Shown here: in pieces, positions 1-64,000 of the stretch
Numbering within the stretch: position 1 is the stretch's first letter
Layout of the letters: every line of letters starts with the position of its first letter
DNA from: Robertkochia flava
Lineage (GTDB): Bacteria > Bacteroidota > Bacteroidia > Flavobacteriales > Flavobacteriaceae
DNA: 64,000 nucleotides
Reading direction: 5' to 3'
Assembly (NCBI RefSeq): GCF_020166515.1
Contig: NZ_JAINZT010000007.1
Location: forward strand, 248,001-312,000
Program-made: the position numbers and the translations under genes
Notes under the pieces: model-generated
The model's database searches: none
Seen by the model: only the letters and a program-made list of their open reading frames with translations
Told to the model about the DNA's origin: nothing

Positions 1-2
1 CT

Positions 3-1829
3 ACTCCGTATAGTGCTTCCAAAGGCGGGGGGACTGCAGGAACACCCCTTACCCTGAATTTCTCAATCGGAGCGGTTCCCGGAACAAACGGACCTACTGC
101 TCAGGCACTATCCGACTTAATTACCGGAGAGTCGCCACTTCAGGTTTCCTTTACCGGAAGTGGATCCCTGGCCGGAGATGCTCCTATTTCCTCATACAGC
201 TGGGATTTCGGGGACGGGAATACTTCTATGGAGGCAGACCCTGTACATACGTATTCCGCTGCGGGGACCTTCACTGCGGTACTTACCGTAACAGATGATC
301 TCGGGCAACAGGATTCAGATCAGATTGTTATTACAGTTAATGATCCCGCTGTTACGGGACCAACAGCCGTAGCATCTGCAAACATCACCTCAGGAGAGGT
401 TCCCCTCCAGGTTTCCTTTACCGGAAGTGGATCCCTGGCTGGAGATGCTCCATTCGCAGAATTCAGCTGGGATTTCGGGGACGGGAATACTTCTATGGAG
501 GCAGACCCTGTACATACGTATTCCGCTGCGGGGACCTTCACTGCGGTACTTACCGTAACAGATGATCTCGGCCAACAGGATTCAGATCAGATTGTTATTA
601 CAGTTAATGACCCCGCTGTTACGGGACCAACAGCCGTGGTATCGGCAAACCTCACCTCAGGAGAAGTTCCCCTCGAGGTTTCCTTTACCGGTAGTGGATC
701 CCTTGCCGGAGATACTCCAATTGTAGAATACAGCTGGGATTTTGGTGATGGCAATACCTCCTCTGAGGCAGACCCTGTTCATACCTATACTTCTGCAGGG
801 ACCTTCACTGCAGTGCTTACCGTAACAGATGGGCAAGGACTTTCCTCTTCTGATGAATTAATGATCACTACCACAGTTTCTAATGTTAACGGACCTGTTG
901 CTGTAGCCGTATCAGATCTTGACACCGGGGAAGCACCTCTAACTATAAATTTCTCAGGTTCAGGTTCTCTTGCAGGAGATAACGCAATTACAGGTTATTC
1001 GTGGAATTTCGGGGATGGCAATTTTTCAGGATTAGCTGATCCAACACATACTTATGAGGTTCCGGGGAGCTATACAGCAGTACTTACTGTAACCGATGAA
1101 TCCGGGTTAGATGATGTGGATCAGATCGATATTCTGGTTACAGACCCGGTTCAGGACATGATGGAAATTATCGGTTATACGCTGGTGAATGCAGAAACCG
1201 ATACTGATATTCTTGATCTTACCGAAGGCCTGCAGATCGATGCTTCACAGTTTGCAACCAATTCGCTCAATATCCGGGCCAATCCGGGAACAGTAGCTGT
1301 AGGCAGCGTTGTGCTTACAATTTCAGGAGCGGTGAATTACAACCGTGTAGAGTCGGTGGCACCCTACGCCTTATTTGGAGATTCCAACGGGAATTATTTC
1401 GGACAGAGTATGCCGGCGGGTAACTATACCCTTACTGCAGTTCCATATGCACTCTCCGGAGCCGGGGGAGCACAAGGGAATTCACTGTCTCTTAATTTTA
1501 GCATTGTTCAGATTCAATCCAAGTTTGTTTCTTCAGCTAATGATGATGAAACACCCCTGCCTGAGACAACCAACATCATCATTTATCCCAATCCGGCAAG
1601 ATCAGTTGTTCATATTTCAGGTTTGAAGCTGAGTCCTGGTATTACAGACGGGGAATTTGGGCTTTTTGATATGAATGGAAGGCGCATATTGAAATATACA
1701 CCATCCGAGGTGTATAATGCAGGGTTGTATTCCATTCCCCTGGATGGAGTTCAAAATGGAAGTTATTTGCTGCGTTTTGTAAATGGGCAGGGAACTCTGT
1801 TCTCAAAACAGATTATTATAGGAAAATAA
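3..1829 (+). CDS. PKD-repeat surface protein with T9SS type A sorting domain (5' end outside window)
   Basis: The reading frame is open from the first complete codon (position 3), so the N-terminus lies outside the window. The visible 608 residues begin with the tail of a beta-rich module (TPYSASKGGGTAG...). This matches the end of the module at about residues 385-500, so that module occurs at least twice. Four PKD domains follow, each with a YSWDFGDGN-type core and a TAVLTVTD strand, then the second copy of the module (GYTLVNAETDTDILDL onward). The end is a T9SS type A sorting domain with the IIIYPNPA signature and a terminal KQIIIGK. By family knowledge such proteins cross the outer membrane through T9SS and are anchored on or released from the surface. 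The function is probably adhesion or glycan binding, but no catalytic domain is visible. The next gene downstream is a larger relative with the same C-terminal architecture. Confidence 0.85.
   Translation, partial: TPYSASKGGGTAGTPLTLNFSIGAVPGTNGPTAQALSDLITGESPLQVSFTGSGSLAGDAPISSYSWDFGDGNTSMEADPVHTYSAAGTFTAVLTVTDDLGQQDSDQIVITVNDPAVTGPTAVASANITSGEVPLQVSFTGSGSLAGDAPFAEFSWDFGDGNTSMEADPVHTYSAAGTFTAVLTVTDDLGQQDSDQIVITVNDPAVTGPTAVVSANLTSGEVPLEVSFTGSGSLAGDTPIVEYSWDFGDGNTSSEADPVHTYTSAGTFTAVLTVTDGQGLSSSDELMITTTVSNVNGPVAVAVSDLDTGEAPLTINFSGSGSLAGDNAITGYSWNFGDGNFSGLADPTHTYEVPGSYTAVLTVTDESGLDDVDQIDILVTDPVQDMMEIIGYTLVNAETDTDILDLTEGLQIDASQFATNSLNIRANPGTVAVGSVVLTISGAVNYNRVESVAPYALFGDSNGNYFGQSMPAGNYTLTAVPYALSGAGGAQGNSLSLNFSIVQIQSKFVSSANDDETPLPETTNIIIYPNPARSVVHISGLKLSPGITDGEFGLFDMNGRRILKYTPSEVYNAGLYSIPLDGVQNGSYLLRFVNGQGTLFSKQIIIGK
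90..1157 (+). repeat. four tandem 267-bp PKD-coding units
   Basis: In-frame units start at 90, 357, 624 and 891, each at a GGA-CCN codon pair, giving an exact 267-bp period. Units 1-3 are nearly identical in DNA over long stretches (for example the FTGSGSLAGD segment) and unit 4 is more diverged. This points to recent duplication or gene conversion within the surface protein gene. Confidence 0.85.
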
Positions 1830-2003
1830 CGCGATTTATAGGTATTAAAATATTCGTACTATTTATAGCACTGAACTATTCGGTAATTTTCTATGGAACG
1901 TAGTATTTGAGCTTTTAAACAACTATTATTCAATATATTAACGACAATAATTGTGGTACATCGATAAACCCGTTTTGAAGTTCATAATCTACATGCTTTC
2001 GAT

Positions 2004-2011
2004 TAATTTTG
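2004..2011 (+). promoter_or_regulatory. candidate -7 box for the giant PKD/malectin gene
   Basis: TAATTTTG matches the Bacteroidota -7 consensus TAnnTTTG and lies 60 bp before the ATG at 2072. A TTTTG at 1973-1977 could be the -33 element, but its 26-bp spacing is long. The remainder of the 242-bp gap is AT-rich and shows no clear terminator for the upstream gene. Confidence 0.35.
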
Positions 2012-2071
2012 GTGTTTCCTCACCTGATCCCTGCTGTTTGTTGATTAATTACAGTTTAAGGCAACAGGTAT

Positions 2072-5000
2072 ATGAATAGAATTTTACGCTTCCCCTTTCA
2101 ATGGATTTCCGGTGGCTTGTACTGCAATTGGATTCCCTTATTACTTGCAGTTCTTGTGGTTTTGATTTCCACAGGCGTGGTAACGGGTCAAACCATAAGT
2201 TTCGGTCAGACCGGTCTGCAGGGAGAATCCATTGTAAACCCGACTTCTCTGAGTTTTGGCCCTAATGGAAAGCTTTATGTTTCTCAACAGAACGGTACGC
2301 TATGGGAATTTACAGTAGCCAGGGATACTTCTGCCCCGGGTTCGGGAAATTATTCTGTGGTGGAATCCAAGACCATAACCCTCATTAAAAATGCTACCCC
2401 TAACCACAATGATGATGGGACACAAAATACGACAAGTATAAGACAGATCACCGGTATCCTGGCTACAGGAACACCGGAGAATCCAATACTGTATGTTACT
2501 TCGTCTGATTGGCGGATAGGAGGTGGAGGAAGTTTGGGTAACGACACCAACCTGGATACGAATTCCGGAATTCTTTCTCGTTTGAAATGGAACGGGCAGC
2601 AATGGGAAAAGGTGGACCTGGTAAGAGGCTTACCGAGATGCGAGGAAAATCACTCGACCAACGGGATGGATATCTTCTCTTCAAACGGACAGGATTATTT
2701 ACTGGTACAGCAGGGAGGAAATACAAACATGGGAGCACCCTCCAACAACTTTGCAGGGTCTTCGGAGTTCTTTTTGGCCGGAGCCTTGTTAATTGTGAAC
2801 CTGTCCCAGATACAGGAGATGGAGAGTTCCAATGGAGGGCCATTTACAGACCCCAGAACTGGAACGGCCTATATTTATGATCTTCCTACCCTCAATGATC
2901 CGGAGCGCCCGGATATCACTAATGCGAGCCCTTCCTTTCCGTATGGGCCACAACATCCGATGTATAACGCGACCATAGACCTGGGCGATCCTTTTGGAGG
3001 AAACAATGGTTTAAATCAGGCTTTTCCGGAGCCTGGTGGACCGGTACAGATCTTTGCCCCGGGTTTCAGAAATGCCTATGATGTCGTGGTAACATCTTCC
3101 GGAAAAATATATACCAGCGATAACGGGCCGAATAAGGGATGGGGTGGTCCGCCTGCCATATATGACAATACCGGTACACTAAAGGGAGATGACAGCAATA
3201 CCACTTATAACAGTCAGCAGGGAGATTATGTAACCAACCAGTTTAACATTACCAACGGGGTTTCTCATGGGGATCAGTTGCATCTTATTGGAAATATAAC
3301 TGATGGAAATGGAACCTATTATGGGGGGCACCCGGTACCCGTAAGAGCCTTCCCGGATAAGGCAGGCATCTATAAGTATTCTTATGACGGGAGTACTTGG
3401 ATAGAACAGGGAAGTTATGCTTTTGCTGATCTCCTTTCGGGAGTATCAGGGTATCTCAATCAGTCTTTCACTTTAGCAGACTTTCCTTCAGATCCGCGGC
3501 AAGGTGATTATACCACAGACGACATTAACGATCCCAGTCTTAATATCCTTGATATTGTGAATTCTTCCACAAATGGTATCAGCGAATATACGGCAACCAA
3601 TTTCGGGGGGGCTATGACCGGAGATCTTATTACAGCCTCCTTCAACGGAAGTATAAACCGGTACAAAACGGATGCTACCGGAAGTGGTCTGATCTTAAAA
3701 AACAATGCTTTTCTCAGTGGTTTCGGAAGTCAACCACTGGATGTGGTCGCCCTTGGTGATAATGCAATTTTTCCGGGTACCATATGGGCGGTGACCTACG
3801 GGGCAGATAATGTCACTATTTTTGAACCTGCAGATTTCGGGAACTGTATTCAACCCGAAGATCCGGAATATGATGCAAGTCTGGACTACGATAATGATGG
3901 GTTTACCAACGGAGATGAGATAGCCAATGGTACCAATCCCTGTTCTGCCGGGAGTCAGCCCACCGATAATGATAATGATAAGATCTCAGACCTTTCAGAT
4001 CCTGATGATGATAATGACGGTATCCCGGATCTGGAAGATGCCTTTGCCATCGATCCTCAAAATGGATTATCTACGTCCTTGCCCCTGAGTTATCCATTTT
4101 GGAATAATGATCCGGGGACAGGTTTCTTTGGATTGGGATTTACAGGTCTGATGCTGGACCCGACCGGTAACACAGACTACCTGGATCAGTTTGATGAGAC
4201 GAATATTTCCTTTGGGGGTGCCGCCGGCAAGGCTACAGTAGATCAGGTAGATGATGGAGAGGCCCTGCAAGGTGTTAATAACCAGAAGTATGCCTTCCAG
4301 TTTGGCGTAGCCGCAGACACTTCTTCACCTCCTTTTACGATTCAAACCGCCATAGAAACTCCTTTTGATGGTTTTCCTCCGCAGCCAGGCCAGGAATATG
4401 GTATTTATATTGGCACCGGAGACCAGGATAATTATTTTAAAATGGTGCTGGATGACGGCGCGGATCCAAATGATGATACCTACGGAATAACGCTCCTGCT
4501 GGAAGAGGGGGGTACGGTGATTTCCAGTCAGAATTTTGATGTCGCGGGTTTAATTTCTGCCAATGCAGTGACCTTTTACCTGAGTATAGATCCTGCTCAG
4601 AATACGGTAAATTCATATTATTCTCTGGATGGTGGAGGGGTAATCATGCCTCTGGGGTTACCGGTTACTCTTCCGGCCTCTTTCCTGGACCCATCCGATG
4701 CTCAGGGGATGGCTGTAGGTATTATTAGTACCAGTGGAGGAGCAGGAACCTATACCGCCACATGGGACTACCTGAATATTACCCTGGATGAGCCAGGAGT
4801 GCTGCAGGCAAATTCCCAAACATTCTCTTTCGGAACCCTGGCCATAAACGGAGAGGCAAATAGCTTATCCCTGGAGGTAACCAACCAGGGAGGAGCAACA
4901 GATCAGGCCATAACAATTTCAGACCTTATCTTTTCCGGCCCTGATAGTACACTTTTTTCGACCAATGCGGTTTTACCTCTTCAGGTAGGTCCCGGGGAAA

Positions 5001-8000
5001 CAAAGATCATTCCTGTAACCCTGACTCCGGACGACACTGCAAGATTGGTGAGTGCTCAACTTGATGTGGTTCATGATGGAGCTAACTCACCCTTACAGGT
5101 TACCCTGGAGGGCGAATTGACGGATATTTTGAATACTACTGTTATCCGTATTAATTCCGGAGGGGCTGCAGAAAATTATGAAGGCAAAGCGTTTGCCGCC
5201 GATCAGTATTTTTCTTCAGGAAAGGTTTACAGCAATACCAAAGCCCTGGTTTCTCCTCTGTTGAGTACCGAACGTACCGCCTCCAGTCCTCCTCAATTGT
5301 TTTATAATATTCCCGTGGAAAATGGTACTTACGAGGTAAACCTCTATTTTTCTGAAATCTACTGGGGCGCCACCGGTGGTGGTAACGGAGGTGTAGGAAG
5401 CAGAGTTTTTGATGTGATTGTGGAGGGGGACCTTGTGTTGGATAATTTTGACATTTTTGCTGAGGTAGGTGCAGAAACCCTGGTTGTTAAATCATATAAC
5501 GTAACGGTTACTGATGGCGAGATCAGCCTGCTATTTGATGCCAGCTCAGCTGTTGGAGGTGTGAATCAGCCAAAAATTTCAGCTATTGAAATTTTCAGTG
5601 CAAGCAATCAGGTACCGATTGCTAAGATCGGGGCCTCGGTAACATCTGGAAATGCCCCTTTGACAGTCAATTTTACCGGGGAAGACTCCCTGGATGATGA
5701 TGGAATTGTAAGCTATGAATGGGATTTTGGAGATGGATCAACTTCCTCAGAGGCCAATCCTTCCCATATTTATTTATCAGAAGGCACTTTTACGGTATCC
5801 CTTACCGTAATGGATTCCAGAGGTGCCACCAATGCTGTAACTACAGAAATACAAGTAGGGCCGTCCCAAAGTAATGATGGGTATAAGCTATTGCTGAATG
5901 CCGGAGGAGGATCGGTAACCTATGAAGGGAAAGTTTTTCAACAGGATGAATATTTTACAGGAGGGAAAACCTATACCAATCCCGATGCCCTTGTCCCGGA
6001 ATTACTGAAGACTGAACGAAGCGCTTCTCCCCCGGAGTTTTCATATCAAATTCCTGTGGTCAATGGTACTTATCAGGTAATTCTTCATTTTGCTGAAATC
6101 TATTGGGGCGCCACAGGAGGTGGCAGTGGAGGAGTTGGAAAACGAGTCTTCGATGTCTTTCTGGAGGGAAATATTGTCCTTGACAATTATGACATTTACG
6201 CCGACGTAGGAGCGGAAACAATAGCCTCCAAATCCTTTACTACAGAGGTTACAGACCAAAACCTGGATCTGTATTTCTCGGCTTTGGCTGCCAACGGGGG
6301 GGTAAATCAGCCCAAGATTTCTGCAATTGAGATCTATGGGATCGATAACGGTCAGTTCAGCCCGATTACCATAACTTCGATTCCCGAACAGGTAAATAAG
6401 CCGGGAGACCTTGCTGATATAACTGTGGCCGCGGTTGGGGGAGATCCGGCAAAAGCGTTTATGTACAGCTTGACCGGCCAACCGGAAGGTATTCTTATAG
6501 ACTCTTTAAGCGGTAAGATTTCAGGTGAGATATCTCAAAATGCCCTTACCGGTGGTCCAGCCTCAGATGGGATACACCAGGTTGTGGTAACTGTAAATAA
6601 GGAGGGGTCTCAACCTTCAGAAGAAAATTTCCAATGGACGGTTTCTAACGGACCTGAGGCTGTAGCATCGGCCGACACACTTTCAGGTCCTGCTCCTTTC
6701 CAGGTTGCTTTCTCCGGGTTAAATTCTTCTTCAGTAAATGGAGTGATATCAGGTTATGAATGGGACTTTGGGGATGGTGTTTCTTCCACGGAGGCCAATC
6801 CAACACATGTCTATACCAGCAATGGTTCGTATGCAGCCGTATTAACTGTAACTGATGAGCTGGGATTAACGGATTCAGACACTATGAATGTAAATGTTGC
6901 CCCTGTTTCGGGTGCTTTTGAGTTACGTATTAACGCAGGAGGGGTACAATTAGACTATGAAGGCAATACCTTTTTCGGGGACCAGGGTTTTACGGGAGGA
7001 TACGTTTACACAAATGCCTCTGCATTGGTTCCGGAACTCTTAAAATCGGAGCGAACTGCCGGTAGTCAGTTAGGCTACAATATAGCCGTTCCGAATGGGG
7101 AGTATACGGTTAATTTGTACTTCGCTGAGATATATTGGGGAGCTACAGGAGGCGGTTCAGGAGGCGTGGGAAGCCGGGTGTTTGACGTTTCACTGGAAAA
7201 TACGTTGGTTTTGGATAATTTCGATATTATCGCCGAAGCTGGAGCAGCCGAAACCCTGGTAGTGAAATCATTTAACGTAACTGTAAGTGATGGTCAGCTG
7301 AATTTATTTTTTGATTCGTCCTCTGCTGCCGGAGGGGTGAACCAACCAAAAATATCAGCCATTGAAATCCTCAGTAATGTAGCTGATCCGATCACCCTTT
7401 CCCAGATACTGAACCAGGTAAATAAGGTCGGAGATCAGATTGATATCGCCGTTGAAGCCTCGGGAGGAGACCCTCAACAAAATTTTAATTATTCCATTAG
7501 TGGTCAGCCGGAAGGCGTGGATATAGAACCCACGAACGGACAGATCTTCGGAGTGGTATCTGAAAATGCCCTGACCGGAGGGCCGGCGGGTGATGGGGTG
7601 CATAATGTAACGGTATCGGTGACCAAGAGTGGATCTCAACCTGTGGATGAAGTTTTTCAATGGATTATAAGTAATGGTCCTGTTGCAGTAGCAGAGGCTG
7701 ATACCCTTTCAGGAGTTGTGCCGTTGGAAATAAATTTTTCAGGATCAAATTCTACTGCTGGTTTGGGTTCTGTTCAAACGTACAGCTGGGACTTTGGCGA
7801 TGGGGTAACGGATAGCATTGCCGATCCGCTGCATACCTACCAGGCCTCGGGAATATACACGGCTGTACTCACGGTAACCGACAGTGTGGGCTTAAGCGAT
7901 ACAGACTCCCTTGAGATCACGGTGACCGATCCGCTGGTCGGACCAACCGCCCTGGCGGCTGCAGATGTGCAAAGCGGGGAAGCCCCATTGGAGGTAAACT

Positions 8001-10990
8001 TTACCGGCAGTGGTTCAACATCGGGAGGACAACCGATCACGGCATACAGCTGGGACTTTGGCGATGGGGTTACAGATAGCATTGCCGATCCGCTGCATAC
8101 CTACCAGGCTTCGGGAATATACACGGCTGTACTCACGGTAACCGACAGTGTGGGCTTAAGCGATACAGACTCCCTTGAGATCACGGTGACGGATCCGCTG
8201 GTTGGACCAACCGCCCTGGCGGCTGCAGATGTGCAAAGCGGGGAAGCCCCATTGGAGGTAAACTTTACCGGCAGTAGTTCAACATCGGGAGGACAACCGA
8301 TCACGGCATACAGCTGGGACTTTGGCGATGGGGTTACAGATAGCATTGCCGATCCGCTGCATACCTACCAGGCCTCGGGAATATATACGGCCATACTCAC
8401 GGTAACCGACAGTGTGGGCTTAAGCGATACAGACTCCCTTGAGATCACGGTGACGGATCCGCTGGTCGGACCAACCGCCCTGGCTGCTGCAGATGTGCAA
8501 AGCGGGGAAGCCCCATTAGAGGTGACCTTTACCGGTAGTGGTTCAACATCGGGAGGACAACCGATCACGGCATACAGCTGGGACTTTGGAGATGGGGTCA
8601 CGGATAGCATTGCCGATCCGCTGCATACCTACCAGGCCTCGGGAATATACACGGCTGTACTTACGGTAACTGACAGTGTGGGCTTAAGCGATACAGACTC
8701 CCTTGAGATCACGGTGACCGATCCACTGGTTGGACCAACCGCCCTGGCGGCTGCCGATGTGCAAAGCGGGGAAGCCCCATTGGAGGTGACCTTTACCGGC
8801 AGTGGTTCAACATCGGGAGGACAACCGATCACGGCATACAGCTGGGACTTTGGCGATGGGGTTACGGATAGCATTGCCGATCCGCTGCATATCTACCAGG
8901 CCTCGGGAATATACACGGCTGTACTTACGGTAACTGATAGTGTGGGCTTAAGCGATACAGACTCCCTTGAGATCACGGTAACCGATCCGCTGGTTGGACC
9001 AACCGCCCTGGCGGCTGCAGATGTGCAAAGCGGGGAAGCCCCATTGGAGGTGACCTTTAGCGGCAGTAGTTCAACATCGGGAGGACAACCGATCACGGCA
9101 TACAGCTGGGACTTTGGCGATGGGGTAACGGATAGCATTGCTGATCCGTTGCATACCTACCAGGCCTCGGGAATATACACGGCTGTACTCACGGTAACTG
9201 ACAGTGTGGGCTTAAGCGATACAGACTCCCTTGAGATCACGGTGACCGATCCGCTGGTTGGACCAACCGCCCTGGCGGCTGCAGATGTGCAAAGCGGGGA
9301 AGCCCCATTGGAGGTGACCTTTAGCGGCAGTAGTTCAACATCCGGTGGACAACCGATCACGGCATACAGCTGGGACTTTGGCGATGGGGTCACGGATAGC
9401 ATTGCCGATCCGCTGCATACCTACCAGGTTTCAGGAATATATACGGCTGTACTCACGGTAACCGACAGTTTAGGCTTAAGCGATACAGACTCCCTTGAGA
9501 TCACGGTGACGGATCCGCTGGTCGGACCAACCGCCCTGGCTGCTGTAGATGTGCAAAGCGGGGAAGCCCCATTAGAGGTAAACTTTACCGGTAGTGGTTC
9601 AACATCGGGAGGACAACCGATCACGGCATACAGCTGGGACTTTGGCGATGGGGTTACAGATAGCATTGCCGATCCGCTGCATACCTACCAGGCTTCGGGA
9701 ATATACACGGCCGTACTCACGGTAACCGACAGTGTGGGCTTAAGCGATACGGACTCCCTTGAGATCACGGTGACCGATCCGCTGGTTGGACCAACCGCCC
9801 TGGCGTCTGCAGATGTGCAAAGCGGGGAAGCCCCATTGGAGGTGACCTTTAGCGGCAGCGGTTCAACATCGGGAGGACAACCGATCACGGCATACAGCTG
9901 GGACTTTGGCGATGGGGTCACGGATAGCATTGCTGATCCGCTGCATACCTACCAGGCCTCAGGAATATACACGGCCGTACTCACGGTTACTGACAGTTTG
10001 GGCTTAAGCGATACGGACTCCCTTGAGATCACAGTGACCGATCCGCTGGTTGGACCAACGGCAGTGGTTGTTTCTGATGTGAAATCCGGGGAAGCTCCCC
10101 TGGAAGTAAGTTTTAGTGGTAGCGGGTCGCTTCCAGGGACTAACCCCATCATCAGTTATAACTGGGATTTTGGGGATGGAATAAGTGATACCCTTCCGGA
10201 TCCGGTCCATATTTATGAAGCAACAGGAATGTTTACAGCTGTGCTTACGGTGACGGATAGTATCGGATTAAGCGATTCAAACTTTGTAAAGGTGCGGGTA
10301 ACCGAACCTGGATTAACCTCAGAAGTAGTTAGTTTTACACTTGTTAACGCAGACACCGATACCGATCTTTTTGAGCTGGTAGATGGAAGCGTCATTGATC
10401 TCAGCACCTTAGGTGGCGCAGGATTAAATATCCGGGCAAACACCGCTCCTGCAGAGGTTGGAAAAGTAATTTTTGAGCTTCTGGGTCCTAATGCTACCAC
10501 TTCCACCCAGCAAAAAATACCCTATGCTCTTTTTGGTACAAAGAATTCGGATTACCGATCGGGAATCCTGTCTCCGGGTACACATACATTAACCGCTACG
10601 CCTTATGAAACAGGAGGTAATGCACCACCGGGATTGGCCTTAACAGTAAACTTCAGCGTTGTAAATGTTCAAACCAAATCCGGCTCAGAGGCTGATTTGA
10701 ACTCATTGACCTCAAATAGTATTACTTCTGGAATGATAGTCATGTACCCGAACCCGGCCAATAGCCTGGTCCATATTTCCGGATTGAATCCGCCTTCTGT
10801 ATCAGGTAATACCATTTTCCATATCCATGATCTGAAAGGGAGTCTGGTGAAATCCTTAAATGGAACAGACTGGTACAGAAACAGCGAGTACCAGCTTCCG
10901 GTTGATGATCTGCAACAGGGCATCTACATCCTTAGTCTTGAAAATGGGGGGGATTTGTATTTCAGTCAGCGACTGGTCATAAAAAAATAG
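2072..10990 (+). CDS. giant malectin/PKD-repeat T9SS surface protein
   Basis: This 2972-residue protein has an extended signal region (hydrophobic core about 22-39, ending VVTGQ). In order follow: a sugar-dehydrogenase-like beta-propeller (about 40-590); a calcium-binding thrombospondin-3-like segment with DNDNDK and DPDDDNDG motifs (about 600-665); a lectin/LamG-like region (about 670-910); an ASPM/HYDIN-type domain (about 910-1017); and three malectin-like domains (about 1024-1177, 1270-1425, 1617-1768) each containing EIYWGATGGG. PKD and putative-Ig (He_PIG-like) domains lie between them. A run of PKD domains covers about 1869-2748, eight of them nearly identical, then a beta module shared with the upstream gene and a T9SS type A sorting domain (YPNPANS). 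Malectin domains suggest carbohydrate binding. It is likely displayed on the surface or secreted; catalytic activity is not evident. The domain calls are by pattern and the borders are approximate. Confidence 0.85.
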   Translation: MNRILRFPFQWISGGLYCNWIPLLLAVLVVLISTGVVTGQTISFGQTGLQGESIVNPTSLSFGPNGKLYVSQQNGTLWEFTVARDTSAPGSGNYSVVESKTITLIKNATPNHNDDGTQNTTSIRQITGILATGTPENPILYVTSSDWRIGGGGSLGNDTNLDTNSGILSRLKWNGQQWEKVDLVRGLPRCEENHSTNGMDIFSSNGQDYLLVQQGGNTNMGAPSNNFAGSSEFFLAGALLIVNLSQIQEMESSNGGPFTDPRTGTAYIYDLPTLNDPERPDITNASPSFPYGPQHPMYNATIDLGDPFGGNNGLNQAFPEPGGPVQIFAPGFRNAYDVVVTSSGKIYTSDNGPNKGWGGPPAIYDNTGTLKGDDSNTTYNSQQGDYVTNQFNITNGVSHGDQLHLIGNITDGNGTYYGGHPVPVRAFPDKAGIYKYSYDGSTWIEQGSYAFADLLSGVSGYLNQSFTLADFPSDPRQGDYTTDDINDPSLNILDIVNSSTNGISEYTATNFGGAMTGDLITASFNGSINRYKTDATGSGLILKNNAFLSGFGSQPLDVVALGDNAIFPGTIWAVTYGADNVTIFEPADFGNCIQPEDPEYDASLDYDNDGFTNGDEIANGTNPCSAGSQPTDNDNDKISDLSDPDDDNDGIPDLEDAFAIDPQNGLSTSLPLSYPFWNNDPGTGFFGLGFTGLMLDPTGNTDYLDQFDETNISFGGAAGKATVDQVDDGEALQGVNNQKYAFQFGVAADTSSPPFTIQTAIETPFDGFPPQPGQEYGIYIGTGDQDNYFKMVLDDGADPNDDTYGITLLLEEGGTVISSQNFDVAGLISANAVTFYLSIDPAQNTVNSYYSLDGGGVIMPLGLPVTLPASFLDPSDAQGMAVGIISTSGGAGTYTATWDYLNITLDEPGVLQANSQTFSFGTLAINGEANSLSLEVTNQGGATDQAITISDLIFSGPDSTLFSTNAVLPLQVGPGETKIIPVTLTPDDTARLVSAQLDVVHDGANSPLQVTLEGELTDILNTTVIRINSGGAAENYEGKAFAADQYFSSGKVYSNTKALVSPLLSTERTASSPPQLFYNIPVENGTYEVNLYFSEIYWGATGGGNGGVGSRVFDVIVEGDLVLDNFDIFAEVGAETLVVKSYNVTVTDGEISLLFDASSAVGGVNQPKISAIEIFSASNQVPIAKIGASVTSGNAPLTVNFTGEDSLDDDGIVSYEWDFGDGSTSSEANPSHIYLSEGTFTVSLTVMDSRGATNAVTTEIQVGPSQSNDGYKLLLNAGGGSVTYEGKVFQQDEYFTGGKTYTNPDALVPELLKTERSASPPEFSYQIPVVNGTYQVILHFAEIYWGATGGGSGGVGKRVFDVFLEGNIVLDNYDIYADVGAETIASKSFTTEVTDQNLDLYFSALAANGGVNQPKISAIEIYGIDNGQFSPITITSIPEQVNKPGDLADITVAAVGGDPAKAFMYSLTGQPEGILIDSLSGKISGEISQNALTGGPASDGIHQVVVTVNKEGSQPSEENFQWTVSNGPEAVASADTLSGPAPFQVAFSGLNSSSVNGVISGYEWDFGDGVSSTEANPTHVYTSNGSYAAVLTVTDELGLTDSDTMNVNVAPVSGAFELRINAGGVQLDYEGNTFFGDQGFTGGYVYTNASALVPELLKSERTAGSQLGYNIAVPNGEYTVNLYFAEIYWGATGGGSGGVGSRVFDVSLENTLVLDNFDIIAEAGAAETLVVKSFNVTVSDGQLNLFFDSSSAAGGVNQPKISAIEILSNVADPITLSQILNQVNKVGDQIDIAVEASGGDPQQNFNYSISGQPEGVDIEPTNGQIFGVVSENALTGGPAGDGVHNVTVSVTKSGSQPVDEVFQWIISNGPVAVAEADTLSGVVPLEINFSGSNSTAGLGSVQTYSWDFGDGVTDSIADPLHTYQASGIYTAVLTVTDSVGLSDTDSLEITVTDPLVGPTALAAADVQSGEAPLEVNFTGSGSTSGGQPITAYSWDFGDGVTDSIADPLHTYQASGIYTAVLTVTDSVGLSDTDSLEITVTDPLVGPTALAAADVQSGEAPLEVNFTGSSSTSGGQPITAYSWDFGDGVTDSIADPLHTYQASGIYTAILTVTDSVGLSDTDSLEITVTDPLVGPTALAAADVQSGEAPLEVTFTGSGSTSGGQPITAYSWDFGDGVTDSIADPLHTYQASGIYTAVLTVTDSVGLSDTDSLEITVTDPLVGPTALAAADVQSGEAPLEVTFTGSGSTSGGQPITAYSWDFGDGVTDSIADPLHIYQASGIYTAVLTVTDSVGLSDTDSLEITVTDPLVGPTALAAADVQSGEAPLEVTFSGSSSTSGGQPITAYSWDFGDGVTDSIADPLHTYQASGIYTAVLTVTDSVGLSDTDSLEITVTDPLVGPTALAAADVQSGEAPLEVTFSGSSSTSGGQPITAYSWDFGDGVTDSIADPLHTYQVSGIYTAVLTVTDSLGLSDTDSLEITVTDPLVGPTALAAVDVQSGEAPLEVNFTGSGSTSGGQPITAYSWDFGDGVTDSIADPLHTYQASGIYTAVLTVTDSVGLSDTDSLEITVTDPLVGPTALASADVQSGEAPLEVTFSGSGSTSGGQPITAYSWDFGDGVTDSIADPLHTYQASGIYTAVLTVTDSLGLSDTDSLEITVTDPLVGPTAVVVSDVKSGEAPLEVSFSGSGSLPGTNPIISYNWDFGDGISDTLPDPVHIYEATGMFTAVLTVTDSIGLSDSNFVKVRVTEPGLTSEVVSFTLVNADTDTDLFELVDGSVIDLSTLGGAGLNIRANTAPAEVGKVIFELLGPNATTSTQQKIPYALFGTKNSDYRSGILSPGTHTLTATPYETGGNAPPGLALTVNFSVVNVQTKSGSEADLNSLTSNSITSGMIVMYPNPANSLVHISGLNPPSVSGNTIFHIHDLKGSLVKSLNGTDWYRNSEYQLPVDDLQQGIYILSLENGGDLYFSQRLVIKK
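7940..10051 (+). repeat. eight tandem near-identical 264-bp PKD repeats
   Basis: Units start at 7940, 8204, 8468, 8732, 8996, 9260, 9524 and 9788, each at GGA CCA ACC. Only scattered substitutions separate them (for example EVNFTGS versus EVTFSGS, and single T/C changes). The second half of the preceding PKD (about 7783-7939) belongs to the same family, and a diverged PKD follows at 10052. Such homogeneity means recent expansion or ongoing conversion, so copy number probably varies between strains. It is also a known risk for assembly collapse. Confidence 0.95.
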
Positions 10991-11089
10991 CTTCAGGACA
11001 GAACAGAAAATTATCATTTATGCAATCGGGATACAATTTAATGCGAAGTGTTTACCTTTATTCGCTGAATTGTTCCAAATTTGTACGCT

Positions 11090-11722
11090 ATGCTAAATGA
11101 ATTAAAGCAATATTACGGGCATCTTTTTGAGGAAGAGCTCATCAACGAGATCAATAAGGTAGGCACCTATAAGGAGGTTCCCGCAGGAAGTAAGCTCATC
11201 GAGATCGGCGATTACGTGAAATCCATGCCGCTCCTGGTTTCAGGAGCCATAAAGATCATGAGGGAAGATGCGGATGGGGATGAACTGCTGCTTTATTTTT
11301 TGGAAAGGGGAGATACCTGTGCAATGACTATGACTTGTTGTATGGGGAGTCATAAAAGTGAGATCCGGGCAATTGCCGAGAAAGATACACGCCTGATTAT
11401 GATTCCTGTGCAAAAGATGGAGGAATGGATGGCAAAATACCAATCCTGGAGATCCTTTGTGCTGGAGAGTTACCAGTCCAGACTTAATGAAATGCTGGAA
11501 ACTATCGATACCATTGCCTTTCTTAAAATGGACGAACGACTTATGAAGTACCTTCGCGATCGCGCCAAGATCGTCCAGGATGACTGCCTGGAAACCACCC
11601 ACCAGGAAATTGCTTACGACCTGCATACTTCAAGGGTTGTCATTTCCCGCCTGTTAAAAGCGCTGGAGAAAGAAGGTAAAATCAAATTACACAGAAACCA
11701 GATCAAGGTGGTCGATCTTTAA
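11090..11722 (+). CDS. Crp/Fnr-family regulator, candidate sulfur/persulfide-responsive activator
   Basis: This 210-residue protein has an N-terminal cyclic-nucleotide-binding-like beta-roll (about 15-115), a dimerisation helix (about 120-150) and a C-terminal winged HTH (about 165-200). The recognition helix has SRVVISRLLK at 181-190, where the CRP glutamate position is Val183, so DNA specificity should differ from CRP and FNR. The FNR iron-sulfur cysteine pattern is absent. The sensor domain instead carries Cys77, Cys83 and Cys84 in GDTCAMTMTCCMG. I chose the ATG at 11090 over an in-frame TTG at 11081. The gene heads a sulfur-oxidation island with five GTAAC-N4-GTTAC palindromes at fixed distance from -7 boxes; the inference is that this protein binds them. 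No such palindrome precedes the gene itself, so autoregulation is not supported. Confidence 0.85.
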   Translation: MLNELKQYYGHLFEEELINEINKVGTYKEVPAGSKLIEIGDYVKSMPLLVSGAIKIMREDADGDELLLYFLERGDTCAMTMTCCMGSHKSEIRAIAEKDTRLIMIPVQKMEEWMAKYQSWRSFVLESYQSRLNEMLETIDTIAFLKMDERLMKYLRDRAKIVQDDCLETTHQEIAYDLHTSRVVISRLLKALEKEGKIKLHRNQIKVVDL

Positions 11723-11732
11723 GATCACAAGT

Positions 11733-11776
11733 GTAACCATTGTTACTGTAACGGTTTCTTTCGGGATCTATATTTG
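11733..11776 (+). promoter_or_regulatory. Crp/Fnr-type palindrome plus -7 box, site 1 (before tauE)
   Basis: GTAACCATTGTTAC (11733-11746) is a perfect 5+5 dyad with a 4-bp spacer. Exactly 22 bp later comes TATATTTG (11769-11776), a perfect TAnnTTTG -7 box. The dyad centre lies about 40 bp before the expected start, as at class II Crp/Fnr-activated promoters. No good TTTG -33 element is present: its place is taken by the ACTG at the end of the site, consistent with activator dependence. Confidence 0.8.
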
Positions 11777-11797
11777 CTCCTGAAATAAAACTATGAT

Positions 11798-12601
11798 ATG
11801 GACATATTACACCTTATTCTGGGATACCTTGGGGCGCTTACAATAGGAGTTGTTTTGGGACTGATTGGCGGAGGGGGTTCGATCCTGACCGTTCCTGTTC
11901 TCGTATATCTATTGGCTATCGAGCCCGTAATTGCTACGGCATATTCCCTTTTTATTGTTGGGACCACCTCCCTGGTGGGTGCTGTAAAGAATATGAAAAA
12001 GGGACTTGTGGACTTTAAGACGGCCCTTGTTTTTGCAGTTCCGGCTTTTATTGCGGTTTATGCAACAAGAAAATACCTGGTTCCTGCCATCCCTGAAGAA
12101 ATATTTACCCTGGGCGATTTCACCATGACCCGGGATGTGGGTATCATGATCTTTTTTGCGATCATTATGCTGCTTGCTTCAGTATCCATGATACGCGGCA
12201 GAAAGGATCAGGATATCGAAGGGGAACAAGCCGTGTCTTATAATTACCCTCTCATTATTTTGGAAGGAGCTGTAGTAGGCGTACTAACAGGAATTGTGGG
12301 TGCCGGCGGCGGTTTCCTTATTATTCCGGCTCTGGTGCTGTTGGCAAAGCTGCCTATGAAACGGGCCGTGGCCACCTCCCTGCTTATTATTTCGATAAAG
12401 TCGCTGATCGGCTTTATCGGGGATGTGGAGAATCTGGATATCGACTGGAATTTCCTGATCAGTTTCACGTTGGTTTCTGTTGTGGGGATCTTTTTAGGTA
12501 TCTGGCTCAATAAATTTATTGAAGGAGGTAAACTCAAGAAATCCTTTGGTTGGTTTGTATTGATCATGGGAGTTTATATTATCCTAAAAGAATTACTCTG
12601 A
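11798..12601 (+). CDS. TauE/SafE-family sulfite/anion exporter
   Basis: This 267-residue integral membrane protein has about eight hydrophobic segments and the internal duplication typical of TauE/SafE proteins. The two half-motifs are GLIGGGGSIL (about 21-30) and GIVGAGGGFL (about 166-175), each near the start of its half. The family exports sulfite, sulfoacetate or related anions across the inner membrane. It sits between the Crp/Fnr gene and the persulfide dioxygenase genes, so exporting sulfite made by those enzymes is the most economical role (inference). It has its own palindrome-linked promoter and an intrinsic terminator at 12624, so it is probably transcribed alone. Confidence 0.85.
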   Translation: MDILHLILGYLGALTIGVVLGLIGGGGSILTVPVLVYLLAIEPVIATAYSLFIVGTTSLVGAVKNMKKGLVDFKTALVFAVPAFIAVYATRKYLVPAIPEEIFTLGDFTMTRDVGIMIFFAIIMLLASVSMIRGRKDQDIEGEQAVSYNYPLIILEGAVVGVLTGIVGAGGGFLIIPALVLLAKLPMKRAVATSLLIISIKSLIGFIGDVENLDIDWNFLISFTLVSVVGIFLGIWLNKFIEGGKLKKSFGWFVLIMGVYIILKELL

Positions 12602-12623
12602 TAAATACCCGGATAAAATTTTT

Positions 12624-12652
12624 AAAAGGCTGATGAATATCAGCCTTTTTTT
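12624..12652 (+). terminator. intrinsic terminator after tauE
   Basis: An 11-bp perfect stem (12624-12634 with 12639-12649, core AGGCTGAT/ATCAGCCT), loop GAAT, then a T-run to 12652. Confidence 0.9.
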
Positions 12653-12672
12653 ATTTCCAGGATTTCACCTTT

Positions 12673-12716
12673 GTAACAATTGATACTGCAAAACAATTTA
12701 GGGGGTAATAGCTTTA
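12673..12716 (+). promoter_or_regulatory. Crp/Fnr-type palindrome plus -7 box, site 2 (before dioxygenase 1)
   Basis: GTAACAATTGATAC (12673-12686) is the dyad with one mismatch in the right half-site. TAGCTTTA (12709-12716), one base off TAnnTTTG, begins exactly 22 bp later, the same geometry as the other four sites. The ATG follows at 12745. Confidence 0.75.
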
Positions 12717-12744
12717 CCAGACAATTATTAAATCATGAAGAATT

Positions 12745-14157
12745 ATGAAAATTGAACAGATTTATACGGGTTGCCTTGCACATGCGGCTTATTATATAGA
12801 AAGTGATGGCGAAGCAGCTATTTTTGATCCTTTACGTGAAGTACAGCCATATCTTGATCGTGCGGTTGAGGATGGGGCCAGGATCAAATATGTTTTTGAA
12901 ACCCACTTCCATGCCGATTTTGTAAGCGGACATTTGGATCTCAGGAAAAAAACCGGGGCCGATATTGTGTTCGGACCCACGGCAAAACCGGGATACGAGG
13001 CTATTATCGCAAAAGACGGACAGGTATTTCAGGTAGGTAAATATAAAATTAAGGTGCTGCACACCCCCGGGCATACCATGGAGAGCACCACCTATCTGCT
13101 GATCGATGAACATGGAAAGGAACATGGAATTATAACCGGGGATACCTTATTTATTGGGGATGTGGGCAGACCTGACCTTGCGCAACATGTTGTCGAGGAC
13201 CTGACAGAAGAAAAACTGGCCGGTTATTTGTACGAATCCCTGAGAAATAAGATCATGCCTTTGCCGGATGATCTCATTGTTTATCCAAATCACGGGGCGG
13301 GTTCTGCCTGTGGAAAAATGATGAGTAAAGAAACCACGGATACCCTGGGGAATCAGAAGGCTACAAATTATGCGCTGAGGGCGGATATGACCAAAGAAGA
13401 GTTTATTGACGAATTGCTAACCGGATTGACCACCCCTCCCGGATACTTTCCGCAAAATGTACTGATGAATATTAAAGGTTATGACAGCTTCGATCAGGTA
13501 AGGGATCGGGCGGAAACCCCTATGAGTCCTGAGGAGTTCGAAATGACGGCCAATGCTTCCCAGGCTCTTGTTCTGGATACAAGAGCGGACGAAGAATTTG
13601 CAAAGGGTTTTATTCCCAACAGTATTAATATTGGTTTAAAGGGCAATTTTGCCCCCTGGGTAGGAGAAATGATCCCTGATGTGAAACAGGAGATTCTGCT
13701 GATTGCTGAACCCGGAAAGGAAGAAGAAGCGATTACCAGATTGGCCAGGGTGGGGTATGATGGTGTTATCGGGTACCTCGATGGAGGCTTCCAAAGCTGG
13801 AAAGATGCTGGTAAGGAAGTTGATCGTGTAGAGCGACTGGATGTAAGTAGCTTTGAAAATATTTTCAACGATGATATACCGGTTTTCGATGTCCGAAAAA
13901 AGAGCGAATTCGATTCGGAACATCTTATGGGTGCTGAAAATATTCCGCTGAATGAGATCAATAAGCACCTTGCTGAATTCCCAAGGAATAAGAAGTTCTA
14001 CCTGCATTGTGCAGGGGGCTACAGAAGCATGATCGCGGCTTCTATACTTAAACAAAGAGGATGGGATAACTTTGCAGATCTTCGCGGAGGATTTGATAGG
14101 ATCAAGGAATCAAACTTGCCTAAGTCTGATTATATATGCCCTACAACCTTGCTTTAA
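12745..14157 (+). CDS. persulfide dioxygenase-rhodanese fusion, copy 1 (CstB/ETHE1-type)
   Basis: This 470-residue protein starts with a metallo-beta-lactamase-fold dioxygenase domain (about 1-250) with THFHADFVSGH, HTPGHTMEST and TGDTLFIGDVGRPDL. By analogy with ETHE1 the single iron would be held by His54, His109 and Asp132. Two rhodanese domains follow. The first (about 270-350) lacks a cysteine at the active-site loop and reads IAEPGKEEE, so it is probably non-catalytic. The second (about 365-460) has HCAGGYRS with catalytic Cys422. Known fusions oxidise glutathione, CoA or bacillithiol persulfides to sulfite and can make thiosulfate. It probably acts in the cytoplasm on the product of the SQR at 16622. 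No signal peptide is visible. A close paralogue follows immediately. Confidence 0.88.
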   Translation: MKIEQIYTGCLAHAAYYIESDGEAAIFDPLREVQPYLDRAVEDGARIKYVFETHFHADFVSGHLDLRKKTGADIVFGPTAKPGYEAIIAKDGQVFQVGKYKIKVLHTPGHTMESTTYLLIDEHGKEHGIITGDTLFIGDVGRPDLAQHVVEDLTEEKLAGYLYESLRNKIMPLPDDLIVYPNHGAGSACGKMMSKETTDTLGNQKATNYALRADMTKEEFIDELLTGLTTPPGYFPQNVLMNIKGYDSFDQVRDRAETPMSPEEFEMTANASQALVLDTRADEEFAKGFIPNSINIGLKGNFAPWVGEMIPDVKQEILLIAEPGKEEEAITRLARVGYDGVIGYLDGGFQSWKDAGKEVDRVERLDVSSFENIFNDDIPVFDVRKKSEFDSEHLMGAENIPLNEINKHLAEFPRNKKFYLHCAGGYRSMIAASILKQRGWDNFADLRGGFDRIKESNLPKSDYICPTTLL

Positions 14158-14190
14158 ACCTATAATGCCAGGTGTTTCAAGGTTGTTTGA

Positions 14191-14218
14191 AAGGCTCCGG
14201 ATTTCCGGGGCCTTTTTT
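14191..14218 (+). terminator. intrinsic terminator after dioxygenase copy 1
   Basis: Stem AAGGCTCCGG (14191-14200) with CCGGGGCCTT (14205-14214, one G-T pair), loop ATTT, T-run to 14218. It separates the two paralogues into independent units. Confidence 0.9.
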
Positions 14219-14232
14219 CTGCGGTTTTCTGT

Positions 14233-14276
14233 GTAACCAATGTTACTGGCCAAAGTGCTTCCGCATCTTAATTTTA
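14233..14276 (+). promoter_or_regulatory. Crp/Fnr-type palindrome plus -7 box, site 3 (before dioxygenase 2)
   Basis: GTAACCAATGTTAC (14233-14246) is a perfect dyad, and TAATTTTA (14269-14276, one mismatch to TAnnTTTG) starts 22 bp later. An in-frame ATG at 14240 falls inside this palindrome, so it cannot be the start of a gene transcribed from this promoter. This supports the ATG at 14303. Confidence 0.8.
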
Positions 14277-14302
14277 CATCAAAATTAAAAGCAAAACTTT
14301 TT

Positions 14303-15715
14303 ATGAGAATTGAACAAATATATACCGGATGCCTGGCGCAGGGCGCTTATTACATAGAAAGCAATGGTGAAGTTGCAATTATTGATCCGCTGCGGGAAGT
14401 TAAACCTTATATGGATAAGGCTAAAGCCGATGGTGCAAAGATCAAATATATCTTTGAAACCCACTTCCACGCCGATTTTGTCAGCGGTCACCTCACCTTG
14501 TCTAAACAAAGTGGCGCCCCTGTGATTTATGGCCCGCTGGCGAACCCATCATTCGATGCGGTTATCGCCCAAGATGGACAGGAGTTTGCTCTTGGAAAAA
14601 TAACCATTAAGGTATTGCATACACCGGGACATACCATGGAGAGTACCACTTACCTCCTGAGAGATGAAGAGGGGAAAGATCACGCAATTTTCACGGGTGA
14701 CACCTTATTTCTGGGAGATGTGGGCAGACCGGATTTGGCACAAAAAGCTGCCGATATGACCCAGGAGGATCTTGCCGGTACCCTGTTTGACAGTTTAAGA
14801 AACAAGATTATGCCATTAGCAGATGAAGTCATCGTTTATCCTGCGCATGGAGCAGGGTCTGCATGTGGTAAGAATATGATGAAGGAAACGGTGGATACCC
14901 TCGGGAATCAAAAAAACATGAATTATGCCCTGAGAGCAGATATGACCAGGGAAGAGTTTATTGAGGAGGTTACAGATGGATTATTACCACCACCAAAATA
15001 TTTCCCACTGAACGTAAAAATGAATAAAGAAGGATACGAGGATATTGATGACGTTCTTGAAAGAGGGATGCAGGCTCTTGATGCAGAGGCTTTTGAACAC
15101 CTGGCCAATGAAACAGGGGCATTGGTGCTCGATGTCAGGAATCAGGCGGAATTCGCCAAAGGTCATGTGCCAAGATCGATATTTATAGGACTGGATGGCG
15201 ACTTTGCACCATGGGTAGGTGCTTTAATAGCCGATGTAGCCCAACCGATACTGTTGGTGGTAGAGGAAGAGAAAGTGGAAGAGGCAGTAACCCGGTTATC
15301 CCGTGTGGGATTTGATAAAACCCTTGGATATCTCAAGGGTGGGTTCAACGCCTGGAAGTTGGCTGCTAAGGAATACGATACCGTTGATTCTGTACCTGCC
15401 TCTAATTTCAGGGAGGTCATGGAGGACAACCCAATTCCGGTTATCGATGTCAGACGTAAGAGCGAGTACCTTTCTGAACGGGTAGTAAATGCCGAAAATG
15501 CGCCATTGGATTTTTTGAATGAGCATTTAAAGGAAATGCCGGAAGGTCAGAATTTCTTTGTGCATTGTGCCGGAGGCTATAGAAGTATGATCGCTGCCTC
15601 TATATTGAAAAGCCGTGGGATTCATAACCTGATCAACGTCGAAGGAGGTTTCAAAGCGATCAAGGAGGTCGGAGCTCCGGTTACGGATTATGTTTGTCCT
15701 TCTACGCTCAATTAA
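14303..15715 (+). CDS. persulfide dioxygenase-rhodanese fusion, copy 2
   Basis: This 470-residue paralogue of the preceding gene has the same length and domain order. The dioxygenase domain contains THFHADFVSGH, HTPGHTMEST and TGDTLFLGDVGRPDL. The first rhodanese domain again lacks a catalytic Cys (VVEEEKVEE at the loop), and the second has HCAGGYRS with Cys422. The start at 14303 gives MRIEQIYTGC, aligned with MKIEQIYTGC of copy 1; the longer frame from 14240 runs back through the regulatory palindrome. Two differently evolving copies in tandem may reflect different persulfide substrates or expression dosage. The sequence does not decide which copy forms sulfite and which forms thiosulfate. 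Confidence 0.88.
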   Translation: MRIEQIYTGCLAQGAYYIESNGEVAIIDPLREVKPYMDKAKADGAKIKYIFETHFHADFVSGHLTLSKQSGAPVIYGPLANPSFDAVIAQDGQEFALGKITIKVLHTPGHTMESTTYLLRDEEGKDHAIFTGDTLFLGDVGRPDLAQKAADMTQEDLAGTLFDSLRNKIMPLADEVIVYPAHGAGSACGKNMMKETVDTLGNQKNMNYALRADMTREEFIEEVTDGLLPPPKYFPLNVKMNKEGYEDIDDVLERGMQALDAEAFEHLANETGALVLDVRNQAEFAKGHVPRSIFIGLDGDFAPWVGALIADVAQPILLVVEEEKVEEAVTRLSRVGFDKTLGYLKGGFNAWKLAAKEYDTVDSVPASNFREVMEDNPIPVIDVRRKSEYLSERVVNAENAPLDFLNEHLKEMPEGQNFFVHCAGGYRSMIAASILKSRGIHNLINVEGGFKAIKEVGAPVTDYVCPSTLN

Positions 15716-15724
15716 CAGAGTTGT

Positions 15725-15768
15725 GTAACTATTGTTACTGTGCATAGTTTGATATTGAAGTACCTTGG
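15725..15768 (+). promoter_or_regulatory. Crp/Fnr-type palindrome plus -7 box, site 4 (140 bp before rhodanese gene)
   Basis: GTAACTATTGTTAC (15725-15738) is a perfect dyad. TACCTTGG (15761-15768, one mismatch to TAnnTTTG) begins 22 bp later. Unlike the other four sites the next start codon is far away (15908), and a terminator lies between. Confidence 0.75.
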
Positions 15769-15773
15769 TAAAG

Positions 15774-15892
15774 GATTAATAGGTTGGAGGCCCTTGAGAA
15801 CGATTTTGCAATGTCGGGCCTCTCAATTCACAGATTGATCATTATTGGTTGGATTGGGAAGTAGTTAGGTTTTACCTGACTGCTTCCTTTTT
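15774..15892 (+). ncRNA. candidate small RNA or attenuated leader under Crp/Fnr-type control
   Basis: A transcript from the site 4 promoter would start near 15774. It would contain a hairpin GAGGCCC (15787-15793) with GGGCCTC (15816-15822) and end at the strong terminator 15857-15892. That yields a roughly 120-nt RNA with no convincing reading frame. Either this is a stand-alone small RNA, or the terminator is a regulated attenuator in the 5' leader of the rhodanese gene at 15908. The existence and role of the RNA are inferred from sequence signals only. Confidence 0.35.
15857..15892 (+). terminator. strong intrinsic terminator just before the rhodanese gene
   Basis: A 14-bp stem (15857-15870 with 15874-15887, two G-T pairs), a TTT loop and five T residues. 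It lies 15 bp before the ATG at 15908 and 88 bp after the site 4 -7 box. Confidence 0.88.
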
Positions 15893-15907
15893 AAATGTCA
15901 GGATAAA

Positions 15908-16252
15908 ATGATTTTAGATACACTACGCGAACTGCTTTTTTCTCCCGGATCGGATCAGGTAAAGGTTTTATCACCGGAAGATTATAAAAGGAGAATTTCA
16001 AATGGAAATGCAGTGATTATAGATGTGCGAACCAAAAGAGAATACCTGGAAGGGCATATTGAAGGTGCTAGAAACCTGGATATTTTTCAAACCGGGAAGT
16101 TTCAGTCCCAATGTGAGCTACTCAACAGGGAGCAGCCGGTTTACATTTATTGCAGATCAGGTAATCGCAGCAGGAGGGCTTCCAAAATGTTATCCCGGAT
16201 GGGATTTAAGGAGATATATGATCTGAAAGGTGGAATCTTGAACTGGTATTGA
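15908..16252 (+). CDS. single-domain rhodanese-like sulfurtransferase
   Basis: This 114-residue rhodanese domain has an IIDVRTKREYLEGHI entry strand and a YCRSGNRS active-site loop with Cys82; it ends KGGILNWY. It would carry sulfane sulfur as a Cys persulfide in the cytoplasm; no signal peptide or membrane segment is visible. Such stand-alone rhodaneses often shuttle sulfur between SQR and persulfide dioxygenases, which fits this neighbourhood. It is 9 bp upstream of the CxxC protein at 16262, so the two are co-transcribed. Access to the site 4 promoter depends on reading through the terminator at 15857. Confidence 0.85.
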   Translation: MILDTLRELLFSPGSDQVKVLSPEDYKRRISNGNAVIIDVRTKREYLEGHIEGARNLDIFQTGKFQSQCELLNREQPVYIYCRSGNRSRRASKMLSRMGFKEIYDLKGGILNWY

Positions 16253-16261
16253 AAAGGATTC

Positions 16262-16537
16262 ATGAGAACAAGAATAATAATTCAGAATCTGAAATGTGGC
16301 GGGTGCGCCAAATCCATCTTATCCAGGCTTTCAGGGGAGAAAGATATCCTCCATACTGAAGTAATACTGGAAGAGCATACGGTGTTGGTGGAACATGAGT
16401 TGTCGGAAACGCCTTTGCGGGTCAAATCGGTTTTAAAGCAATTGGGATACCCCTCGGTAGAAGAGGAAAATGGCATTCTTCAGAAGGCCAGGTCAGTGGT
16501 GAGCTGTGCAAGTGGGAAGATAAAGTCTTCAGAATGA
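16262..16537 (+). CDS. small heavy-metal-associated (HMA-like) CxxC protein
   Basis: This 91-residue protein has the ferredoxin-like HMA pattern: an initial beta strand, then KCGGCAKS with Cys12 and Cys15, and a later LGYPSVEEEN segment. A third cysteine (Cys82) lies in a short C-terminal tail. HMA proteins usually bind Cu(I) or Zn(II). Beside a rhodanese and SQR it may instead handle thiol or persulfide chemistry, or protect copper-thiol balance when sulfide is present (inference). It is translationally close to the rhodanese gene (9-bp gap) and followed by a weak terminator-like hairpin. Confidence 0.7.
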   Translation: MRTRIIIQNLKCGGCAKSILSRLSGEKDILHTEVILEEHTVLVEHELSETPLRVKSVLKQLGYPSVEEENGILQKARSVVSCASGKIKSSE

Positions 16538-16550
16538 TCTATTCAGGCTT

Positions 16551-16583
16551 AAAAGGCTAACAAATATCATAATTTGCCTTTTT
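16551..16583 (+). terminator. weak terminator-like hairpin between HMA gene and SQR
   Basis: AAAAGGC (16551-16557) pairs with GCCTTTT (16576-16582), with a further AAAT/ATTT pairing inside and a T-run to 16583. The long interior makes it weaker than the others in this island. Confidence 0.5.
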
Positions 16584-16621
16584 CTAATTCACTAATTTAG
16601 AAACAATTAAAACATACTGAT

Positions 16622-17878
16622 ATGAAATATCAAGTGCTCATTATAGGTGGTGGGACCGCGGGTTTGATGACTGCAGCCCAATTGAAAAAGGCAAATAAAG
16701 ATTTGAATATCGCATTAATTGAACCTTCAGAAACACATTATTATCAGCCCGCATGGACGCTGGTTGGTGCTGGAACTTATGATTTTGAGAATACCGCTCG
16801 TCCCACCAAAAATTTTATACCCAAAGGGGTAACCTGGATAAAGGACCGTGCGACCGGATTCGATGCGCCAAACCAAATAGTTAAAACAGCCGAATCGGGA
16901 GATATCGGGTATGAATACCTGGTGGTGGCACCGGGGTTGGTGATGGACTATGATAGAATTGAGGGGTTAGCCGAGGCTATAGATAAAGGGGTGGTATGCA
17001 GCAATTATACCGACCCTAAGCATACCTGGGAGGTATTAAAGAATTTTAAGGGAGGCAATGCCATTTTTACTCAACCTTCCGGGGCCATAAAATGTGGAGG
17101 AGCACCTCAGAAAATAGCATATCTCGCAGCCGATTATGTGAGAAAACACGGATTGCAATCCAAAACCAACCTGGCGTTCTTAACCCCTGGTACAACCATT
17201 TTCGGGGTCAAGGAGATTCGCGAAACGCTTCTTAAGGTGATCGACAGGTATGGCATGATCTTCAAGCCGCATATGGAGCCGGTAAAAATAGATGGAAAAA
17301 AGCAGAAAATATGGTTCAAATACAATGGTCCGGAGGATAAAAAACCGCTGTTTGACGGAACGGGAAAATTAGAAGGGAAGGAACTGGAAAATGGTCTTAT
17401 TGAGATGCATTTTGATATGCTTCATCTCGCCCCGCCCCAGGCTGCCCCTGAATTTATAAGGACTTCAGATCTGGTTAATGATGGAGGTTGGTTGGAAGTG
17501 GATCAATATTCCATGCAGCATAAGAAATATGCCAATATTTTCGGACTTGGAGATGTGGCCGGGCTACCTACCGCCAAAACCGGGGCTGCCATCAGAAAAC
17601 AAGTACCCGTTGTAGTTGATAACATCCTGAAACTCATTGCGAGTAAACAGGCAGATAATCACTCCTATAACGGATATAGTTCCTGCCCCCTGGTTACGGC
17701 TTATGGAAAGATGGTATTGGCTGAGTTTGATTACGACGGAAACTTTACCCCGGACCCCAAACTAAAGCAAATGCTCATCAGCGATTCTTCAAAAGAGCAC
17801 TGGAGATTGTGGATGCTCAAAAAATATATGCTTCCATATCTGTATTGGAATAAGATGCTTAAAGGGGAAAAAGTCTGA
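16622..17878 (+). CDS. sulfide:quinone oxidoreductase-like flavoprotein (type II-like)
   Basis: This 418-residue FAD/NAD(P)-fold protein starts with the dinucleotide motif IIGGGTAGLMTAAQL. It carries the two cysteines expected of SQR: Cys158 in IKCGGAPQKI and Cys355 in SSCPLVTAYGKM, both resembling the mitochondrial/type II SQR motifs. Cys126 (GVVCSNYT) is an extra cysteine. IFGLGDVAGLPTAKTGAA is the second FAD-contact region, and the C-terminal LWMLKKYMLPYLYWNKML helix is amphipathic, suggesting membrane-surface association. SQR oxidises H2S, passes electrons to menaquinone and sulfane sulfur to a thiol acceptor. The palindrome seen at the other units is absent here, so it may depend on read-through from 15908 or a separate promoter. 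Confidence 0.87.
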   Translation: MKYQVLIIGGGTAGLMTAAQLKKANKDLNIALIEPSETHYYQPAWTLVGAGTYDFENTARPTKNFIPKGVTWIKDRATGFDAPNQIVKTAESGDIGYEYLVVAPGLVMDYDRIEGLAEAIDKGVVCSNYTDPKHTWEVLKNFKGGNAIFTQPSGAIKCGGAPQKIAYLAADYVRKHGLQSKTNLAFLTPGTTIFGVKEIRETLLKVIDRYGMIFKPHMEPVKIDGKKQKIWFKYNGPEDKKPLFDGTGKLEGKELENGLIEMHFDMLHLAPPQAAPEFIRTSDLVNDGGWLEVDQYSMQHKKYANIFGLGDVAGLPTAKTGAAIRKQVPVVVDNILKLIASKQADNHSYNGYSSCPLVTAYGKMVLAEFDYDGNFTPDPKLKQMLISDSSKEHWRLWMLKKYMLPYLYWNKMLKGEKV

Positions 17879-17896
17879 GACCTCGAAAGTATAGTT

Positions 17897-17925
17897 AAAG
17901 GGTGGCCAGGGAGTCACCCTTTTTT
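17897..17925 (+). terminator. intrinsic terminator after SQR
   Basis: AAAGGGTG (17897-17904) pairs with CACCCTTT (17915-17922), followed by T residues to 17925. Confidence 0.85.
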
Positions 17926-17942
17926 ATTCCCCCCTGGCATAG

Positions 17943-17986
17943 GTAACCTATGTTACAGACTCAACAGCTATTTTCTCCTTTATTTG
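17943..17986 (+). promoter_or_regulatory. Crp/Fnr-type palindrome plus -7 box, site 5 (before YeeE/YedE pair)
   Basis: GTAACCTATGTTAC (17943-17956) is a perfect dyad. TTTATTTG (17979-17986, one mismatch to TAnnTTTG) begins 22 bp later. An upstream ATG at 17950 lies inside the dyad, so the downstream gene starts at 18007. Confidence 0.78.
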
Positions 17987-18006
17987 CAATAAAATATTAC
18001 TCATTT

Positions 18007-18564
18007 ATGGAATGGATTTATGAACCCTGGCCCTGGTACGTTTCCGGGCCTATGATCGCAGTGATCATGCTGCTGTTGTTGATGGCAGGAAAAAATTTCG
18101 GGATGTCTGCCAATTTAAGAACCTTTTGTACCATTGCCGGTGCCGGGAAAACCAATGATTTCTTTCGTTTCGACTGGAAATCACAACGATGGAATTTACT
18201 CCTGGTCGCGGGTGCGGTAATGGGTGGATTTCTTGCCAATACCGTCTTAAGCAGGGATACAAAAGTAAATATAAATGAAGATGTAGTCGTAGAGCTTCAG
18301 AATATGGGATTTGAGAGCGCTGGGGATGCCTATCTTCCGACGGAAATATTTTCGAATGATGTTTTTGGTCAGCCCATAACGCTCGGGCTACTGCTTCTGG
18401 GCGGATTTCTTGTGGGATTTGGAGCAAGATATGCAGGGGGGTGTACTTCGGGTCACGCGATCTCAGGAATGAGTGACCTTCAGCTGCCATCTCTGATCGC
18501 TGTGATCGGTTTCTTTGCCGGAGGCTTGATCATGATCAACCTGTTGTTCCCCCTGATTTTCTAA
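18007..18564 (+). CDS. YeeE/YedE-type sulfur transporter, first half
   Basis: This 185-residue membrane protein has about four to five hydrophobic segments. It carries the family cysteine motifs LRTFCTIAGAG (Cys41) and GARYAGGCTSGHAISG (Cys146). YeeE/YedE (TsuA-like) proteins take up thiosulfate, relaying it past conserved cysteines; related PmpA/PmpB pairs are split into two genes as here. The start at 18007 (MEWIYEPWPW) is chosen because the longer frame from 17950 lies in the regulatory palindrome. The second half follows after 9 bp, so the two products likely form one transporter. Whether it imports thiosulfate or moves another sulfur species cannot be read from sequence. Confidence 0.85.
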   Translation: MEWIYEPWPWYVSGPMIAVIMLLLLMAGKNFGMSANLRTFCTIAGAGKTNDFFRFDWKSQRWNLLLVAGAVMGGFLANTVLSRDTKVNINEDVVVELQNMGFESAGDAYLPTEIFSNDVFGQPITLGLLLLGGFLVGFGARYAGGCTSGHAISGMSDLQLPSLIAVIGFFAGGLIMINLLFPLIF

Positions 18565-18573
18565 GAACTAAAA

Positions 18574-18999
18574 ATGAAACGAATGAAAAGAGGAATTTTT
18601 TATATCCTGATAGGGGTGATCTTTGGTATCACCATGTTTAAATCGGAAGCAGCTTCCTGGTTCCGCATCTATGAGATGTTTCAGTTTAAGGCCTTTCATA
18701 TGTACGGTATCATAGGATCTGCATTGGCCCTGGGAGTGATCTTCGTACAGTTTATTAAACGGGGTAAGATCAAAAGTTTTAGTGGCGAAGAGATCATAAT
18801 CCCTCCCAAGCAAAAGAGTGTTCCCCGATACCTGATTGGCGGGGTGCTGTTCGGATTGGGGTGGGCTCTCGCCGGGGCATGCCCGGGACCCATGTTTACC
18901 CTTACCGGTGCAGGATACTGGCCCATTCTGGTAGTTATCGGAGGTGCAGTGGCAGGAACTTACATCTACGGACTTTTGAGAAGTAAACTTCCGCATTAG
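18574..18999 (+). CDS. YeeE/YedE-type sulfur transporter, second half (DUF6691-like)
   Basis: This 141-residue membrane protein has four hydrophobic segments and the second-half motif GWALAGACPGPMFTLTG with Cys103, the equivalent of the GxCPGP cysteine of YeeE/YedE. It starts 9 bp after the first half and is followed by an intrinsic terminator, so the pair forms a two-gene operon under palindrome site 5. The product should pair with the 18007 protein in the inner membrane. Confidence 0.85.
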   Translation: MKRMKRGIFYILIGVIFGITMFKSEAASWFRIYEMFQFKAFHMYGIIGSALALGVIFVQFIKRGKIKSFSGEEIIIPPKQKSVPRYLIGGVLFGLGWALAGACPGPMFTLTGAGYWPILVVIGGAVAGTYIYGLLRSKLPH

Positions 19000-19005
19000 A
19001 AAAAC

Positions 19006-19038
19006 AAAAAAGGCCGGGAGTGAACCACGGCCTTTTTT
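19006..19038. terminator. bidirectional terminator between sulfur island and secreted-protein gene
   Basis: AGGCCG (19011-19016) pairs with CGGCCT (19028-19033), flanked by A-run and T-run on opposite sides. It can therefore serve both the YeeE/YedE operon (+) and the converging gene at 19053 (-). It marks the end of the sulfur island. Confidence 0.88.
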
Positions 19039-19052
19039 AATGGAAAATACGT

Positions 19053-19502
19053 TTAATCCAGTCTTTTGTAATTTTCAGAATACAGCGGATTACCATCGGC
19101 ATCAAGTTGGATCTGGCTGTACCAGTTGTCTTTGAGAATAAGTTTGAACTGGAATACTCTGACAGTGTCAATAATTTGCATCATAGAGGCGGAACCGTAT
19201 TCAAGGGTTTCTTTCAAAGAATCGTCGGTGGCGATATAACTGCCATACCCAAACCATTCTACAGAATCCTGAGGTACAAATCGTGTCCACATAACTTTTC
19301 CGTTGTAGAACATTTTGATCTGTCGGTATCCCTCGGTGGCCTTAATGGTGTCCACGACTTTTTCTCCATCGTAGGTATATTGATCAATCTGCTCCCAGGT
19401 TCCTTCTAATGAAAGTTGAGAGGATGCATCGTTTTGGAAAGGTTTGGCAGCAAATAAAACCAGTACCACAACCGTAATGATTGCGTAAGAAAATATCTTC
19501 AT
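19053..19502 (-). CDS. small secreted protein of unknown function (lipocalin-like pattern)
   Basis: This 149-residue protein has an N-terminal signal peptide or membrane anchor (hydrophobic residues about 4-19). The rest is beta-rich, with LEGTWEQIDQYTYDG and MFYNGKVMWTRFVPQDS; a short GTW-containing start followed by alternating strands is seen in small lipocalin-like Bacteroidota proteins. There are no cysteines and no catalytic motif. It converges on the sulfur island through a shared terminator, so membership of that regulon is unlikely. No function can be assigned. Confidence 0.7.
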   Translation of the reverse strand: MKIFSYAIITVVVLVLFAAKPFQNDASSQLSLEGTWEQIDQYTYDGEKVVDTIKATEGYRQIKMFYNGKVMWTRFVPQDSVEWFGYGSYIATDDSLKETLEYGSASMMQIIDTVRVFQFKLILKDNWYSQIQLDADGNPLYSENYKRLD

Positions 19503-19652
19503 GATTAGCCGAATTTATGTTTGATAACATGATTTAGTTATGTTAATATACAAAAAATAGACGAATTAAATGGCTGTAAATCAGTGCAGTGAGGTGTTGT
19601 TTTTTAAGCTAAATCAGTGAGGAAGAGGATTGAGAACTAATTTTAGTTTTTT

Positions 19653-19687
19653 TTTGGAAATGCTTTAATCCAAATAATTTATTTTTG
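19653..19687 (+). promoter_or_regulatory. promoter of trxB
   Basis: TTTG (19653-19656) and TATTTTTG (19680-19687, perfect TAnnTTTG) are separated by 23 bp. The ATG at 19710 is 22 bp after the -7 box. Confidence 0.6.
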
Positions 19688-19709
19688 AACCAATTAAGAA
19701 TTTTGAATT

Positions 19710-20681
19710 ATGTCTGAAAATAAAGTAGAGCGAGTTAAATGTCTGATCATCGGATCCGGACCAGCAGGATATACAGCGGCCATTTATGCCGCCAGAGCAG
19801 ATATGAAACCCCTGATGTATACGGGGATGGAGCCAGGCGGACAATTAACAACTACCACAGAAGTTGATAATTTCCCGGGTTATCCGGAAGGAATAGATGG
19901 CCCGACCATGATGGTGCAATTACAACAACAGGCCGAGAGATTTGGTACAGAAGTGCGGATTGGGATGATCACCGAAGTTGAGCTGAGTGATGAGATCGGA
20001 GGAATTCATAAGGTAAAGGTTGATAATACGACAGCACTGGAAGCGGAAACCATCATCATTGCCACAGGCGCAACAGCAAAATATCTCGGACTCCCTAGTG
20101 AACAAAAATTGCGCGGCGGAGGGGTTTCTGCCTGTGCGGTTTGTGACGGTTTCTTTTATAAAGGCCAGGATGTTGCCATCGTTGGAGGTGGAGATACAGC
20201 TGCAGAAGAAGCGACATACCTTGCCAATATCTGTAATAAGGTAACCATGCTGGTTAGAAAGGGAGAAATGAGAGCCTCTAAAGCCATGCAGCATCGGGTG
20301 GAAAATACACCAAACTTGGATGTTAAATATTTTACCGAGGTAGATGAAGTTCTCGGAGATCAGGTGGTGGAAGGCCTTAGAATGGTAAATAACCAGACCG
20401 GAGAGAAGGAAGAGATCGCGATCACAGGACTTTTTATTGCCATCGGACATAAACCCAACACAGATATCTTTAAAGGACAACTGGATATGGATGACACCGG
20501 GTATATCATTACCAAAGGGAAATCTACAAAAACCAATAAACCCGGCGTATTTGCCAGCGGGGATGTTCAGGATAAGGAATACCGTCAGGCGATCACGGCA
20601 GCAGGAACAGGATGTATGGCTGCACTTGATGCAGAGCGTTACCTGGCATCTGTTGAAAGTAAAGAGGAAGTCGAGGCCTGA
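19710..20681 (+). CDS. trxB: thioredoxin-disulfide reductase
   Basis: This 323-residue flavoprotein has an FAD-binding GSGPAGYTAAIYAARA near the N-terminus, the redox-active CAVC (Cys142, Cys145) followed by DGFF, an NADPH-binding IVGGGDTAAEEA and a C-terminal FASGDVQDKEYRQAITAAGTG. Length and motif order match bacterial low-molecular-weight TrxB. It reduces thioredoxin with NADPH in the cytoplasm. It lies next to the sulfur island but has its own promoter and terminator, so a regulatory link is not shown. It could still supply electrons to regenerate thiols from persulfides. Confidence 0.95.
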   Translation: MSENKVERVKCLIIGSGPAGYTAAIYAARADMKPLMYTGMEPGGQLTTTTEVDNFPGYPEGIDGPTMMVQLQQQAERFGTEVRIGMITEVELSDEIGGIHKVKVDNTTALEAETIIIATGATAKYLGLPSEQKLRGGGVSACAVCDGFFYKGQDVAIVGGGDTAAEEATYLANICNKVTMLVRKGEMRASKAMQHRVENTPNLDVKYFTEVDEVLGDQVVEGLRMVNNQTGEKEEIAITGLFIAIGHKPNTDIFKGQLDMDDTGYIITKGKSTKTNKPGVFASGDVQDKEYRQAITAAGTGCMAALDAERYLASVESKEEVEA

Positions 20682-20712
20682 AAAGCTTAGAAAATAAATC
20701 GATCGTATTAGG

Positions 20713-20742
20713 AAACCCTGCATTATCAAATGCAGGGTTTTT
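20713..20742 (+). terminator. intrinsic terminator after trxB
   Basis: AAACCCTGCAT (20713-20723) pairs perfectly with ATGCAGGGTTT (20730-20740), followed by T residues. Confidence 0.92.
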
Positions 20743-20862
20743 CGTTTTTTAACTCAATGATTTCCCTCATGTTTTTATAGGAATTAATTATGGAATTTCA
20801 CGCTGTAAAGTTTCTGTACCCCCGCTGAAACTTCCGGACTGAAACAAAATAATTCCAGAAAT

Positions 20863-22149
20863 ATGAAAAATCATTGTTTATTATTGCTGTTTATGCTTCT
20901 CTCGGGAGCATTGCTTTCACAAATATCAAGGCAATGCATAACAGAAACCGGAGAACGACCATTAAGTTCCCCGGGGGTTGTTGACCTGAGCCGGGTACCG
21001 CCCCTGATAACAGATAGTGAAAACCCCACCGGAAAACATCAAATGGTGATGCCTGGAGAGGCGTCTCATGTAACTACGGCCGTCATGGGACGGGATGGAA
21101 GTTACTTTTACGTGAAAAGGTCATTGCTGTCTAACGATACCAGCGTGTTTTACAGGGCTGCGTATCATTCGGGTGAGATGGTGCTGTTTCAACTGGCTGA
21201 TTACCATAGTGGGGAGGAGGCTTTAAATGTTATTGGGTTATACCCGGATCAAAATGCCGGAAAGGTGGCCATTGCCGTGGAAATTGAAAATTCCGGAATT
21301 TGCGATGTAGTGGTGGTTGACCTGAATGGTCATATCCTTGATAATTACCTCACAGGAATTTCTCCCTACCGGCTTTCTTGGATGCCGGATGGCCAAAACC
21401 TGCTCTACCACCGATGGTCTGCAGATGAGCGTGATGATCCGAAGTTTGCATCGAGAACCAAAACCATGATGCACAAGGTAGGTACTACGGAAAAGGAAGA
21501 CCGGGTCTATTTTTCAGCTAAAACCAATCCTGAATTGACGATTGCAGACTCGGAACTCCCAACGGCCTATTTTGACAGTTCACTGGAAGCAGTTGTTGGA
21601 ATAATTAGGTCAGAAGATCAGCATCTGCGGATGTACCTTAAACTTGGAGATCTTTATGATACCTCTTCCTGGATGACCCTCGCCACGGCCCGGGATCAGG
21701 TTATCCAATTCTCTGCCAGTCAACGTCAGGTTTGCTACCTTACTTCTGAAGATGCACAGAACCGCAAGATCATGATTTCTGAATTGAGATGGCCGGATAT
21801 CAGTAATGCGGATCTTCTCGTTCCCGAATTTCCGGATGAGTTGATCACAAGCCTGGTGGTCAATGCCGATGGAGTGTACTTTACAACGGAAAAGAAAGAG
21901 GTAAAAGAAGCCCGGCTATGGTTTAAAGCCTTAGGCAAGAATCACCCGGAACCCATAGGATTACCCCATCCTGTTGAAGATATAAAACTGGAATTAACAG
22001 ATCCTGCAGGCTCAGATATCTGGGTACAGGTATACGGGAAGAATCGTTTCGAGATGCGATATCGTTACATCAGGGCTCAGGGTAAATTTGTTGAGCAACC
22101 TGTACAACCTTCAGAAATTGAAGAGGCCAATAATGAGATGTTACAGTAA
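20863..22149 (+). CDS. secreted prolyl-oligopeptidase-type beta-propeller lacking the peptidase domain
   Basis: This 428-residue protein has a signal peptide (hydrophobic core 5-17). The body resembles the seven-bladed propeller of S9A peptidases, including YRLSWMPDGQNLLYHRWS, the following KTMMHKVGTTEKEDRVYF strand and a VYFTTEKKEVKEARL blade. The protein stops just where the alpha/beta-hydrolase domain would begin, and only 120 bp separate it from a terminator and a converging gene, so no displaced catalytic domain is nearby. No GxSxGG motif is present. It may be a decayed peptidase, a non-enzymatic binding propeller or a regulator of the complete S9 enzyme at 59274. The N-terminus carries an isolated Cys-containing segment, ISRQCITETGERP. 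Confidence 0.65.
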   Translation: MKNHCLLLLFMLLSGALLSQISRQCITETGERPLSSPGVVDLSRVPPLITDSENPTGKHQMVMPGEASHVTTAVMGRDGSYFYVKRSLLSNDTSVFYRAAYHSGEMVLFQLADYHSGEEALNVIGLYPDQNAGKVAIAVEIENSGICDVVVVDLNGHILDNYLTGISPYRLSWMPDGQNLLYHRWSADERDDPKFASRTKTMMHKVGTTEKEDRVYFSAKTNPELTIADSELPTAYFDSSLEAVVGIIRSEDQHLRMYLKLGDLYDTSSWMTLATARDQVIQFSASQRQVCYLTSEDAQNRKIMISELRWPDISNADLLVPEFPDELITSLVVNADGVYFTTEKKEVKEARLWFKALGKNHPEPIGLPHPVEDIKLELTDPAGSDIWVQVYGKNRFEMRYRYIRAQGKFVEQPVQPSEIEEANNEMLQ

Positions 22150-22209
22150 ACACTTCATCGCCCTTACGGTGCCCGATAACTTCTGAATACCGCATTGAAC
22201 ATTTTAAAA

Positions 22210-22243
22210 GTAAAGCCTGCAACTCATAAGTTGCAGGCTTTAC
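22210..22243. terminator. bidirectional intrinsic terminator
   Basis: A 15-bp perfect palindromic stem (22210-22224 with 22229-22243, core AAGCCTGCAACT) and loop CATA lie between converging genes. T-tracts are modest on both sides. Confidence 0.75.
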
Positions 22244-22269
22244 TGATTTTGGTTGGTAGTTATCTCCTT

Positions 22270-23004
22270 TTAGCGGGTACGCTTTTTGATATCCCCGGAA
22301 CCCAGACTACTGGATTTCTCTTTTGAGGGCTCCCCCTGGTAGATCACATCGCCTGAACCAACAATGTTGGCATTTAACTGACCGTTACAGGTTACCATCA
22401 CATCCCCTGAACCGGCGATGTTGGCTTCCACATCCATGGCCTTGAGATTATAGGCATCGATATCTCCAGATCCTGCAATATTGCAATCCAGCCATTCTGC
22501 TGCTCCTTCCAGATTGATGTCTCCGGAACCGGCCAGGTTGGCTGCCACTTTTTTGGCATCCGTTTTAATACTCATATCGCCCGACCCGGCAAGGTTGAAC
22601 TCCACGTGATCGCCTTTGAGCACAGTTTCGGAAACCAGGTCTCCCGACCCGGCCAGAGATACTTCACTCAGTTCTTCAACAGGTACTCTGATGGTGATCT
22701 TTTTTCCGCTGCTGGGGCGCAGGTCATAGCCATCTTCGGTACCGATCTTAAGTTTACCGTTTTTGGCCTCCACTTCGATATGCGGGATCAGGTTCGATTC
22801 TGCATCAATGGAGATCATTCCCTCCGACCCTTCTGTTAAAAATACCTGGAAGCTTCCGGCAACACTTACCTTATCATAAGGTTCTGTACTCACGGTCTTT
22901 GAGGTCATTTCCCCGTTTCCTTTTACTTTCTCACCGCCCCACCATTGGGCATGACCAAGGTTGAGGCTTAATAAGGCAATTCCTGCCAGCATGAAATTTT
23001 TCAT
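22270..23004 (-). CDS. secreted head-GIN domain (DUF2807) protein
   Basis: This 244-residue protein has a signal peptide (1-19) followed by a DUF2807-type domain. It contains regularly spaced LAGSGD or IAGSGD repeats (at least six between about 116 and 235), the hallmark of head-GIN beta-solenoid proteins. It is predicted to be periplasmic or outer-membrane associated; biochemical function is unknown for the family. It is the last gene of the ECF sigma/anti-sigma operon (25190 down to 22270), with a 27-bp gap from the upstream gene. An envelope role and control by that sigma factor are inferred. Confidence 0.8.
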   Translation of the reverse strand: MKNFMLAGIALLSLNLGHAQWWGGEKVKGNGEMTSKTVSTEPYDKVSVAGSFQVFLTEGSEGMISIDAESNLIPHIEVEAKNGKLKIGTEDGYDLRPSSGKKITIRVPVEELSEVSLAGSGDLVSETVLKGDHVEFNLAGSGDMSIKTDAKKVAANLAGSGDINLEGAAEWLDCNIAGSGDIDAYNLKAMDVEANIAGSGDVMVTCNGQLNANIVGSGDVIYQGEPSKEKSSSLGSGDIKKRTR

Positions 23005-23031
23005 AACGTATTGGTTTTTATAATTGATGAT

Positions 23032-24114
23032 CTAGTTCTTTCTGAATTCTACAGACCCATAATCGGACTGTATACTAAGCTGATTCTTCCCGGTACTTCC
23101 ATAACTGCCTTCATAGTAGTTCTGGGAGTTTTTTTCCCGTTGAATTTTATAATTAAATTCATTGTCATCTCCTTTTACCCTGGCGTAACTCAGGTCAATT
23201 ACAAAGTCAAAGCTATAGTTGGGGTTATAGCCCAGCTTCATATTGGTATAATCGGCTTTCAGGGAAATGTCTCCGCCGGTTATTTCATCAACGGTGATAG
23301 AACCGTAGTCAGATCCCAGGATTAGTCCGCCATTGACGCGACCGAACCTGGCTGTGAGATAATCCCCGTTTCCTTCGATAACCCCGGCATCTGCCACTTT
23401 CATACTACCGTAATCGCAGCTGTATGTTAACTTATTCACCTTACCTATATTCGATTTGGTATAATCGGCGTTCACCTTTAATGTTCCCGCATCGGTTACA
23501 GTATAAGACGAATAATCGGCACTAATGTTACCACTTTTGATAAAGTTAATTTCGGAATCATTGGTGTAATCAAACCGCAGTTCATTGCCATCAGCATTCA
23601 GGTCGCCTAGGATCAGTTTACCGTAGTCGCAACTTATTTGCGCCTTTCCGTCAATACGATCCAGGTTAATGCTTCCATAATCATTACTGAGATCTACCTT
23701 GTTGGTCACCGGAATTTTGATGGTATAGTTAATTTCCATACTCACGTTATTTCCATTGCCCCAGTTCCAGTTCCATCCACTTTTCTCAAATATGGTCTTG
23801 GCCGAAACAGCAGAAGGGGAGGCGTCAAAAGTAACATTGATCTCATCCAGTTTTTTCTCAGCCTTATCTTCGCTGTTACTGTTGGTCTTAATATGCACCT
23901 CAATAACGGTGCGGTTCTCTTTCCAGGTGGTAATATACAGGTTTCCGTAGCTGTTGTCTATTTTCAGCAGGGCATCGGCATTCACCTTGAATTCTTTCTT
24001 AATGGTTTTCTCCTTGGTATACTTCCCTTTAAAATCCGGATCTGCCTTGGCAAGGATCATCTGGGGAAGTACAAGCCCGATAAAGGCCAGTTTAAATAAC
24101 ATTGTTCTCATCAC
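23032..24114 (-). CDS. secreted beta-solenoid-like envelope protein of unknown function
   Basis: This 360-residue protein has a signal peptide (1-22) and a long repetitive beta-rich body. Units contain NDYGSINLD, CDYGKLILG, CDYGSMKVA, SDYGSITVD and SDYGSVEFR at regular spacing, suggesting a parallel beta-helix related to DUF4097/DUF2807 proteins. An early KIDNSYGNLYITTW belongs to the same pattern. No catalytic residues can be proposed. Its start overlaps the end of the anti-sigma gene by 23 bp, so it is translationally coupled to the sigma operon. It is likely an effector or target of the envelope-stress response, but direct evidence is absent. Confidence 0.75.
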   Translation of the reverse strand: MMRTMLFKLAFIGLVLPQMILAKADPDFKGKYTKEKTIKKEFKVNADALLKIDNSYGNLYITTWKENRTVIEVHIKTNSNSEDKAEKKLDEINVTFDASPSAVSAKTIFEKSGWNWNWGNGNNVSMEINYTIKIPVTNKVDLSNDYGSINLDRIDGKAQISCDYGKLILGDLNADGNELRFDYTNDSEINFIKSGNISADYSSYTVTDAGTLKVNADYTKSNIGKVNKLTYSCDYGSMKVADAGVIEGNGDYLTARFGRVNGGLILGSDYGSITVDEITGGDISLKADYTNMKLGYNPNYSFDFVIDLSYARVKGDDNEFNYKIQREKNSQNYYEGSYGSTGKNQLSIQSDYGSVEFRKN

Positions 24115-24637
24115 TGTTGTTTTTTAGTTTTTTGATTTCTTCAATTTGAATTAATACATCTTGTAGCAGGTTGATCCTCGTTTGAAAATTCGTGATCATC
24201 GCGTGCAGGATCATGCTCTGATCTCCGGGTTGCTGCAGGGCTTTTTCCAGGTTCTTATAATCGCCCTCCAGTTTATTTAATTGTGTCATGGTATCTTCCA
24301 CAAGCTTTGCGGTAACAGGATCCTTTTCTGCCTCCAGTTTCTCGATCTCGGTTCTCAGAACCGAGGCGAAGTAATACTCCGTTTTCTTGAATTCCGGATC
24401 TGCGGTGTTCTCTCCTGTGGTATTAAAAACTCCCAGTCCGATACTGATGATCAGGGCAAAAGAAGCAGCCACGGCCAGGATGGTCCAGGTTATAGGTCCG
24501 GAACGTTTTTCCGGGGTGTCTTTTACCTGTTGCAACTTTTGTAAAAAGCGCGCTTCATGACCTTTGTTGGGCATTTCTGTGTCAAATTGCCCTTCCAGGT
24601 TCTTAAAAAGTGTCTCTATGGAATCCTGCTTATTCAT
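24092..24637 (-). CDS. putative anti-sigma factor (single-pass membrane protein)
   Basis: This 181-residue protein has a short cytoplasmic N-terminal region (about 1-45), one transmembrane helix (about 50-68, WTILAVAASFALIISIG) and a mostly helical periplasmic part of about 110 residues with heptad-like leucines. The gene overlaps the upstream ECF sigma gene by 8 bp. That position and topology are typical of anti-sigma factors that hold the sigma factor at the membrane. The N-terminal region lacks a zinc-binding HxxxCxxC motif, so it is not a ZAS-type anti-sigma. Assignment rests on context and topology. Confidence 0.7.
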   Translation of the reverse strand: MNKQDSIETLFKNLEGQFDTEMPNKGHEARFLQKLQQVKDTPEKRSGPITWTILAVAASFALIISIGLGVFNTTGENTADPEFKKTEYYFASVLRTEIEKLEAEKDPVTAKLVEDTMTQLNKLEGDYKNLEKALQQPGDQSMILHAMITNFQTRINLLQDVLIQIEEIKKLKNNSDENNVI

Positions 24638-25190
24638 AAGCCATTTCTTTTAATAAATTTCGTAATCGATCTTTTGCTCTGGATATGGTGGTACGACAAT
24701 TGGCGTAACTGATATCCATGATTTCACAGATCTCTTCATAATCGTATCCCTCGATCAGGTAAAGGGTAAGAGCCAGTCTGTAATTATCCTTCAGCATTTT
24801 CATGGTTTGCAATACTTTTTGAGCCTTTATATTGTTAAACTCATGATCAGGATCAACTTCATCCTGGTCTCCAACCCTGTATTCCACCTGGTCAAGTGAA
24901 ATCTCATTCGCTTTTTGTTTTTTCCTGTAGTGCTGGATACTGTTGTTTACGACAATGCGTTTCAACCAGGCTCCAAAAGTTACCTCTCCTTTGAAGCTGT
25001 CTATTTTGGTGAAGGCACTCAGGAAAGACTCCTGCATAATGTCTTCGGCTTCAAAGCTGTCTTTGACGATGCGTATGGAGGTATTATACATGGCCGCATA
25101 ATAGGCTTTGTAAACCGCCATCTGTGCCTGCTGGTCTCCTTTTTTACACCGTTCAATTAACAGGTCATTATTTACACTACTCTGGCTCAA
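24630..25190 (-). CDS. ECF-type RNA polymerase sigma-70 factor
   Basis: This 186-residue protein has a region 2 (about 20-95) with EAEDIMQESFLSAFTKI and FGAWLKRIVVNNSIQHYRKK. Region 4 (about 120-182) carries the HTH EICEIMDISYANCRTTISRA. There is no region 1 or 3, as expected of an extracytoplasmic-function sigma factor. It is the first gene of a four-gene operon with overlapping anti-sigma and envelope-protein genes. It would direct transcription of envelope genes, probably including its own operon. Its promoter motif is unknown. Confidence 0.9.
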   Translation of the reverse strand: MSQSSVNNDLLIERCKKGDQQAQMAVYKAYYAAMYNTSIRIVKDSFEAEDIMQESFLSAFTKIDSFKGEVTFGAWLKRIVVNNSIQHYRKKQKANEISLDQVEYRVGDQDEVDPDHEFNNIKAQKVLQTMKMLKDNYRLALTLYLIEGYDYEEICEIMDISYANCRTTISRAKDRLRNLLKEMAYE

Positions 25191-25497
25191 AAAGTATCGT
25201 TTATTATAAAGATGATCGTAGAACTGAAATGTTACACTTTTAGTAAAAATATTTCATTTAGCTGGTTTTAAGGGGAATGATCCTTAATTTTGCAGATCTT
25301 TCCTCCTGTCATAACTATCCTTTGGCTCCAGGCTGGGGTTCCGGATTAAATATGGCATAGCTATTGTAACTACTAAGTGTCCCTGAACGGCTTTGCCTTA
25401 AATAATCACCATTATTTGAAGGGGTTGAGGTTGGGGCGAAAAAAAATGGAAAAGAAAAACAGTCTGTCTGAAATGACAGAATGACCGTAAAAATATT
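25191..25497. promoter_or_regulatory. divergent intergenic region between ECF sigma operon and lon
   Basis: This 307-bp region has no gene. On the + strand TAATTTTG (25285-25292) fits the -7 consensus and would give a leader of about 200 nt for lon. Just before the lon ATG lies TCTGTC-N6-GACAGA (25463-25480), followed by a second ATGAC. It could be a stress-regulator dyad, but this is weak. On the minus strand the sequence before the sigma gene is AT-rich with no consensus box that I can defend. Confidence 0.4.
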
Positions 25498-27945
25498 ATG
25501 AGCAATACTAAGTTTTTGAATATTGACAGTTTGTCATTGCAGAATTTTGATGAAGATGCAGAGTTGATTCCCTTAATGACCCCTGAGGACGAAGAGGAGA
25601 TCAATAATGAAGTTCTGCCGGAATCCTTACCCATACTGCCGCTGAGAAACACCGTGCTTTTTCCCGGGGTTGTAATTCCTATTACGGCAGGGCGGGATAA
25701 GTCGATAAAATTGATCAAGGATGCCAATAACGGCACCAAGGTCATCGGCGTGGTTTCACAAAAAGATGAAAGTGTAGAAGACCCGGAGGCAAAAGATCTG
25801 AATCGCGTGGGTACCGTAGCGCGAATCCTGAGGGTTTTAAAAATGCCCGATGGGAATACGACTGTGATCATTCAGGGGAAGAAGCGCTTTAAGATCAAGG
25901 AGATCATTTCTGATGATCCATATTTTACTGCCAGCATTGAGGATCTGCCCGAGGAGAAACCAAAAGACCAGACGGAGTTTGATACCATTATCGACTCGAT
26001 CAAGGAACTGGCCCTGCAGATCATAAAGGAAAGCCCGAACATCCCGACGGAGGCGTCTTTTGCCATTAAAAATATCGAGAGTTCTTCTTTCCTCATCAAT
26101 TTCATTTCTTCCAATATGAATCTGGAAGTACATGAGAAGCAGGAGTTGCTGGAGAACAGTAACCTCCGTGAACGCGCTCTGGCTACGCTGAAATACATGA
26201 ACGTGGAGTTTCAAAAGCTCGCGCTTAAGAATGATATTCAGAGCAAGGTGCGCTCGGATCTGGATCAACAACAGCGGGAATATTTCCTGCATCAGCAGAT
26301 GAAGACCATTCAGGAAGAGTTAGGCGGCGTGTCCTCTGAAGCAGAGATCGAGGAAATGCGCAGTCAGGCTAAAACCAAAAAATGGTCGGAAAAGGTCGGG
26401 GAGCATTTTGATAAGGAACTTATGAAACTCCAGCGCATGAATCCGCAGGTGGCCGAATATTCCATCCAGCGGAATTACCTGGAGCTTTTCCTCGAACTTC
26501 CCTGGGATGAATTCTCCAAAGATCAGTTTGACCTGAAACGGGCCCAGCGCATACTTGACAGAGATCATTACGGTCTGGAAGATGTGAAACGCAGGATTAT
26601 TGAGTACCTGGCGGTGCTCAAATTGCGTAATGATATGAAATCACCCATCCTCTGTTTATACGGACCTCCCGGAGTGGGAAAAACTTCGCTGGGCAAGTCT
26701 GTAGCTGAAGCCCTGGGAAGGCAGTATGTACGTATGTCGCTTGGCGGATTACGGGATGAGGCAGAAATCAGGGGGCACCGAAAGACCTATATTGGGGCCA
26801 TGCCGGGCCGTATCATACAGAGTATTAAAAAGGCAGGAACCTCGAATCCTGTTTTTATATTGGACGAGATCGATAAGTTGTCTGTAAGTCACAGCGGAGA
26901 TCCTTCTTCGGCTATGCTCGAGGTGCTGGATCCCGAACAGAACAGCGAATTTTATGATAATTTCCTGGAGATGGGTTACGACCTGTCTAAGGTCATGTTC
27001 ATTGCCACCGCCAATAACCTGGCTACCATTCAGCCCGCATTACGCGACCGAATGGAGATCATCAATGTTACCGGGTATACCATAGAAGAAAAGGTGGAGA
27101 TTGCCAGGAGACACTTGTTGCCAAAACAACTCGAAGAGCATGGGTTAACCAAGGATGATGTAAAGATCGGAAAGCGGGAACTGGAAAAGATCGTGGAAGG
27201 CTATACGCGAGAGTCCGGGGTGAGGAGCCTGGAAAAACAGATCGCTAAAATGGTAAGACATGCGGCCAAATCCATTGCGATGGAAGAGGAGTACAATATA
27301 AAAGTTACCGCAGAGGATGTAGAGAAGGTCCTGGGACCAGCCCGAATGGAGCGCGATAAATACGAGAATAACGATGTGGCCGGAGTGGTTACCGGTCTGG
27401 CCTGGACCAGTGTCGGAGGTGATATTCTCTTTATCGAGTCCATACTTACCAAAGGGAAAGGAAACCTGACCATTACAGGTAACCTCGGACAGGTCATGAA
27501 GGAATCGGCTACCATTGCCATGGAGTATATTAAATCGAATGCAGAAGAATGGGGGATAGACCCCGGGGTCTTTGAGAAATATAACGTTCACATCCATGTT
27601 CCTGAGGGTGCCACTCCCAAGGATGGCCCCAGCGCAGGGATCACCATGCTTACCTCCCTGGTATCCTTGTTCACCCAGCGTAAGGTTAAGAAGAGTCTGG
27701 CCATGACCGGGGAAATCACCTTAAGAGGAAAAGTACTCCCGGTGGGTGGCATCAAGGAAAAGATCCTGGCTGCCAAACGGGCAAGGATCAAGGAGATTAT
27801 CCTGTGTGAAGATAACCGAAAAGATATAGAGGAGATCAAACAGGAGTACCTCAAAGGGCTTACCTTCCATTATGTGAAGGAAATGAGCGAGGTCATCGAG
27901 ATAGCGATCACCAATCAAAAAGTTAAGAACGCGAAAACCTTATAA
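25498..27945 (+). CDS. lon: ATP-dependent protease Lon
   Basis: This 815-residue LonA-type protease has an N-terminal substrate-binding domain (about 40-240, with [19 protein letters not shown]), a central AAA+ domain with Walker A GPPGVGKT at 389-396 and ILDEIDKL as Walker B, and a C-terminal protease domain with [11 protein letters not shown]. The Ser-Lys catalytic pair is Ser712 and Lys755, at the same 43-residue spacing as in E. coli Lon. It degrades misfolded and regulatory proteins in the cytoplasm. The N-terminus carries about 40 extra acidic residues compared with E. coli. cmk follows after 3 bp, so the two are co-transcribed. Confidence 0.97.
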
Positions 27946-27948
27946 TTC

Positions 27949-28647
27949 ATGGCAAAGATCACCATAGCCATTGATGGATTCTCCTCTACCGGTAAGAGTA
28001 CCGTAGCCCGCCAGCTGGCCGATGCCCTGGATTATATCTATGTGGATTCCGGGGCCATGTACAGGGCGGTGACCTTTTTTGCCATCAATCATGGCATTAT
28101 TGATCCCGGTTCCGGAGCTTTCGACAGGGAAGCCTTACTGGAGCAATTGCCCCAAATAAAGGTAGCTTTCAGGAAGAATGAAAATACCGGTAAGGCAGAG
28201 GTTTGCCTTAATGATGAAAGTGTCGAAGACCGTATCCGGACCATGGAAGTGTCATCTTTTGTGAGTACGGTGGCTGCCATACCCGAAGTGCGCCAGAAAT
28301 TGGTGGAGCAACAACGTCTTATGGGCAAGAATAAAGGAGTGGTCATGGATGGCCGGGATATTGGTACAGTGGTGTTTCCAGATGCAGAACTCAAGCTGTT
28401 CATGACCGCAAGTCCGAAGATCAGGGCCACCAGAAGGTATAAGGAACTCCTGGAAAAAGGGGAAGAGATCACTTATGAGAAGGTGCTGGAAAATGTAGAG
28501 GCCAGAGATCTCGCAGATTCCACCAGGAAAGATTCCCCGCTCATAAAGGCTGAAGATGCGGTTGAGATCGATAACAGCGATATGGGAGAAAAGGAACAAT
28601 TTGAAAGAATCCTAAGCCATGCCCGGAATCTGATCTCAGGTCGCTAA
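27949..28647 (+). CDS. cmk: (d)CMP kinase
   Basis: This 232-residue P-loop kinase has IDGFSSTGKSTVARQLA at the N-terminus (P-loop 10-17), YVDSGAMYRAVT for nucleotide binding, and MDGRDIGTVVFPDAELK with RDLADSTRKDSPL near the C-terminus, all characteristic of bacterial Cmk. It phosphorylates CMP and dCMP. The gene begins 3 bp after lon and ends at an intrinsic terminator. rpsA follows downstream, a cmk-rpsA order widespread in bacteria. Confidence 0.95.
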   Translation: MAKITIAIDGFSSTGKSTVARQLADALDYIYVDSGAMYRAVTFFAINHGIIDPGSGAFDREALLEQLPQIKVAFRKNENTGKAEVCLNDESVEDRIRTMEVSSFVSTVAAIPEVRQKLVEQQRLMGKNKGVVMDGRDIGTVVFPDAELKLFMTASPKIRATRRYKELLEKGEEITYEKVLENVEARDLADSTRKDSPLIKAEDAVEIDNSDMGEKEQFERILSHARNLISGR

Positions 28648-28672
28648 CCCCTGACAGAAGGGAATGATTATC

Positions 28673-28707
28673 AAAAGAGTATGTCTGAGAGGACATGCTC
28701 TTTTTTT
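28673..28707 (+). terminator. intrinsic terminator of lon-cmk
   Basis: A 13-bp stem (28673-28685 with 28692-28704, one G-T pair), loop TGAGAG, then seven T residues. Confidence 0.9.
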
Positions 28708-28716
28708 ATGGCATTG

Positions 28717-28749
28717 TTTTGTAATTCAAAACTTATAATCGTATTTTTG
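28717..28749 (+). promoter_or_regulatory. rpsA promoter
   Basis: TTTTG (28717-28721) and TATTTTTG (28742-28749) match the Bacteroidota -33/-7 elements with 20-bp spacing. The ATG is at 28870, so the mRNA would carry a leader of about 115 nt. Confidence 0.75.
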
Positions 28750-28808
28750 CACTCCTTTTTAGCAGAAGTAAGAGGAAAAAGGATTTTAAACATTTAATTA
28801 CTAACACC

Positions 28809-28849
28809 TTCTGTGGGTAAGTGCTGCGACCTCTACCTTGTTCACAGAA
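28809..28849 (+). other. stem-loop in the rpsA 5' leader
   Basis: TTCTGTG (28809-28815) pairs perfectly with CACAGAA (28843-28849). GGTA (28816-28819) can continue the helix with TACC (28834-28837) across a small bulge. The element lies 20 nt before the start codon and could mediate autoregulation by S1, as leader structures do in enterobacteria; the specific role here is inferred. Confidence 0.4.
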
Positions 28850-28869
28850 TACAAATTTAACTCAGCAAA

Positions 28870-30681
28870 ATGGCTGAAACTAAAGAAACCCAAGGAGCTG
28901 AAGCTACAGCTCAGGAAGTAAAAAAGGAAAACGTATCAAAACAGGAATTCCTGGAAAACTTTAACTGGCACAATTACGAAGAAGGAATTGACCCTGTTGA
29001 AGATGATAAATTAAAGGAATTCGAAGCTCTTGTTGAAGAGAACTTCGTTGATACTGCTGATGAAGAAGTTGTTGAAGGAACGGTAGTTCACCTGACCGAC
29101 AGAGAGGCGATCATTGATATCAATGCCAAGTCTGAAGGGGTGATCTCACTAAATGAATTCCGATACAACCCTGATCTTAAAGTAGGAGACAAGGTAGAAG
29201 TACTTATCGACGTAAGAGAAGATAAGACCGGACAGCTTGTACTTTCTCACAGAAAGGCCAGAACCATCAAGGCATGGGATCGTGTTAACGCTGCTTACGA
29301 TAAAGGAGAGATCGTTAACGGTTACGTGAAGTGCAGAACCAAAGGAGGTATGATCGTTGACGTATTCGGAATCGAAGCCTTCCTTCCAGGTTCACAGATT
29401 GATGTGAAGCCTATCCGCGATTACGATGCTTACGTTGGAAAAACAATGGAATTCAAAGTGGTTAAGATCAATCACGAATTCAAAAACGTTGTTGTGTCTC
29501 ACAAAGCGCTTATCGAGGCTGATATTGAAGAACAGAAAAAAGAGATCATCGGGCAGCTTGAAAAAGGTCAGGTACTTGAAGGTACCGTTAAGAACATCAC
29601 TTCTTACGGGGTGTTCATCGACCTTGGAGGTGTTGACGGTCTTATCCACATTACAGACCTGTCATGGTCTCGTATCAACCACCCGAACGAAGTGGTTGAG
29701 CTGGATCAGAAACTCAATGTGGTTATCCTTGACTTCGATGATAACAAATCAAGAATCCAGCTTGGACTTAAGCAACTTCAGAAGCACCCATGGGATGCTC
29801 TTGGAGAAGAGGTGAAAGTTGGAGATAAGGTGAAAGGTAAGGTAGTTGTGATCGCAGATTACGGTGCATTTATCGAAGTAGCTGAAGGTGTTGAAGGACT
29901 TATCCACGTTTCTGAGATGTCATGGTCTACTCACCTGAGATCTGCACAGGATTTCGTAAAGGTAGGAGATGAGGTAGAAGCGGTTATCCTTACTCTTGAC
30001 AGAGAGGAGCGCAAGATGTCTCTTGGTATCAAGCAACTTACTCCGGATCCATGGACCGATATTACTTCTAAATATCCTGTAGGTTCTAAGCATAAAGGTA
30101 TCGTTCGTAACTTTACTAACTTCGGTGTTTTCGTAGAGCTGGAGGAAGGAATCGACGGACTTATCTATATCTCAGACCTTTCATGGACCAAGAAGATCAA
30201 GCATCCATCAGAATTCGTTAATGTAGGTGATGAGCTTGAAGTAGAAGTACTTGAGCTGGATGTTGATGGACGTAAACTAAGCCTTGGACACAAGCAAACT
30301 CAGGAAAATCCATGGGATAAGTACCAGGAAGAGTTTGGTGAAGGAACTGTTCACACTGCGGAGATCGATGAGATGGTAGACAAAGGAGCTACTATCAAAT
30401 TCAACGAAGATATCACTGCATTTGTTCCTTCTCGTCACCTTGAAAAAGAAGACGGTAAGAAACTGAAAAAAGGAGAAACTGCAGACTTTAAGATCATTGA
30501 GTTCAATAAAGAGTTCAAAAAAGTTGTTGCTTCTCACACTGCCATCTTCAAAGAAGAGGAAGAGAAAAATGTAAAAGCTGCCGCTAAGCGTGGTAAGCAA
30601 ACCGAGCAAAAAACTACGCTTGGTGACGCTAACGATCAGCTTCAGGCACTTAAGGATAAAATGGAAGGAAAAGGAGAGTAA
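28870..30681 (+). CDS. rpsA: 30S ribosomal protein S1
   Basis: This 603-residue protein contains six S1/OB-fold repeats, beginning at about residues 62, 145, 232, 316, 403 and 490. Each has a G-x-V or similar entry followed by GVFI/GAFI and LIHxSDxSW-type signatures (for example GLIHITDLSW and GLIHVSEMSW). An acidic N-terminal extension and a charged, Lys-rich C-terminal tail flank them. S1 helps mRNA loading on the ribosome. Flavobacteria seldom rely on Shine-Dalgarno pairing, so S1 may be especially relevant. Base composition differs subtly from neighbours, with frequent GGA, GGT and CTT codons, consistent with high expression. Confidence 0.97.
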   Translation: MAETKETQGAEATAQEVKKENVSKQEFLENFNWHNYEEGIDPVEDDKLKEFEALVEENFVDTADEEVVEGTVVHLTDREAIIDINAKSEGVISLNEFRYNPDLKVGDKVEVLIDVREDKTGQLVLSHRKARTIKAWDRVNAAYDKGEIVNGYVKCRTKGGMIVDVFGIEAFLPGSQIDVKPIRDYDAYVGKTMEFKVVKINHEFKNVVVSHKALIEADIEEQKKEIIGQLEKGQVLEGTVKNITSYGVFIDLGGVDGLIHITDLSWSRINHPNEVVELDQKLNVVILDFDDNKSRIQLGLKQLQKHPWDALGEEVKVGDKVKGKVVVIADYGAFIEVAEGVEGLIHVSEMSWSTHLRSAQDFVKVGDEVEAVILTLDREERKMSLGIKQLTPDPWTDITSKYPVGSKHKGIVRNFTNFGVFVELEEGIDGLIYISDLSWTKKIKHPSEFVNVGDELEVEVLELDVDGRKLSLGHKQTQENPWDKYQEEFGEGTVHTAEIDEMVDKGATIKFNEDITAFVPSRHLEKEDGKKLKKGETADFKIIEFNKEFKKVVASHTAIFKEEEEKNVKAAAKRGKQTEQKTTLGDANDQLQALKDKMEGKGE

Positions 30682-30710
30682 TCTCTAACCTGAAGTTTTA
30701 AAATAAAGGA

Positions 30711-30735
30711 AGCCTCCCGATCGGGAGGCTTTTTT
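30711..30735 (+). terminator. intrinsic terminator after rpsA
   Basis: AGCCTCCCGA/TCGGGAGGCT (30711-30730) is a perfect palindrome followed by T residues to 30735. Confidence 0.93.
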
Positions 30736-31030
30736 ATTATGTGTTTCTCTGGTACGGGATATGGGTTACAAGGTCCATTTGCCATCCCTTCCGGAAGTAA
30801 ATCCTGCCATACCGCCAGGTAACAGGGGGTAAGGACATGTTCCGGGGTGTGCTCGCCTGTCGTTTTGGGAACCGTGCAGCAGTTGGGAATAAACAAAAAT
30901 GGAATTTAGAAAGGGTGTGCTTCCGCATTCATTTTTAAATTCACCATTCCTCATTCACCATTCCTCATTCACCATTCCTCATTCACCATTCACGACTAAC
31001 GACTAACAACTCACCATTCACGCCCCTGTC
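30736..31030. other. noncoding gap between rpsA and photolyase
   Basis: This gap holds a fairly GC-rich block (about 30745-30890) without a convincing gene; short minus-strand frames cross it and end inside or near the rpsA terminator. It also holds a 14-bp tandem repeat (30940-30992) and further CACCATTCA and GACTAAC repeats up to 31020. The GC-rich block may be an extragenic repeat or gene remnant, but I cannot identify it. Confidence 0.5.
30940..30992 (+). repeat. 14-bp tandem repeat, about 3.8 copies
   Basis: TTCACCATTCCTCA starts at 30940, 30954 and 30968, and a partial fourth copy begins at 30982. GACTAAC is then repeated at 30994 and 31001, and another CACCATTCA follows at 31012. Confidence 0.92.
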
Positions 31031-32341
31031 TCATCCGTCCAAAGCTGCTTTATAAACTTTCAGGCATCTTTCCCTGGCTTCTTTATGATCTACTATGGGT
31101 TCAGGATAGGTGTCGCTATCGAATTCTTTGACCCATTCCTTTATGTATTTGCGGTCCTCGTCAAATTTTTTGATCTGTGTGGTGGGATTAAAAATTCTGA
31201 AATAAGGTGCTGCATCCACGCCGCTTCCCGCGACCCATTGCCAGTTCCCAACATTGGAAGCCATTTCGTAATCGAGTAGTTTTTCGGCAAAATAGGCCTC
31301 ACCCCATCTCCAGTCAATGAGCAGGTGTTTACACAGGAAGCTGCCCACCAGCATCCGAACCCTGTTGTGCATATAACCGGTGGCGTTGAGTTCTCTCATC
31401 CCGGCATCAACCAGCGGGTAGCCTGTTTTTCCCTCGCACCAGAGCCTGAATTCTTCCTCGTTGTTCCTCCATTCGATCCGGTCGTATTTCTTTTTAAAAC
31501 TCTCGTCCTTGGTATGGGGAAAATGCCAGAGGATCTGCATAAAAAATTCTCTCCAGATGAGCTCATTTAGAAAGGTTTCATTTTGTTCGGCAAGGGCTTT
31601 CTTATATACGCTTCGGATGCCCACCGTTCCAAAACGAAGATGGGGTCCTATTCGCGAAGTACCATCCTGTGCAGGGAAGTTGCGTGTATCTTCGTAATTG
31701 CGGATGGTTTCGGAGGACAGGTCGTAATCGGGTACCCGCACCGAAGAGGGTTTGAAACCCATGTCTTCCAATCTTAAATAAGGTAATTCGGTACTCTGAT
31801 AAAAATTGCCGGCATAAGGATCTATTTCAAATTCTTCCAGGGAGAGATCCTTAAAAACCTCTTTCCATTTTTTCATATATGGAGTGTAAACGACATATGG
31901 ATCTCCATCATCCTTCACGACCTCCTCCTTTTCAAAGATCACCTGGTCTTTATAGGTGTAGAACTCGATGTATTCTGTTTCGAAGAGATCGTAAACCTGG
32001 TTGTCTCTTCGCTCGGCATAGGGCTCGTAATCGTGATTGGCAAAGACAGACTCCACCTCGAAATCTTCCAGGATTTTTGAGAACACCTTGACGGGTGTCC
32101 CGTAATATACGGCCAGAGAACTGTTGTATTCTGATTCCAGCCTGGTTCGCATATTTTGCAGCTGACGATGTATAAAACTAACCCTGGCGTCCTTCTCAGG
32201 CAGTTTATCCAGAATGTTTTTATCAAAAATAAATATGGGAATCACCGGTAAATTGCCTTTCAGGGCCTTTTGCAAGCCATGATTATCGGTCAGTCTTAGG
32301 TCTCTTCTGAACCAGAAGATATTTACGGTTGGTTTACTCAC
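31031..32341 (-). CDS. phr: cryptochrome/DNA photolyase family protein
   Basis: This 436-residue protein begins with the antenna-domain signature NIFWFRRDLRLTDNHGL. It continues into the FAD-binding helical domain with GTSRIGPHLRFGTVGIRS, LIWREFFMQILWHFP, DAGMRELNATGYMHNRVRM and NVGNWQWVAGSGVDAAPYFRIFNP. Length and motif order fit class I CPD photolyases or closely related cryptochromes. It repairs UV-induced pyrimidine dimers using blue light. It is the last gene of a minus-strand operon after an SRPBCC protein and an SDR, with a 16-bp gap from the SDR. A photosensory rather than repair role is possible, but the context favours repair. Confidence 0.92.
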   Translation of the reverse strand: MSKPTVNIFWFRRDLRLTDNHGLQKALKGNLPVIPIFIFDKNILDKLPEKDARVSFIHRQLQNMRTRLESEYNSSLAVYYGTPVKVFSKILEDFEVESVFANHDYEPYAERRDNQVYDLFETEYIEFYTYKDQVIFEKEEVVKDDGDPYVVYTPYMKKWKEVFKDLSLEEFEIDPYAGNFYQSTELPYLRLEDMGFKPSSVRVPDYDLSSETIRNYEDTRNFPAQDGTSRIGPHLRFGTVGIRSVYKKALAEQNETFLNELIWREFFMQILWHFPHTKDESFKKKYDRIEWRNNEEEFRLWCEGKTGYPLVDAGMRELNATGYMHNRVRMLVGSFLCKHLLIDWRWGEAYFAEKLLDYEMASNVGNWQWVAGSGVDAAPYFRIFNPTTQIKKFDEDRKYIKEWVKEFDSDTYPEPIVDHKEARERCLKVYKAALDG

Positions 32342-32357
32342 GAAATAAGGTCGGTTG

Positions 32358-33050
32358 TTAGTTGATATTTAATGCTGATATACCTCCGTCTACTTTAAGT
32401 ATTTGTCCTGTAATCCACTGGGAATCATCAGACAAGAGAAAGGTAGTTAATTTTGCCATATCTGCGGGAGTCCCCACAGACTTTAAAGGATGTCTTTCGG
32501 CCATCTTATCTCTTTTCCCGTCGTTATTCAATAATTTTGCAGCTAATGGGGTGTCCGTAAGTGAGGGTGCGATAACGTTCACTCTGATTTTCGGGGCATA
32601 TTCTGCAGCCAGGGCACGGGCAAATCCTTCTACAGCTCCTTTTGCCGCGGCAATACTGCTGTGAAATGGCATTCCGGTTTGTACCGCTACCGTACTGTAA
32701 AATACCATAGCTGAACCTTGGGCCATACGAGGCATGACGGCGCTCAGAACTTTTGTTAAACCCAGGAAATTTATCTCCATATCGTTTCTGAAGTCTTTTT
32801 CCCCCAGAAGCTTGAATGGCTTAAGGTTGATGCTTCCCGGACAGTAAACAAAACCGTCAATCTTTTCAGGTAGATTCAGGGAGGATGGATCGTCTTCAAG
32901 AACATTGAACTTTTGGTAGGTAACAGGAAGCGTTTCCAGATGCTCCGAGGTTCTGCAGGCCGCGAAGATCTGGTGATCCTTGGATAAGTTCCGTATGACC
33001 TCTAAACCAATACCGTGAGACCCCCCTATAATAAGTATATTTTTTTTCAT
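32358..33050 (-). CDS. SDR-family oxidoreductase with altered active site
   Basis: This 230-residue Rossmann protein has the GGSHGIGLEV nucleotide motif (9-18), an FVYCPGSINL region where classical SDRs have NNAG, and a C-terminal QWITGQILKVDGG. The catalytic Tyr of YxxxK is replaced: the segment reads HSSIAAAKGAVEG, with Ile133 in the Tyr position and Lys137 retained. It may therefore be a non-classical or non-catalytic SDR. The gene overlaps the SRPBCC gene by 4 bp and precedes photolyase by 16 bp, so all three are co-transcribed. Substrate unknown. Confidence 0.82.
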   Translation of the reverse strand: MKKNILIIGGSHGIGLEVIRNLSKDHQIFAACRTSEHLETLPVTYQKFNVLEDDPSSLNLPEKIDGFVYCPGSINLKPFKLLGEKDFRNDMEINFLGLTKVLSAVMPRMAQGSAMVFYSTVAVQTGMPFHSSIAAAKGAVEGFARALAAEYAPKIRVNVIAPSLTDTPLAAKLLNNDGKRDKMAERHPLKSVGTPADMAKLTTFLLSDDSQWITGQILKVDGGISALNIN

Positions 33051-33559
33051 CGTTGTCCCGATTTTATAGTTTTCATTTCCAGTACCCTGGCTTCCCCCTT
33101 GTAAGAACCGAAGAGTTTTATAAGCTTCTCCTCCCGGTAAGAAAATATGGAATTCAACTGTTTCCTGACCACCAGGCTATGCATGATCCTGCCCAAAATT
33201 CCAAGAGGAAGTTTATAGTCGACAATGTCTTCCATTTCCACACCACCTTCCACCGGTCTGAAGAAATGCTTGTGATGCCATAGAGAATAGGGGCCAAACC
33301 GTTGTTCATCAACGAAGTATTTCCCTTCATTTACATGGGTGATTTCTGTGACCCATTTGGTGGGCATCCAGGGAAAAGGTTTGACTACATACTTAATGAT
33401 TTGCCCGGCATACATTTTTCTGTCAGCACCGGATTGTATTTCAAAACCCATATGTTCAGGGGTAATGACCTTCAGGTTGGCCGGATCAGAAAAAAAATCC
33501 CAGGCTTCATCCATGGATATAGGTAGTTTCTGGGTGGAATGTAAACGATATATTTTCAT
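33047..33559 (-). CDS. SRPBCC-family ligand-binding-like protein
   Basis: This 170-residue protein begins MKIYRLHSTQKLPIS. I prefer this start over the upstream ATG at 33577 because the fold begins at IYRLH. AWDFFSDPANLKVITPEHMGF, a central KWVTEITHVNEGKYFVDEQRFGPY stretch and the HHKHFF...EMEDIVDYKLPLG end are typical of the START/SRPBCC group found beside photolyases. It probably binds a hydrophobic ligand or cofactor; the ligand is unknown. It is the first gene of the photolyase operon. Confidence 0.82.
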   Translation of the reverse strand: MKIYRLHSTQKLPISMDEAWDFFSDPANLKVITPEHMGFEIQSGADRKMYAGQIIKYVVKPFPWMPTKWVTEITHVNEGKYFVDEQRFGPYSLWHHKHFFRPVEGGVEMEDIVDYKLPLGILGRIMHSLVVRKQLNSIFSYREEKLIKLFGSYKGEARVLEMKTIKSGQR

Positions 33560-33592
33560 TGAATTTCTAATGTGCATCGAAAGTACAAATTA

Positions 33593-33612
33593 TTTTGTTT
33601 AATAAAACAAAA
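33593..33612. promoter_or_regulatory. palindrome TTTTGTTT-N4-AAACAAAA before the photolyase operon
   Basis: TTTTGTTT (33593-33600) and AAACAAAA (33605-33612) form an 8+8 dyad with spacer AATA, 34 bp upstream of the SRPBCC start on the minus strand. A further half-site TTAAACAA lies at 33619-33626. It may be an operator for a light- or stress-responsive regulator, but no regulator gene is present in the window. Confidence 0.5.
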
Positions 33613-33755
33613 AATAAGTTAAACAATATGATGTGCCCGGAGACATTGCTCATTGGTCGGAATTTCCTGCTATTTATAGTTTTATTAACAGGAATAAGCT
33701 GGCTTAATTATTACCTTGGAAGGTGATTAATCACTAACTATTTAATTAAGAAAGA

Positions 33756-34601
33756 ATGAAAAAAATATTTTTAACTGTTTGTCTGCTGGCCTCTTCATTT
33801 CTGATGAAGGCCCAGGTAAATACACCGCAGCCAAGTCCGCAGGCAACTTTTACTCAAATGGTTGGACTCACGGAAGTAAGTGTAACCTATTCCAGGCCCT
33901 CTATGAGAGGAAGAACTGTATTCGGAGATCTTGTGCCTTTTGGGGAAGTTTGGAGAACCGGGGCCAATGCCAATACCGTGGTAAAGTTTGAACACGATGT
34001 TAAGGTAGGAGGTAAGGAAGTTAAAGCCGGATCATATGCTGTTTACACAATTCCGGGAGAGAACAGTTGGGAGATTATGTTATATAACGATACTTCAAAT
34101 TGGGGTGTTCCTCAGGAGTGGGATGACAGTAAGGTTGTAGCTAAGGTTACTTCAGAAACGATGACACTGCCATTTGATGTGGAGACTTTCAGTATTGGGT
34201 TTGGTAATTTGAGCAATAACAGTGCGGAAATGGGGATCTACTGGGAAAATACCTATGCTGCGATGCCTTTTGAAGTGCCTACGGAAAATCTTGTAATGGC
34301 CAGTATAGACAGAACCATGAATGGACCTGGCTCCAGGGATTATTACAGCGCTGCAGTTTACTACCTGGAAGAGGGTAAAGACCTTGAACAGGCTAATAAG
34401 TGGATGGATAAGGCTTTGGAAGGACAGGAGGAACCTGCATACTGGATGCTCAGGCAAAAATCGCTTATTCTGGCGGGCATGGGCGATAAGGCAGGAGCTA
34501 TTAATGTTGCCAAACAATCCCTTGCAGCCGCCGAAAAGGCCGGGAATATGGATTATGTGGCCTTGAACAAAAAGTCTCTTGAAGAGTGGGGAGCTAACTA
34601 A
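33756..34601 (+). CDS. secreted DUF2911 protein
   Basis: This 281-residue protein has a signal peptide ending near MKAQ (residue about 19). The DUF2911 domain (about 25-180) includes VTYSRPSMRGRTVFG, VPFGEVWRTGANANT, GSYAVYTIPG and WGVPQEWDD. A helical C-terminal part (about 200-280) with TPR-like helices follows. DUF2911 proteins are abundant secreted proteins in Bacteroidota with unknown function. It stands alone, flanked by an intrinsic terminator, with a TACCTTGG box about 45 bp upstream as a possible -7 element. Confidence 0.88.
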   Translation: MKKIFLTVCLLASSFLMKAQVNTPQPSPQATFTQMVGLTEVSVTYSRPSMRGRTVFGDLVPFGEVWRTGANANTVVKFEHDVKVGGKEVKAGSYAVYTIPGENSWEIMLYNDTSNWGVPQEWDDSKVVAKVTSETMTLPFDVETFSIGFGNLSNNSAEMGIYWENTYAAMPFEVPTENLVMASIDRTMNGPGSRDYYSAAVYYLEEGKDLEQANKWMDKALEGQEEPAYWMLRQKSLILAGMGDKAGAINVAKQSLAAAEKAGNMDYVALNKKSLEEWGAN

Positions 34602-34622
34602 ATAATTACACAAGTTCGGGAA

Positions 34623-34654
34623 AAAGAGCACAGGTAGCCTGTGCTCTTTTTTTT
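34623..34654 (+). terminator. intrinsic terminator after DUF2911 gene
   Basis: AAAGAGCACAGG (34623-34634) pairs with CCTGTGCTCTTT (34638-34649), loop TAG, followed by a T-run. Confidence 0.92.
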
Positions 34655-34782
34655 ATCCTTCCGGTTCGGTTACTTTGGTTACAGACCCAAGGTAATAAAG
34701 ATGTTTTATTTGCAGGTATATGCAGTCGGGGTTGTTTCTCAAGGGAATGGGGAGCGATCAAGTACACTGTTAAATACCTGTT

Positions 34783-36156
34783 ATGAAAAGACCGCAATTC
34801 TTTCTTATTGTTTTGGTGCTAATTGGAATTTTTCAAAATCACGCACAGGAAAAGGATGTACCCCGGGAATCTCAGGACCTTCAAAAGTTAACGCATCTTT
34901 TTACCAGAGGAAAGTTGGAAGGGCATATCCGAAACTATTTTATGTTGACCCATAACCAGGGAAACCTGAAGGATTATTACACCGATGCTGTCGGAGGGTC
35001 CATAGCATTCAGGACCATGCCTATTAATGGCTTTGAAGCCGGGGTGAAGGGGTTGTTTACCTACTCGGCATTTTCTGCCGATCTGAATGCCCCGGACCCC
35101 ATTACAGGAGGTACTGCAAAATGGGAGCATCAACTGTACGATATCACCAATCCTTATAACCTTAATGATCTTGATCGACTGGAGCATTTGTATTTGAAAT
35201 ACAGGTTTTCCTCAGGCTATGTGACCTACGGGAAGATGGAGATCGAAGATACACCCTTGCTCAACGAAAGTGATGACCGCATGAAACCCTTTGCCTTTAA
35301 GGGAGTCTGGATGCACCTGGATCAAAGGGGGCATACTCTTGATCTTTCCTGGATAGACAGGGTGTCTCCCCGGAGTACGGTGGAGTGGTTTGATTTTAAT
35401 GAGGCTATTGGAATAGAGGATAACGGGTACCAGCCCAATGGCACACCTGCTCATTATCATGAAAGAACGGAAAGCAGGGGGATTGCACTTCTGAATTACG
35501 AATACAGGTATGATCACTGGAGATTTCGCTATAATCATTGGTACCTGCACCGGATTTCCAATACAGGTATGCTTCATTTGGAATACGATATACCGGGGTG
35601 GCGATTCGGGATGCAGTATGCGTTGCAGACCCCGGATCATTTTCAGGCAGCTCTTCCCTATGCCGAACGATATATGCAGGAAGGGGAGCAAGGCCAGGTT
35701 TTTAGTAGCATGGCCGAATTCCGAAGATCGGGATGGATGGTAAATGCATCTTTTTCGAAGGCATTTGCCTCCGGCAGGTTCTTATTTCCAAGGGAGTTAG
35801 GAAGGGATCACTTCTATACCTCCGTTCAGCGGTCTCGACTGGATGGTTTTGGAGATGCTGCAGTTTTTACCCTGCGGGGAGGGTGGGACCTCCATCAGAA
35901 AGGTATGTTTTTGCTCACCCAGTTTACCGGGGTCTACGGACCGGAGGTAGGGGATTATCGATTCAATAAGTACAACCTGGATTCCTACTACCTGTGGAAT
36001 ACCAAATTTACCTGGCATCTTCACAACTTTTTTGAAGGCTTAAATCTGGAATTGCTTTACGTACGAAAATGGAACAGGAATAACAGTACACCTGAGGTGG
36101 TGTTCAATTCCAGCAACCTGGGTCAACTTAATTTTATTGTTAATTATGAATTTTAA
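34783..36156 (+). CDS. OprD-like outer-membrane porin
   Basis: This 457-residue protein has a signal peptide (about 1-21, ending NHAQ). The OprD-like start LEGHIRNYFMLTHNQGNLKD is followed by many alternating amphipathic strands and a terminal aromatic residue (NYEF), typical of outer-membrane beta-barrels. OprD-family porins take up small organic nutrients. The 3' end overlaps the converging symporter gene by 4 bp, so no terminator fits between them. A partner role with the neighbouring SSS symporter and PIG-L hydrolase in nutrient uptake is plausible, but they are on the opposite strand. Confidence 0.75.
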   Translation: MKRPQFFLIVLVLIGIFQNHAQEKDVPRESQDLQKLTHLFTRGKLEGHIRNYFMLTHNQGNLKDYYTDAVGGSIAFRTMPINGFEAGVKGLFTYSAFSADLNAPDPITGGTAKWEHQLYDITNPYNLNDLDRLEHLYLKYRFSSGYVTYGKMEIEDTPLLNESDDRMKPFAFKGVWMHLDQRGHTLDLSWIDRVSPRSTVEWFDFNEAIGIEDNGYQPNGTPAHYHERTESRGIALLNYEYRYDHWRFRYNHWYLHRISNTGMLHLEYDIPGWRFGMQYALQTPDHFQAALPYAERYMQEGEQGQVFSSMAEFRRSGWMVNASFSKAFASGRFLFPRELGRDHFYTSVQRSRLDGFGDAAVFTLRGGWDLHQKGMFLLTQFTGVYGPEVGDYRFNKYNLDSYYLWNTKFTWHLHNFFEGLNLELLYVRKWNRNNSTPEVVFNSSNLGQLNFIVNYEF

Positions 36157-37880
36157 GATTTCAGGGCTTTCCCGGATCTACCTAAGGTTTCAAATAACAG
36201 GGATATTAGAATTACCAGGGCACAGCCTATGAAATTCAGCCATAGATACCCCAGCTTTTCATCGCCGGTATCGTAGATATGGATGGCAAAATAGTAAATT
36301 CCGATCACCACCACCTGGGTAACTACACCGGCAAAAAAAACGGCATTTTTCCGAATATAGGGTATAAAAAAGGCAATCAGGAATATACCCAGTACGTTTC
36401 CGTAGAAAATGGATCCGATGATGTTCACCAGTTGTATGAGATTATCGATAAGCGATGCGAAACTTGCGAACAGAATGGCAATAATCCCCCAAAGCAATGT
36501 GAACCATCGGGAAGCTTTCAGATAGTGTAGCTGATCGTGTTCCTTCTTTTGGTTTCTTTTGTACAGATCCATCGTGGTAATTGTCCCAAGGGCATTAAGT
36601 TCGGAAGCTGTAGACGACATGGCCGCAGAGAAAATCACAGCCAGTAACAGCCCGATAAGCCCTGTGGGGATATTGTTCAGGATAAAGTGAATGAATACAT
36701 AATCCTTGTCGTTGGTTTCCACGGTAGGGTCAGCTTTGCTAATCAGGGCTTTTGCTTCTTCCCGATTGGCTCTTTCAGCCTGGTTTATGGCCTGTATCCT
36801 GTTTTTTGCTGAGACGATCATTTCGTAATCCTTGACATCCAAAACGGCCGAATAATGCTCCTGTGCGATCTTTTTCTTTACCTCCAATTGTCGATGCTTT
36901 TCCTCCAGGGCTTCGTAGTCCTCCTGAAATGCCGAATTTTCAATGGCAGCTTCTGCTGCCGGATTAAAATTCAGGGGGCTGTGCTGATATTGGTAGAATA
37001 CAAATACCATGACTCCTACCAGTAAAATAAAGAATTGCATGGGAACCTTAAGGAGGCCATTAAATATAAGCCCCAGCTGACTTTCCCTGACCGATCTTCC
37101 TGAGAGGTAACGCTGTACCTGCGACTGGTCTGTACCGAAATAGGCAAGAGCCAGAAAGAATCCACCCGTTATACCACTCCAGAAGGTATACCTGCTTTTG
37201 GTGTCAAAGGAGAAATCCAGGATATTTAATTTATCGTTTGCCCCTGCTATTTTAAGGGCTTTTGAAAAATTGATATCGCTGGGCAGGTAGCTCATAACAA
37301 GGAAAAAGGCAGAGAACATACCTACCATGATGACAAACATTTGCTGTTTTTGGGTAACACTAACGGCATTGGTACCCCCGGAAACTGTATAGATGATCAC
37401 CATGATACCAATCATGATGTTCAGGGTTTTCAGATCCCACCCCAGAACGGCTGAAAGTATAATAGCCGGTGCATAAATGGTGATACCCGCTCCAAGACCA
37501 CGCTGAATTAAAAAAAGGATGGATGCCAGGCTCCGGGTTTTAAGGTCAAATCGGTTTTCGAGGAATTCATAAGCGGTATAGACCTTTAATTTATGATAAA
37601 TAGGGATAAAGATCAGGCAGATAAAGACCATGGCGAAGGGCTGCCCGAAATAAAACTGCACAAACCCCATTCCATCATGAAAGGCCTGGCCGGGTGTCGA
37701 CAAAAAAGTGATAGCACTGGCCTGGGTGGCCATAACCGAGAGCCCAATAGTCCACCACTGAGCTTTTTTGCCGCCCAGTATGTAGTCTTCCACACTCTTG
37801 CTGCCCTGTGTTTTCCAGTAACCATAACCAACAATAAAAGTAAGGGTTCCGATCAAGACGATCCAGTCAAATAATTCCAT
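36153..37880 (-). CDS. sodium:solute symporter (SSS family) with coiled-coil insert
   Basis: This 575-residue membrane protein has about 13 transmembrane helices in the LeuT-fold arrangement. Motifs include LGGKKAQWWTIGLSVMATQASAITFLSTPG near the N-terminus, YTVSGGTNAVSVTQKQQMF and GLLLAVIFSAAMSSTASELNALG, matching Na+/sugar- or organic-acid-type SSS transporters. Between about 315 and 395 lies a highly charged insert rich in E, K and Q (for example EEKHRQLEVKKKIAQEHY) that looks like a coiled coil. The substrate is unknown; a sialic acid, sugar or amino-acid derivative would suit the upstream deacetylase (inference). It follows a 33-codon membrane-peptide gene by 1 bp and the PIG-L gene, forming one operon. 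Confidence 0.88.
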   Translation of the reverse strand: MELFDWIVLIGTLTFIVGYGYWKTQGSKSVEDYILGGKKAQWWTIGLSVMATQASAITFLSTPGQAFHDGMGFVQFYFGQPFAMVFICLIFIPIYHKLKVYTAYEFLENRFDLKTRSLASILFLIQRGLGAGITIYAPAIILSAVLGWDLKTLNIMIGIMVIIYTVSGGTNAVSVTQKQQMFVIMVGMFSAFFLVMSYLPSDINFSKALKIAGANDKLNILDFSFDTKSRYTFWSGITGGFFLALAYFGTDQSQVQRYLSGRSVRESQLGLIFNGLLKVPMQFFILLVGVMVFVFYQYQHSPLNFNPAAEAAIENSAFQEDYEALEEKHRQLEVKKKIAQEHYSAVLDVKDYEMIVSAKNRIQAINQAERANREEAKALISKADPTVETNDKDYVFIHFILNNIPTGLIGLLLAVIFSAAMSSTASELNALGTITTMDLYKRNQKKEHDQLHYLKASRWFTLLWGIIAILFASFASLIDNLIQLVNIIGSIFYGNVLGIFLIAFFIPYIRKNAVFFAGVVTQVVVIGIYYFAIHIYDTGDEKLGYLWLNFIGCALVILISLLFETLGRSGKALKS

Positions 37881-37881
37881 A

Positions 37882-37983
37882 TCAGATATTTGAGGTCATT
37901 ATTAGGTAAAAAATGAGGATGTAAATAAAATTGGCGACCAATACCACGGTATAAGCCCTTTTCCAAACTGCTTTTTCTCGCAT
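37882..37983 (-). CDS. 33-residue single-pass membrane peptide in symporter operon
   Basis: The ATG (reverse of 37981-37983) opens a 33-residue frame: MREKAVWKRAYTVV, then a hydrophobic stretch LVANFIYILIFYLI, then MTSNI and TGA (37882-37884). It sits in a tight cluster, 3 bp after the PIG-L stop and 1 bp before the symporter ATG. Positively charged N-terminal residues precede the hydrophobic helix, as in small membrane subunits of transporters. Its size and spacing make a chance frame unlikely, but expression is unproven. Homologous short subunits are known for some SSS transporters, so a symporter subunit or regulator is the best guess. Confidence 0.65.
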   Translation of the reverse strand: MREKAVWKRAYTVVLVANFIYILIFYLIMTSNI

Positions 37984-37986
37984 GAG

Positions 37987-40518
37987 CTATCCTTTTATCT
38001 TTGGTTTATTGTTGGTGTTGTTCTGCCTCAGAGACAACATATTGGCAAATAATTTATATGCCCCCGGGACCCCTGCAGGTAGCTCCCGGAAAAAACTTAA
38101 GCCGGTGTACACGTAATACCCCTTGCCATATGGGGCCACAAGAAGACTTCCTTTGACAGGATCTTCCCCGGGGTCGGAAAGGGACAGGACAGGGGTGAAT
38201 TCCTCCGACCAGGTGTCTGGAAAGTACAATCCTCTTTCCTGTACCCACCCTTCAAAGTCTTGTTTGTCTATCTTATTGGGGTAGCTCAATACCGGGTGAT
38301 CAGGTGCCAGGAATTCTACGGGAGAATTCTCATCGGTTATCCTGGTACGGGATAACTGAAGGTCATAGGGAGAGAGGTTGGGAACATTAAAACCGCGTCT
38401 GCCGGCCGTATTGTACTGAATCACCAGTGTGCCTCCGTTTTTGGCATAATCCAGAAGGTATGCCTGTTTATTTCGCAATTCATTCTCCAATACATTGTAA
38501 GCCCGGATACCGGTGACCACAGCGTCAAAACTTTCCAGATTGGCAGGGGTGATCTCTTCCGGGGTTATGGGGATGACCACGTAACCGATCTGTCTCAGGC
38601 TTTCCGGGATTTCATCACCGGCACCCATGATATACCCGATGTTTTCACCGGTTTTGCCGATATTCATTTTAACTACCCGGGCCGAAGACGGCATCAGTAC
38701 ATATTGCCTGGGAATATGGTTGTAATCGATTTCGATGAGTTCCTGGGTGTATTCTTTGTTGTTTACGGTGACAACCGGGGTCAGGGTTCCTGTACTTTCC
38801 CCTTTAGGAGGAGTAACCATGAAGTAATAGGTTTTGGTTCTTCCCTTTTCATCGATACGGAAATCCGCCGATTCCGGGGAACTCGTCCATCCCTCCGGAA
38901 GCTGAAGTCGGATCTTTCCATTAACCCCTGCAGTATGTGCGATCAATTCTACAGGGATGTGTTTGCCCTGGTTTTCATTGAAGATATAAACCTTGTCTGT
39001 GATGGCGCTCGTTACTTTGGGCAGGATCTCAAAGGGTTCATAGAGTTCTCCCCTGTCGGGTTCTGCATATTTGTAGAGTACTTGCTTTTCGAATGCAATG
39101 GGAACACCTGCAATCTCTGCCTCAAGAATTATCCTGGCAGCTGGAGGCGTCTCCGGCAAACCAACCAGATCACGGGGGGCACTGTACATACCCAGTGTAC
39201 TCTGTTCGTTTAGCCAGTAAGGGGTACTGGGGCGTCCGTCTTCGGGGACAGATAGCTTTACCGCAAACTGTTTCAGGGTATTGGGAGGAAGTGCTTCATG
39301 GAGTTCCTGGGTTTCCCCGGAAGGGAGAACCGTAACTTTTTTGAGATCGAATTTCACCTCAGACCGACTGATGACCTGGAGGTCAATTTTGAGTTCCTCT
39401 CCCGGAACACTATAGGAAGCAGGGGCGATGGCCTCGGCCAGGAAACCTGCACAACCTTCGATAAGATTTTTGATCTGGTCTGTCTTATAGGTCCTCCAGT
39501 AATCATCTTCAAGGGCATTGATGAGCTGGTAGGCTTTGAGTAATTGGGGAAGATGTACAGAAGGATCCCTGAAGTTGAAATTCTTCTCTACTTCAGATAA
39601 TATGGTTCCGATGGCTTTTCCTCCCTTAACCCTGTTCCAGCTGGTATCTATTCCGGAAAACAGATTGTTGTTTTCAGGTTGATCCCCTTTAAGGAATTCC
39701 ACATATTCCATCTCTGATCCTCTTGAACTTAGCCTTCCGAATCCCTGGCTCAGGTGCTGGCTGCTCGCAACAGAGGCAAGCTCATTATTGCTCATCCCGC
39801 TGAAGGAGTAGTAGTTTCCAATGTCAAACTTTAGAAATTGTCCCTTGTCTGCTGCCTCCAGCTTTTCTTCGCTTCCATAAAACCACCAGGAGGTATTGAA
39901 GAAGATTCGCGTCGGGTTCCAGGGGTCCACTTTACTTAACTGATCCCGAAAGGCACTGCCGTCTCCGGCCATATCAAAAGCTTCAAGACTCAACATGGCA
40001 GAAGAGGTGTGGTGGCCGTGTGTGGTACCCGGAGTCCGGTGATCAAAACGGTTGATTATAACATCCGGCCTGAATTTCCTTATGGCCCAAACTACATCCG
40101 ACAGTATGCTGTCTTTATTCCAGATGTTTAGGGTTTCTTCCGGGGCTTTTGAATATCCAAAATCATTGGCCCTGGTAAAAAATTGTTCTCCTCCGTCAAC
40201 GCCCCTTGCAGCAAGTAATTCCTGGGTTCTTAAAACCCCGAGAAGTTCACGGAGTTCACTTCCTATAAGATTTTGCCCGCCATCTCCCCTGGTAAGCGAC
40301 AAATATGCTGTTCGGGCTTTCTTTTCATTGGCTAAATATGCAATAAGCCGGGTATTTTCATCGTCGGGATGGGCTGCCACATAGAGCGCTGTTCCCAGAA
40401 AATTTAACTTTTGAAGCTCGTGATAGAGCTCTGATGAAGATCGGGTAGTCGGTTTTTGAGCAGTGATAGTGAAAATTGCCAACCACCCTGCACAGATGGT
40501 GAGTAATATCTTTTTCAT
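37987..40518 (-). CDS. secreted PIG-L family deacetylase with C-terminal extension
   Basis: This 843-residue protein has a signal peptide (1-20). The N-terminal PIG-L/LmbE domain (about 30-290) carries the zinc motif AAHPDDENTR, SLTRGDGGQNLIGSELRE and the downstream THGHHTSSAM histidines. It continues into beta-sandwich regions (about 340-610) and a C-terminal glutamine-amidotransferase-like domain (about 620-830, with SFDAVVTGIRAYNVLE and YAKNGGTLVIQYN). Such large secreted PIG-L proteins are common in Bacteroidota and are thought to deacetylate N-acetylated sugars or related compounds. It is first in an operon with a small membrane peptide and an SSS symporter, suggesting periplasmic hydrolysis coupled to uptake (inference). 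Confidence 0.85.
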   Translation of the reverse strand: MKKILLTICAGWLAIFTITAQKPTTRSSSELYHELQKLNFLGTALYVAAHPDDENTRLIAYLANEKKARTAYLSLTRGDGGQNLIGSELRELLGVLRTQELLAARGVDGGEQFFTRANDFGYSKAPEETLNIWNKDSILSDVVWAIRKFRPDVIINRFDHRTPGTTHGHHTSSAMLSLEAFDMAGDGSAFRDQLSKVDPWNPTRIFFNTSWWFYGSEEKLEAADKGQFLKFDIGNYYSFSGMSNNELASVASSQHLSQGFGRLSSRGSEMEYVEFLKGDQPENNNLFSGIDTSWNRVKGGKAIGTILSEVEKNFNFRDPSVHLPQLLKAYQLINALEDDYWRTYKTDQIKNLIEGCAGFLAEAIAPASYSVPGEELKIDLQVISRSEVKFDLKKVTVLPSGETQELHEALPPNTLKQFAVKLSVPEDGRPSTPYWLNEQSTLGMYSAPRDLVGLPETPPAARIILEAEIAGVPIAFEKQVLYKYAEPDRGELYEPFEILPKVTSAITDKVYIFNENQGKHIPVELIAHTAGVNGKIRLQLPEGWTSSPESADFRIDEKGRTKTYYFMVTPPKGESTGTLTPVVTVNNKEYTQELIEIDYNHIPRQYVLMPSSARVVKMNIGKTGENIGYIMGAGDEIPESLRQIGYVVIPITPEEITPANLESFDAVVTGIRAYNVLENELRNKQAYLLDYAKNGGTLVIQYNTAGRRGFNVPNLSPYDLQLSRTRITDENSPVEFLAPDHPVLSYPNKIDKQDFEGWVQERGLYFPDTWSEEFTPVLSLSDPGEDPVKGSLLVAPYGKGYYVYTGLSFFRELPAGVPGAYKLFANMLSLRQNNTNNKPKIKG

Positions 40519-40541
40519 ATAGGTTGGATTCGGCTTTGACT

Positions 40542-40549
40542 CAAATATA
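40542..40549 (-). promoter_or_regulatory. -7 box of the PIG-L/symporter operon
   Basis: On the minus strand TATATTTG matches TAnnTTTG perfectly and lies 23 bp before the ATG at 40518. No clear -33 TTTG lies at the usual distance. Confidence 0.55.
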
Positions 40550-40612
40550 AAAATTATGTTAAGCCTGAAGCCGTATTTAGATTTTATTTAACGCTCAATA
40601 AAATGCGAATAT

Positions 40613-41146
40613 TCAGACGCCGGAATCGTCGTCATCCATTTTGGAAACTAAGATCACACCCTTCTGCAGCAAGAGGTTGTTGGGGTAGGTGAGCAGTTCA
40701 TTCTCCTTGGTCCTCAGGTGAATATGGAACGCTTTTATGTCTTCAATCACTGCCTCTTCCGGGAAGTCCTTATCCTGAATTCTGATTCGGTCCCCGATCT
40801 TATATGGAAAGGAAAAGAAAAGGATCACGCCTGCTGTAACGTTACTTAAAATAGACCATTGTGCAAAAAGGGCAACCCCAATAACAGCAAAGACGGAAGA
40901 TAACAGTAATCCGACATCCTGAAGATTTACACTCCAGATCACGCCGTATAAACCTATGAGAACGATCCAGAAAGTGGCATTGACGTATTTGACAATGAGT
41001 CTGGTCCTGCTTGTATTTAGCTCACCAGACTGTCCGACACGCTTGACTCCTTTTGTAACAAGATACCTGATCAGCAGTAGTCCCAACAGGATAATGATCG
41101 AAGAAATGATCGAATCCTGGTATTTTTCAAAAAAATCGTAAGACAT
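40613..41146 (-). CDS. small mechanosensitive (MscS-type) ion channel protein
   Basis: This 177-residue protein has three hydrophobic helices (about 12-32, 52-70, 75-105), followed by the MscS pore/beta-domain signature FAVIGVALFAQWSILSNVTAG and FPYKIGDRIRIQDKD. It ends after the beta-domain, without the large C-terminal cage of E. coli MscS, so it is a short member. It would act as a tension- or osmotically gated channel in the inner membrane. It begins 5 bp after the upstream gene's end and is the last gene of its minus-strand cluster. Confidence 0.88.
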   Translation of the reverse strand: MSYDFFEKYQDSIISSIIILLGLLLIRYLVTKGVKRVGQSGELNTSRTRLIVKYVNATFWIVLIGLYGVIWSVNLQDVGLLLSSVFAVIGVALFAQWSILSNVTAGVILFFSFPYKIGDRIRIQDKDFPEEAVIEDIKAFHIHLRTKENELLTYPNNLLLQKGVILVSKMDDDDSGV

Positions 41147-41151
41147 ATTTT

Positions 41152-42063
41152 TTACAATCCTAAGGCGTGGTAAAGATACGTATCATTTTTTTTGTTCTTC
41201 TTCCAGTAGGCAGTTTTAATACGCTTGATTTTTTTAGCCTTGCTTTCCAGCATAACCGGGTTCTCTCCTCCGCTGGGATAGGTGTCTGTCCACGACTGGA
41301 TCTCGAAAGGGAAGGTATGGGAAAAGGTAATGGCCAGTTGACGCTTTAAGGTGGGATAGGTAAGTGTGTAGGTGTATAAATTATCTTTTTTTCTCAATAC
41401 GCCCTGCGCATTATAAGCCATGGGTTCTGCGTGCATCAGTCTGAGGTACTCCAGGGAAGGAAGCATTTTAAAAGTACCCTGGGGTAATTTTTCAGGGTCC
41501 AGGCGAATAATGGTCCAGATCTCATTTTCCATATGATTGGGTTCAAGTTCCAGGTATTGATCGGCCTCGCCTTCAAAATAGGAATGGGTGAGCAATTCGT
41601 AGACCCCGCGGTTATTAAGTTGGCTGTACACCTGACCGCACCACTCCTGTACAGAGGTATTTACCTTAAGTGCGTGCTTATCCCGCTCCAGTGGGAAAAA
41701 TGTGCTGCTCATTATCGAATACGGATATATACCGGTAAGAAAGCTTTTGGTCTGGTTCAGTTTAAGGACTTTTACCGCGTCGGAGGAGGATTTTTCAGAT
41801 TTTACCTGATCCTTGGTATCAAAAGGTTCTGTAACGTAGATGAGCACTGCATTGCCTTTTCTGACTTCTCCATACCGGGCCTGTTCCAGGCTGTAGGAGG
41901 TGATTTCTGCCTCACCTGCATTCCAGTAATCAGAAAAATTAATAGCCAAATTAAAGGGAATCTCCTTAGGAGCAAAAACACCTTTATTGGATAACCACAT
42001 AAAGCTGAAAACAAATACCAGCAGAAAAAGGAATCCCAAGAGGAGTAGCCTGGCAGATTTCAT
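41152..42063 (-). CDS. conserved membrane-anchored protein of unknown function next to Maf
   Basis: This 303-residue protein has an N-terminal hydrophobic anchor or signal (about 5-24). The body includes FNLAINFSDYWNAGEAEITSY, KLNQTKSFLTGIYPYSIMSS, CGQVYSQLNNRGVYEL and a C-terminal basic segment ending YLYHALGL. No known catalytic motif is evident. Because this family sits beside Maf it is sometimes labelled a septum-formation inhibitor, which the sequence does not support: the Maf nucleotide fold is in the neighbour. It is clustered between maf and mscS, with gaps of 36 and 5 bp. Confidence 0.75.
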   Translation of the reverse strand: MKSARLLLLGFLFLLVFVFSFMWLSNKGVFAPKEIPFNLAINFSDYWNAGEAEITSYSLEQARYGEVRKGNAVLIYVTEPFDTKDQVKSEKSSSDAVKVLKLNQTKSFLTGIYPYSIMSSTFFPLERDKHALKVNTSVQEWCGQVYSQLNNRGVYELLTHSYFEGEADQYLELEPNHMENEIWTIIRLDPEKLPQGTFKMLPSLEYLRLMHAEPMAYNAQGVLRKKDNLYTYTLTYPTLKRQLAITFSHTFPFEIQSWTDTYPSGGENPVMLESKAKKIKRIKTAYWKKNKKNDTYLYHALGL

Positions 42064-42099
42064 GTAGATTTAAGGTTTATAATTGTTTAAATGTACGAA

Positions 42100-42693
42100 T
42101 TATTCTCTAATAGCGAGTATTTTCAGATTTTTATAAAGTTCGTCCACCGGAAGGCCAACCACATTGAAATAAGAGCCTTCGATCTTTTCGATGCCTACCT
42201 GCCCGATCCATTCCTGTATGCCGTAAGCTCCGGCCTTATCATAGGGTTTGTAATGGTCTACATAAAATTCGATCTCTTCCTGCAGTAATGTTCTGAAAAA
42301 TACCCTGGTGATAGAATTAACGGTTTTCTGAAGCGAGGGGGTGGTAAAACAAACCGATGTGATCACTTCATGGGTCTGACCTGAAAGGGAACTCAGCATG
42401 GCAATAGCCTCTTCACGATCGGAAGGTTTACCAAGAGCTTTTTCCTGATGCCATACAATGGTGTCAGAGGTTATGAGGATGTCTCCTGGCTGTAACTCGG
42501 CCTTAAAGGGGAGCGATTTAAGTTGGGCGAGGTAATCAGAGATCTCAAATTTGTACAATCGATCGGGGTAAATCTCCTCCACCGGTTTCAGCCTGATCTC
42601 AAAATCCAGGTTGAGGTCCTTCAGAAATTGTTGTCTTCTCGGGGAGCCCGAAGCCAGTATAATATGATGATCCTTGAGTATTTCTTTTAGCAT
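42100..42693 (-). CDS. maf: Maf-family nucleoside triphosphate pyrophosphatase
   Basis: This 197-residue protein starts MLKEILKDHHIILASGSPRR with the Maf phosphate-binding SGSPRR motif. ITSDTIVWHQEKALGKP, SGQTHEVITSV and YDKAGAYGIQEW complete the pattern. I chose the ATG at 42693 because the upstream frame to 42729 adds residues preceding the fold. Maf proteins hydrolyse non-canonical nucleotides such as dTTP or m7GTP. It is probably cytoplasmic. Confidence 0.92.
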   Translation of the reverse strand: MLKEILKDHHIILASGSPRRQQFLKDLNLDFEIRLKPVEEIYPDRLYKFEISDYLAQLKSLPFKAELQPGDILITSDTIVWHQEKALGKPSDREEAIAMLSSLSGQTHEVITSVCFTTPSLQKTVNSITRVFFRTLLQEEIEFYVDHYKPYDKAGAYGIQEWIGQVGIEKIEGSYFNVVGLPVDELYKNLKILAIRE

Positions 42694-42911
42694 GCTCCTT
42701 GATATCTTTATACTAAAATACAAATACAATAAGAACTCTGACTCTTAAAATATAGATCGATATGGGAACGGGTAGCCTTTTGCAGGAGGAGATTTCATGT
42801 GTTTCTTCTTCAATATTATGTCAATCACATCCAGGAATGTGGTCAGTATTCGCCAAGTATTTAGATCGCCGTGTTCACTGCCTGCATTGCAGAAACCGCA
42901 ATTAATCTTAA

Positions 42912-43442
42912 TTAATCGTACCTGGCGTCTTCAGATCGCAGCCATTTCCCCTGAACTCGCATAACTTGTTCTATAATATCTCTTACGCAGCCCTTTCCAC
43001 CCTTTTTATGAGAAACGTAAAGAGAAAGGTCTTTTATTTCTGCAACAGCATCGTTAGGGCAACAGGGAAGCCCCACCATTTTCATGACATGTATATCCGG
43101 AATGTCATCTCCCATATAAACCGTGTTCTCTGATTTGATACCATAAATATCAAAGTATTCGTCCAATTGCTCCACCTTATCACCAACGCCCAGGTAGACA
43201 TCGGTTACCCCCAGGGCATTCAATCGCTGTTTTACTCCCTGGTTACTTCCTCCGGAAATAATACAGATGTTATATCCCTGTTGAATGGCCGCCTTCATGG
43301 CATATCCGTCTTTGGTGTGCATGGTGCGCAGCATCTGCCCGTCTGAGGTGATCTGGATGGTTCCGTCTGTTAATACGCCGTCCACATCAAAAACAAAGGT
43401 GGTGATGTGTTCCAGGTACTCTTTATAGCTTTTCTCGCTCAT
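42912..43442 (-). CDS. KdsC-like HAD-family phosphatase
   Basis: This 176-residue HAD type C0 protein has the nucleophile motif TFVFDVDGVLTDGTI, GYNICIISGGSNQGVKQR, a conserved Lys in the VYLGVGDKVEQL region and YMGDDIPDIHVMKMVG. It lacks a cap domain, as KdsC does. It probably dephosphorylates 3-deoxy-D-manno-octulosonate 8-phosphate for lipopolysaccharide core synthesis; nonulosonate-type phosphatases are alternatives. The ATG at 43442 (MSEKSYK) is preferred over 43451, and it overlaps the upstream gene by 20 bp. Confidence 0.85.
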   Translation of the reverse strand: MSEKSYKEYLEHITTFVFDVDGVLTDGTIQITSDGQMLRTMHTKDGYAMKAAIQQGYNICIISGGSNQGVKQRLNALGVTDVYLGVGDKVEQLDEYFDIYGIKSENTVYMGDDIPDIHVMKMVGLPCCPNDAVAEIKDLSLYVSHKKGGKGCVRDIIEQVMRVQGKWLRSEDARYD

Positions 43443-44187
43443 AGGTAGCAATAATTGAAGTCGTTAATGTCTTGTAGATCTCCTCCAGGGAAGATCCCTT
43501 TAGTTGAAGCAGCTGCGAATTTAATGTTTTTTGATCATTTCTGCGAGCCGGACCTGTCTGTGCCTCGTAGGGAGGGATATTTTGAATTTTCAGGGCAGTT
43601 TCTGATATCAATGGATGAAGAATGTCAAAAGGGATGTCGTGTTCCCTGCAATAGGATTCCCCCAGATAATACAGGTGATTCACAAAATTATTCACCAGGA
43701 CAGCGGCGAGGTGTAGTCTTTTTCGCTGTTCACTGCTGAGACTGTATACCCTGTCCGAAAGCTCTCTGGCCAGGGCCGTAAGCAGTTCAATATCATCTTC
43801 CTTTTCGGCTTCCAGGCAAAAAGGAACCTCAGACCATTCTACAGCTTTATCAGGGCTGAACGATTGAAGGGGGTAAAATACCCCTCTCCGCTGAGCTGCA
43901 CTTAAAGCAGTCATCGGGATGCTTCCGGAGCAGTGAACCACCAGGCGATTGCGAAAAGGAAGGTCATTGCTAACCTCACCAATGGCATCATCACTTACAC
44001 AGATCAGGTAGAGATCCGCCGGTAACAACTCTTTCATATCGAAGGTTACCGGACAGGGAAAAGAAGAGGTTTTGAGCTTTCCGTTCCTGCAAAAGATCTG
44101 TACGACCTCGAAATTGTCTGTGCCTGCAATGGCTTTGGTAAAGGCCTGCCCTACGTTTCCAAATCCTATGATGACCACCGATTTCAT
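43423..44187 (-). CDS. Rossmann-fold DUF2520 oxidoreductase-like protein
   Basis: This 254-residue protein begins with the dinucleotide motif VVIIGFGNVGQAFTKAI. It continues with the NADP-oxidoreductase-like CVSDDAIGEVSNDLP and VVHCSGSIPMTAL, then a helical C-terminal DUF2520 domain (about 125-254) with LAAVLVNNFVNHLYYL. It resembles pyrroline-5-carboxylate or F420-dependent reductases in fold. The substrate is unknown. It overlaps the KdsC-like gene, so they are co-transcribed. Confidence 0.85.
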   Translation of the reverse strand: MKSVVIIGFGNVGQAFTKAIAGTDNFEVVQIFCRNGKLKTSSFPCPVTFDMKELLPADLYLICVSDDAIGEVSNDLPFRNRLVVHCSGSIPMTALSAAQRRGVFYPLQSFSPDKAVEWSEVPFCLEAEKEDDIELLTALARELSDRVYSLSSEQRKRLHLAAVLVNNFVNHLYYLGESYCREHDIPFDILHPLISETALKIQNIPPYEAQTGPARRNDQKTLNSQLLQLKGSSLEEIYKTLTTSIIATYEREKL

Positions 44188-44332
44188 ACTGCGAAAATAC
44201 TATTATAATTTTTTCCAGCCATCAGGATCCGGTAAAACCGGCCAGATCTCCCGGTCAGGCCATGATAACAGGGGCTTATGGAGCATTTAATATATCGATG
44301 TTAATATGAGGTTCTTTCTCTTATAAATACAC

Positions 44333-44340
44333 TATTTTTG
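44333..44340 (+). promoter_or_regulatory. -7 box of ccsBA
   Basis: TATTTTTG perfectly matches TAnnTTTG and lies 29 bp before the ATG at 44370. A TTCTTTC about 20 bp upstream is a poor -33 match. Confidence 0.6.
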
Positions 44341-44369
44341 CACACTGAAATTTCAATCTGTTACCCGTA

Positions 44370-47300
44370 ATGATGGATGCGCTTAAGAAGATACTCTTCT
44401 CTACACGTTTGATGGCTATACTATTCGTTGTTTTTGCTACCGCAATGGCATTTGGAACGTTTATAGAAAGCTGGTATAGTACCGAAACTTCCAAGATCTG
44501 GATCTACAACAGCTGGTGGTTCGAGGTGATCATGGTATTTTTTGTTATCAATTTCATTGGAAATATCAAGAGATATCGCCTGTGGAGCAAAGACCAGTGG
44601 GCGGTGCTTTTGCTACACCTGTCTTTTGTCCTTATTATCCTGGGCGCATTTGTAACCCGGTATATTGGTTTCGAAGGGGTTATGCCCATCAGAGAAGGGA
44701 GTAGTACAGATTTTATACTGACCGAGAAAAAATATGTGACGGCGTTTATAGACGGAGAGATCGATGGGGAGCCCAGAAGGCGGGCTTTACAGGATGAGAT
44801 TATGGTAACCCCCGAGGCTGTCAGTGCCTCCCTGCCTTGGAAGTCAGATTTCAACGGGGAACCTTTTGAGATCAGTTACGCCGGATTTATAGAAGGAGCG
44901 GAAGAGGGATTGATCCCATCAGAAGATGGAGATCTTTACCTGAAGATCGTGGAAGCGGGCGGAGGCAACCGCCATGATCATTATTTAAAAAGCGGGGAAG
45001 TCGCCAGTATACATAACGTGCTCTTTGCCTTGAATAAACCCACTCCGGGAGCTGTGAATATTACCCTCAATGATTCAGTGAGTACCCTGGAGTCTCCATT
45101 TGAAGGCGAGTTCATGAGAATGGCTGACCAGTTAAAGGGGCAGGTGGTGGCCGATAGCGTTCAGCCTTTAATGATGCGTTCGCTCTACAATACAGCGGGA
45201 ATGCAATTTGTATTTCCCGACCCATTGATCCGCGGTACCTATGGAGTGGTAGAGGCGGAAGAAAAGACCGAGAATCAACAGGATGCCCTGATACTTAATG
45301 TTACCTCCGGGGGAAAGACCAGGCAGGTAAAACTTCTCGGTGGAAAAGGTTTTATCAATGATCCGGTAAGCGTGTCATTGGGTGGTCTTGATTTTAACCT
45401 CTCATATGGTTCTATCAGGCATCAGTTGCCTTTTTCCATCAAACTCAATGATTTTATAGCAGAGAAATATCCGGGTACCGAAAGAGGGTATTCCTCTTTT
45501 ATGAGCAAGGTAACGGTAAACGACGATCGCAGTTTTGATTATGACATCTATATGAATCACGTTCTTGACCATAAAGGGTACAGGTTCTTCCAGTCCAGTT
45601 TCGATCCGGATGAAAAGGGGACGGTACTTTCAGTAAATCACGATCAATGGGGAACATGGATCACCTATATCGGGTACTTCTTACTCTATCTCGGATTGAT
45701 GGGGATCATGTTCTTCGGAAAGACCAGGTTTAAAGATCTGGGCGTTCTCCTGGAAAAGGTAAAGGCTAAAAAGCAGGCCATGGCAGTTGTTTTCCTTTTG
45801 TTCGCCTTCCAGGTAGCCGGTGCCCAGAACCAAGCCGAACAGGATCATGACCATACGGGGCACGATCATGAGGAAACCGCTATGATCATGCCTACACAGG
45901 CCCAGGTCGATTCGCTGTTACAAGCTACCAGGGTGAGTAAGGAGCATGCCGCTAAATTTGGGAAATTAGTGATCCAGGATGAGCGAGGGCGAATGAAGCC
46001 GGTGAATACGTTTGCCTCTGAGCTTCTGCGAAAATTGAGCAAGAGTAACGATTTTAAGGGGATGGACGCTAACCAGGTCGTGTTATCGATGCTTCAGAAC
46101 CCCGGACTTTGGTATAATGTGGATTTTATCTATATCACCAAAAAGAATGACAGCATCCGCAAGATCATTGAGGTACCTGAAGACCAGAAATTCGTAAAGG
46201 CGGTTGATTTCTTTGATGGAACCTCCTATCGTCTTTCCGGATATCTTCAGGAGGCCTATGCAACGAATACACCCAACCAGTTCCAAAAAGGGTTCAGGGA
46301 ATTCGATCTGAAACTGGGCTTGCTTAACCAGGCATTAGGAGGGGACATTCTCAGGATTTATCCCTTACCCGGAGACGAAAACAATAAATGGGTGTCTGCT
46401 CCCGAGTTTGCCAAAGGGGAGTTTACCGTTAAAGATTCGCTATATGCCAACTTTATTAAAAACTCACTCCCATTTTATGTGATGAGTTTGCGTAAGGCCA
46501 GAGTCACAGGCGATTACAGCGAAGCTGATAATATACTTCAGGCTCTGCACAGAAATCAGGAGAATTACGGGTCAGAGGTTATGCCTAGTACCACCAAGGT
46601 GGAGACAGAGATCCTTTACAACGAGGTGAACCTGTTTGAAAAACTTCTGGTGTATTATATGCTGTTCGGGGTGGTTATGTTTGCCCTGATTATTCTCCAG
46701 ATCTTCCGGGATGCGAAATGGATACGCTGGGCGATACTCGCCATGAAAGGAGGTATCTTTTTACTGTTCCTGCTGCAAACGGCCGGATTAGGCGTGCGTT
46801 GGTACATTAGTGGCCATGCTCCCTGGAGCGATGCTTACGAGAGTGTACTGTATGTTGCGTGGAGTACGATGGCACTCGGACTGGCCTTTGCAAGAAAGAG
46901 TGATCTTACCATTGCGGCTACCGCATTTGTAACGGCGATCATACTTTTCGGGGCCCATATGAACTGGCTCGATCCGGCTATTGCCAATCTACAGCCCGTA
47001 CTTGACAGTTACTGGTTAATGATACACGTGGCGGTTATTGTGGGGAGTTATGGGCCGTTTACCCTCGGGATGATTCTCGGAGTGGTTTCCCTGTTTCTTA
47101 TGATCTTTACCACCTCTTCCAATAAAAAGAAGATGGAACTGAATATCCAGGAGTTGACCGTTATTAATGAACTTGCCTTAACAGTAGGGCTGGTTATGCT
47201 TACCATTGGTAACTTCCTCGGTGGACAATGGGCTAATGAGAGTTGGGGTCGCTATTGGGGTTGGGACCCTAAAGAAACCTGGGCCCTGATCAGTATCATG

Positions 47301-47558
47301 GTGTATGCCTTTGTAATTCATATGCGCCTGGTCCCCGGACTCAGAGGTCGTTGGGCGTTTAATTTTGCAAGTATCGTGGCCTTCGCCAGTATTATGATGA
47401 CCTATTTTGGGGTTAATTTTTACCTGACCGGTCTGCATTCTTATGCCAGTGGAGATAAGGTGATCACCCCAACCTTTGTGTGGTATTCTGTGGTCTTTGT
47501 GATCATTCTGGGTGCCGTGAGTTTCTGGGCTTACAGGAGGAACTACAGGAAAGTATGA
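44370..47558 (+). CDS. ccsBA: fused cytochrome c biogenesis protein CcsBA (system II)
   Basis: This 1062-residue fusion has an N-terminal ResB/CcsB half with four hydrophobic helices (about 10-30, 45-65, 78-100, 430-450) and a large periplasmic loop. An internal signal-like helix (471-486) is followed by a His-rich stretch QDHDHTGHDHEE (about 489-500). Then come a periplasmic linker and the C-terminal CcsA half (about 765-1062) with the tryptophan-rich heme motif WGRYWGWDPKETWAL and histidines in the helices. System II transports heme and attaches it to apocytochrome c CxxCH motifs. The gene is monocistronic, with its own -7 box and terminator. The DsbD nearby (49257) would supply the reductant. 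Confidence 0.93.
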   Translation: MMDALKKILFSTRLMAILFVVFATAMAFGTFIESWYSTETSKIWIYNSWWFEVIMVFFVINFIGNIKRYRLWSKDQWAVLLLHLSFVLIILGAFVTRYIGFEGVMPIREGSSTDFILTEKKYVTAFIDGEIDGEPRRRALQDEIMVTPEAVSASLPWKSDFNGEPFEISYAGFIEGAEEGLIPSEDGDLYLKIVEAGGGNRHDHYLKSGEVASIHNVLFALNKPTPGAVNITLNDSVSTLESPFEGEFMRMADQLKGQVVADSVQPLMMRSLYNTAGMQFVFPDPLIRGTYGVVEAEEKTENQQDALILNVTSGGKTRQVKLLGGKGFINDPVSVSLGGLDFNLSYGSIRHQLPFSIKLNDFIAEKYPGTERGYSSFMSKVTVNDDRSFDYDIYMNHVLDHKGYRFFQSSFDPDEKGTVLSVNHDQWGTWITYIGYFLLYLGLMGIMFFGKTRFKDLGVLLEKVKAKKQAMAVVFLLFAFQVAGAQNQAEQDHDHTGHDHEETAMIMPTQAQVDSLLQATRVSKEHAAKFGKLVIQDERGRMKPVNTFASELLRKLSKSNDFKGMDANQVVLSMLQNPGLWYNVDFIYITKKNDSIRKIIEVPEDQKFVKAVDFFDGTSYRLSGYLQEAYATNTPNQFQKGFREFDLKLGLLNQALGGDILRIYPLPGDENNKWVSAPEFAKGEFTVKDSLYANFIKNSLPFYVMSLRKARVTGDYSEADNILQALHRNQENYGSEVMPSTTKVETEILYNEVNLFEKLLVYYMLFGVVMFALIILQIFRDAKWIRWAILAMKGGIFLLFLLQTAGLGVRWYISGHAPWSDAYESVLYVAWSTMALGLAFARKSDLTIAATAFVTAIILFGAHMNWLDPAIANLQPVLDSYWLMIHVAVIVGSYGPFTLGMILGVVSLFLMIFTTSSNKKKMELNIQELTVINELALTVGLVMLTIGNFLGGQWANESWGRYWGWDPKETWALISIMVYAFVIHMRLVPGLRGRWAFNFASIVAFASIMMTYFGVNFYLTGLHSYASGDKVITPTFVWYSVVFVIILGAVSFWAYRRNYRKV

Positions 47559-47590
47559 TAATTTGATATTGTAAAATATAATTAGAAAAG

Positions 47591-47617
47591 GACTGCTGAA
47601 AAGCAGTCTTTTTTTTT
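47591..47617 (+). terminator. intrinsic terminator after ccsBA
   Basis: GACTGCT (47591-47597) pairs with AGCAGTC (47602-47608), loop GAAA, followed by nine T residues. Confidence 0.92.
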
Positions 47618-47683
47618 ACCATTTAGGATAGTTCAATAGCAATGAGAGGAAGACAGAGGTGATATTGCGATAAAAAGAAAAGA

Positions 47684-47707
47684 GCCGGAAAAATGATTTT
47701 CTCCGGC
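47684..47707 (-). terminator. terminator of the dsbD-aminotransferase unit (minus strand)
   Basis: GCCGGA (47684-47689) pairs with TCCGGC (47702-47707), with additional AAAAT/ATTTT pairing inside. On the minus strand it is followed by CTTTTC and a T-rich tract. Confidence 0.75.
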
Positions 47708-47752
47708 CCCCTGTGTATATGTTTTAATAGCCTTGACGGCTATGAGTAACGG

Positions 47753-49306
47753 TTATGAAAACCATTCCTGTACCAATATCTTTTCTGAGCAAGGATCGTT
47801 CTTATGGCGATACTCATTGCCTGCAGCATCGTAATGGTAGTCTTTACCCCATTCCTTGTAATTTGCCGCAACAGCCGCTATGGCCTCACAGATGAAATCT
47901 GCTTCGGCATTCGTCATGGTAGGGTGAATAGACATTCTGATCCATCCCGGACGCTCTATAAAACATCCTTCCAGGATCTTCTTTTCAATGGCCTTTGAGG
48001 TATTCTGGTCAACATTTAGCAGGAAGTGGCCATAGGTACCGGCGCAGGAACATCCGCCACGGGTTTGAATACCGTAACGGTCATTGAGCAGCTTAACTAT
48101 GAGGTTAAAATGTACATTTTCAATAAAGAAGGAGAAGATCCCTAATCGATTTGTATGCTGCCCGGCAAGGATATGCAGGTTACTGATCTTTTTAAGTTTA
48201 TTGAAGATCCTGTCGTTGAGTTCATGCTCTCTGTCAAGAATATTTTTTATTCCCATCTGTTCCTTCAGCCGGATACAAAGGGCGATCTTAATAGCCTGGA
48301 GAAATCCGGGGGTTCCTCCGTCTTCTCTTGATTCGATATCGTCAACATAGTCGTGATCTCCCCAGGGATTGGTATAGGTTACCGTACCTCCTCCCGGATT
48401 GTCGGGGATCATGTTTTTATACAGCTTTTTATTGAAGATCAGAACCCCTGAAGTACCGGGTCCTCCCAGGAATTTGTGAGGGGAAAAGAAAATGGCATCC
48501 AGGTACTCATCTTCGTTTTGAGGGTGCATATCAATGCTTACATAAGGAGCTGAGCATGCAAAATCAACAAAACACAGTCCGTTGTATTTATGGATGAGCC
48601 CGGCGATCTTATGGTAATTCGTGGTAATCCCGGTTACATTGGACGCTGCGGTAACAGAGGCGATCTTAATAGGGTGGTCCTGGTGTTCCTGAAGTAACTT
48701 TTCAAAACTGTCCAGGCAGATAAGTCCATCCTCATCACAAGGTATTACCTTAACCCTGGCTATGGTTTCCAGCCAGGATGTCTGGTTGGAATGATGTTCC
48801 ATATGGGATACAAATACCAGGGGTCTTTTTTCTTCCGGAACTTCTGTATGGTCTTTTAGGTTTTCAGAGACCTTGAGTCCAAGGATCCTTTGAAACTTGT
48901 TTACGGCACCGGTCATTCCGGAACCAGTGGTAATGAGCACATCATCTGCATTTGCATGAACATGCTTTTTTATGATGTTACGCGCCTCGTGATAGGCGTG
49001 GGTCATGGAGGATCCGGTAAAGGTGGTTTCTGTATGAGTGTTGGCTACAAACGGGCCGATATCATTCAGGAACTTCTCTTCAATATCTCTGTATAATCGT
49101 CCGCTGGCAGTCCAGTCAGCATAGATCAGTTTCTTTTCCCCAAAAGGGGTGGTTATGGTTTTGTCTATTCCGAGGATACGATTCCGAAAAGGCTCGAAAT
49201 AGTGTTCCAGGTCCTGATTCTTGTTACTTTTTGGGGCAGGGTGCTCAGGGCGTTGTTTAAAATTTGCCAATGCCTTCCTGTAGCCAGTTGTAATACTCTT
49301 CAACAT
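47753..49306 (-). CDS. class V aminotransferase / cysteine desulfurase-like PLP enzyme
   Basis: This 517-residue fold-type I PLP protein has [37 protein letters not shown] and the PLP-lysine motif [16 protein letters not shown] conserved-looking [11 protein letters not shown] at about 440 contains two cysteines near where SufS/IscS carry the persulfide Cys. It is longer than typical SufS (about 400 residues). A cysteine desulfurase, selenocysteine lyase or other class V aminotransferase are all possible. The start codon overlaps the end of dsbD by 50 bp. That is a long overlap, but there is no alternative ATG before the conserved fold. Confidence 0.78.
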
Positions 49307-51389
49307 TTGGATTGTAAGCTGAGGGTTCAGTTAAATTTTCTTCATTATGGTCAATAAGCACGTAAAAGGGCTGTGCATTTGCATTGTAGCGCAGTTCCTG
49401 GAATTCGCTCCACTTCTGGCCGATATTGCGAAACTTGCGGCCTGTCTTTTTTGAGATGTTTTCTTCCCCGTCAGGCAGTTCCCTTTTATCATCAACGTAC
49501 AAAGATACCAATACTATGTCATTGTTCAATACTTCCAGTACATTTGGGTCCGACCAAACGTTGTCTTCCATCTTCCTGCAGTTAACACAGGCATGTCCTG
49601 TAAAGTCGATCAGTACCGGTTTATTTACTTTTTTGGCATAGGCGAGCCCCTGGTTGTAATCGTGGAAACTTACGATATCGTGTGGTCCCAGGTGGGCGCC
49701 TTCGGGTAACTCGTCATGACCGGCGGTTGAATTTCCGCCTTTAGAATTGCCTACACCATATGGCGATTCTGAATAATTGATCGGTGGCGGAAATCCGCTA
49801 ATGAGTTTTAATGGCGCTCCCCATAAACCGGGGATGAGGTATACCACAAATGTGAGTACCAGGAGTCCTAATCCCAGTCGACCTACCGAAATATGAGTAA
49901 GGGGAGAGTCGTGTGGTAACTGGATCTTCCCGAAAAGGTAAAGGGCCAGGGCTCCGAAGATGGCGATCCAGATGGCCAGGAATACCTCTCTTTCCAGCCA
50001 GTGTAATTGCAATACCAGGTCGGCATTGGATAAAAATTTAAAAGCCAGGGCAAGCTCGAGGAATCCCAGTACCACCTTTACGGTGTTGAGCCATCCACCG
50101 GATCTTGGCAGGGAATTAAGCCATCCCGGGAATGCTGCGAACAGGGCAAAGGGGAGAGCTAATGCAAGAGAGAATCCAAGCATTCCCACAATAGGGGCAA
50201 TGCCCCCTTTTGATGCGGCTTCTACAAGCAAGGTACCTACTATAGGACCGGTACAGGAAAAGGACACAATGGCCAGGGCTAAAGCCATGAAAAGGATACC
50301 GATCACGCCTCCTTTCGTAGACTGGGAATCCACCTTATTTGCCCATGAACTCGGAAGTGTAATTTCGAATGCCCCGAGAAAGGAAATTGCGAAAACCACC
50401 AGTAACAAAAAGAATATGATATTAAAGGTAACATTGGTGGATAACCTGTTCAGGGAATCGGCCCCGAATACGGCTGTAACCAGGGTGCCGAGCAGTACGT
50501 AGATCGCAATGATCGAAATACCGTAAAATATAGCGTTTCTTATTCCCGCAGATTTACTTTTACTCTGCTTGGTAAAGAAGCTTACCGTTAAGGGGATCAT
50601 TGGAAATACACAAGGGGTGAGCAATGCGGCAAACCCTGAAAGGAAAGCGATAATGAAGATGCTGGTCAGGCCTCTCTTTTCCCCGGATTTTCCCAGGGGT
50701 TTCGATTCTGCGGCAATTTCACTTTTTGAAGTTTGGGTTAATTCTTCCGATTCAGTGCTCACGGGAGTTCTTTCCCCGATCAGGGCCTCAGTTGTGGTCG
50801 CCACCGGCTCTGATGCTTCTTCTTTGGCCGCTGAGTCTTCCGCTTGCTTTTCTTCAGTGGCAGGCGTATTACTTTCTGCTTGCTTTGCAGGAGTTGAGGT
50901 GGTTTGTGCTTTGGCTGGCTCCGGTTTTGCCGGAGCAGCGTATTTGGCATTTACCGGGAATTCCAGGGTTACGTAATTCGGAGGCAAACACCGCTCGTCG
51001 TCACATACCTGAAATTCAACCTCTGCTGTGATTACATCCACATCGCCTGAGATCTTTATGCGTTGTCTGAATTCGGCCTCATCGGAAAAATATTTTATAA
51101 CGGTTTCCCAGGTATTGTCAAATTCTTCGTGACCCTCAGGTTCTGATGTAGCACCTTCCAGGCTGTAATTCTCATTTGTTTTGAAGGTAAATACGGTAGG
51201 TAGTGGCCCGTCTTCAGGCACGTTTTGCGAATACAGGTGCCACCCCATATCTATGGTTGCTCTGGAAACCAGGTCGTATTCATTGTCTGAAACCTTTTCC
51301 ACAGAGGTGCTCCAGCTCACCGGATCCAGGATCTGGGACTGAACCAGGGAGGAAAGGATTAAAAACAGTCCTAAAAATAAATTTCTCAT
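49257..51389 (-). CDS. dsbD: DsbD-type thiol:disulfide interchange protein
   Basis: This 710-residue protein has a signal peptide (1-18), a periplasmic DsbD-alpha-like domain (about 20-150) with CDDERCLPP, and a low-complexity A/E/K/P/S/T linker (about 150-235). An eight-helix CcdA-like membrane domain (about 240-540) follows, with the redox cysteine motifs [12 protein letters not shown] and [10 protein letters not shown]. The C-terminal thioredoxin-like domain has HACVNCRKM, with Cys601 and Cys604. It carries electrons from cytoplasmic thioredoxin to periplasmic thiol proteins, including cytochrome c maturation. It lies next to ccsBA. The 3' end overlaps the aminotransferase gene. Confidence 0.93.
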
Positions 51390-51412
51390 AGTATGTAGTT
51401 AGTAAGTCGTTG

Positions 51413-51450
51413 CAAATCTAAAAGGGTTGGAGGGCTTTACCCCAACCCTT
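51413..51450 (-). promoter_or_regulatory. dsbD promoter with inverted repeat
   Basis: On the minus strand TAGATTTG (reverse of 51413-51420) matches TAnnTTTG and lies 24 bp before the dsbD ATG. A 9-bp inverted repeat AAGGGTTGG...CCAACCCTT (51422-51450) covers the place of the -33 element, so it may be an operator. The remaining 51451-51712 gap is AT-rich; TAAATTGG at 51686-51693 may be a weak -7 box for the peroxidase gene. Confidence 0.5.
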
Positions 51451-51712
51451 AACATCTTTTTTTGAAAAAACTATAACACAAATTCAGGTTTCAAAGGGAA
51501 AATTCTACCCGGAAATCGCTAATTCGAATCATTTTAATGACGCCTGAAAATGGCGATACACTTATAATCTCAAGTTAAAAGTTTGTTAAACGATTCTAAG
51601 ATCTGTGCTGTATCTAAGAAATAGCCTGATTTCAGGGCTTTAGTTTTAATTTTTAAGGCAGGGGGCGAAATGCGTGATTATTGATTAAATTGGCGCTAAA
51701 AAAGAATAACCT

Positions 51713-52306
51713 ATGAAAAAATTATTTACGGTTGCAATGATGATCATTTTATCCGGTTGTAAGGACAATTCTGCAGAATCGGCAACTATTATGGCGGCTA
51801 ATAATGAAATTGAACCCGTTGCTCAGCAAAAGAACGTTTATGGATTTGAAGTTGAGGATATCAATGGGGAGCTCTTTAAGTTCTCCGATCTGAAGGGAAA
51901 GAAAATAATGATTGTAAATACGGCAAGTAAATGCGGTCTTACGCCTCAATACGAGCAACTTCAGGAATTATATGAAACTTACGGGGGAGACGATTTTATC
52001 ATTGTAGGCTTCCCGGCGAACAACTTCGGGAATCAGGAGCCCGGAACCAATACGGAGATTGCAGAATTCTGCTCCCTGAATTTTGGGGTAAGTTTCCCGA
52101 TGATGAGTAAGATCTCGGTTAAGGGAGAGGACATGCACCCGGTCTACAGGTTTTTAACCCAAAAATCTGAAAATGGGGTGATGGACTCTGAGGTGACCTG
52201 GAACTTTCAGAAATATCTTATTGATGAAGATGGTACCCTGGTTGCTGTAGTAGACCCTCAAACCCTGCCTACAGATCCAAGTATTACGGAATGGATTTTA
52301 AAATAA
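51713..52306 (+). CDS. glutathione-peroxidase-family lipoprotein
   Basis: This 197-residue protein has a lipoprotein signal with lipobox LSGC (Cys16). The peroxidase fold includes NTASKCGLTPQY with peroxidatic Cys74, GFPANNFGNQEPG and the conserved WNFQKYLI. It uses Cys, not selenocysteine. Members of this family usually depend on thioredoxin and reduce hydroperoxides. The lipoprotein signal suggests a periplasmic or inner/outer-membrane location, unusual compared with cytoplasmic BtuE. The PLP enzyme gene follows after 16 bp. Confidence 0.9.
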   Translation: MKKLFTVAMMIILSGCKDNSAESATIMAANNEIEPVAQQKNVYGFEVEDINGELFKFSDLKGKKIMIVNTASKCGLTPQYEQLQELYETYGGDDFIIVGFPANNFGNQEPGTNTEIAEFCSLNFGVSFPMMSKISVKGEDMHPVYRFLTQKSENGVMDSEVTWNFQKYLIDEDGTLVAVVDPQTLPTDPSITEWILK

Positions 52307-52322
52307 CCCCTCAATCAGCTTT

Positions 52323-53483
52323 ATGAAAAAAGGCATCAACACCATTTGCACACATACCGGAGAATTAAAGGACGATACTTTTAAAGGAGCGGTATCTCCA
52401 TTGTATATGTCAACCTCCTATGCCTATGAGGAGGTGTCGGAGAAACGGTATCCGCGGTATTTTAATACTCCCAATCAGCAGGCCCTCTCCAAAAAGCTGG
52501 CAGCTCTTGAAAAAACGGAAGCCGCTCTTGTGTTCGGCAGCGGCATGGCTGCAGTAAGTACTGCATTACTTGCTTTTCTTTCTAAGGGAGATCATATCGT
52601 CCTTCAGAAAACACTTTACGGAGGGACCTTTAATCTTGTTGTGGAAGAATTTGAGCATTTCGGTATCGAATACAGTTTTACCAAGGGGTTAAGCCGGGAA
52701 GATTTTGAAAAGGAGATCCGGGAAAATACCCGGGTTATTTATGCCGAGACCCCTTCCAATCCGTTACTCACCATAACCGATCTGAGGATGGTGGGAGTTT
52801 TGGCCAGGGAATACAACCTGGTTTCTATGGTCGACAATACATTTGCCTCTCCCGTAAACCAGAATCCTGCAACCCTGGGGATCGATGTGATCATTCACAG
52901 CGCTACCAAATACCTGGGTGGGCATAGTGACATTCTGGCCGGGGCAGTGTGTGCATCTGAGGCACATATAGAAAGAATTTTTTCATTGGGTAAAAATCTT
53001 GGCGGCAGCCTGAGCGATTATACGGTTTGGCTCCTGGAGCGAAGTATAAAAACCTTGGGTATCCGGGTCAAGGCTCAGAATAAAAATGCCCGAAAGATGG
53101 CCAGGTTTCTGGAAAAACACCCTGCCATAGCCAGGGTGTATTATCCGGGGCTTAAGCATCACCCCGACCACAGGATCGCCTGCGAACAGATGTCGGACTT
53201 TGGTGGAATGCTTTCCTTTGAGTTTGACCCGTCGGTAGATCAGGTGAGTTTTCTAAAACATTTAAAGCTCATTAAACCTTCCATGAGTCTTGCGGGGGTA
53301 GAGAGTACCATTCTTTCTCCTGCAAAAACTTCTCATGCCTTATTGTCGGAGCAGGAAAGGGCAGACCAGGGGATCTCTGACCGGCTCTTGCGCTTTTCGC
53401 TGGGTATTGAAGATAAAAGCGATTTGATCGAAGACATCGAGCAGGCGCTTCAGGCTGTGGGATGGGGAGTAGAGGTCAATTAA
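52323..53483 (+). CDS. trans-sulfuration family PLP enzyme (cystathionine/methionine gamma-lyase type)
   Basis: This 386-residue Cys/Met-metabolism protein has AALVFGSGMAAVSTALLAFL, YAETPSNPLLTITDL and the PLP-lysine motif IIHSATKYLGGHSD (Lys196). LIKPSMSLAGVESTILSPAKTSHALL is the conserved C-terminal segment. Active-site details between cystathionine gamma-synthase, gamma-lyase, beta-lyase and methionine gamma-lyase are not decisive. A lyase role would release sulfide or thiols from amino acids, feeding the sulfur island 35 kb upstream (speculative). It is co-directional with the peroxidase and bshB1. Confidence 0.87.
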   Translation: MKKGINTICTHTGELKDDTFKGAVSPLYMSTSYAYEEVSEKRYPRYFNTPNQQALSKKLAALEKTEAALVFGSGMAAVSTALLAFLSKGDHIVLQKTLYGGTFNLVVEEFEHFGIEYSFTKGLSREDFEKEIRENTRVIYAETPSNPLLTITDLRMVGVLAREYNLVSMVDNTFASPVNQNPATLGIDVIIHSATKYLGGHSDILAGAVCASEAHIERIFSLGKNLGGSLSDYTVWLLERSIKTLGIRVKAQNKNARKMARFLEKHPAIARVYYPGLKHHPDHRIACEQMSDFGGMLSFEFDPSVDQVSFLKHLKLIKPSMSLAGVESTILSPAKTSHALLSEQERADQGISDRLLRFSLGIEDKSDLIEDIEQALQAVGWGVEVN

Positions 53484-53494
53484 GGAATCTTCCC

Positions 53495-53502
53495 TATTTT
53501 TG
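53495..53502 (+). promoter_or_regulatory. -7 box overlapping a TTG codon before bshB1
   Basis: TATTTTTG matches TAnnTTTG and lies 15 bp before the ATG at 53518. The in-frame TTG at 53500 is part of the box, so it cannot be the start of a transcript from this promoter. This supports the ATG. Confidence 0.55.
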
Positions 53503-53517
53503 TTTAAAAATTTATAT

Positions 53518-54240
53518 ATGAAGTTGGATATACTGGCTATCGGGGCTCACCCGGATGATGTGGAATTAGGATGTGGAGCTACCCTGGCCAAAGAGATTGC
53601 CAATGGTAAAAAGGTAGGGATCATTGATCTTACCCGCGGGGAATTAGGAACCAGGGGCACAGCAGAGATCCGCGACGAGGAGGCTGCAGAGGCTGCTCGC
53701 CGGCTTGGGGTAGTAGTTCGTGAAAACCTGGAATTTGCCGATGGTTTCTTTGTGAACGATAAAGCACATCAACTGGAGGTCATTCGGATGATCCGGAAAT
53801 ACCGTCCTGAAATTGTTTTATGCAATGCTATTGACGACAGGCATATCGATCATGGGAAAGGGAGCAAGCTGGTAAGCGATGCGTGTTTTCTAAGCGGATT
53901 GCGAAAGATCGATACCAAGTTTGATGGCGACGATGAGTGGCAGGAACCCTGGAGACCCAAGAGGGGTTATCACTATATCCAATGGAAACCTATTGAGCCG
54001 GATTTTGTCATGGACGTCAGCGGATTTATGGAGGCTAAAATGAATGCCATAGAGGCCTATGCTTCCCAGTTCTACGACCCTAAGAGTAATGAGCCAAGTA
54101 CACCTATCAGTTCGAAGAATTTCTTTGACAGTTTGGATTACAGAGCACGCGATCTCGGTCGTTTAATAGGGGTGGAGCATGCGGAAGGATTTACCACAGA
54201 ACGCTATGTGGCTGTTAAGCAGCTGGATGATCTGATATAG
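53518..54240 (+). CDS. bshB1: bacillithiol biosynthesis deacetylase BshB1
   Basis: This 240-residue LmbE-family zinc deacetylase has the metal motif AIGAHPDDVELGCGATL. It continues with DLTRGELGTRGTAEIRDEEA, NAIDDRHIDHGKGSKL and a C-terminal FDSLDYRARDLGRLIGVEHAEGF, which matches BshB1. It removes the acetyl group from GlcNAc-malate in bacillithiol synthesis. The start is the ATG at 53518. Its presence implies that bacillithiol is a low-molecular-weight thiol here and a candidate persulfide carrier for the sulfur island. BshA and BshC are not in the window. Confidence 0.92.
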   Translation: MKLDILAIGAHPDDVELGCGATLAKEIANGKKVGIIDLTRGELGTRGTAEIRDEEAAEAARRLGVVVRENLEFADGFFVNDKAHQLEVIRMIRKYRPEIVLCNAIDDRHIDHGKGSKLVSDACFLSGLRKIDTKFDGDDEWQEPWRPKRGYHYIQWKPIEPDFVMDVSGFMEAKMNAIEAYASQFYDPKSNEPSTPISSKNFFDSLDYRARDLGRLIGVEHAEGFTTERYVAVKQLDDLI

Positions 54241-54283
54241 GGGGATGCGGAAGGAGATCGGACTAAATTTTTTTAAAAAAATA

Positions 54284-54316
54284 TTTGGCAAAAAGAGATA
54301 AAATAAGCTACATTTG
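54284..54316 (+). promoter_or_regulatory. promoter of tRNA-His
   Basis: TTTG (54284-54287) and TACATTTG (54309-54316, perfect TAnnTTTG) are separated by 21 bp, a canonical Bacteroidota arrangement. A stem-forming GCTTTGCC...GGCAGAGC lies at 54322-54341, near the expected transcript start. Confidence 0.8.
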
Positions 54317-54355
54317 CACTCGCTTTGCCACTTGGCAGAGCAAGCGCAACAAATG

Positions 54356-54429
54356 GTGGTTGTAGCTCAGCTGGTTAGAGCGCTGGATTGTGGTTCCAGA
54401 GGTCGCCGGTTCGAACCCGGTCTTCCACC
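54356..54429 (+). tRNA. tRNA-His (GTG anticodon)
   Basis: A full cloverleaf can be drawn: T8-A9 at 54363-54364, D-stem GCTC/GAGC, anticodon stem CTGGA/TCCAG with loop TTGTGGT (anticodon GTG), T-arm GCCGG-TTCGAAC-CCGGT. A G at 54355 provides the characteristic extra G-1 opposite the discriminator C at 54429. CCA is not encoded. The acceptor stem has two adjacent T-T oppositions (positions 5-68 and 6-67), which is unusual. Confidence 0.92.
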
Positions 54430-54433
54430 CAAT

Positions 54434-54465
54434 AAAGCCTTCAGAGAGATCTGAGGGCTTTTTTT
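54434..54465 (+). terminator. intrinsic terminator of tRNA-His
   Basis: AAAGCCTTCAGA (54434-54445) pairs with TCTGAGGGCTTT (54450-54461, one G-T pair), loop GAGA, then T residues. Inverted copies of its outer arms recur in the following repeat array. Confidence 0.88.
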
Positions 54466-54483
54466 GTACCCGAACGTGAAAAG

Positions 54484-55217
54484 CTCGCTTTTCTAAGTGA
54501 GTGGTACAAAAAAAGCCCCGGCGCCTGCAGGGCGCTGAAGGCTTTATTAGCAGGTTTCCCTCTGTCGGCTCAGCGACCGAAGGGAGCTAACCCGGTAGTT
54601 TGTTTGAAAAATATGATGTTGCCCCGAAAGCCTGACTGTCGTCAGACAGGCTCGCTTTTCTAAGTGAGTGGTGCAAAAAAAGCCCCGGCGCCTGCAGGGC
54701 GCTGAAGGCTTTATTAGCAGGTTTCCCTCTGTCGGCTCAGCGACCGAAGGGAGCTAACCCGGTAGTTTGTTTGAAAAATATGATGTTGCCCCGAAAGCCT
54801 GACTGTCGTCAGACAGGCTCGCTTTTCTAAGTGAGTGGTACAAAAAAAGCCCCGGCGCCTGCAGGGCGCTGAAGGCTTAATTAGCAGGTTTCCCTCTGTC
54901 GGCTCAGCGACCGAAGGGAGCTAACCCGGTAGTTTGTTTGAAAAATATGATGTTGCCCCGAAAGCCTGACTGTCGTCAGACAGGCTCGCTTTTCTAAGTG
55001 AGTGGTACAAAAAAAGCCCCGGCGCCTGCAGGGCGCTGAAGGCTTAATTAGCAGGTTTCCCTCTGTCGGCTCAGCGACCGAAGGGAGCTAACCCTGTAGT
55101 TTGTTTAGAAAACATGATGTTGCCCCGAAAGCCTGACTGTCGTCAGACAGGCTCGCTTTCTAAGTGAGTGGTACAAAAAAAGGCCCCGGCGCCTGCAGGG
55201 CGCTGAAGGCTTTATTG
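54484..55217. repeat. 167-bp tandem repeat array (4.4 copies) behind tRNA-His
   Basis: Units begin at CTCGCTTTTCTAAGTGAG at 54484, 54651, 54818, 54985 and 55152, an exact 167-bp period; the last copy is cut after about 66 bp. Each unit contains GTACAAAAAAAGCCCC...GAAGGCTTTATT, the inverted form of the tRNA-His terminator arms. It also contains a hairpin TCCCT...AGGGA and the near-palindrome CCTGACTGTCGTCAGACAGG. On the minus strand each unit therefore resembles a terminator flanked by hairpins. No open reading frame with coding character spans the array. Copies differ by only a few bases. Confidence 0.93.
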
Positions 55218-55660
55218 AGGGCCGAGCGTTTTAAAAAGGTCCGCCGGACCTTTTTATCGAAGGAGCCAGGCGGCGAGTTGGCAAATGCAGCTTTCATGAA
55301 CCATCCCGACCTGGGGCCACCCCTCCTTAAAAAGGAGGGGTATTTCACTACATTAAAGGAAGAGTTGTTGTGCTATTGCAGCTGACAGATCAATATATTT
55401 TAAAATTAAAAAGGCTCCCCGCCCTGGACAGGGAGGGGTGGATCAAGGCGTAGCCTTGAGTCGGGGAGGGTTGATGGGTAATCTCCGGGAACTATCCCGT
55501 TTCATATACCCATCGCCCCGGCTGGCCCCTTAAGGGGAAGGAGTCAACACCTCCCGATGGTCATCAGAAGGCGTTGACGGATGATGACTCCCCGCCAAGA
55601 AAACTTTCTAATGGCATAAAAGCCTATTAATGGGAAATACATTCACCACCTTATCACACA
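55218..55660. other. noncoding region with several extragenic palindromes
   Basis: No gene is visible. It contains AAAAAGGTCC/GGACCTTTTT (55233-55242 with 55246-55255), ACCCCTCCTT/AAGGAGGGGT (55319-55328 with 55332-55341), and a GC-rich stretch with GGGAGGGGTGGATC and GTCGGGGAGGGTTG (about 55416-55475). A further CCCCTTAAGGGG lies near 55526. The style is that of dispersed extragenic palindromic elements; copies elsewhere in the genome would be needed to define the element. Confidence 0.6.
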
Positions 55661-55688
55661 AAAAAGCCCCGCAATTGCGGGGCTTTTT
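55661..55688. terminator. terminator of the M28 peptidase gene (minus strand)
   Basis: AAAAAGCCCCGCAATTGCGGGGCTTTTT is a perfect palindrome, so on either strand it forms a GC-rich stem with a T-run. It sits just after the minus-strand stop at 55691. Confidence 0.9.
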
Positions 55689-55690
55689 CC

Positions 55691-57244
55691 TTATTCGATC
55701 TCGGCCTTATCGACCTCCAGGCGTTCGGGCCTGTTGGCGATCTCCCAGGCGGTGTGAAACACCAGCTTGGCCCTGTTGGCAAGCAGATCGTAATTGATCT
55801 TGTCCGGCGTATCGCTCGGCTGGTGATAATCATCATGAGTTCCGTTGAAGTAAAAGATCACGGGGACATTATTCTTCGCAAAATTGTAATGGTCGCTTCT
55901 GTAGTAAAAGCGATTGGGGTCATTCTTATCGTTATAGGTGTAATCCAGTTCAATATTGGTATAGGTTCGGTTCACCTCTTCTGACAGTTCATGAAGATCG
56001 GTACTGAGTTTGTCTGACCCGATCAGGTAGATATAATTCCGGTTTCCTTCCCGTTTAGGGTCAATACGACCGATCATGTCGATATTGAGATCGGCTACTG
56101 TATTTTCGAGGGGGAAAACGGGGTTAGAGGTATAGTATTCTGATCCAAAGAGCCCTTTCTCTTCTCCCGTTACATGGAGAAATACTACCGAACGCTCCGG
56201 ACCGTTTCCTTCTTCTGCAGCTTTTTTAAAGGCTTCAGCAATTTCAAGGATGGCTACGGTACCACTTCCATCATCATCAGCACCGTTATAAACCTCTCCG
56301 TTGCTGTTTACCCCCACATGATCCAAATGGGCAGAGATTACCAGGAATTCATCCGGTTTGCTTTTCCCTTTAATATAGGCTACCACGTTGTTGGCAATTA
56401 CCTCTTCACTGTTATTATCTCCTTCCACCTTAAGGCTTATGGCCTCCTCCAGGTTGGCATTTTGAGGGTAAAGGTCCTGAAGCAGACTTTCGGAGGCAAA
56501 AAGAATGTTCTTGTTGGCCACATCATCTGCCAGGCTTAATTGCCCGCCGTGATCAGCGTTTTTCATGTATTCATATCTCCTCTGAAGACGACTTTTAAAT
56601 TCGTCGTCGAGGTAGATCACTGCTTCTGCTCCCTTCTCGAAAGCGATCTCTATCCTGGTTTCCAGGGTTTCTCTCCAGTTGCTCCAGTCACTTTTTTCAG
56701 TGCTGCCGGTAATAACGTAGGTACCATCTGTTTGCTTCGGCTCCCCGGCTTTGATGATCACCGCCTTACCGCTAACATCCAGACTCGCATAATCCGAGTA
56801 CTTTTCAGTTTCGATGCCATACCCCGCAAACACGGCCTGGAGTTCTCCATTGTATAAGCCTGAAGCCGTAAAAATATCCTTGCCGATAGTCAGTTTGTTA
56901 TCTTGTAAATATACCGATCCGGTTGGCAGGGCATACCTCATCAGGGGTACGGGCTGCAGGTAATCCTGGTTTCCTCTCGCAGCTGCAATTCCCATTTCTT
57001 TATAAGCATTACTCAGGTAATCTGTTGCCATTTTTTCACTCTCCGTACCGGTGTCGCGACCCTTGAATTCGTCTGACGCGTACGTGAAAAGGTGTTCCTT
57101 GAGCTCCTCCTCAGTGATGGTATTGGCATAAGTAACCGGAGAAACTTCTTCTTTGGAAGCAGGGGCCTGCTGGGCTGCTACATTTTGCTGGGCACTGTTA
57201 CATGCTGCAAGGAGCAGCGCTCCTGCATAAAGCGCTATTTTCAT
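55691..57244 (-). CDS. M28-family metallopeptidase lipoprotein
   Basis: This 517-residue protein has a lipoprotein signal with lipobox LLAAC (Cys15). A PA-like insert (about 150-270) precedes the M28 zinc peptidase core. The core has AHLDHVG (His306, Asp308), YNGADDDGSG (Asp323), HVTGEEKGLFG (Glu361 and Glu362) and NIDMIGRID (Asp389), plus a late YHQPSDTPDKI histidine. All expected zinc ligands and the catalytic acid appear present. It likely cleaves N-terminal amino acids or dipeptides outside the cytoplasm. The start at 57244 is chosen because it begins directly with the signal peptide; the longer frame to 57343 adds a basic segment. Confidence 0.9.
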   Translation of the reverse strand: MKIALYAGALLLAACNSAQQNVAAQQAPASKEEVSPVTYANTITEEELKEHLFTYASDEFKGRDTGTESEKMATDYLSNAYKEMGIAAARGNQDYLQPVPLMRYALPTGSVYLQDNKLTIGKDIFTASGLYNGELQAVFAGYGIETEKYSDYASLDVSGKAVIIKAGEPKQTDGTYVITGSTEKSDWSNWRETLETRIEIAFEKGAEAVIYLDDEFKSRLQRRYEYMKNADHGGQLSLADDVANKNILFASESLLQDLYPQNANLEEAISLKVEGDNNSEEVIANNVVAYIKGKSKPDEFLVISAHLDHVGVNSNGEVYNGADDDGSGTVAILEIAEAFKKAAEEGNGPERSVVFLHVTGEEKGLFGSEYYTSNPVFPLENTVADLNIDMIGRIDPKREGNRNYIYLIGSDKLSTDLHELSEEVNRTYTNIELDYTYNDKNDPNRFYYRSDHYNFAKNNVPVIFYFNGTHDDYHQPSDTPDKINYDLLANRAKLVFHTAWEIANRPERLEVDKAEIE

Positions 57245-57464
57245 AGAATTGTTTTTTTTGGTTTCGTTCTTTCGCCAAATATAGTATAAGTTGAGGGAAG
57301 TGATTCCCATCCGTATAAACTTTAGAGCAATCGACACTCCCAAATTAAAATGTTACGATATATTTCTAAATTTTAGATTTCTTTTAAGGAAAAGAAAAAA
57401 AATATTATTTATTCTTGAAGGTTTGTAAAATTTCATAGCATTATAAAAACCGAATAAGCAATTA

Positions 57465-58838
57465 ATGAAAAAAACACTTTTTGTACTTGGATTAGCCGTA
57501 CTCACCCTGGGCTGCAAGCAGGAATCGAAAGTAGATTATGCCATCTTGGAAGGTAATATCTCTAACTTTAAAGGAAAGGAACTGGCGATAAACGATTTGT
57601 CCGGAGCCTTCAGGGGTAAGATTACTCTCAAAGAGGATGGTAGCTTTATCGATACCCTGAAATCCGCCTCCGGTACTTACATGCTTAGTGATGGTAAAAA
57701 TAAAATGCAGTTTTACCTGGAAGAGGGAGATCGTTTAAAAGTTAATTACGACGCAGCCAATTCCGCAACCCTTACTTTTGATGGTTCTGCCGCTGCAACT
57801 GCTACCTATTATGAGGCTAAGAAAAAGAAATCCCAGGACCTGGAGGTCGGAGCTCAGAATATCTATACCCTTGATGAAGAGGCCTTTCTTGCCACTTTAA
57901 ATGAGGTTAAAAAAGCACATCAGGACCTGTTAACCGCCTCTACCAGTCTTTCTGCTTCCTTTAAAAATCTGGAAGAGGCCAATATCAATTTCGAATACCT
58001 GAACCAGGTGAATAATTACGAGCTTTACCACGGGTATTATACCAATAACAGAGAATTCAAGGCTTCCGAAAAGATTCACGCTCTGCTGAAGGAGGTTAAC
58101 ATGGGAGATCCTGAGGCATATCGTTTTTCGACGGCCTATAAAAGCCTGCTAACAGGGACTTACAATCAAAAAGCAGCAGAATTGGTGGAAAAGGATTCCT
58201 TACCACAACCGCTGGCTTTGCTTAAGGCTATTTCGGAAAACCCGAATGATGGTATTAAGAACAATCTGTTGTTCGAAAATGCAAAGGTATATCTGTCTTA
58301 CTCCGAAGAGCCGAAAACGTATTTTGAGTTTTATATGGCGAATGCTACCGATGAGGAGCAAAAGGCAGAGATCAGGAAGGATTATGAGAAGTTGATGACC
58401 CTGTCTGAGGGGAATCCTTCTCCTGAATTTACTGATTATGAAAATTATGCGGGTGGCACTACCTCTCTCGAAAATCTGAAAGGAAAATATGTATATATAG
58501 ATGTATGGGCAACCTGGTGTGGTCCCTGTAAGCGGGAGATTCCTTTCCTGAAAACGCTGGAGGCTGATTATCACAACAGGAACATTGAATTCGTCAGTAT
58601 CTCTATTGACAGCAGGGAAGATCACGACAAATGGCAGAAGATGGTAGCTGATCTTGAGCTTGGAGGTGTGCAGTTATTTGCCGATAACGACTGGGAATCG
58701 CAATTCATTCAGGATTATATGATCAAGGGGATCCCAAGATTCATTCTGCTTGATCCACAGGGAAATATAGTGAACAGCAATGCGCCAAGACCTTCTTCTG
58801 ACGAAATTCGCAATGTATTTGAAACCCTCGAAATGTGA
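57465..58838 (+). CDS. TlpA-type thioredoxin lipoprotein with DUF4369-like N-terminus
   Basis: This 457-residue protein has a lipoprotein signal with LGC (Cys17). A beta-rich N-terminal domain (about 25-125) contains ISNFKGKELAINDLSG, as in DUF4369. A helical middle region (about 130-310) follows, and a C-terminal TlpA thioredoxin domain has WATWCGPCKREIPFL (Cys352, Cys355). It would act as a periplasmic or outer-membrane-attached thiol-disulfide oxidoreductase. DsbD (49257) may reduce it. It is monocistronic with a terminator. Confidence 0.9.
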   Translation: MKKTLFVLGLAVLTLGCKQESKVDYAILEGNISNFKGKELAINDLSGAFRGKITLKEDGSFIDTLKSASGTYMLSDGKNKMQFYLEEGDRLKVNYDAANSATLTFDGSAAATATYYEAKKKKSQDLEVGAQNIYTLDEEAFLATLNEVKKAHQDLLTASTSLSASFKNLEEANINFEYLNQVNNYELYHGYYTNNREFKASEKIHALLKEVNMGDPEAYRFSTAYKSLLTGTYNQKAAELVEKDSLPQPLALLKAISENPNDGIKNNLLFENAKVYLSYSEEPKTYFEFYMANATDEEQKAEIRKDYEKLMTLSEGNPSPEFTDYENYAGGTTSLENLKGKYVYIDVWATWCGPCKREIPFLKTLEADYHNRNIEFVSISIDSREDHDKWQKMVADLELGGVQLFADNDWESQFIQDYMIKGIPRFILLDPQGNIVNSNAPRPSSDEIRNVFETLEM

Positions 58839-58865
58839 TCGGGTTCAAAAATTCATATTTAAAAG

Positions 58866-58890
58866 ACCTGCTTTTCAGCAGGTTTTTTTT
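58866..58890 (+). terminator. intrinsic terminator after TlpA-type gene
   Basis: ACCTGCT (58866-58872) pairs with AGCAGGT (58877-58883), loop TTTC, then a T-run. Confidence 0.9.
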
Positions 58891-59273
58891 ATGTCCTGCT
58901 CCGATCATTCTCTTCCTGAAAATGAAGTGCGGTTTGCGAGGTTTATATCGCAGGTTTAACTGCTGATCTCCAAAGGAGGATCATCCGGGGAAGTAGCGTG
59001 GAATGAGGCCTTAATTTCCTGAATTCGGTACAAAGTTCAAAAGGCTAACCGCCTGGTTAATAATCGATTAACTGCCTATTCAATAGGATGAAATACCCTT
59101 GTTAACTTAATATTACACGTATTATTCTGTCTTTAAGGTATTTATAATCATAAAATTCAATTTTTTTCTCTTAAAATTTGATAATTATTTTTCAGGTTTT
59201 ATTTCCCTTGTTATCTTGCAGCTGTCTGAAAATCAACGTATTGATTTTTGGATGTAACCCAAACCTTAACATC
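58891..59273. other. intergenic region before the S9 peptidase gene
   Basis: This 383-bp stretch carries no gene. It is AT-rich toward its end; TATCTTGC near 59211 is a possible -7 box for the S9 peptidase. Nothing else stands out. Confidence 0.5.
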
Positions 59274-62081
59274 ATGAACATTTACTTAAAAGAACACCGT
59301 TTACGGGTGGTACTTTCCCCTGTTTTTTTATGGATACTTTTTCTTTGTTCAGCCGGTTTAATCGCACAGGACCATACTGAAGAAGCACTTAAACCTCTGA
59401 CCCCTTCCGATTACGGAAAGTGGGAAAGCGTTAGGGGTGCGGAATTCTCAGAAAATGGAAATTGGTTAGCCGTGATCAAAGGTACTAATGAAGGAGATCG
59501 TTCCCTGATCCTGAACGATCTTAGATCGGGAGAAGAGATGATCTTTAATGATGTGAATGGGATTGAATTCTCTCCTGACAGTCACTGGGCAATTTTAAGA
59601 AGGACTCTTCCGGGTAAGGAAATGCAACGCATCAGAGAGGTAAATGGAAAGGTTGAAGCCCGTGCCTGGCTATACGGTCTCAATACTAAGGATACTGTTG
59701 CCTTGAATAACCTGAAGAGTTATGAGTTTAGCTCGGATGGGGCCTACCTGGCGCTTACCAGGAATAAGGATCACGGAAATGCCCTGGTGATTAGAAATAT
59801 CAGGACCGGGAAGGAAATTAGTTTCGGAAATGTACATGGTTTTGAATGGAACAATCAGAGTAACCTGATCCTCTTCAAGGTCGAGAATCATAATGGAGAT
59901 AATGAAATTCAACTTTACGACCCGGCATCGGGAACCATAAAACTACTGGATAATCATGAGCATGACTATACCGTGATGCGTTGGATTGAAGGTTCCAATG
60001 ATGCCTTAGTGGTGAAGCAACGTGTTAATGAGGCCTATGAAGAGTCTTCTCATGATGTGATACTTTTAAAAGGACTTGATAAGGAATCTTATAATGTAGT
60101 GAGTTTCGAACCTCATAGGCAGGACATCCTGGCGGAAGATATGCGGGTCCTGGCTGATGATATCGTATTGGCCAAAAACAACAGCAGGTTGTATTTCAGC
60201 ATTCATAAACGCACATCTAAATTTAATAAGGCCCCAGAGGAAACCCTGGACACTGCAGTGGTAATGAATGAAGACCACAATGAAGCGATCCGCCCGGTAT
60301 ATTACAACAAACATGACGAGGCACCGGACCTTCAGATCTGGCATAGCAAGGACCCTGTCCTGGTTCCGGCTCAGCATTTGTCAGGAATGAATGGTTTTGA
60401 AACTCCTAAGACGGCAGTATGGGATTTTCAAAAGGAAAGCCTCACTGTACTGCAGGGGGATATCCTGGAGAAGATCAATGTTACTGAAGAAGGGGAGGTT
60501 TTTCTGGGGTACGACGAAACTCCCTACAGGAAGGAAGTGATGTTTGGCAGGCATTTTTATGATGTGTATGCGTTAGACCCCCTAAATGGACAAAAGTCAA
60601 AGCTGGTTGACAGGGTCAGTAAGTATTATGAACTGAGCCCGGATAGCAGGTACTTTGTATACCTTAAAGAGGATGCTCTTTTTCTTTATGATATTAAAAC
60701 CGGGGAGGTCAGAAACCTCACTGCGGGTATCGATGCAGATTTTATAGACCACCACAATGACCATCCGTTGCCCCAGAAACCGGCATTTGGATTTGCAGGT
60801 TGGGCAAAGGGAGGCAGATCGTTTCTCCTGAATTCGGAATTTGATGTATGGCAATTCTTTACGGATGGAAGGGCGCCCCGAAGGCTTACCCAGGGGAAGG
60901 AAAGTGAGAACATTTACAGGCTGGATTTTACGGCTAAGGACGATGGTTTTGTCATGGTGAATAAACCGTTGTTTTATCAGGTAGAAGGAAAATGGACGAA
61001 GCAGACCGGGTATGCTTCAGGGAAACCCGGATCAGCGGTAACGGTCCATATTCTGGAGGATGCCAGTATCCGGAGGATTGCCCGAAATGAAGACACCGGG
61101 CAGATGGTATTCGTGCGGTCTTCCTACGATATTCCCGGGGATGCCTATTACACATCAGATAACTTTAAAACCCAAAAACAGCTCACCTTTATCAATGAGT
61201 TTCAGGAGGAGTACCAGTGGAGCAAGGCCGAACTGGTAGATTTTAAAACCTCCCAGGGTAACCGGTCTCAGGGGGTATTGTACTTCCCGGCGAATTATGT
61301 TCCCGGGAATAAGTATCCGATGATTACCTATGTATACGAAAAGTTGTCTCATGGTTTACATAACTATATGCAGCCTTCAGAGAACGATTACTACAATACG
61401 TTGCTGTGGGTGCAATCCGGTTATTTCGTATTCAAACCTGATATGGAATTTGAAGCAGGGAATCCCGGGGTTTCTGCAGCCAGAACACTGGAGAACGCTG
61501 TTGCTGCCGTAGTGGAAAAGTGGGATGTGGATGCTGATAAAGTTGGACTGATCGGTCATTCCTGGGGAGGATACCAGGCCGGTTTCGTACCTACCCAAAC
61601 CGATATCTTTGCGGCCACTGTGGCCGGAGCCGGATTAACAGACCTGATAAGTATGAACCTGGCCATCACCCCTGCCTTTGGTTGGCGGCCTGAAAATGAT
61701 CATTTCGAGGTAGGACAGGAGCGTATGGAAGTGGCTCCATGGGTAGCTCCGGATAAATATGTAGCGAATTCTACTGTAATGCAGGTGGATAAACTCAATA
61801 CCCCGGTGATGTTCATGGTGGGAGATGCTGATGCCAATGTAAACTGGTCTCAGGGAGTGGAATATTATAATGCGGCCAGAAGGGCCGGTAAGGAATTTGT
61901 GTTGCTGGTGTATCAGAATGAAGGGCATAGTCTGAGCAGAAAGAAGAATCAGATCGATTACCAGCAGCGCATCCTCAAATGGTTTGATTACCATCTGAAG
62001 GGGCAGCAGCCCGAAGATTGGATGATTAACAGTATTCCATATTCCGATCAGAAAGAGCGCCTCGAGGAGTGGAATAAATAA
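59274..62081 (+). CDS. secreted S9-family (prolyl oligopeptidase) serine peptidase
   Basis: This 935-residue protein has a signal peptide (about 1-33). A long beta-propeller-like N-terminal region (about 40-640) is followed by a C-terminal alpha/beta-hydrolase domain with LIGHSWGGYQAGF (catalytic Ser763), GDADANVNWSQ (Asp853) and NEGHSLSRKK (His885). All three triad residues are recognisable. It probably cleaves peptides in the periplasm or outside the cell. The ATG at 59274 is preferred over 59178 because the longer frame adds an unusual Cys-rich hydrophobic stretch. The orphan propeller at 20863 is a distant structural relative of its N-terminal half. Confidence 0.88.
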   Translation: MNIYLKEHRLRVVLSPVFLWILFLCSAGLIAQDHTEEALKPLTPSDYGKWESVRGAEFSENGNWLAVIKGTNEGDRSLILNDLRSGEEMIFNDVNGIEFSPDSHWAILRRTLPGKEMQRIREVNGKVEARAWLYGLNTKDTVALNNLKSYEFSSDGAYLALTRNKDHGNALVIRNIRTGKEISFGNVHGFEWNNQSNLILFKVENHNGDNEIQLYDPASGTIKLLDNHEHDYTVMRWIEGSNDALVVKQRVNEAYEESSHDVILLKGLDKESYNVVSFEPHRQDILAEDMRVLADDIVLAKNNSRLYFSIHKRTSKFNKAPEETLDTAVVMNEDHNEAIRPVYYNKHDEAPDLQIWHSKDPVLVPAQHLSGMNGFETPKTAVWDFQKESLTVLQGDILEKINVTEEGEVFLGYDETPYRKEVMFGRHFYDVYALDPLNGQKSKLVDRVSKYYELSPDSRYFVYLKEDALFLYDIKTGEVRNLTAGIDADFIDHHNDHPLPQKPAFGFAGWAKGGRSFLLNSEFDVWQFFTDGRAPRRLTQGKESENIYRLDFTAKDDGFVMVNKPLFYQVEGKWTKQTGYASGKPGSAVTVHILEDASIRRIARNEDTGQMVFVRSSYDIPGDAYYTSDNFKTQKQLTFINEFQEEYQWSKAELVDFKTSQGNRSQGVLYFPANYVPGNKYPMITYVYEKLSHGLHNYMQPSENDYYNTLLWVQSGYFVFKPDMEFEAGNPGVSAARTLENAVAAVVEKWDVDADKVGLIGHSWGGYQAGFVPTQTDIFAATVAGAGLTDLISMNLAITPAFGWRPENDHFEVGQERMEVAPWVAPDKYVANSTVMQVDKLNTPVMFMVGDADANVNWSQGVEYYNAARRAGKEFVLLVYQNEGHSLSRKKNQIDYQQRILKWFDYHLKGQQPEDWMINSIPYSDQKERLEEWNK

Positions 62082-62163
62082 AGCATGGTTAATGGGTTAA
62101 TTTGATGATCGCTACCCGTAAAACAAAGGCGAGGTCTTAGTTTTATACATGTTCAAATTAAGT

Positions 62164-62193
62164 AGAAAAGTCTCCTTTTAAGGAGACTTTTCT
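62164..62193. terminator. terminator-like hairpin after the S9 peptidase
   Basis: AGAAAAGTCTCCTT (62164-62177) pairs perfectly with AAGGAGACTTTTCT (62180-62193). Confidence 0.75.
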
Positions 62194-62332
62194 TATTTGT
62201 AGATCAGGTATTTTGGACAAGAAGTGCTATGGAAGGACGACTTTTGGAAATTTAACAAAATATTACAACTGCCTGTTTAGGTGATAGCCTTAATTACTGC
62301 GTCTAAAGAATAGATAACTTAAATAATAAATT

Positions 62333-64000
62333 ATGAAAAATATACTCAGGGTCTTTTGTATTGGAATTCTGGGAATTTCTGCCATCCATGGCCAGGAATC
62401 CAAATCGGTTCCGATGGACAAGGCTGTGGTAACAGGTCAGTTGGAAAACGGTATTAAATATTATATCCGGCATAACGAAGAGCCAAAGGACCGCGCCTCT
62501 TTTTACTTTGCTCAAAATGTAGGTTCTGTTCTTGAAAAGGATTCTCAGCGCGGACTGGCACACTTTTTAGAGCATATGGCTTTTAACGGACTGGAGCATT
62601 TTGAAGGGAAGGCCATGCTGGAATACCTCGAAAAGAATGGAATTCGTTTTGGTTCTGAGATCAATGCCTTTACCGCTTTTGATGAAACGGTTTACAACGT
62701 AAGCAGTGTTCCTGTGGGAAGAGAACAGCTTCTCGACTCTGTACTGCTGGTACTGAAGGATTGGTCTAACGGACTAACCCTGAACGGTAAGGATATCGAT
62801 GAAGAGCGGGGGGTCATTAACGAAGAATGGAGAACCCGGAATACCCCGGGTCTCAGGGCTGCTTTCAAAATCTGGGAAGAGGGAACCTTAAAAGGTTCAA
62901 AATACGCAGAGCGTTTCCCGATTGGTCTGATGGAAGTGGTCAACAATTTTGAATACGATGAATTGCGCGATTATTATAAAACCTGGTATCGCCCGGACCA
63001 ACAGGCCGTTGTGGTTGTTGGGGATATTGATGTGGAGGCGATGGAAAAGAAGATCAGAGCGCTGTTCTCCACCATTCCCCTTCGCAAGGGACTTCCAGAG
63101 AGGGGTAGCTTTGAGGTGCCTTTACCGGGAGAATTTAATTATGTGGAAGTTGTGGATCCGGAACTAGGTTCTGCCAGCCTGCAATTTATTGCCAAGCGGA
63201 AAGCTGACGATTACGAGGGGACGGAAAAACTGGACATGGATATGGTCCAGTCTGTGGTAAGTTCAGTTTACGGAAGCCGTATGAGCGAGTTTCTGACCAA
63301 TGTGGAGGCACCTGCACTTTCTGTACGTTTTGGTTATTCGAATTTTGTTCGTCCAACTGAAGTCTTTACCCTGAGTGTTACACCGAGAGAAGGCAGGATG
63401 GTGGAGGCCATGGAATTCGCCCTGATGGAAATGAAGCGACTTGCCCAACACGGCGCTACCGAGGGAGAATTGGAAAGAACCATCACCGCGATGAAGACCG
63501 GTATCATTAACCGTGAAAAGAATAAACATAAGATCAGCAACGATCAGCATGCCAAGCAATTGTACAACCATTATTTTAATGGGGGTCCTTTAGCAGATAT
63601 TAGTTGGTACAAAGATTATGCCCTGGCCAGGCTGGAAACCATTTCGAACGAAGATATTAAAGCCTGGATCAATGACCACTTTGACCTCAGTAATACGGTT
63701 ATAGCCGTTACCGGTAACGGGAAGGAGGAGTATCCGTCCAAGGCTGCATTTGAAGGGGTATTGGAGAAGGTGAAAACCCTGGAAACATCGCCTTACAAGG
63801 ACACCTATGTCGATAAGCCTCTGGTGGAAGATGAGCTTAAGGATGTAGCCATAGTAGCTACCGAGCAGATCGAAGCCCTTGATGCAAGGATCTACACCCT
63901 GGAAAACGGAGTGCGTTTTGTACTTTACCCTACAGACCATAGCAAGGATCAGATCATGATGAAGGCTTACAGCCCGGGAGGAATGTCTTTACTCAATAAG
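62333..64000 (+). CDS. M16-family zinc metallopeptidase (3' end outside window)
   Basis: The frame is open from the ATG at 62333 to the window edge, giving 556 residues. A signal peptide (1-21, ending HGQ) is followed by an M16 domain with the inverted zinc motif HFLEH (His77, Glu80, His81). A downstream DIDEERGVINEEW supplies the third ligand, Glu157 or Glu158. The following YDELRDYYKTWYRPDQQAVV, VVGDIDVEAMEKKI and an inactive-like second half starting near 340 match the tandem M16 architecture; M16 proteins of this type are usually about 930 residues, so roughly 40 percent is missing. The product is likely a secreted or periplasmic peptidase, third in a row of secreted peptidase genes. Confidence 0.9.
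   Translation, partial: MKNILRVFCIGILGISAIHGQESKSVPMDKAVVTGQLENGIKYYIRHNEEPKDRASFYFAQNVGSVLEKDSQRGLAHFLEHMAFNGLEHFEGKAMLEYLEKNGIRFGSEINAFTAFDETVYNVSSVPVGREQLLDSVLLVLKDWSNGLTLNGKDIDEERGVINEEWRTRNTPGLRAAFKIWEEGTLKGSKYAERFPIGLMEVVNNFEYDELRDYYKTWYRPDQQAVVVVGDIDVEAMEKKIRALFSTIPLRKGLPERGSFEVPLPGEFNYVEVVDPELGSASLQFIAKRKADDYEGTEKLDMDMVQSVVSSVYGSRMSEFLTNVEAPALSVRFGYSNFVRPTEVFTLSVTPREGRMVEAMEFALMEMKRLAQHGATEGELERTITAMKTGIINREKNKHKISNDQHAKQLYNHYFNGGPLADISWYKDYALARLETISNEDIKAWINDHFDLSNTVIAVTGNGKEEYPSKAAFEGVLEKVKTLETSPYKDTYVDKPLVEDELKDVAIVATEQIEALDARIYTLENGVRFVLYPTDHSKDQIMMKAYSPGGMSLLNK

Follow-up and report, generated by a model that had tools for sequence, protein, structure and literature searches.

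A probable lineage-wide sulfide/persulfide regulon in Flavobacteriaceae under a Crp/Fnr-family, predicted class II activator

Introduction

Which protein switches on the sulfur-oxidation genes of Robertkochia flava? In a 64,000-nucleotide stretch of its genome (the window), a gene for a Crp/Fnr-family protein heads an island of sulfur genes preceded by repeated dyads, and an earlier note proposed that protein as their activator. Regulators of sulfide oxidation named in passages of two papers are of the CsoR, ArsR, Fis/sigma54 and two-component types (PMC9774590, PMC9918477). Among the literature matches listed, drawn from open papers and with RegPrecise outside their scope, there was neither a Crp/Fnr-type regulator of sulfide oxidation nor a sulfide-oxidation regulator for Bacteroidota. 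Here, the main predictions of that first interpretation that can be addressed from sequence are supported, and the island most likely belongs to a lineage-wide sulfide/persulfide regulon under this Crp/Fnr-family protein, a predicted class II activator.

Results

All genes of the island lie on the forward strand. The first (11090..11722) encodes the regulator, 210 residues with Pfam cNMP_binding and HTH_Crp_2 domains, followed by a TauE/SafE-type sulfite exporter (11798..12601; Pfam TauE, 1.4e-45) and two persulfide-dioxygenase/rhodanese fusions. The first fusion (12745..14157), with a Pfam metallo-beta-lactamase domain and two rhodanese stretches, matched PDB 3tp9 and 3r2u over nearly its full length, and we take it to be CstB-like; the second (14303..15715) was also assigned with Pfam. 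A single-domain rhodanese (15908..16252; Pfam, 2.1e-23) shares a gene run with a heavy-metal-associated (HMA) domain protein (16262..16537; Pfam, 2e-9). Then come a sulfide:quinone oxidoreductase (SQR; 16622..17878; PDB 6mp5, E = 2e-97), whose nearest PDB chains are named mitochondrial sulfide:quinone oxidoreductase, and the two halves of a YeeE/YedE-type sulfur transporter, one (18007..18564; Pfam Sulf_transp, 1.3e-17) a partial match to TsuA structures and the other (18574..18999) carrying Pfam DUF6691 and Sulf_transp.

We call a unit the dyad GTAAC-N4-GTTAC with a -7-like box (TAnnTTTG-like, scored over six positions) 22 bp downstream. The five dyads listed in the earlier note are all present, with a mismatch only at 12673, and the spacer of exactly 22 bp is true for every one. 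On the forward strand they read GTAACCATTGTTAC (11733..11746; no mismatch; box TATATTTG, 11769-11776, 6/6), GTAACAATTGATAC (12673..12686; one mismatch, GATAC; box TAGCTTTA, 12709-12716, 5/6), GTAACCAATGTTAC (14233..14246; no mismatch; box TAATTTTA, 14269-14276, 5/6), GTAACTATTGTTAC (15725..15738; no mismatch; box TACCTTGG, 15761-15768, 5/6) and GTAACCTATGTTAC (17943..17956; no mismatch; box TTTATTTG, 17979-17986, 5/6). The reading by eye, which found no other copy with this spacing in the window, missed one: a sixth unit, GTTACTTTGGTTAC (34669..34682, forward strand; one mismatch, as in dyad 2; box TTTATTTG, 34705-34712), lies 5' of a gene for a 457-residue protein (34783..36156, forward strand). 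This protein is porin-like by eye only, had no Pfam match, and is 46% identical to a protein located behind an exact dyad and box in another locus (L080). All five island units occur at equal places in Robertkochia sediminum (L175), the odd GATAC half-site of dyad 2 included, and the DNA flanking the five dyads has diverged between the two. L175 was the closest among 80 named relatives listed, its regulator being 87% identical.

Both Pfam matches of the regulator (PF00027, 5e-12; PF13545, 3.2e-9) were above the gathering score and place it in the Crp/Fnr superfamily. It fell below the NCBIfam cut-offs for the CRP equivalog (58.2 bits, cut-off 266), Fnr (23 bits, cut-off 228) and the NtcA equivalog (47.6 bits, cut-off 244.95). 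A structure model (pLDDT 87) had PDB 3dv8 as its best fold match, then CRP (TMq about 0.8), with NtcA further down; a first model made without alignment (pLDDT 48) was not used. The recognition helix, SRVVISR in R. flava, follows RVx[IV]SR in 92/92 sequences, with valine at residue 183 in all 92.

Conserved cysteines offer a hint of the signal. C77 (92/92 sequences), C83 (89/92) and C84 (87/92), arranged as C77-x5-C83-C84, fall within the segment that serves for effector binding in NtcA. We tentatively suggest that the regulator may be a Crp-fold persulfide sensor, its effector-binding segment converted to a cysteine sensor, and a family-wide activator across Flavobacteriaceae, for which the likeliest signal would be sulfane sulfur read by these three residues. 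If so, a persulfide sensor would govern sulfide oxidation along with thioredoxin, and its reach would extend in some genera to cytochrome bd and a sulfite-dehydrogenase-like enzyme. It is possible, with somewhat less confidence, that the signal is another one (oxygen, NO, heme or a nucleotide) and that the sulfur genes are one output among others, since the domain is a cNMP-binding fold and a Bacteroides thetaiotaomicron HcpR is described, in parts of PMC13370916, as binding heme and serving nitrosative stress. The link between cysteines and sites across loci also appears weak: a unit was found in 75/86 loci with all three cysteines and in 2/5 without, a regulator lacking C83 and C84 (L113) stands in a locus with exact dyads, and two loci with the cysteines kept (L064, L066) have neither sulfur genes nor sites. 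Cysteine loss as a mark of regulon loss, hinted at by L098 and L104, failed on this whole set. C77 was kept also in 8/8 more distant paralogues and so is not specific. The retention of C83 and C84, and family targets of the dyad and box that are largely sulfur and thiol genes, nevertheless argue for the persulfide reading over the alternative signals.

Recurrence was assessed in 91 loci from 90 genera, each holding a closely related regulator gene, and in 149 family genomes. Of these genomes, 126 matched the regulator at E <= 1e-20; sorted by kinship, 118 carry a close relative, 8 distant ones only and 23 none. In the 91 loci, 137 of 170 exact dyads had a box (at least 5/6) exactly 22 bp downstream; among the other spacings tested (0-44 bp), 11 boxes fell at 21 bp, 5 each at 9 and 36 bp, and 4 at 23 bp. 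A further 100 loci, from genomes partly shared with the first set, gave 177/186 at 22 bp (box at least 4/6, better strand). An unbiased scan for exact 5-4-5 palindromes with a box (at least 5/6) at 22 bp put GTAAC at the top (320 occurrences in 181 loci). The runner-up, ATGAT (32), corresponds to a second dyad, ATGAT-N4-ATCAT, that obeys the same spacing rule.

In many genera units again precede these kinds of sulfur genes. Sulfur genes of the island's kinds were present in 84 of the 91 loci, a unit (dyad with at most one mismatch) in 77 and both in 74; even when one mismatch was allowed, a unit was missing from 14 loci, of which 10 have a sulfur gene, and in the series L117-L136 only 5/20 loci had an exact dyad. 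Against a background of 73/1820 random positions in the same loci, a unit lay within 350 bp upstream of SQR in 16/19 cases, TauE in 41/60, dioxygenase in 17/20 and 33/64, the first half of YeeE in 20/43, rhodanese in 12/30 and HMA in 2/26, and never within that distance of the second half of YeeE (0/42). Autoregulation as a general trait was rejected, with a unit before the regulator gene in just 4/91 loci.

Across the 149 family genomes, dyad plus box gave 225 matches versus 13 in the reversed control. A perfect match occurred in 97/118 genomes with a close regulator relative (missing in 21), 1/8 with distant relatives only and 2/23 with none; outside the family, 20/26 genomes with a related regulator had no such site. 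The sites thus co-occur with close relatives of the island's Crp/Fnr gene (97/118 vs 3/31 genomes). This argues against the reading, which we regard as improbable, that the operators are real but are read by another Crp/Fnr paralogue, with the neighbouring regulator incidental or sharing them. The R. flava genome does hold 15 loose, first-look regulator candidates, but all except one fail at E <= 1e-20. This half-site is also the predicted target of HcpR2-type proteins (PMC1274295, in part), and a paralogue in G032 (L137, helix RVCVSR) has an exact dyad alongside; however, five of the eight distant paralogues carry glutamate at the specificity position and have no exact dyad in their locus (L138 has one-mismatch dyads), and one of the three with valine has one.

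Within the Crp/Fnr family this half-site was already known. The earlier statement that it matches neither the CRP nor the FNR consensus needed correction, because the published HcpR2 consensus of this family, GTAACnnnnGTTAC, is identical to the GTAAC half-site operator (PMC1274295, in part), and the window's half-site fits the NtcA consensus GTAN8TAC (parts of PMC3898017); NtcA also has RV...R at the aligned helix place. We examined the prediction that regulators with glutamate for valine go with GTGAC dyads. In 20 Glu-type loci GTGAC was the top palindrome, with only 4 cases. In 26 genomes outside the family (one without type, two Val-type assigned by genus rather than read, and G150 with both types), GTGAC with box gave 5 matches in the 12 Glu-type genomes and 1 in the 13 Val-type ones (reversed control 1), and GTAAC with box gave 3 matches in Glu-type and 7 in Val-type genomes (reversed control 4). 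Ahead of TauE, SQR or rhodanese genes, four Glu-type loci (L264, L271, L273, L274) had dyads of the mixed GTAAC/GTCAC, the GTAAC or the GTGAC kind; a further eight sulfur genes in Glu-type loci had no palindrome with box, and the two in L276 had unrelated palindromes only. In L274 the regulator has glutamate in the helix, yet an exact GTAAC dyad precedes TauE, so helix residue and site are not one-to-one.

The geometry bears on the direction of control. The dyad sits a constant distance ahead of the -7 box without overlapping it, no -33 TTTG is conserved within the 22-bp spacer across the 91 loci, and the dyad-to-box layout fits class II, resembling NtcA class II activator promoters as described in parts of PMC3898017. 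Each of these points speaks against a repressor released by persulfide, like CstR and SqrR. We consider such a repressor very improbable, although CstR, SqrR and BigR repress genes of this kind; FisR, in the same partial account, activates them (PMC9774590).

The six units of the window (dyad with at most one mismatch, box at least 5/6, exactly 22 bp) compare with 0.03 expected from 200 first-order Markov sequences, none of which held more than 1. The full pattern is not spread before many unrelated genes, since the 3.45-Mb genome of R. flava has only 14 matches with at most two mismatches, 5 of them in the island (1.25 expected); at most one mismatch left 6 versus 0.0 expected, from four Markov genomes with the window's make-up. 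Allowing three mismatches gave noise (32 matches vs 44 reversed), and only matches with up to two were used. Those outside the island lie mostly before thiol and sulfur genes, including thioredoxin, a third dioxygenase-like gene, a TsdA-like cytochrome, and TlpA-like and DUF983 proteins, with one or two mismatches each except at thioredoxin. A thioredoxin site (dyad with at most two mismatches, box at least 5/6 after 22 bp) was found upstream in 6/14 relatives, R. flava included, and in other genera exact dyads accompany homologues of the DUF983, TlpA-like and porin-like proteins. With the sixth unit and the further genomic sites, the predicted regulon is larger than the five promoters of the earlier note. 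Chance palindromes in AT-rich intergenic DNA have a negligible claim: the genome has 128 copies of the dyad alone at up to one mismatch and even more, 195, of its reversal, but the fixed spacing, the genome counts against the reversed control, the Markov expectation and conservation in L175 and across genera refute it.

Discussion

The five dyads are very probably operators of the 11090-11722 protein, a predicted class II activator of sulfide and persulfide disposal. A regulator homodimer would bind GTAAC-N4-GTTAC, the centre of the dyad lying some 40 bp ahead of the transcription start, in the place where a Bacteroidota promoter may carry a -33 element, and would recruit RNA polymerase to the TAnnTTTG box. 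SQR would convert sulfide to sulfane sulfur, the dioxygenase-rhodanese fusions would turn this into sulfite, TauE would export the sulfite, and the YeeE/YedE-type transporters would move sulfur species. Beyond the island, the regulator may serve the thioredoxin, third dioxygenase, TsdA-like cytochrome, TlpA-like and DUF983 proteins. Because the same switch recurs beside one regulator gene in most related genera sampled, this protein is likely the master regulator of sulfide defence there. The analysis yields a candidate regulator, operator, promoter rule and target list for a large family, and the rule of dyad, 22 bp and TAnnTTTG may be of use in decoding further Crp/Fnr regulons of Flavobacteriia.

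Among known systems, two gene clusters resemble the island in their TauE, rhodanese-like, dioxygenase and SQR genes. The Staphylococcus aureus cst/CstR and Bacillus licheniformis YrkD clusters have a similar gene set and a persulfide-linked regulator in the accounts seen in part (PMC9774590, PMC9918477), but theirs is a CsoR-like repressor, whereas the window has a Crp/Fnr-family protein with the site placement expected of an activator. FisR of Cupriavidus pinatubonensis also activates sulfide-oxidation genes and has three conserved sensing cysteines (PMC9774590, in part), yet it is a Fis-family, sigma54-dependent protein. HcpR2 of Bacteroides, Clostridium, Thermotogales and Treponema shares the predicted operator, but passages of PMC1274295 give it proline at CRP position 181 and predicted regulons of mostly hcp genes; here there are sulfur genes, and valine in 92/92 at the corresponding helix position, as located from the R..SR pattern and an alignment to NtcA. 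No hcp gene was recognised by eye among the family targets, which were Pfam-scanned in part. In both sequence (E = 8.8e-28) and fold, the regulator comes closest among solved structures to PDB 3dv8, a Crp/Fnr protein of Eubacterium rectale whose title names no function; when aligned, it shares two of the three cysteines, and its helix, HREVITR, has glutamate in contrast to the regulator's valine. Cyanobacterial NtcA shares the RV...R helix and the GTAN8TAC site, whose centre in class II promoters lies at about -41.5, ahead of a -10 box (PMC3898017, in part), and the regulator reached 68.9 bits to profile in this comparison. NtcA differs in controlling nitrogen through 2-oxoglutarate and in its promoter box; the regulator appears to work like NtcA without being a member of that group.

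Dyads and boxes in the window

Re-reading of the window bore out the position and spacing of the five reported GTAAC-N4-GTTAC dyads, at 11733-11746, 12673-12686 (one mismatch), 14233-14246, 15725-15738 and 17943-17956, each with a TAnnTTTG-like box exactly 22 bp downstream (at 11769, 12709, 14269, 15761 and 17979, respectively). The earlier note had seen no other copy with this spacing in the window; there is one, at 34669-34682, with a box (TTTATTTG) at 34705, 5′ of a gene for a 457-aa protein that looks porin-like by eye and gave no match in a Pfam search. With at most one mismatch in the dyad and at least five of the six fixed box positions at exactly 22 bp, the window holds six such units, against an expectation of 0.03 and a maximum of 1 in 200 first-order Markov sequences of its make-up.

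The regulator gene (11090-11722, + strand) encodes cNMP_binding and HTH_Crp_2 domains. Among the other island genes Pfam recognised TauE, a pair of metallo-beta-lactamase/rhodanese fusions, a separate rhodanese, an HMA protein, a flavin oxidoreductase and both halves of a Sulf_transp pair. The flavin oxidoreductase matched PDB chains named mitochondrial sulfide:quinone oxidoreductase (E = 2e-97), and the first metallo-beta-lactamase/rhodanese fusion matched 3tp9 and 3r2u, the latter of which we take to be CstB, across almost its full length. Judged by these families, the island would supply a set for a sulfide-to-sulfite pathway. Just 5′ of the regulator, 2072-10990 encodes a 2972-aa protein with many 'WDFGDG' segments and a series of almost identical 264-bp repeats, visible as repeated antisense ORFs at 7837-9930.

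Matches across the genome

The genome scan proposed earlier returned 14 matches in 3.45 Mb (at most two mismatches over 16 fixed bases), where Markov sequences with the composition of the window predict 1.25. Five are the island sites and one is the site at 34669. Of the remainder, the one at a thioredoxin gene has no mismatch. Another lies at a SoxA/TsdA-type cytochrome gene, which has a second porin-like gene behind it, and others lie at a third dioxygenase-rhodanese gene close to that cytochrome and at genes for a thioredoxin-fold (TlpA-like) protein, DUF983 and DUF202; one further site, counted on both strands and with boxes of only 4/6, adjoins a gene that looks YceI-like by eye. None of seven sites checked outside the island, the thioredoxin site not included, falls inside an open frame of more than 120 codons. 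The thioredoxin site crosses a 137-codon stop-to-stop open frame that shows no sign of a gene. Checking placed three of the 3-mismatch matches within long frames.

Thioredoxin relatives (E ≤ 1e-25) occur in just 14 of 149 sampled genomes, and 6 of the 14, our own counted, keep the site. Exact dyads also accompany homologues of DUF983 (fetched loci L070, L071, L108 and L114) and of the TlpA-like protein (L072, L091), and the porin-like gene has a site in L080 as well; these occurrences, like those at thioredoxin, lend independent support to the corresponding own-genome sites. In other genera the unit precedes sulfate-permease, cytochrome bd, molybdopterin (sulfite-dehydrogenase-like), DsrE, peroxiredoxin, fatty-acid-hydroxylase and outer-membrane-efflux genes.

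Outside the window, contig C9 of the same genome (G000) carries a second sulfur cluster at 189265-193418 (locus L343, 3766-7919), comprising a TsdA-like cytochrome with a porin-like gene and, divergent to them, the third dioxygenase-rhodanese gene, with a near-dyad and box for each. A good part of the one-mismatch dyads among the genome matches listed comes from contig C6 (171063-176328), where short GTTACAAGG-like units are repeated in tandem.

Conservation with the regulator

Sites and geometry are conserved and co-occur with the regulator. Within the window's family, which its named members identify as Flavobacteriaceae, 149 genomes were sampled, one per genus, and 126 of them have the regulator (E ≤ 1e-20). 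From the match list we fetched 99 loci, 91 (L046-L136, 90 genomes) with a close relative and 8 with a more distant one. One or more sulfur genes of the island kinds occur in 84 of the 91, an exact dyad with a box (at least 4/6, 21-23 bp) in 67, such a unit with at most one mismatch in the dyad in 77, and both a sulfur gene and the latter unit in 74. These loci have 170 exact dyads, of which 137 are followed after exactly 22 bp, on the strand of the regulator, by a box of at least 5/6; every other spacing from 0 to 44 bp accounts for at most 11. A looser rule (either strand, 4/6, 21-23 bp, ORF required) passes 164 of the 170, and the six failures comprise two with a box and no ORF and four with no box. 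A second set, of 80 named loci from GTDB species and 20 from the wider phylum, its genomes partly shared with the first, gave 177 of 186 exact dyads with a box at 22 bp (at least 4/6, better strand). The orthologous-island comparison that had been suggested found all five island sites in Robertkochia sediminum amid diverged surroundings, the odd half-site of site 2 being identical.

Several genera have a small (~120 aa) secreted-looking protein behind a dyad and box (L108 at 8145 and 8433, L161, L152, L157 and L174), in one case divergent to YeeE.

When every exact 5-4-5 palindrome with a box of at least 5/6 at 22 bp was counted in 181 loci with Val-type regulators, GTAAC led with 320, followed by ATGAT (32), ATGAC (15) and GTGAC (13). 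In the 149 whole genomes, GTAACN4GTTACN20-24TANNTTTG had 225 matches versus 13 for its reversal, and was found in 97 of the 118 genomes that have a close regulator relative, in 1 of the 8 whose only relative is distant and in 2 of the 23 that have none (close relatives versus the rest, Fisher P = 6.5e-14, a value that allows neither for kinship nor for the tendency of regulator-less genomes to be smaller).

The ATGAT-N4-ATCAT sites (a raw count; L228, L230, L085, L056, L201, L216 and others), also exactly 22 bp 5′ of a TAnnTTTG-like box, stand at genes that by eye resemble those for nitrite reductase, NorC, DUF542/RIC, a CcoI-type ATPase, a ribosome hibernation factor and a universal stress protein; they are probably an FNR-type regulon under the same promoter rule. 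In L271, L273, L274 and L264, loci with the same sulfur genes, the regulator has Glu at the specificity position and the dyads, 22-23 bp from the box, are GTAAC/GTCAC or GTGAC, possibly a natural specificity switch.

Promoter layout and comparison with known regulators

In the primary promoter of the Bacteroidota, TAnnTTTG at -7 is paired with a TTTG near -33. This second element was not found in Flavobacterium johnsoniae RNA-seq data (PMC7366714) and is described as non-essential (PMC2483708). The dyad sits at about the place of the -33 element, and the 22-bp spacers of the exact dyads in the 91 loci contain no conserved TTTG. Such a layout would suit an activator contacting polymerase at a fixed distance: the regulator would bind the dyads and activate these promoters, presumably upon a signal.

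Excerpts of PMC9774590 and PMC9918477 name CstR/YrkD, NreBC, SqrR/BigR, PigS and FisR as regulators of sulfide oxidation, and the openly licensed literature searched yielded no Crp/Fnr regulator of this process.

Cys77 is present in all 92 regulator sequences and in 8 of 8 paralogues, Cys83 in 89 and Cys84 in 87 of the 92. All three align opposite NtcA chain residues 74-82, presumably part of its effector pocket. The cysteines track the sites only weakly: a unit is present in 75 of the 86 loci whose regulator keeps all three, and in 2 of the 5 others.

The recognition helix reads SRVVISR in 56 of the 92 sequences, SRVVVSR in 34, and SRVMVSR and ARVVVSR in one each. Rodionov and others (PMC1274295) link the operator to CRP positions 180 and 181; for HcpR2, which has Pro at 181, they give GTAACnnnnGTTAC. 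NtcA, whose site is described in a passage of PMC3898017 as GTAN8TAC, centred near -41.5 in class II promoters, aligns with Val at the place of the regulator's helix Val. The window protein falls below the curated cut-off for NtcA, as it does below those for CRP and Fnr; by sequence, it should therefore act like NtcA at DNA while belonging to none of the three groups.
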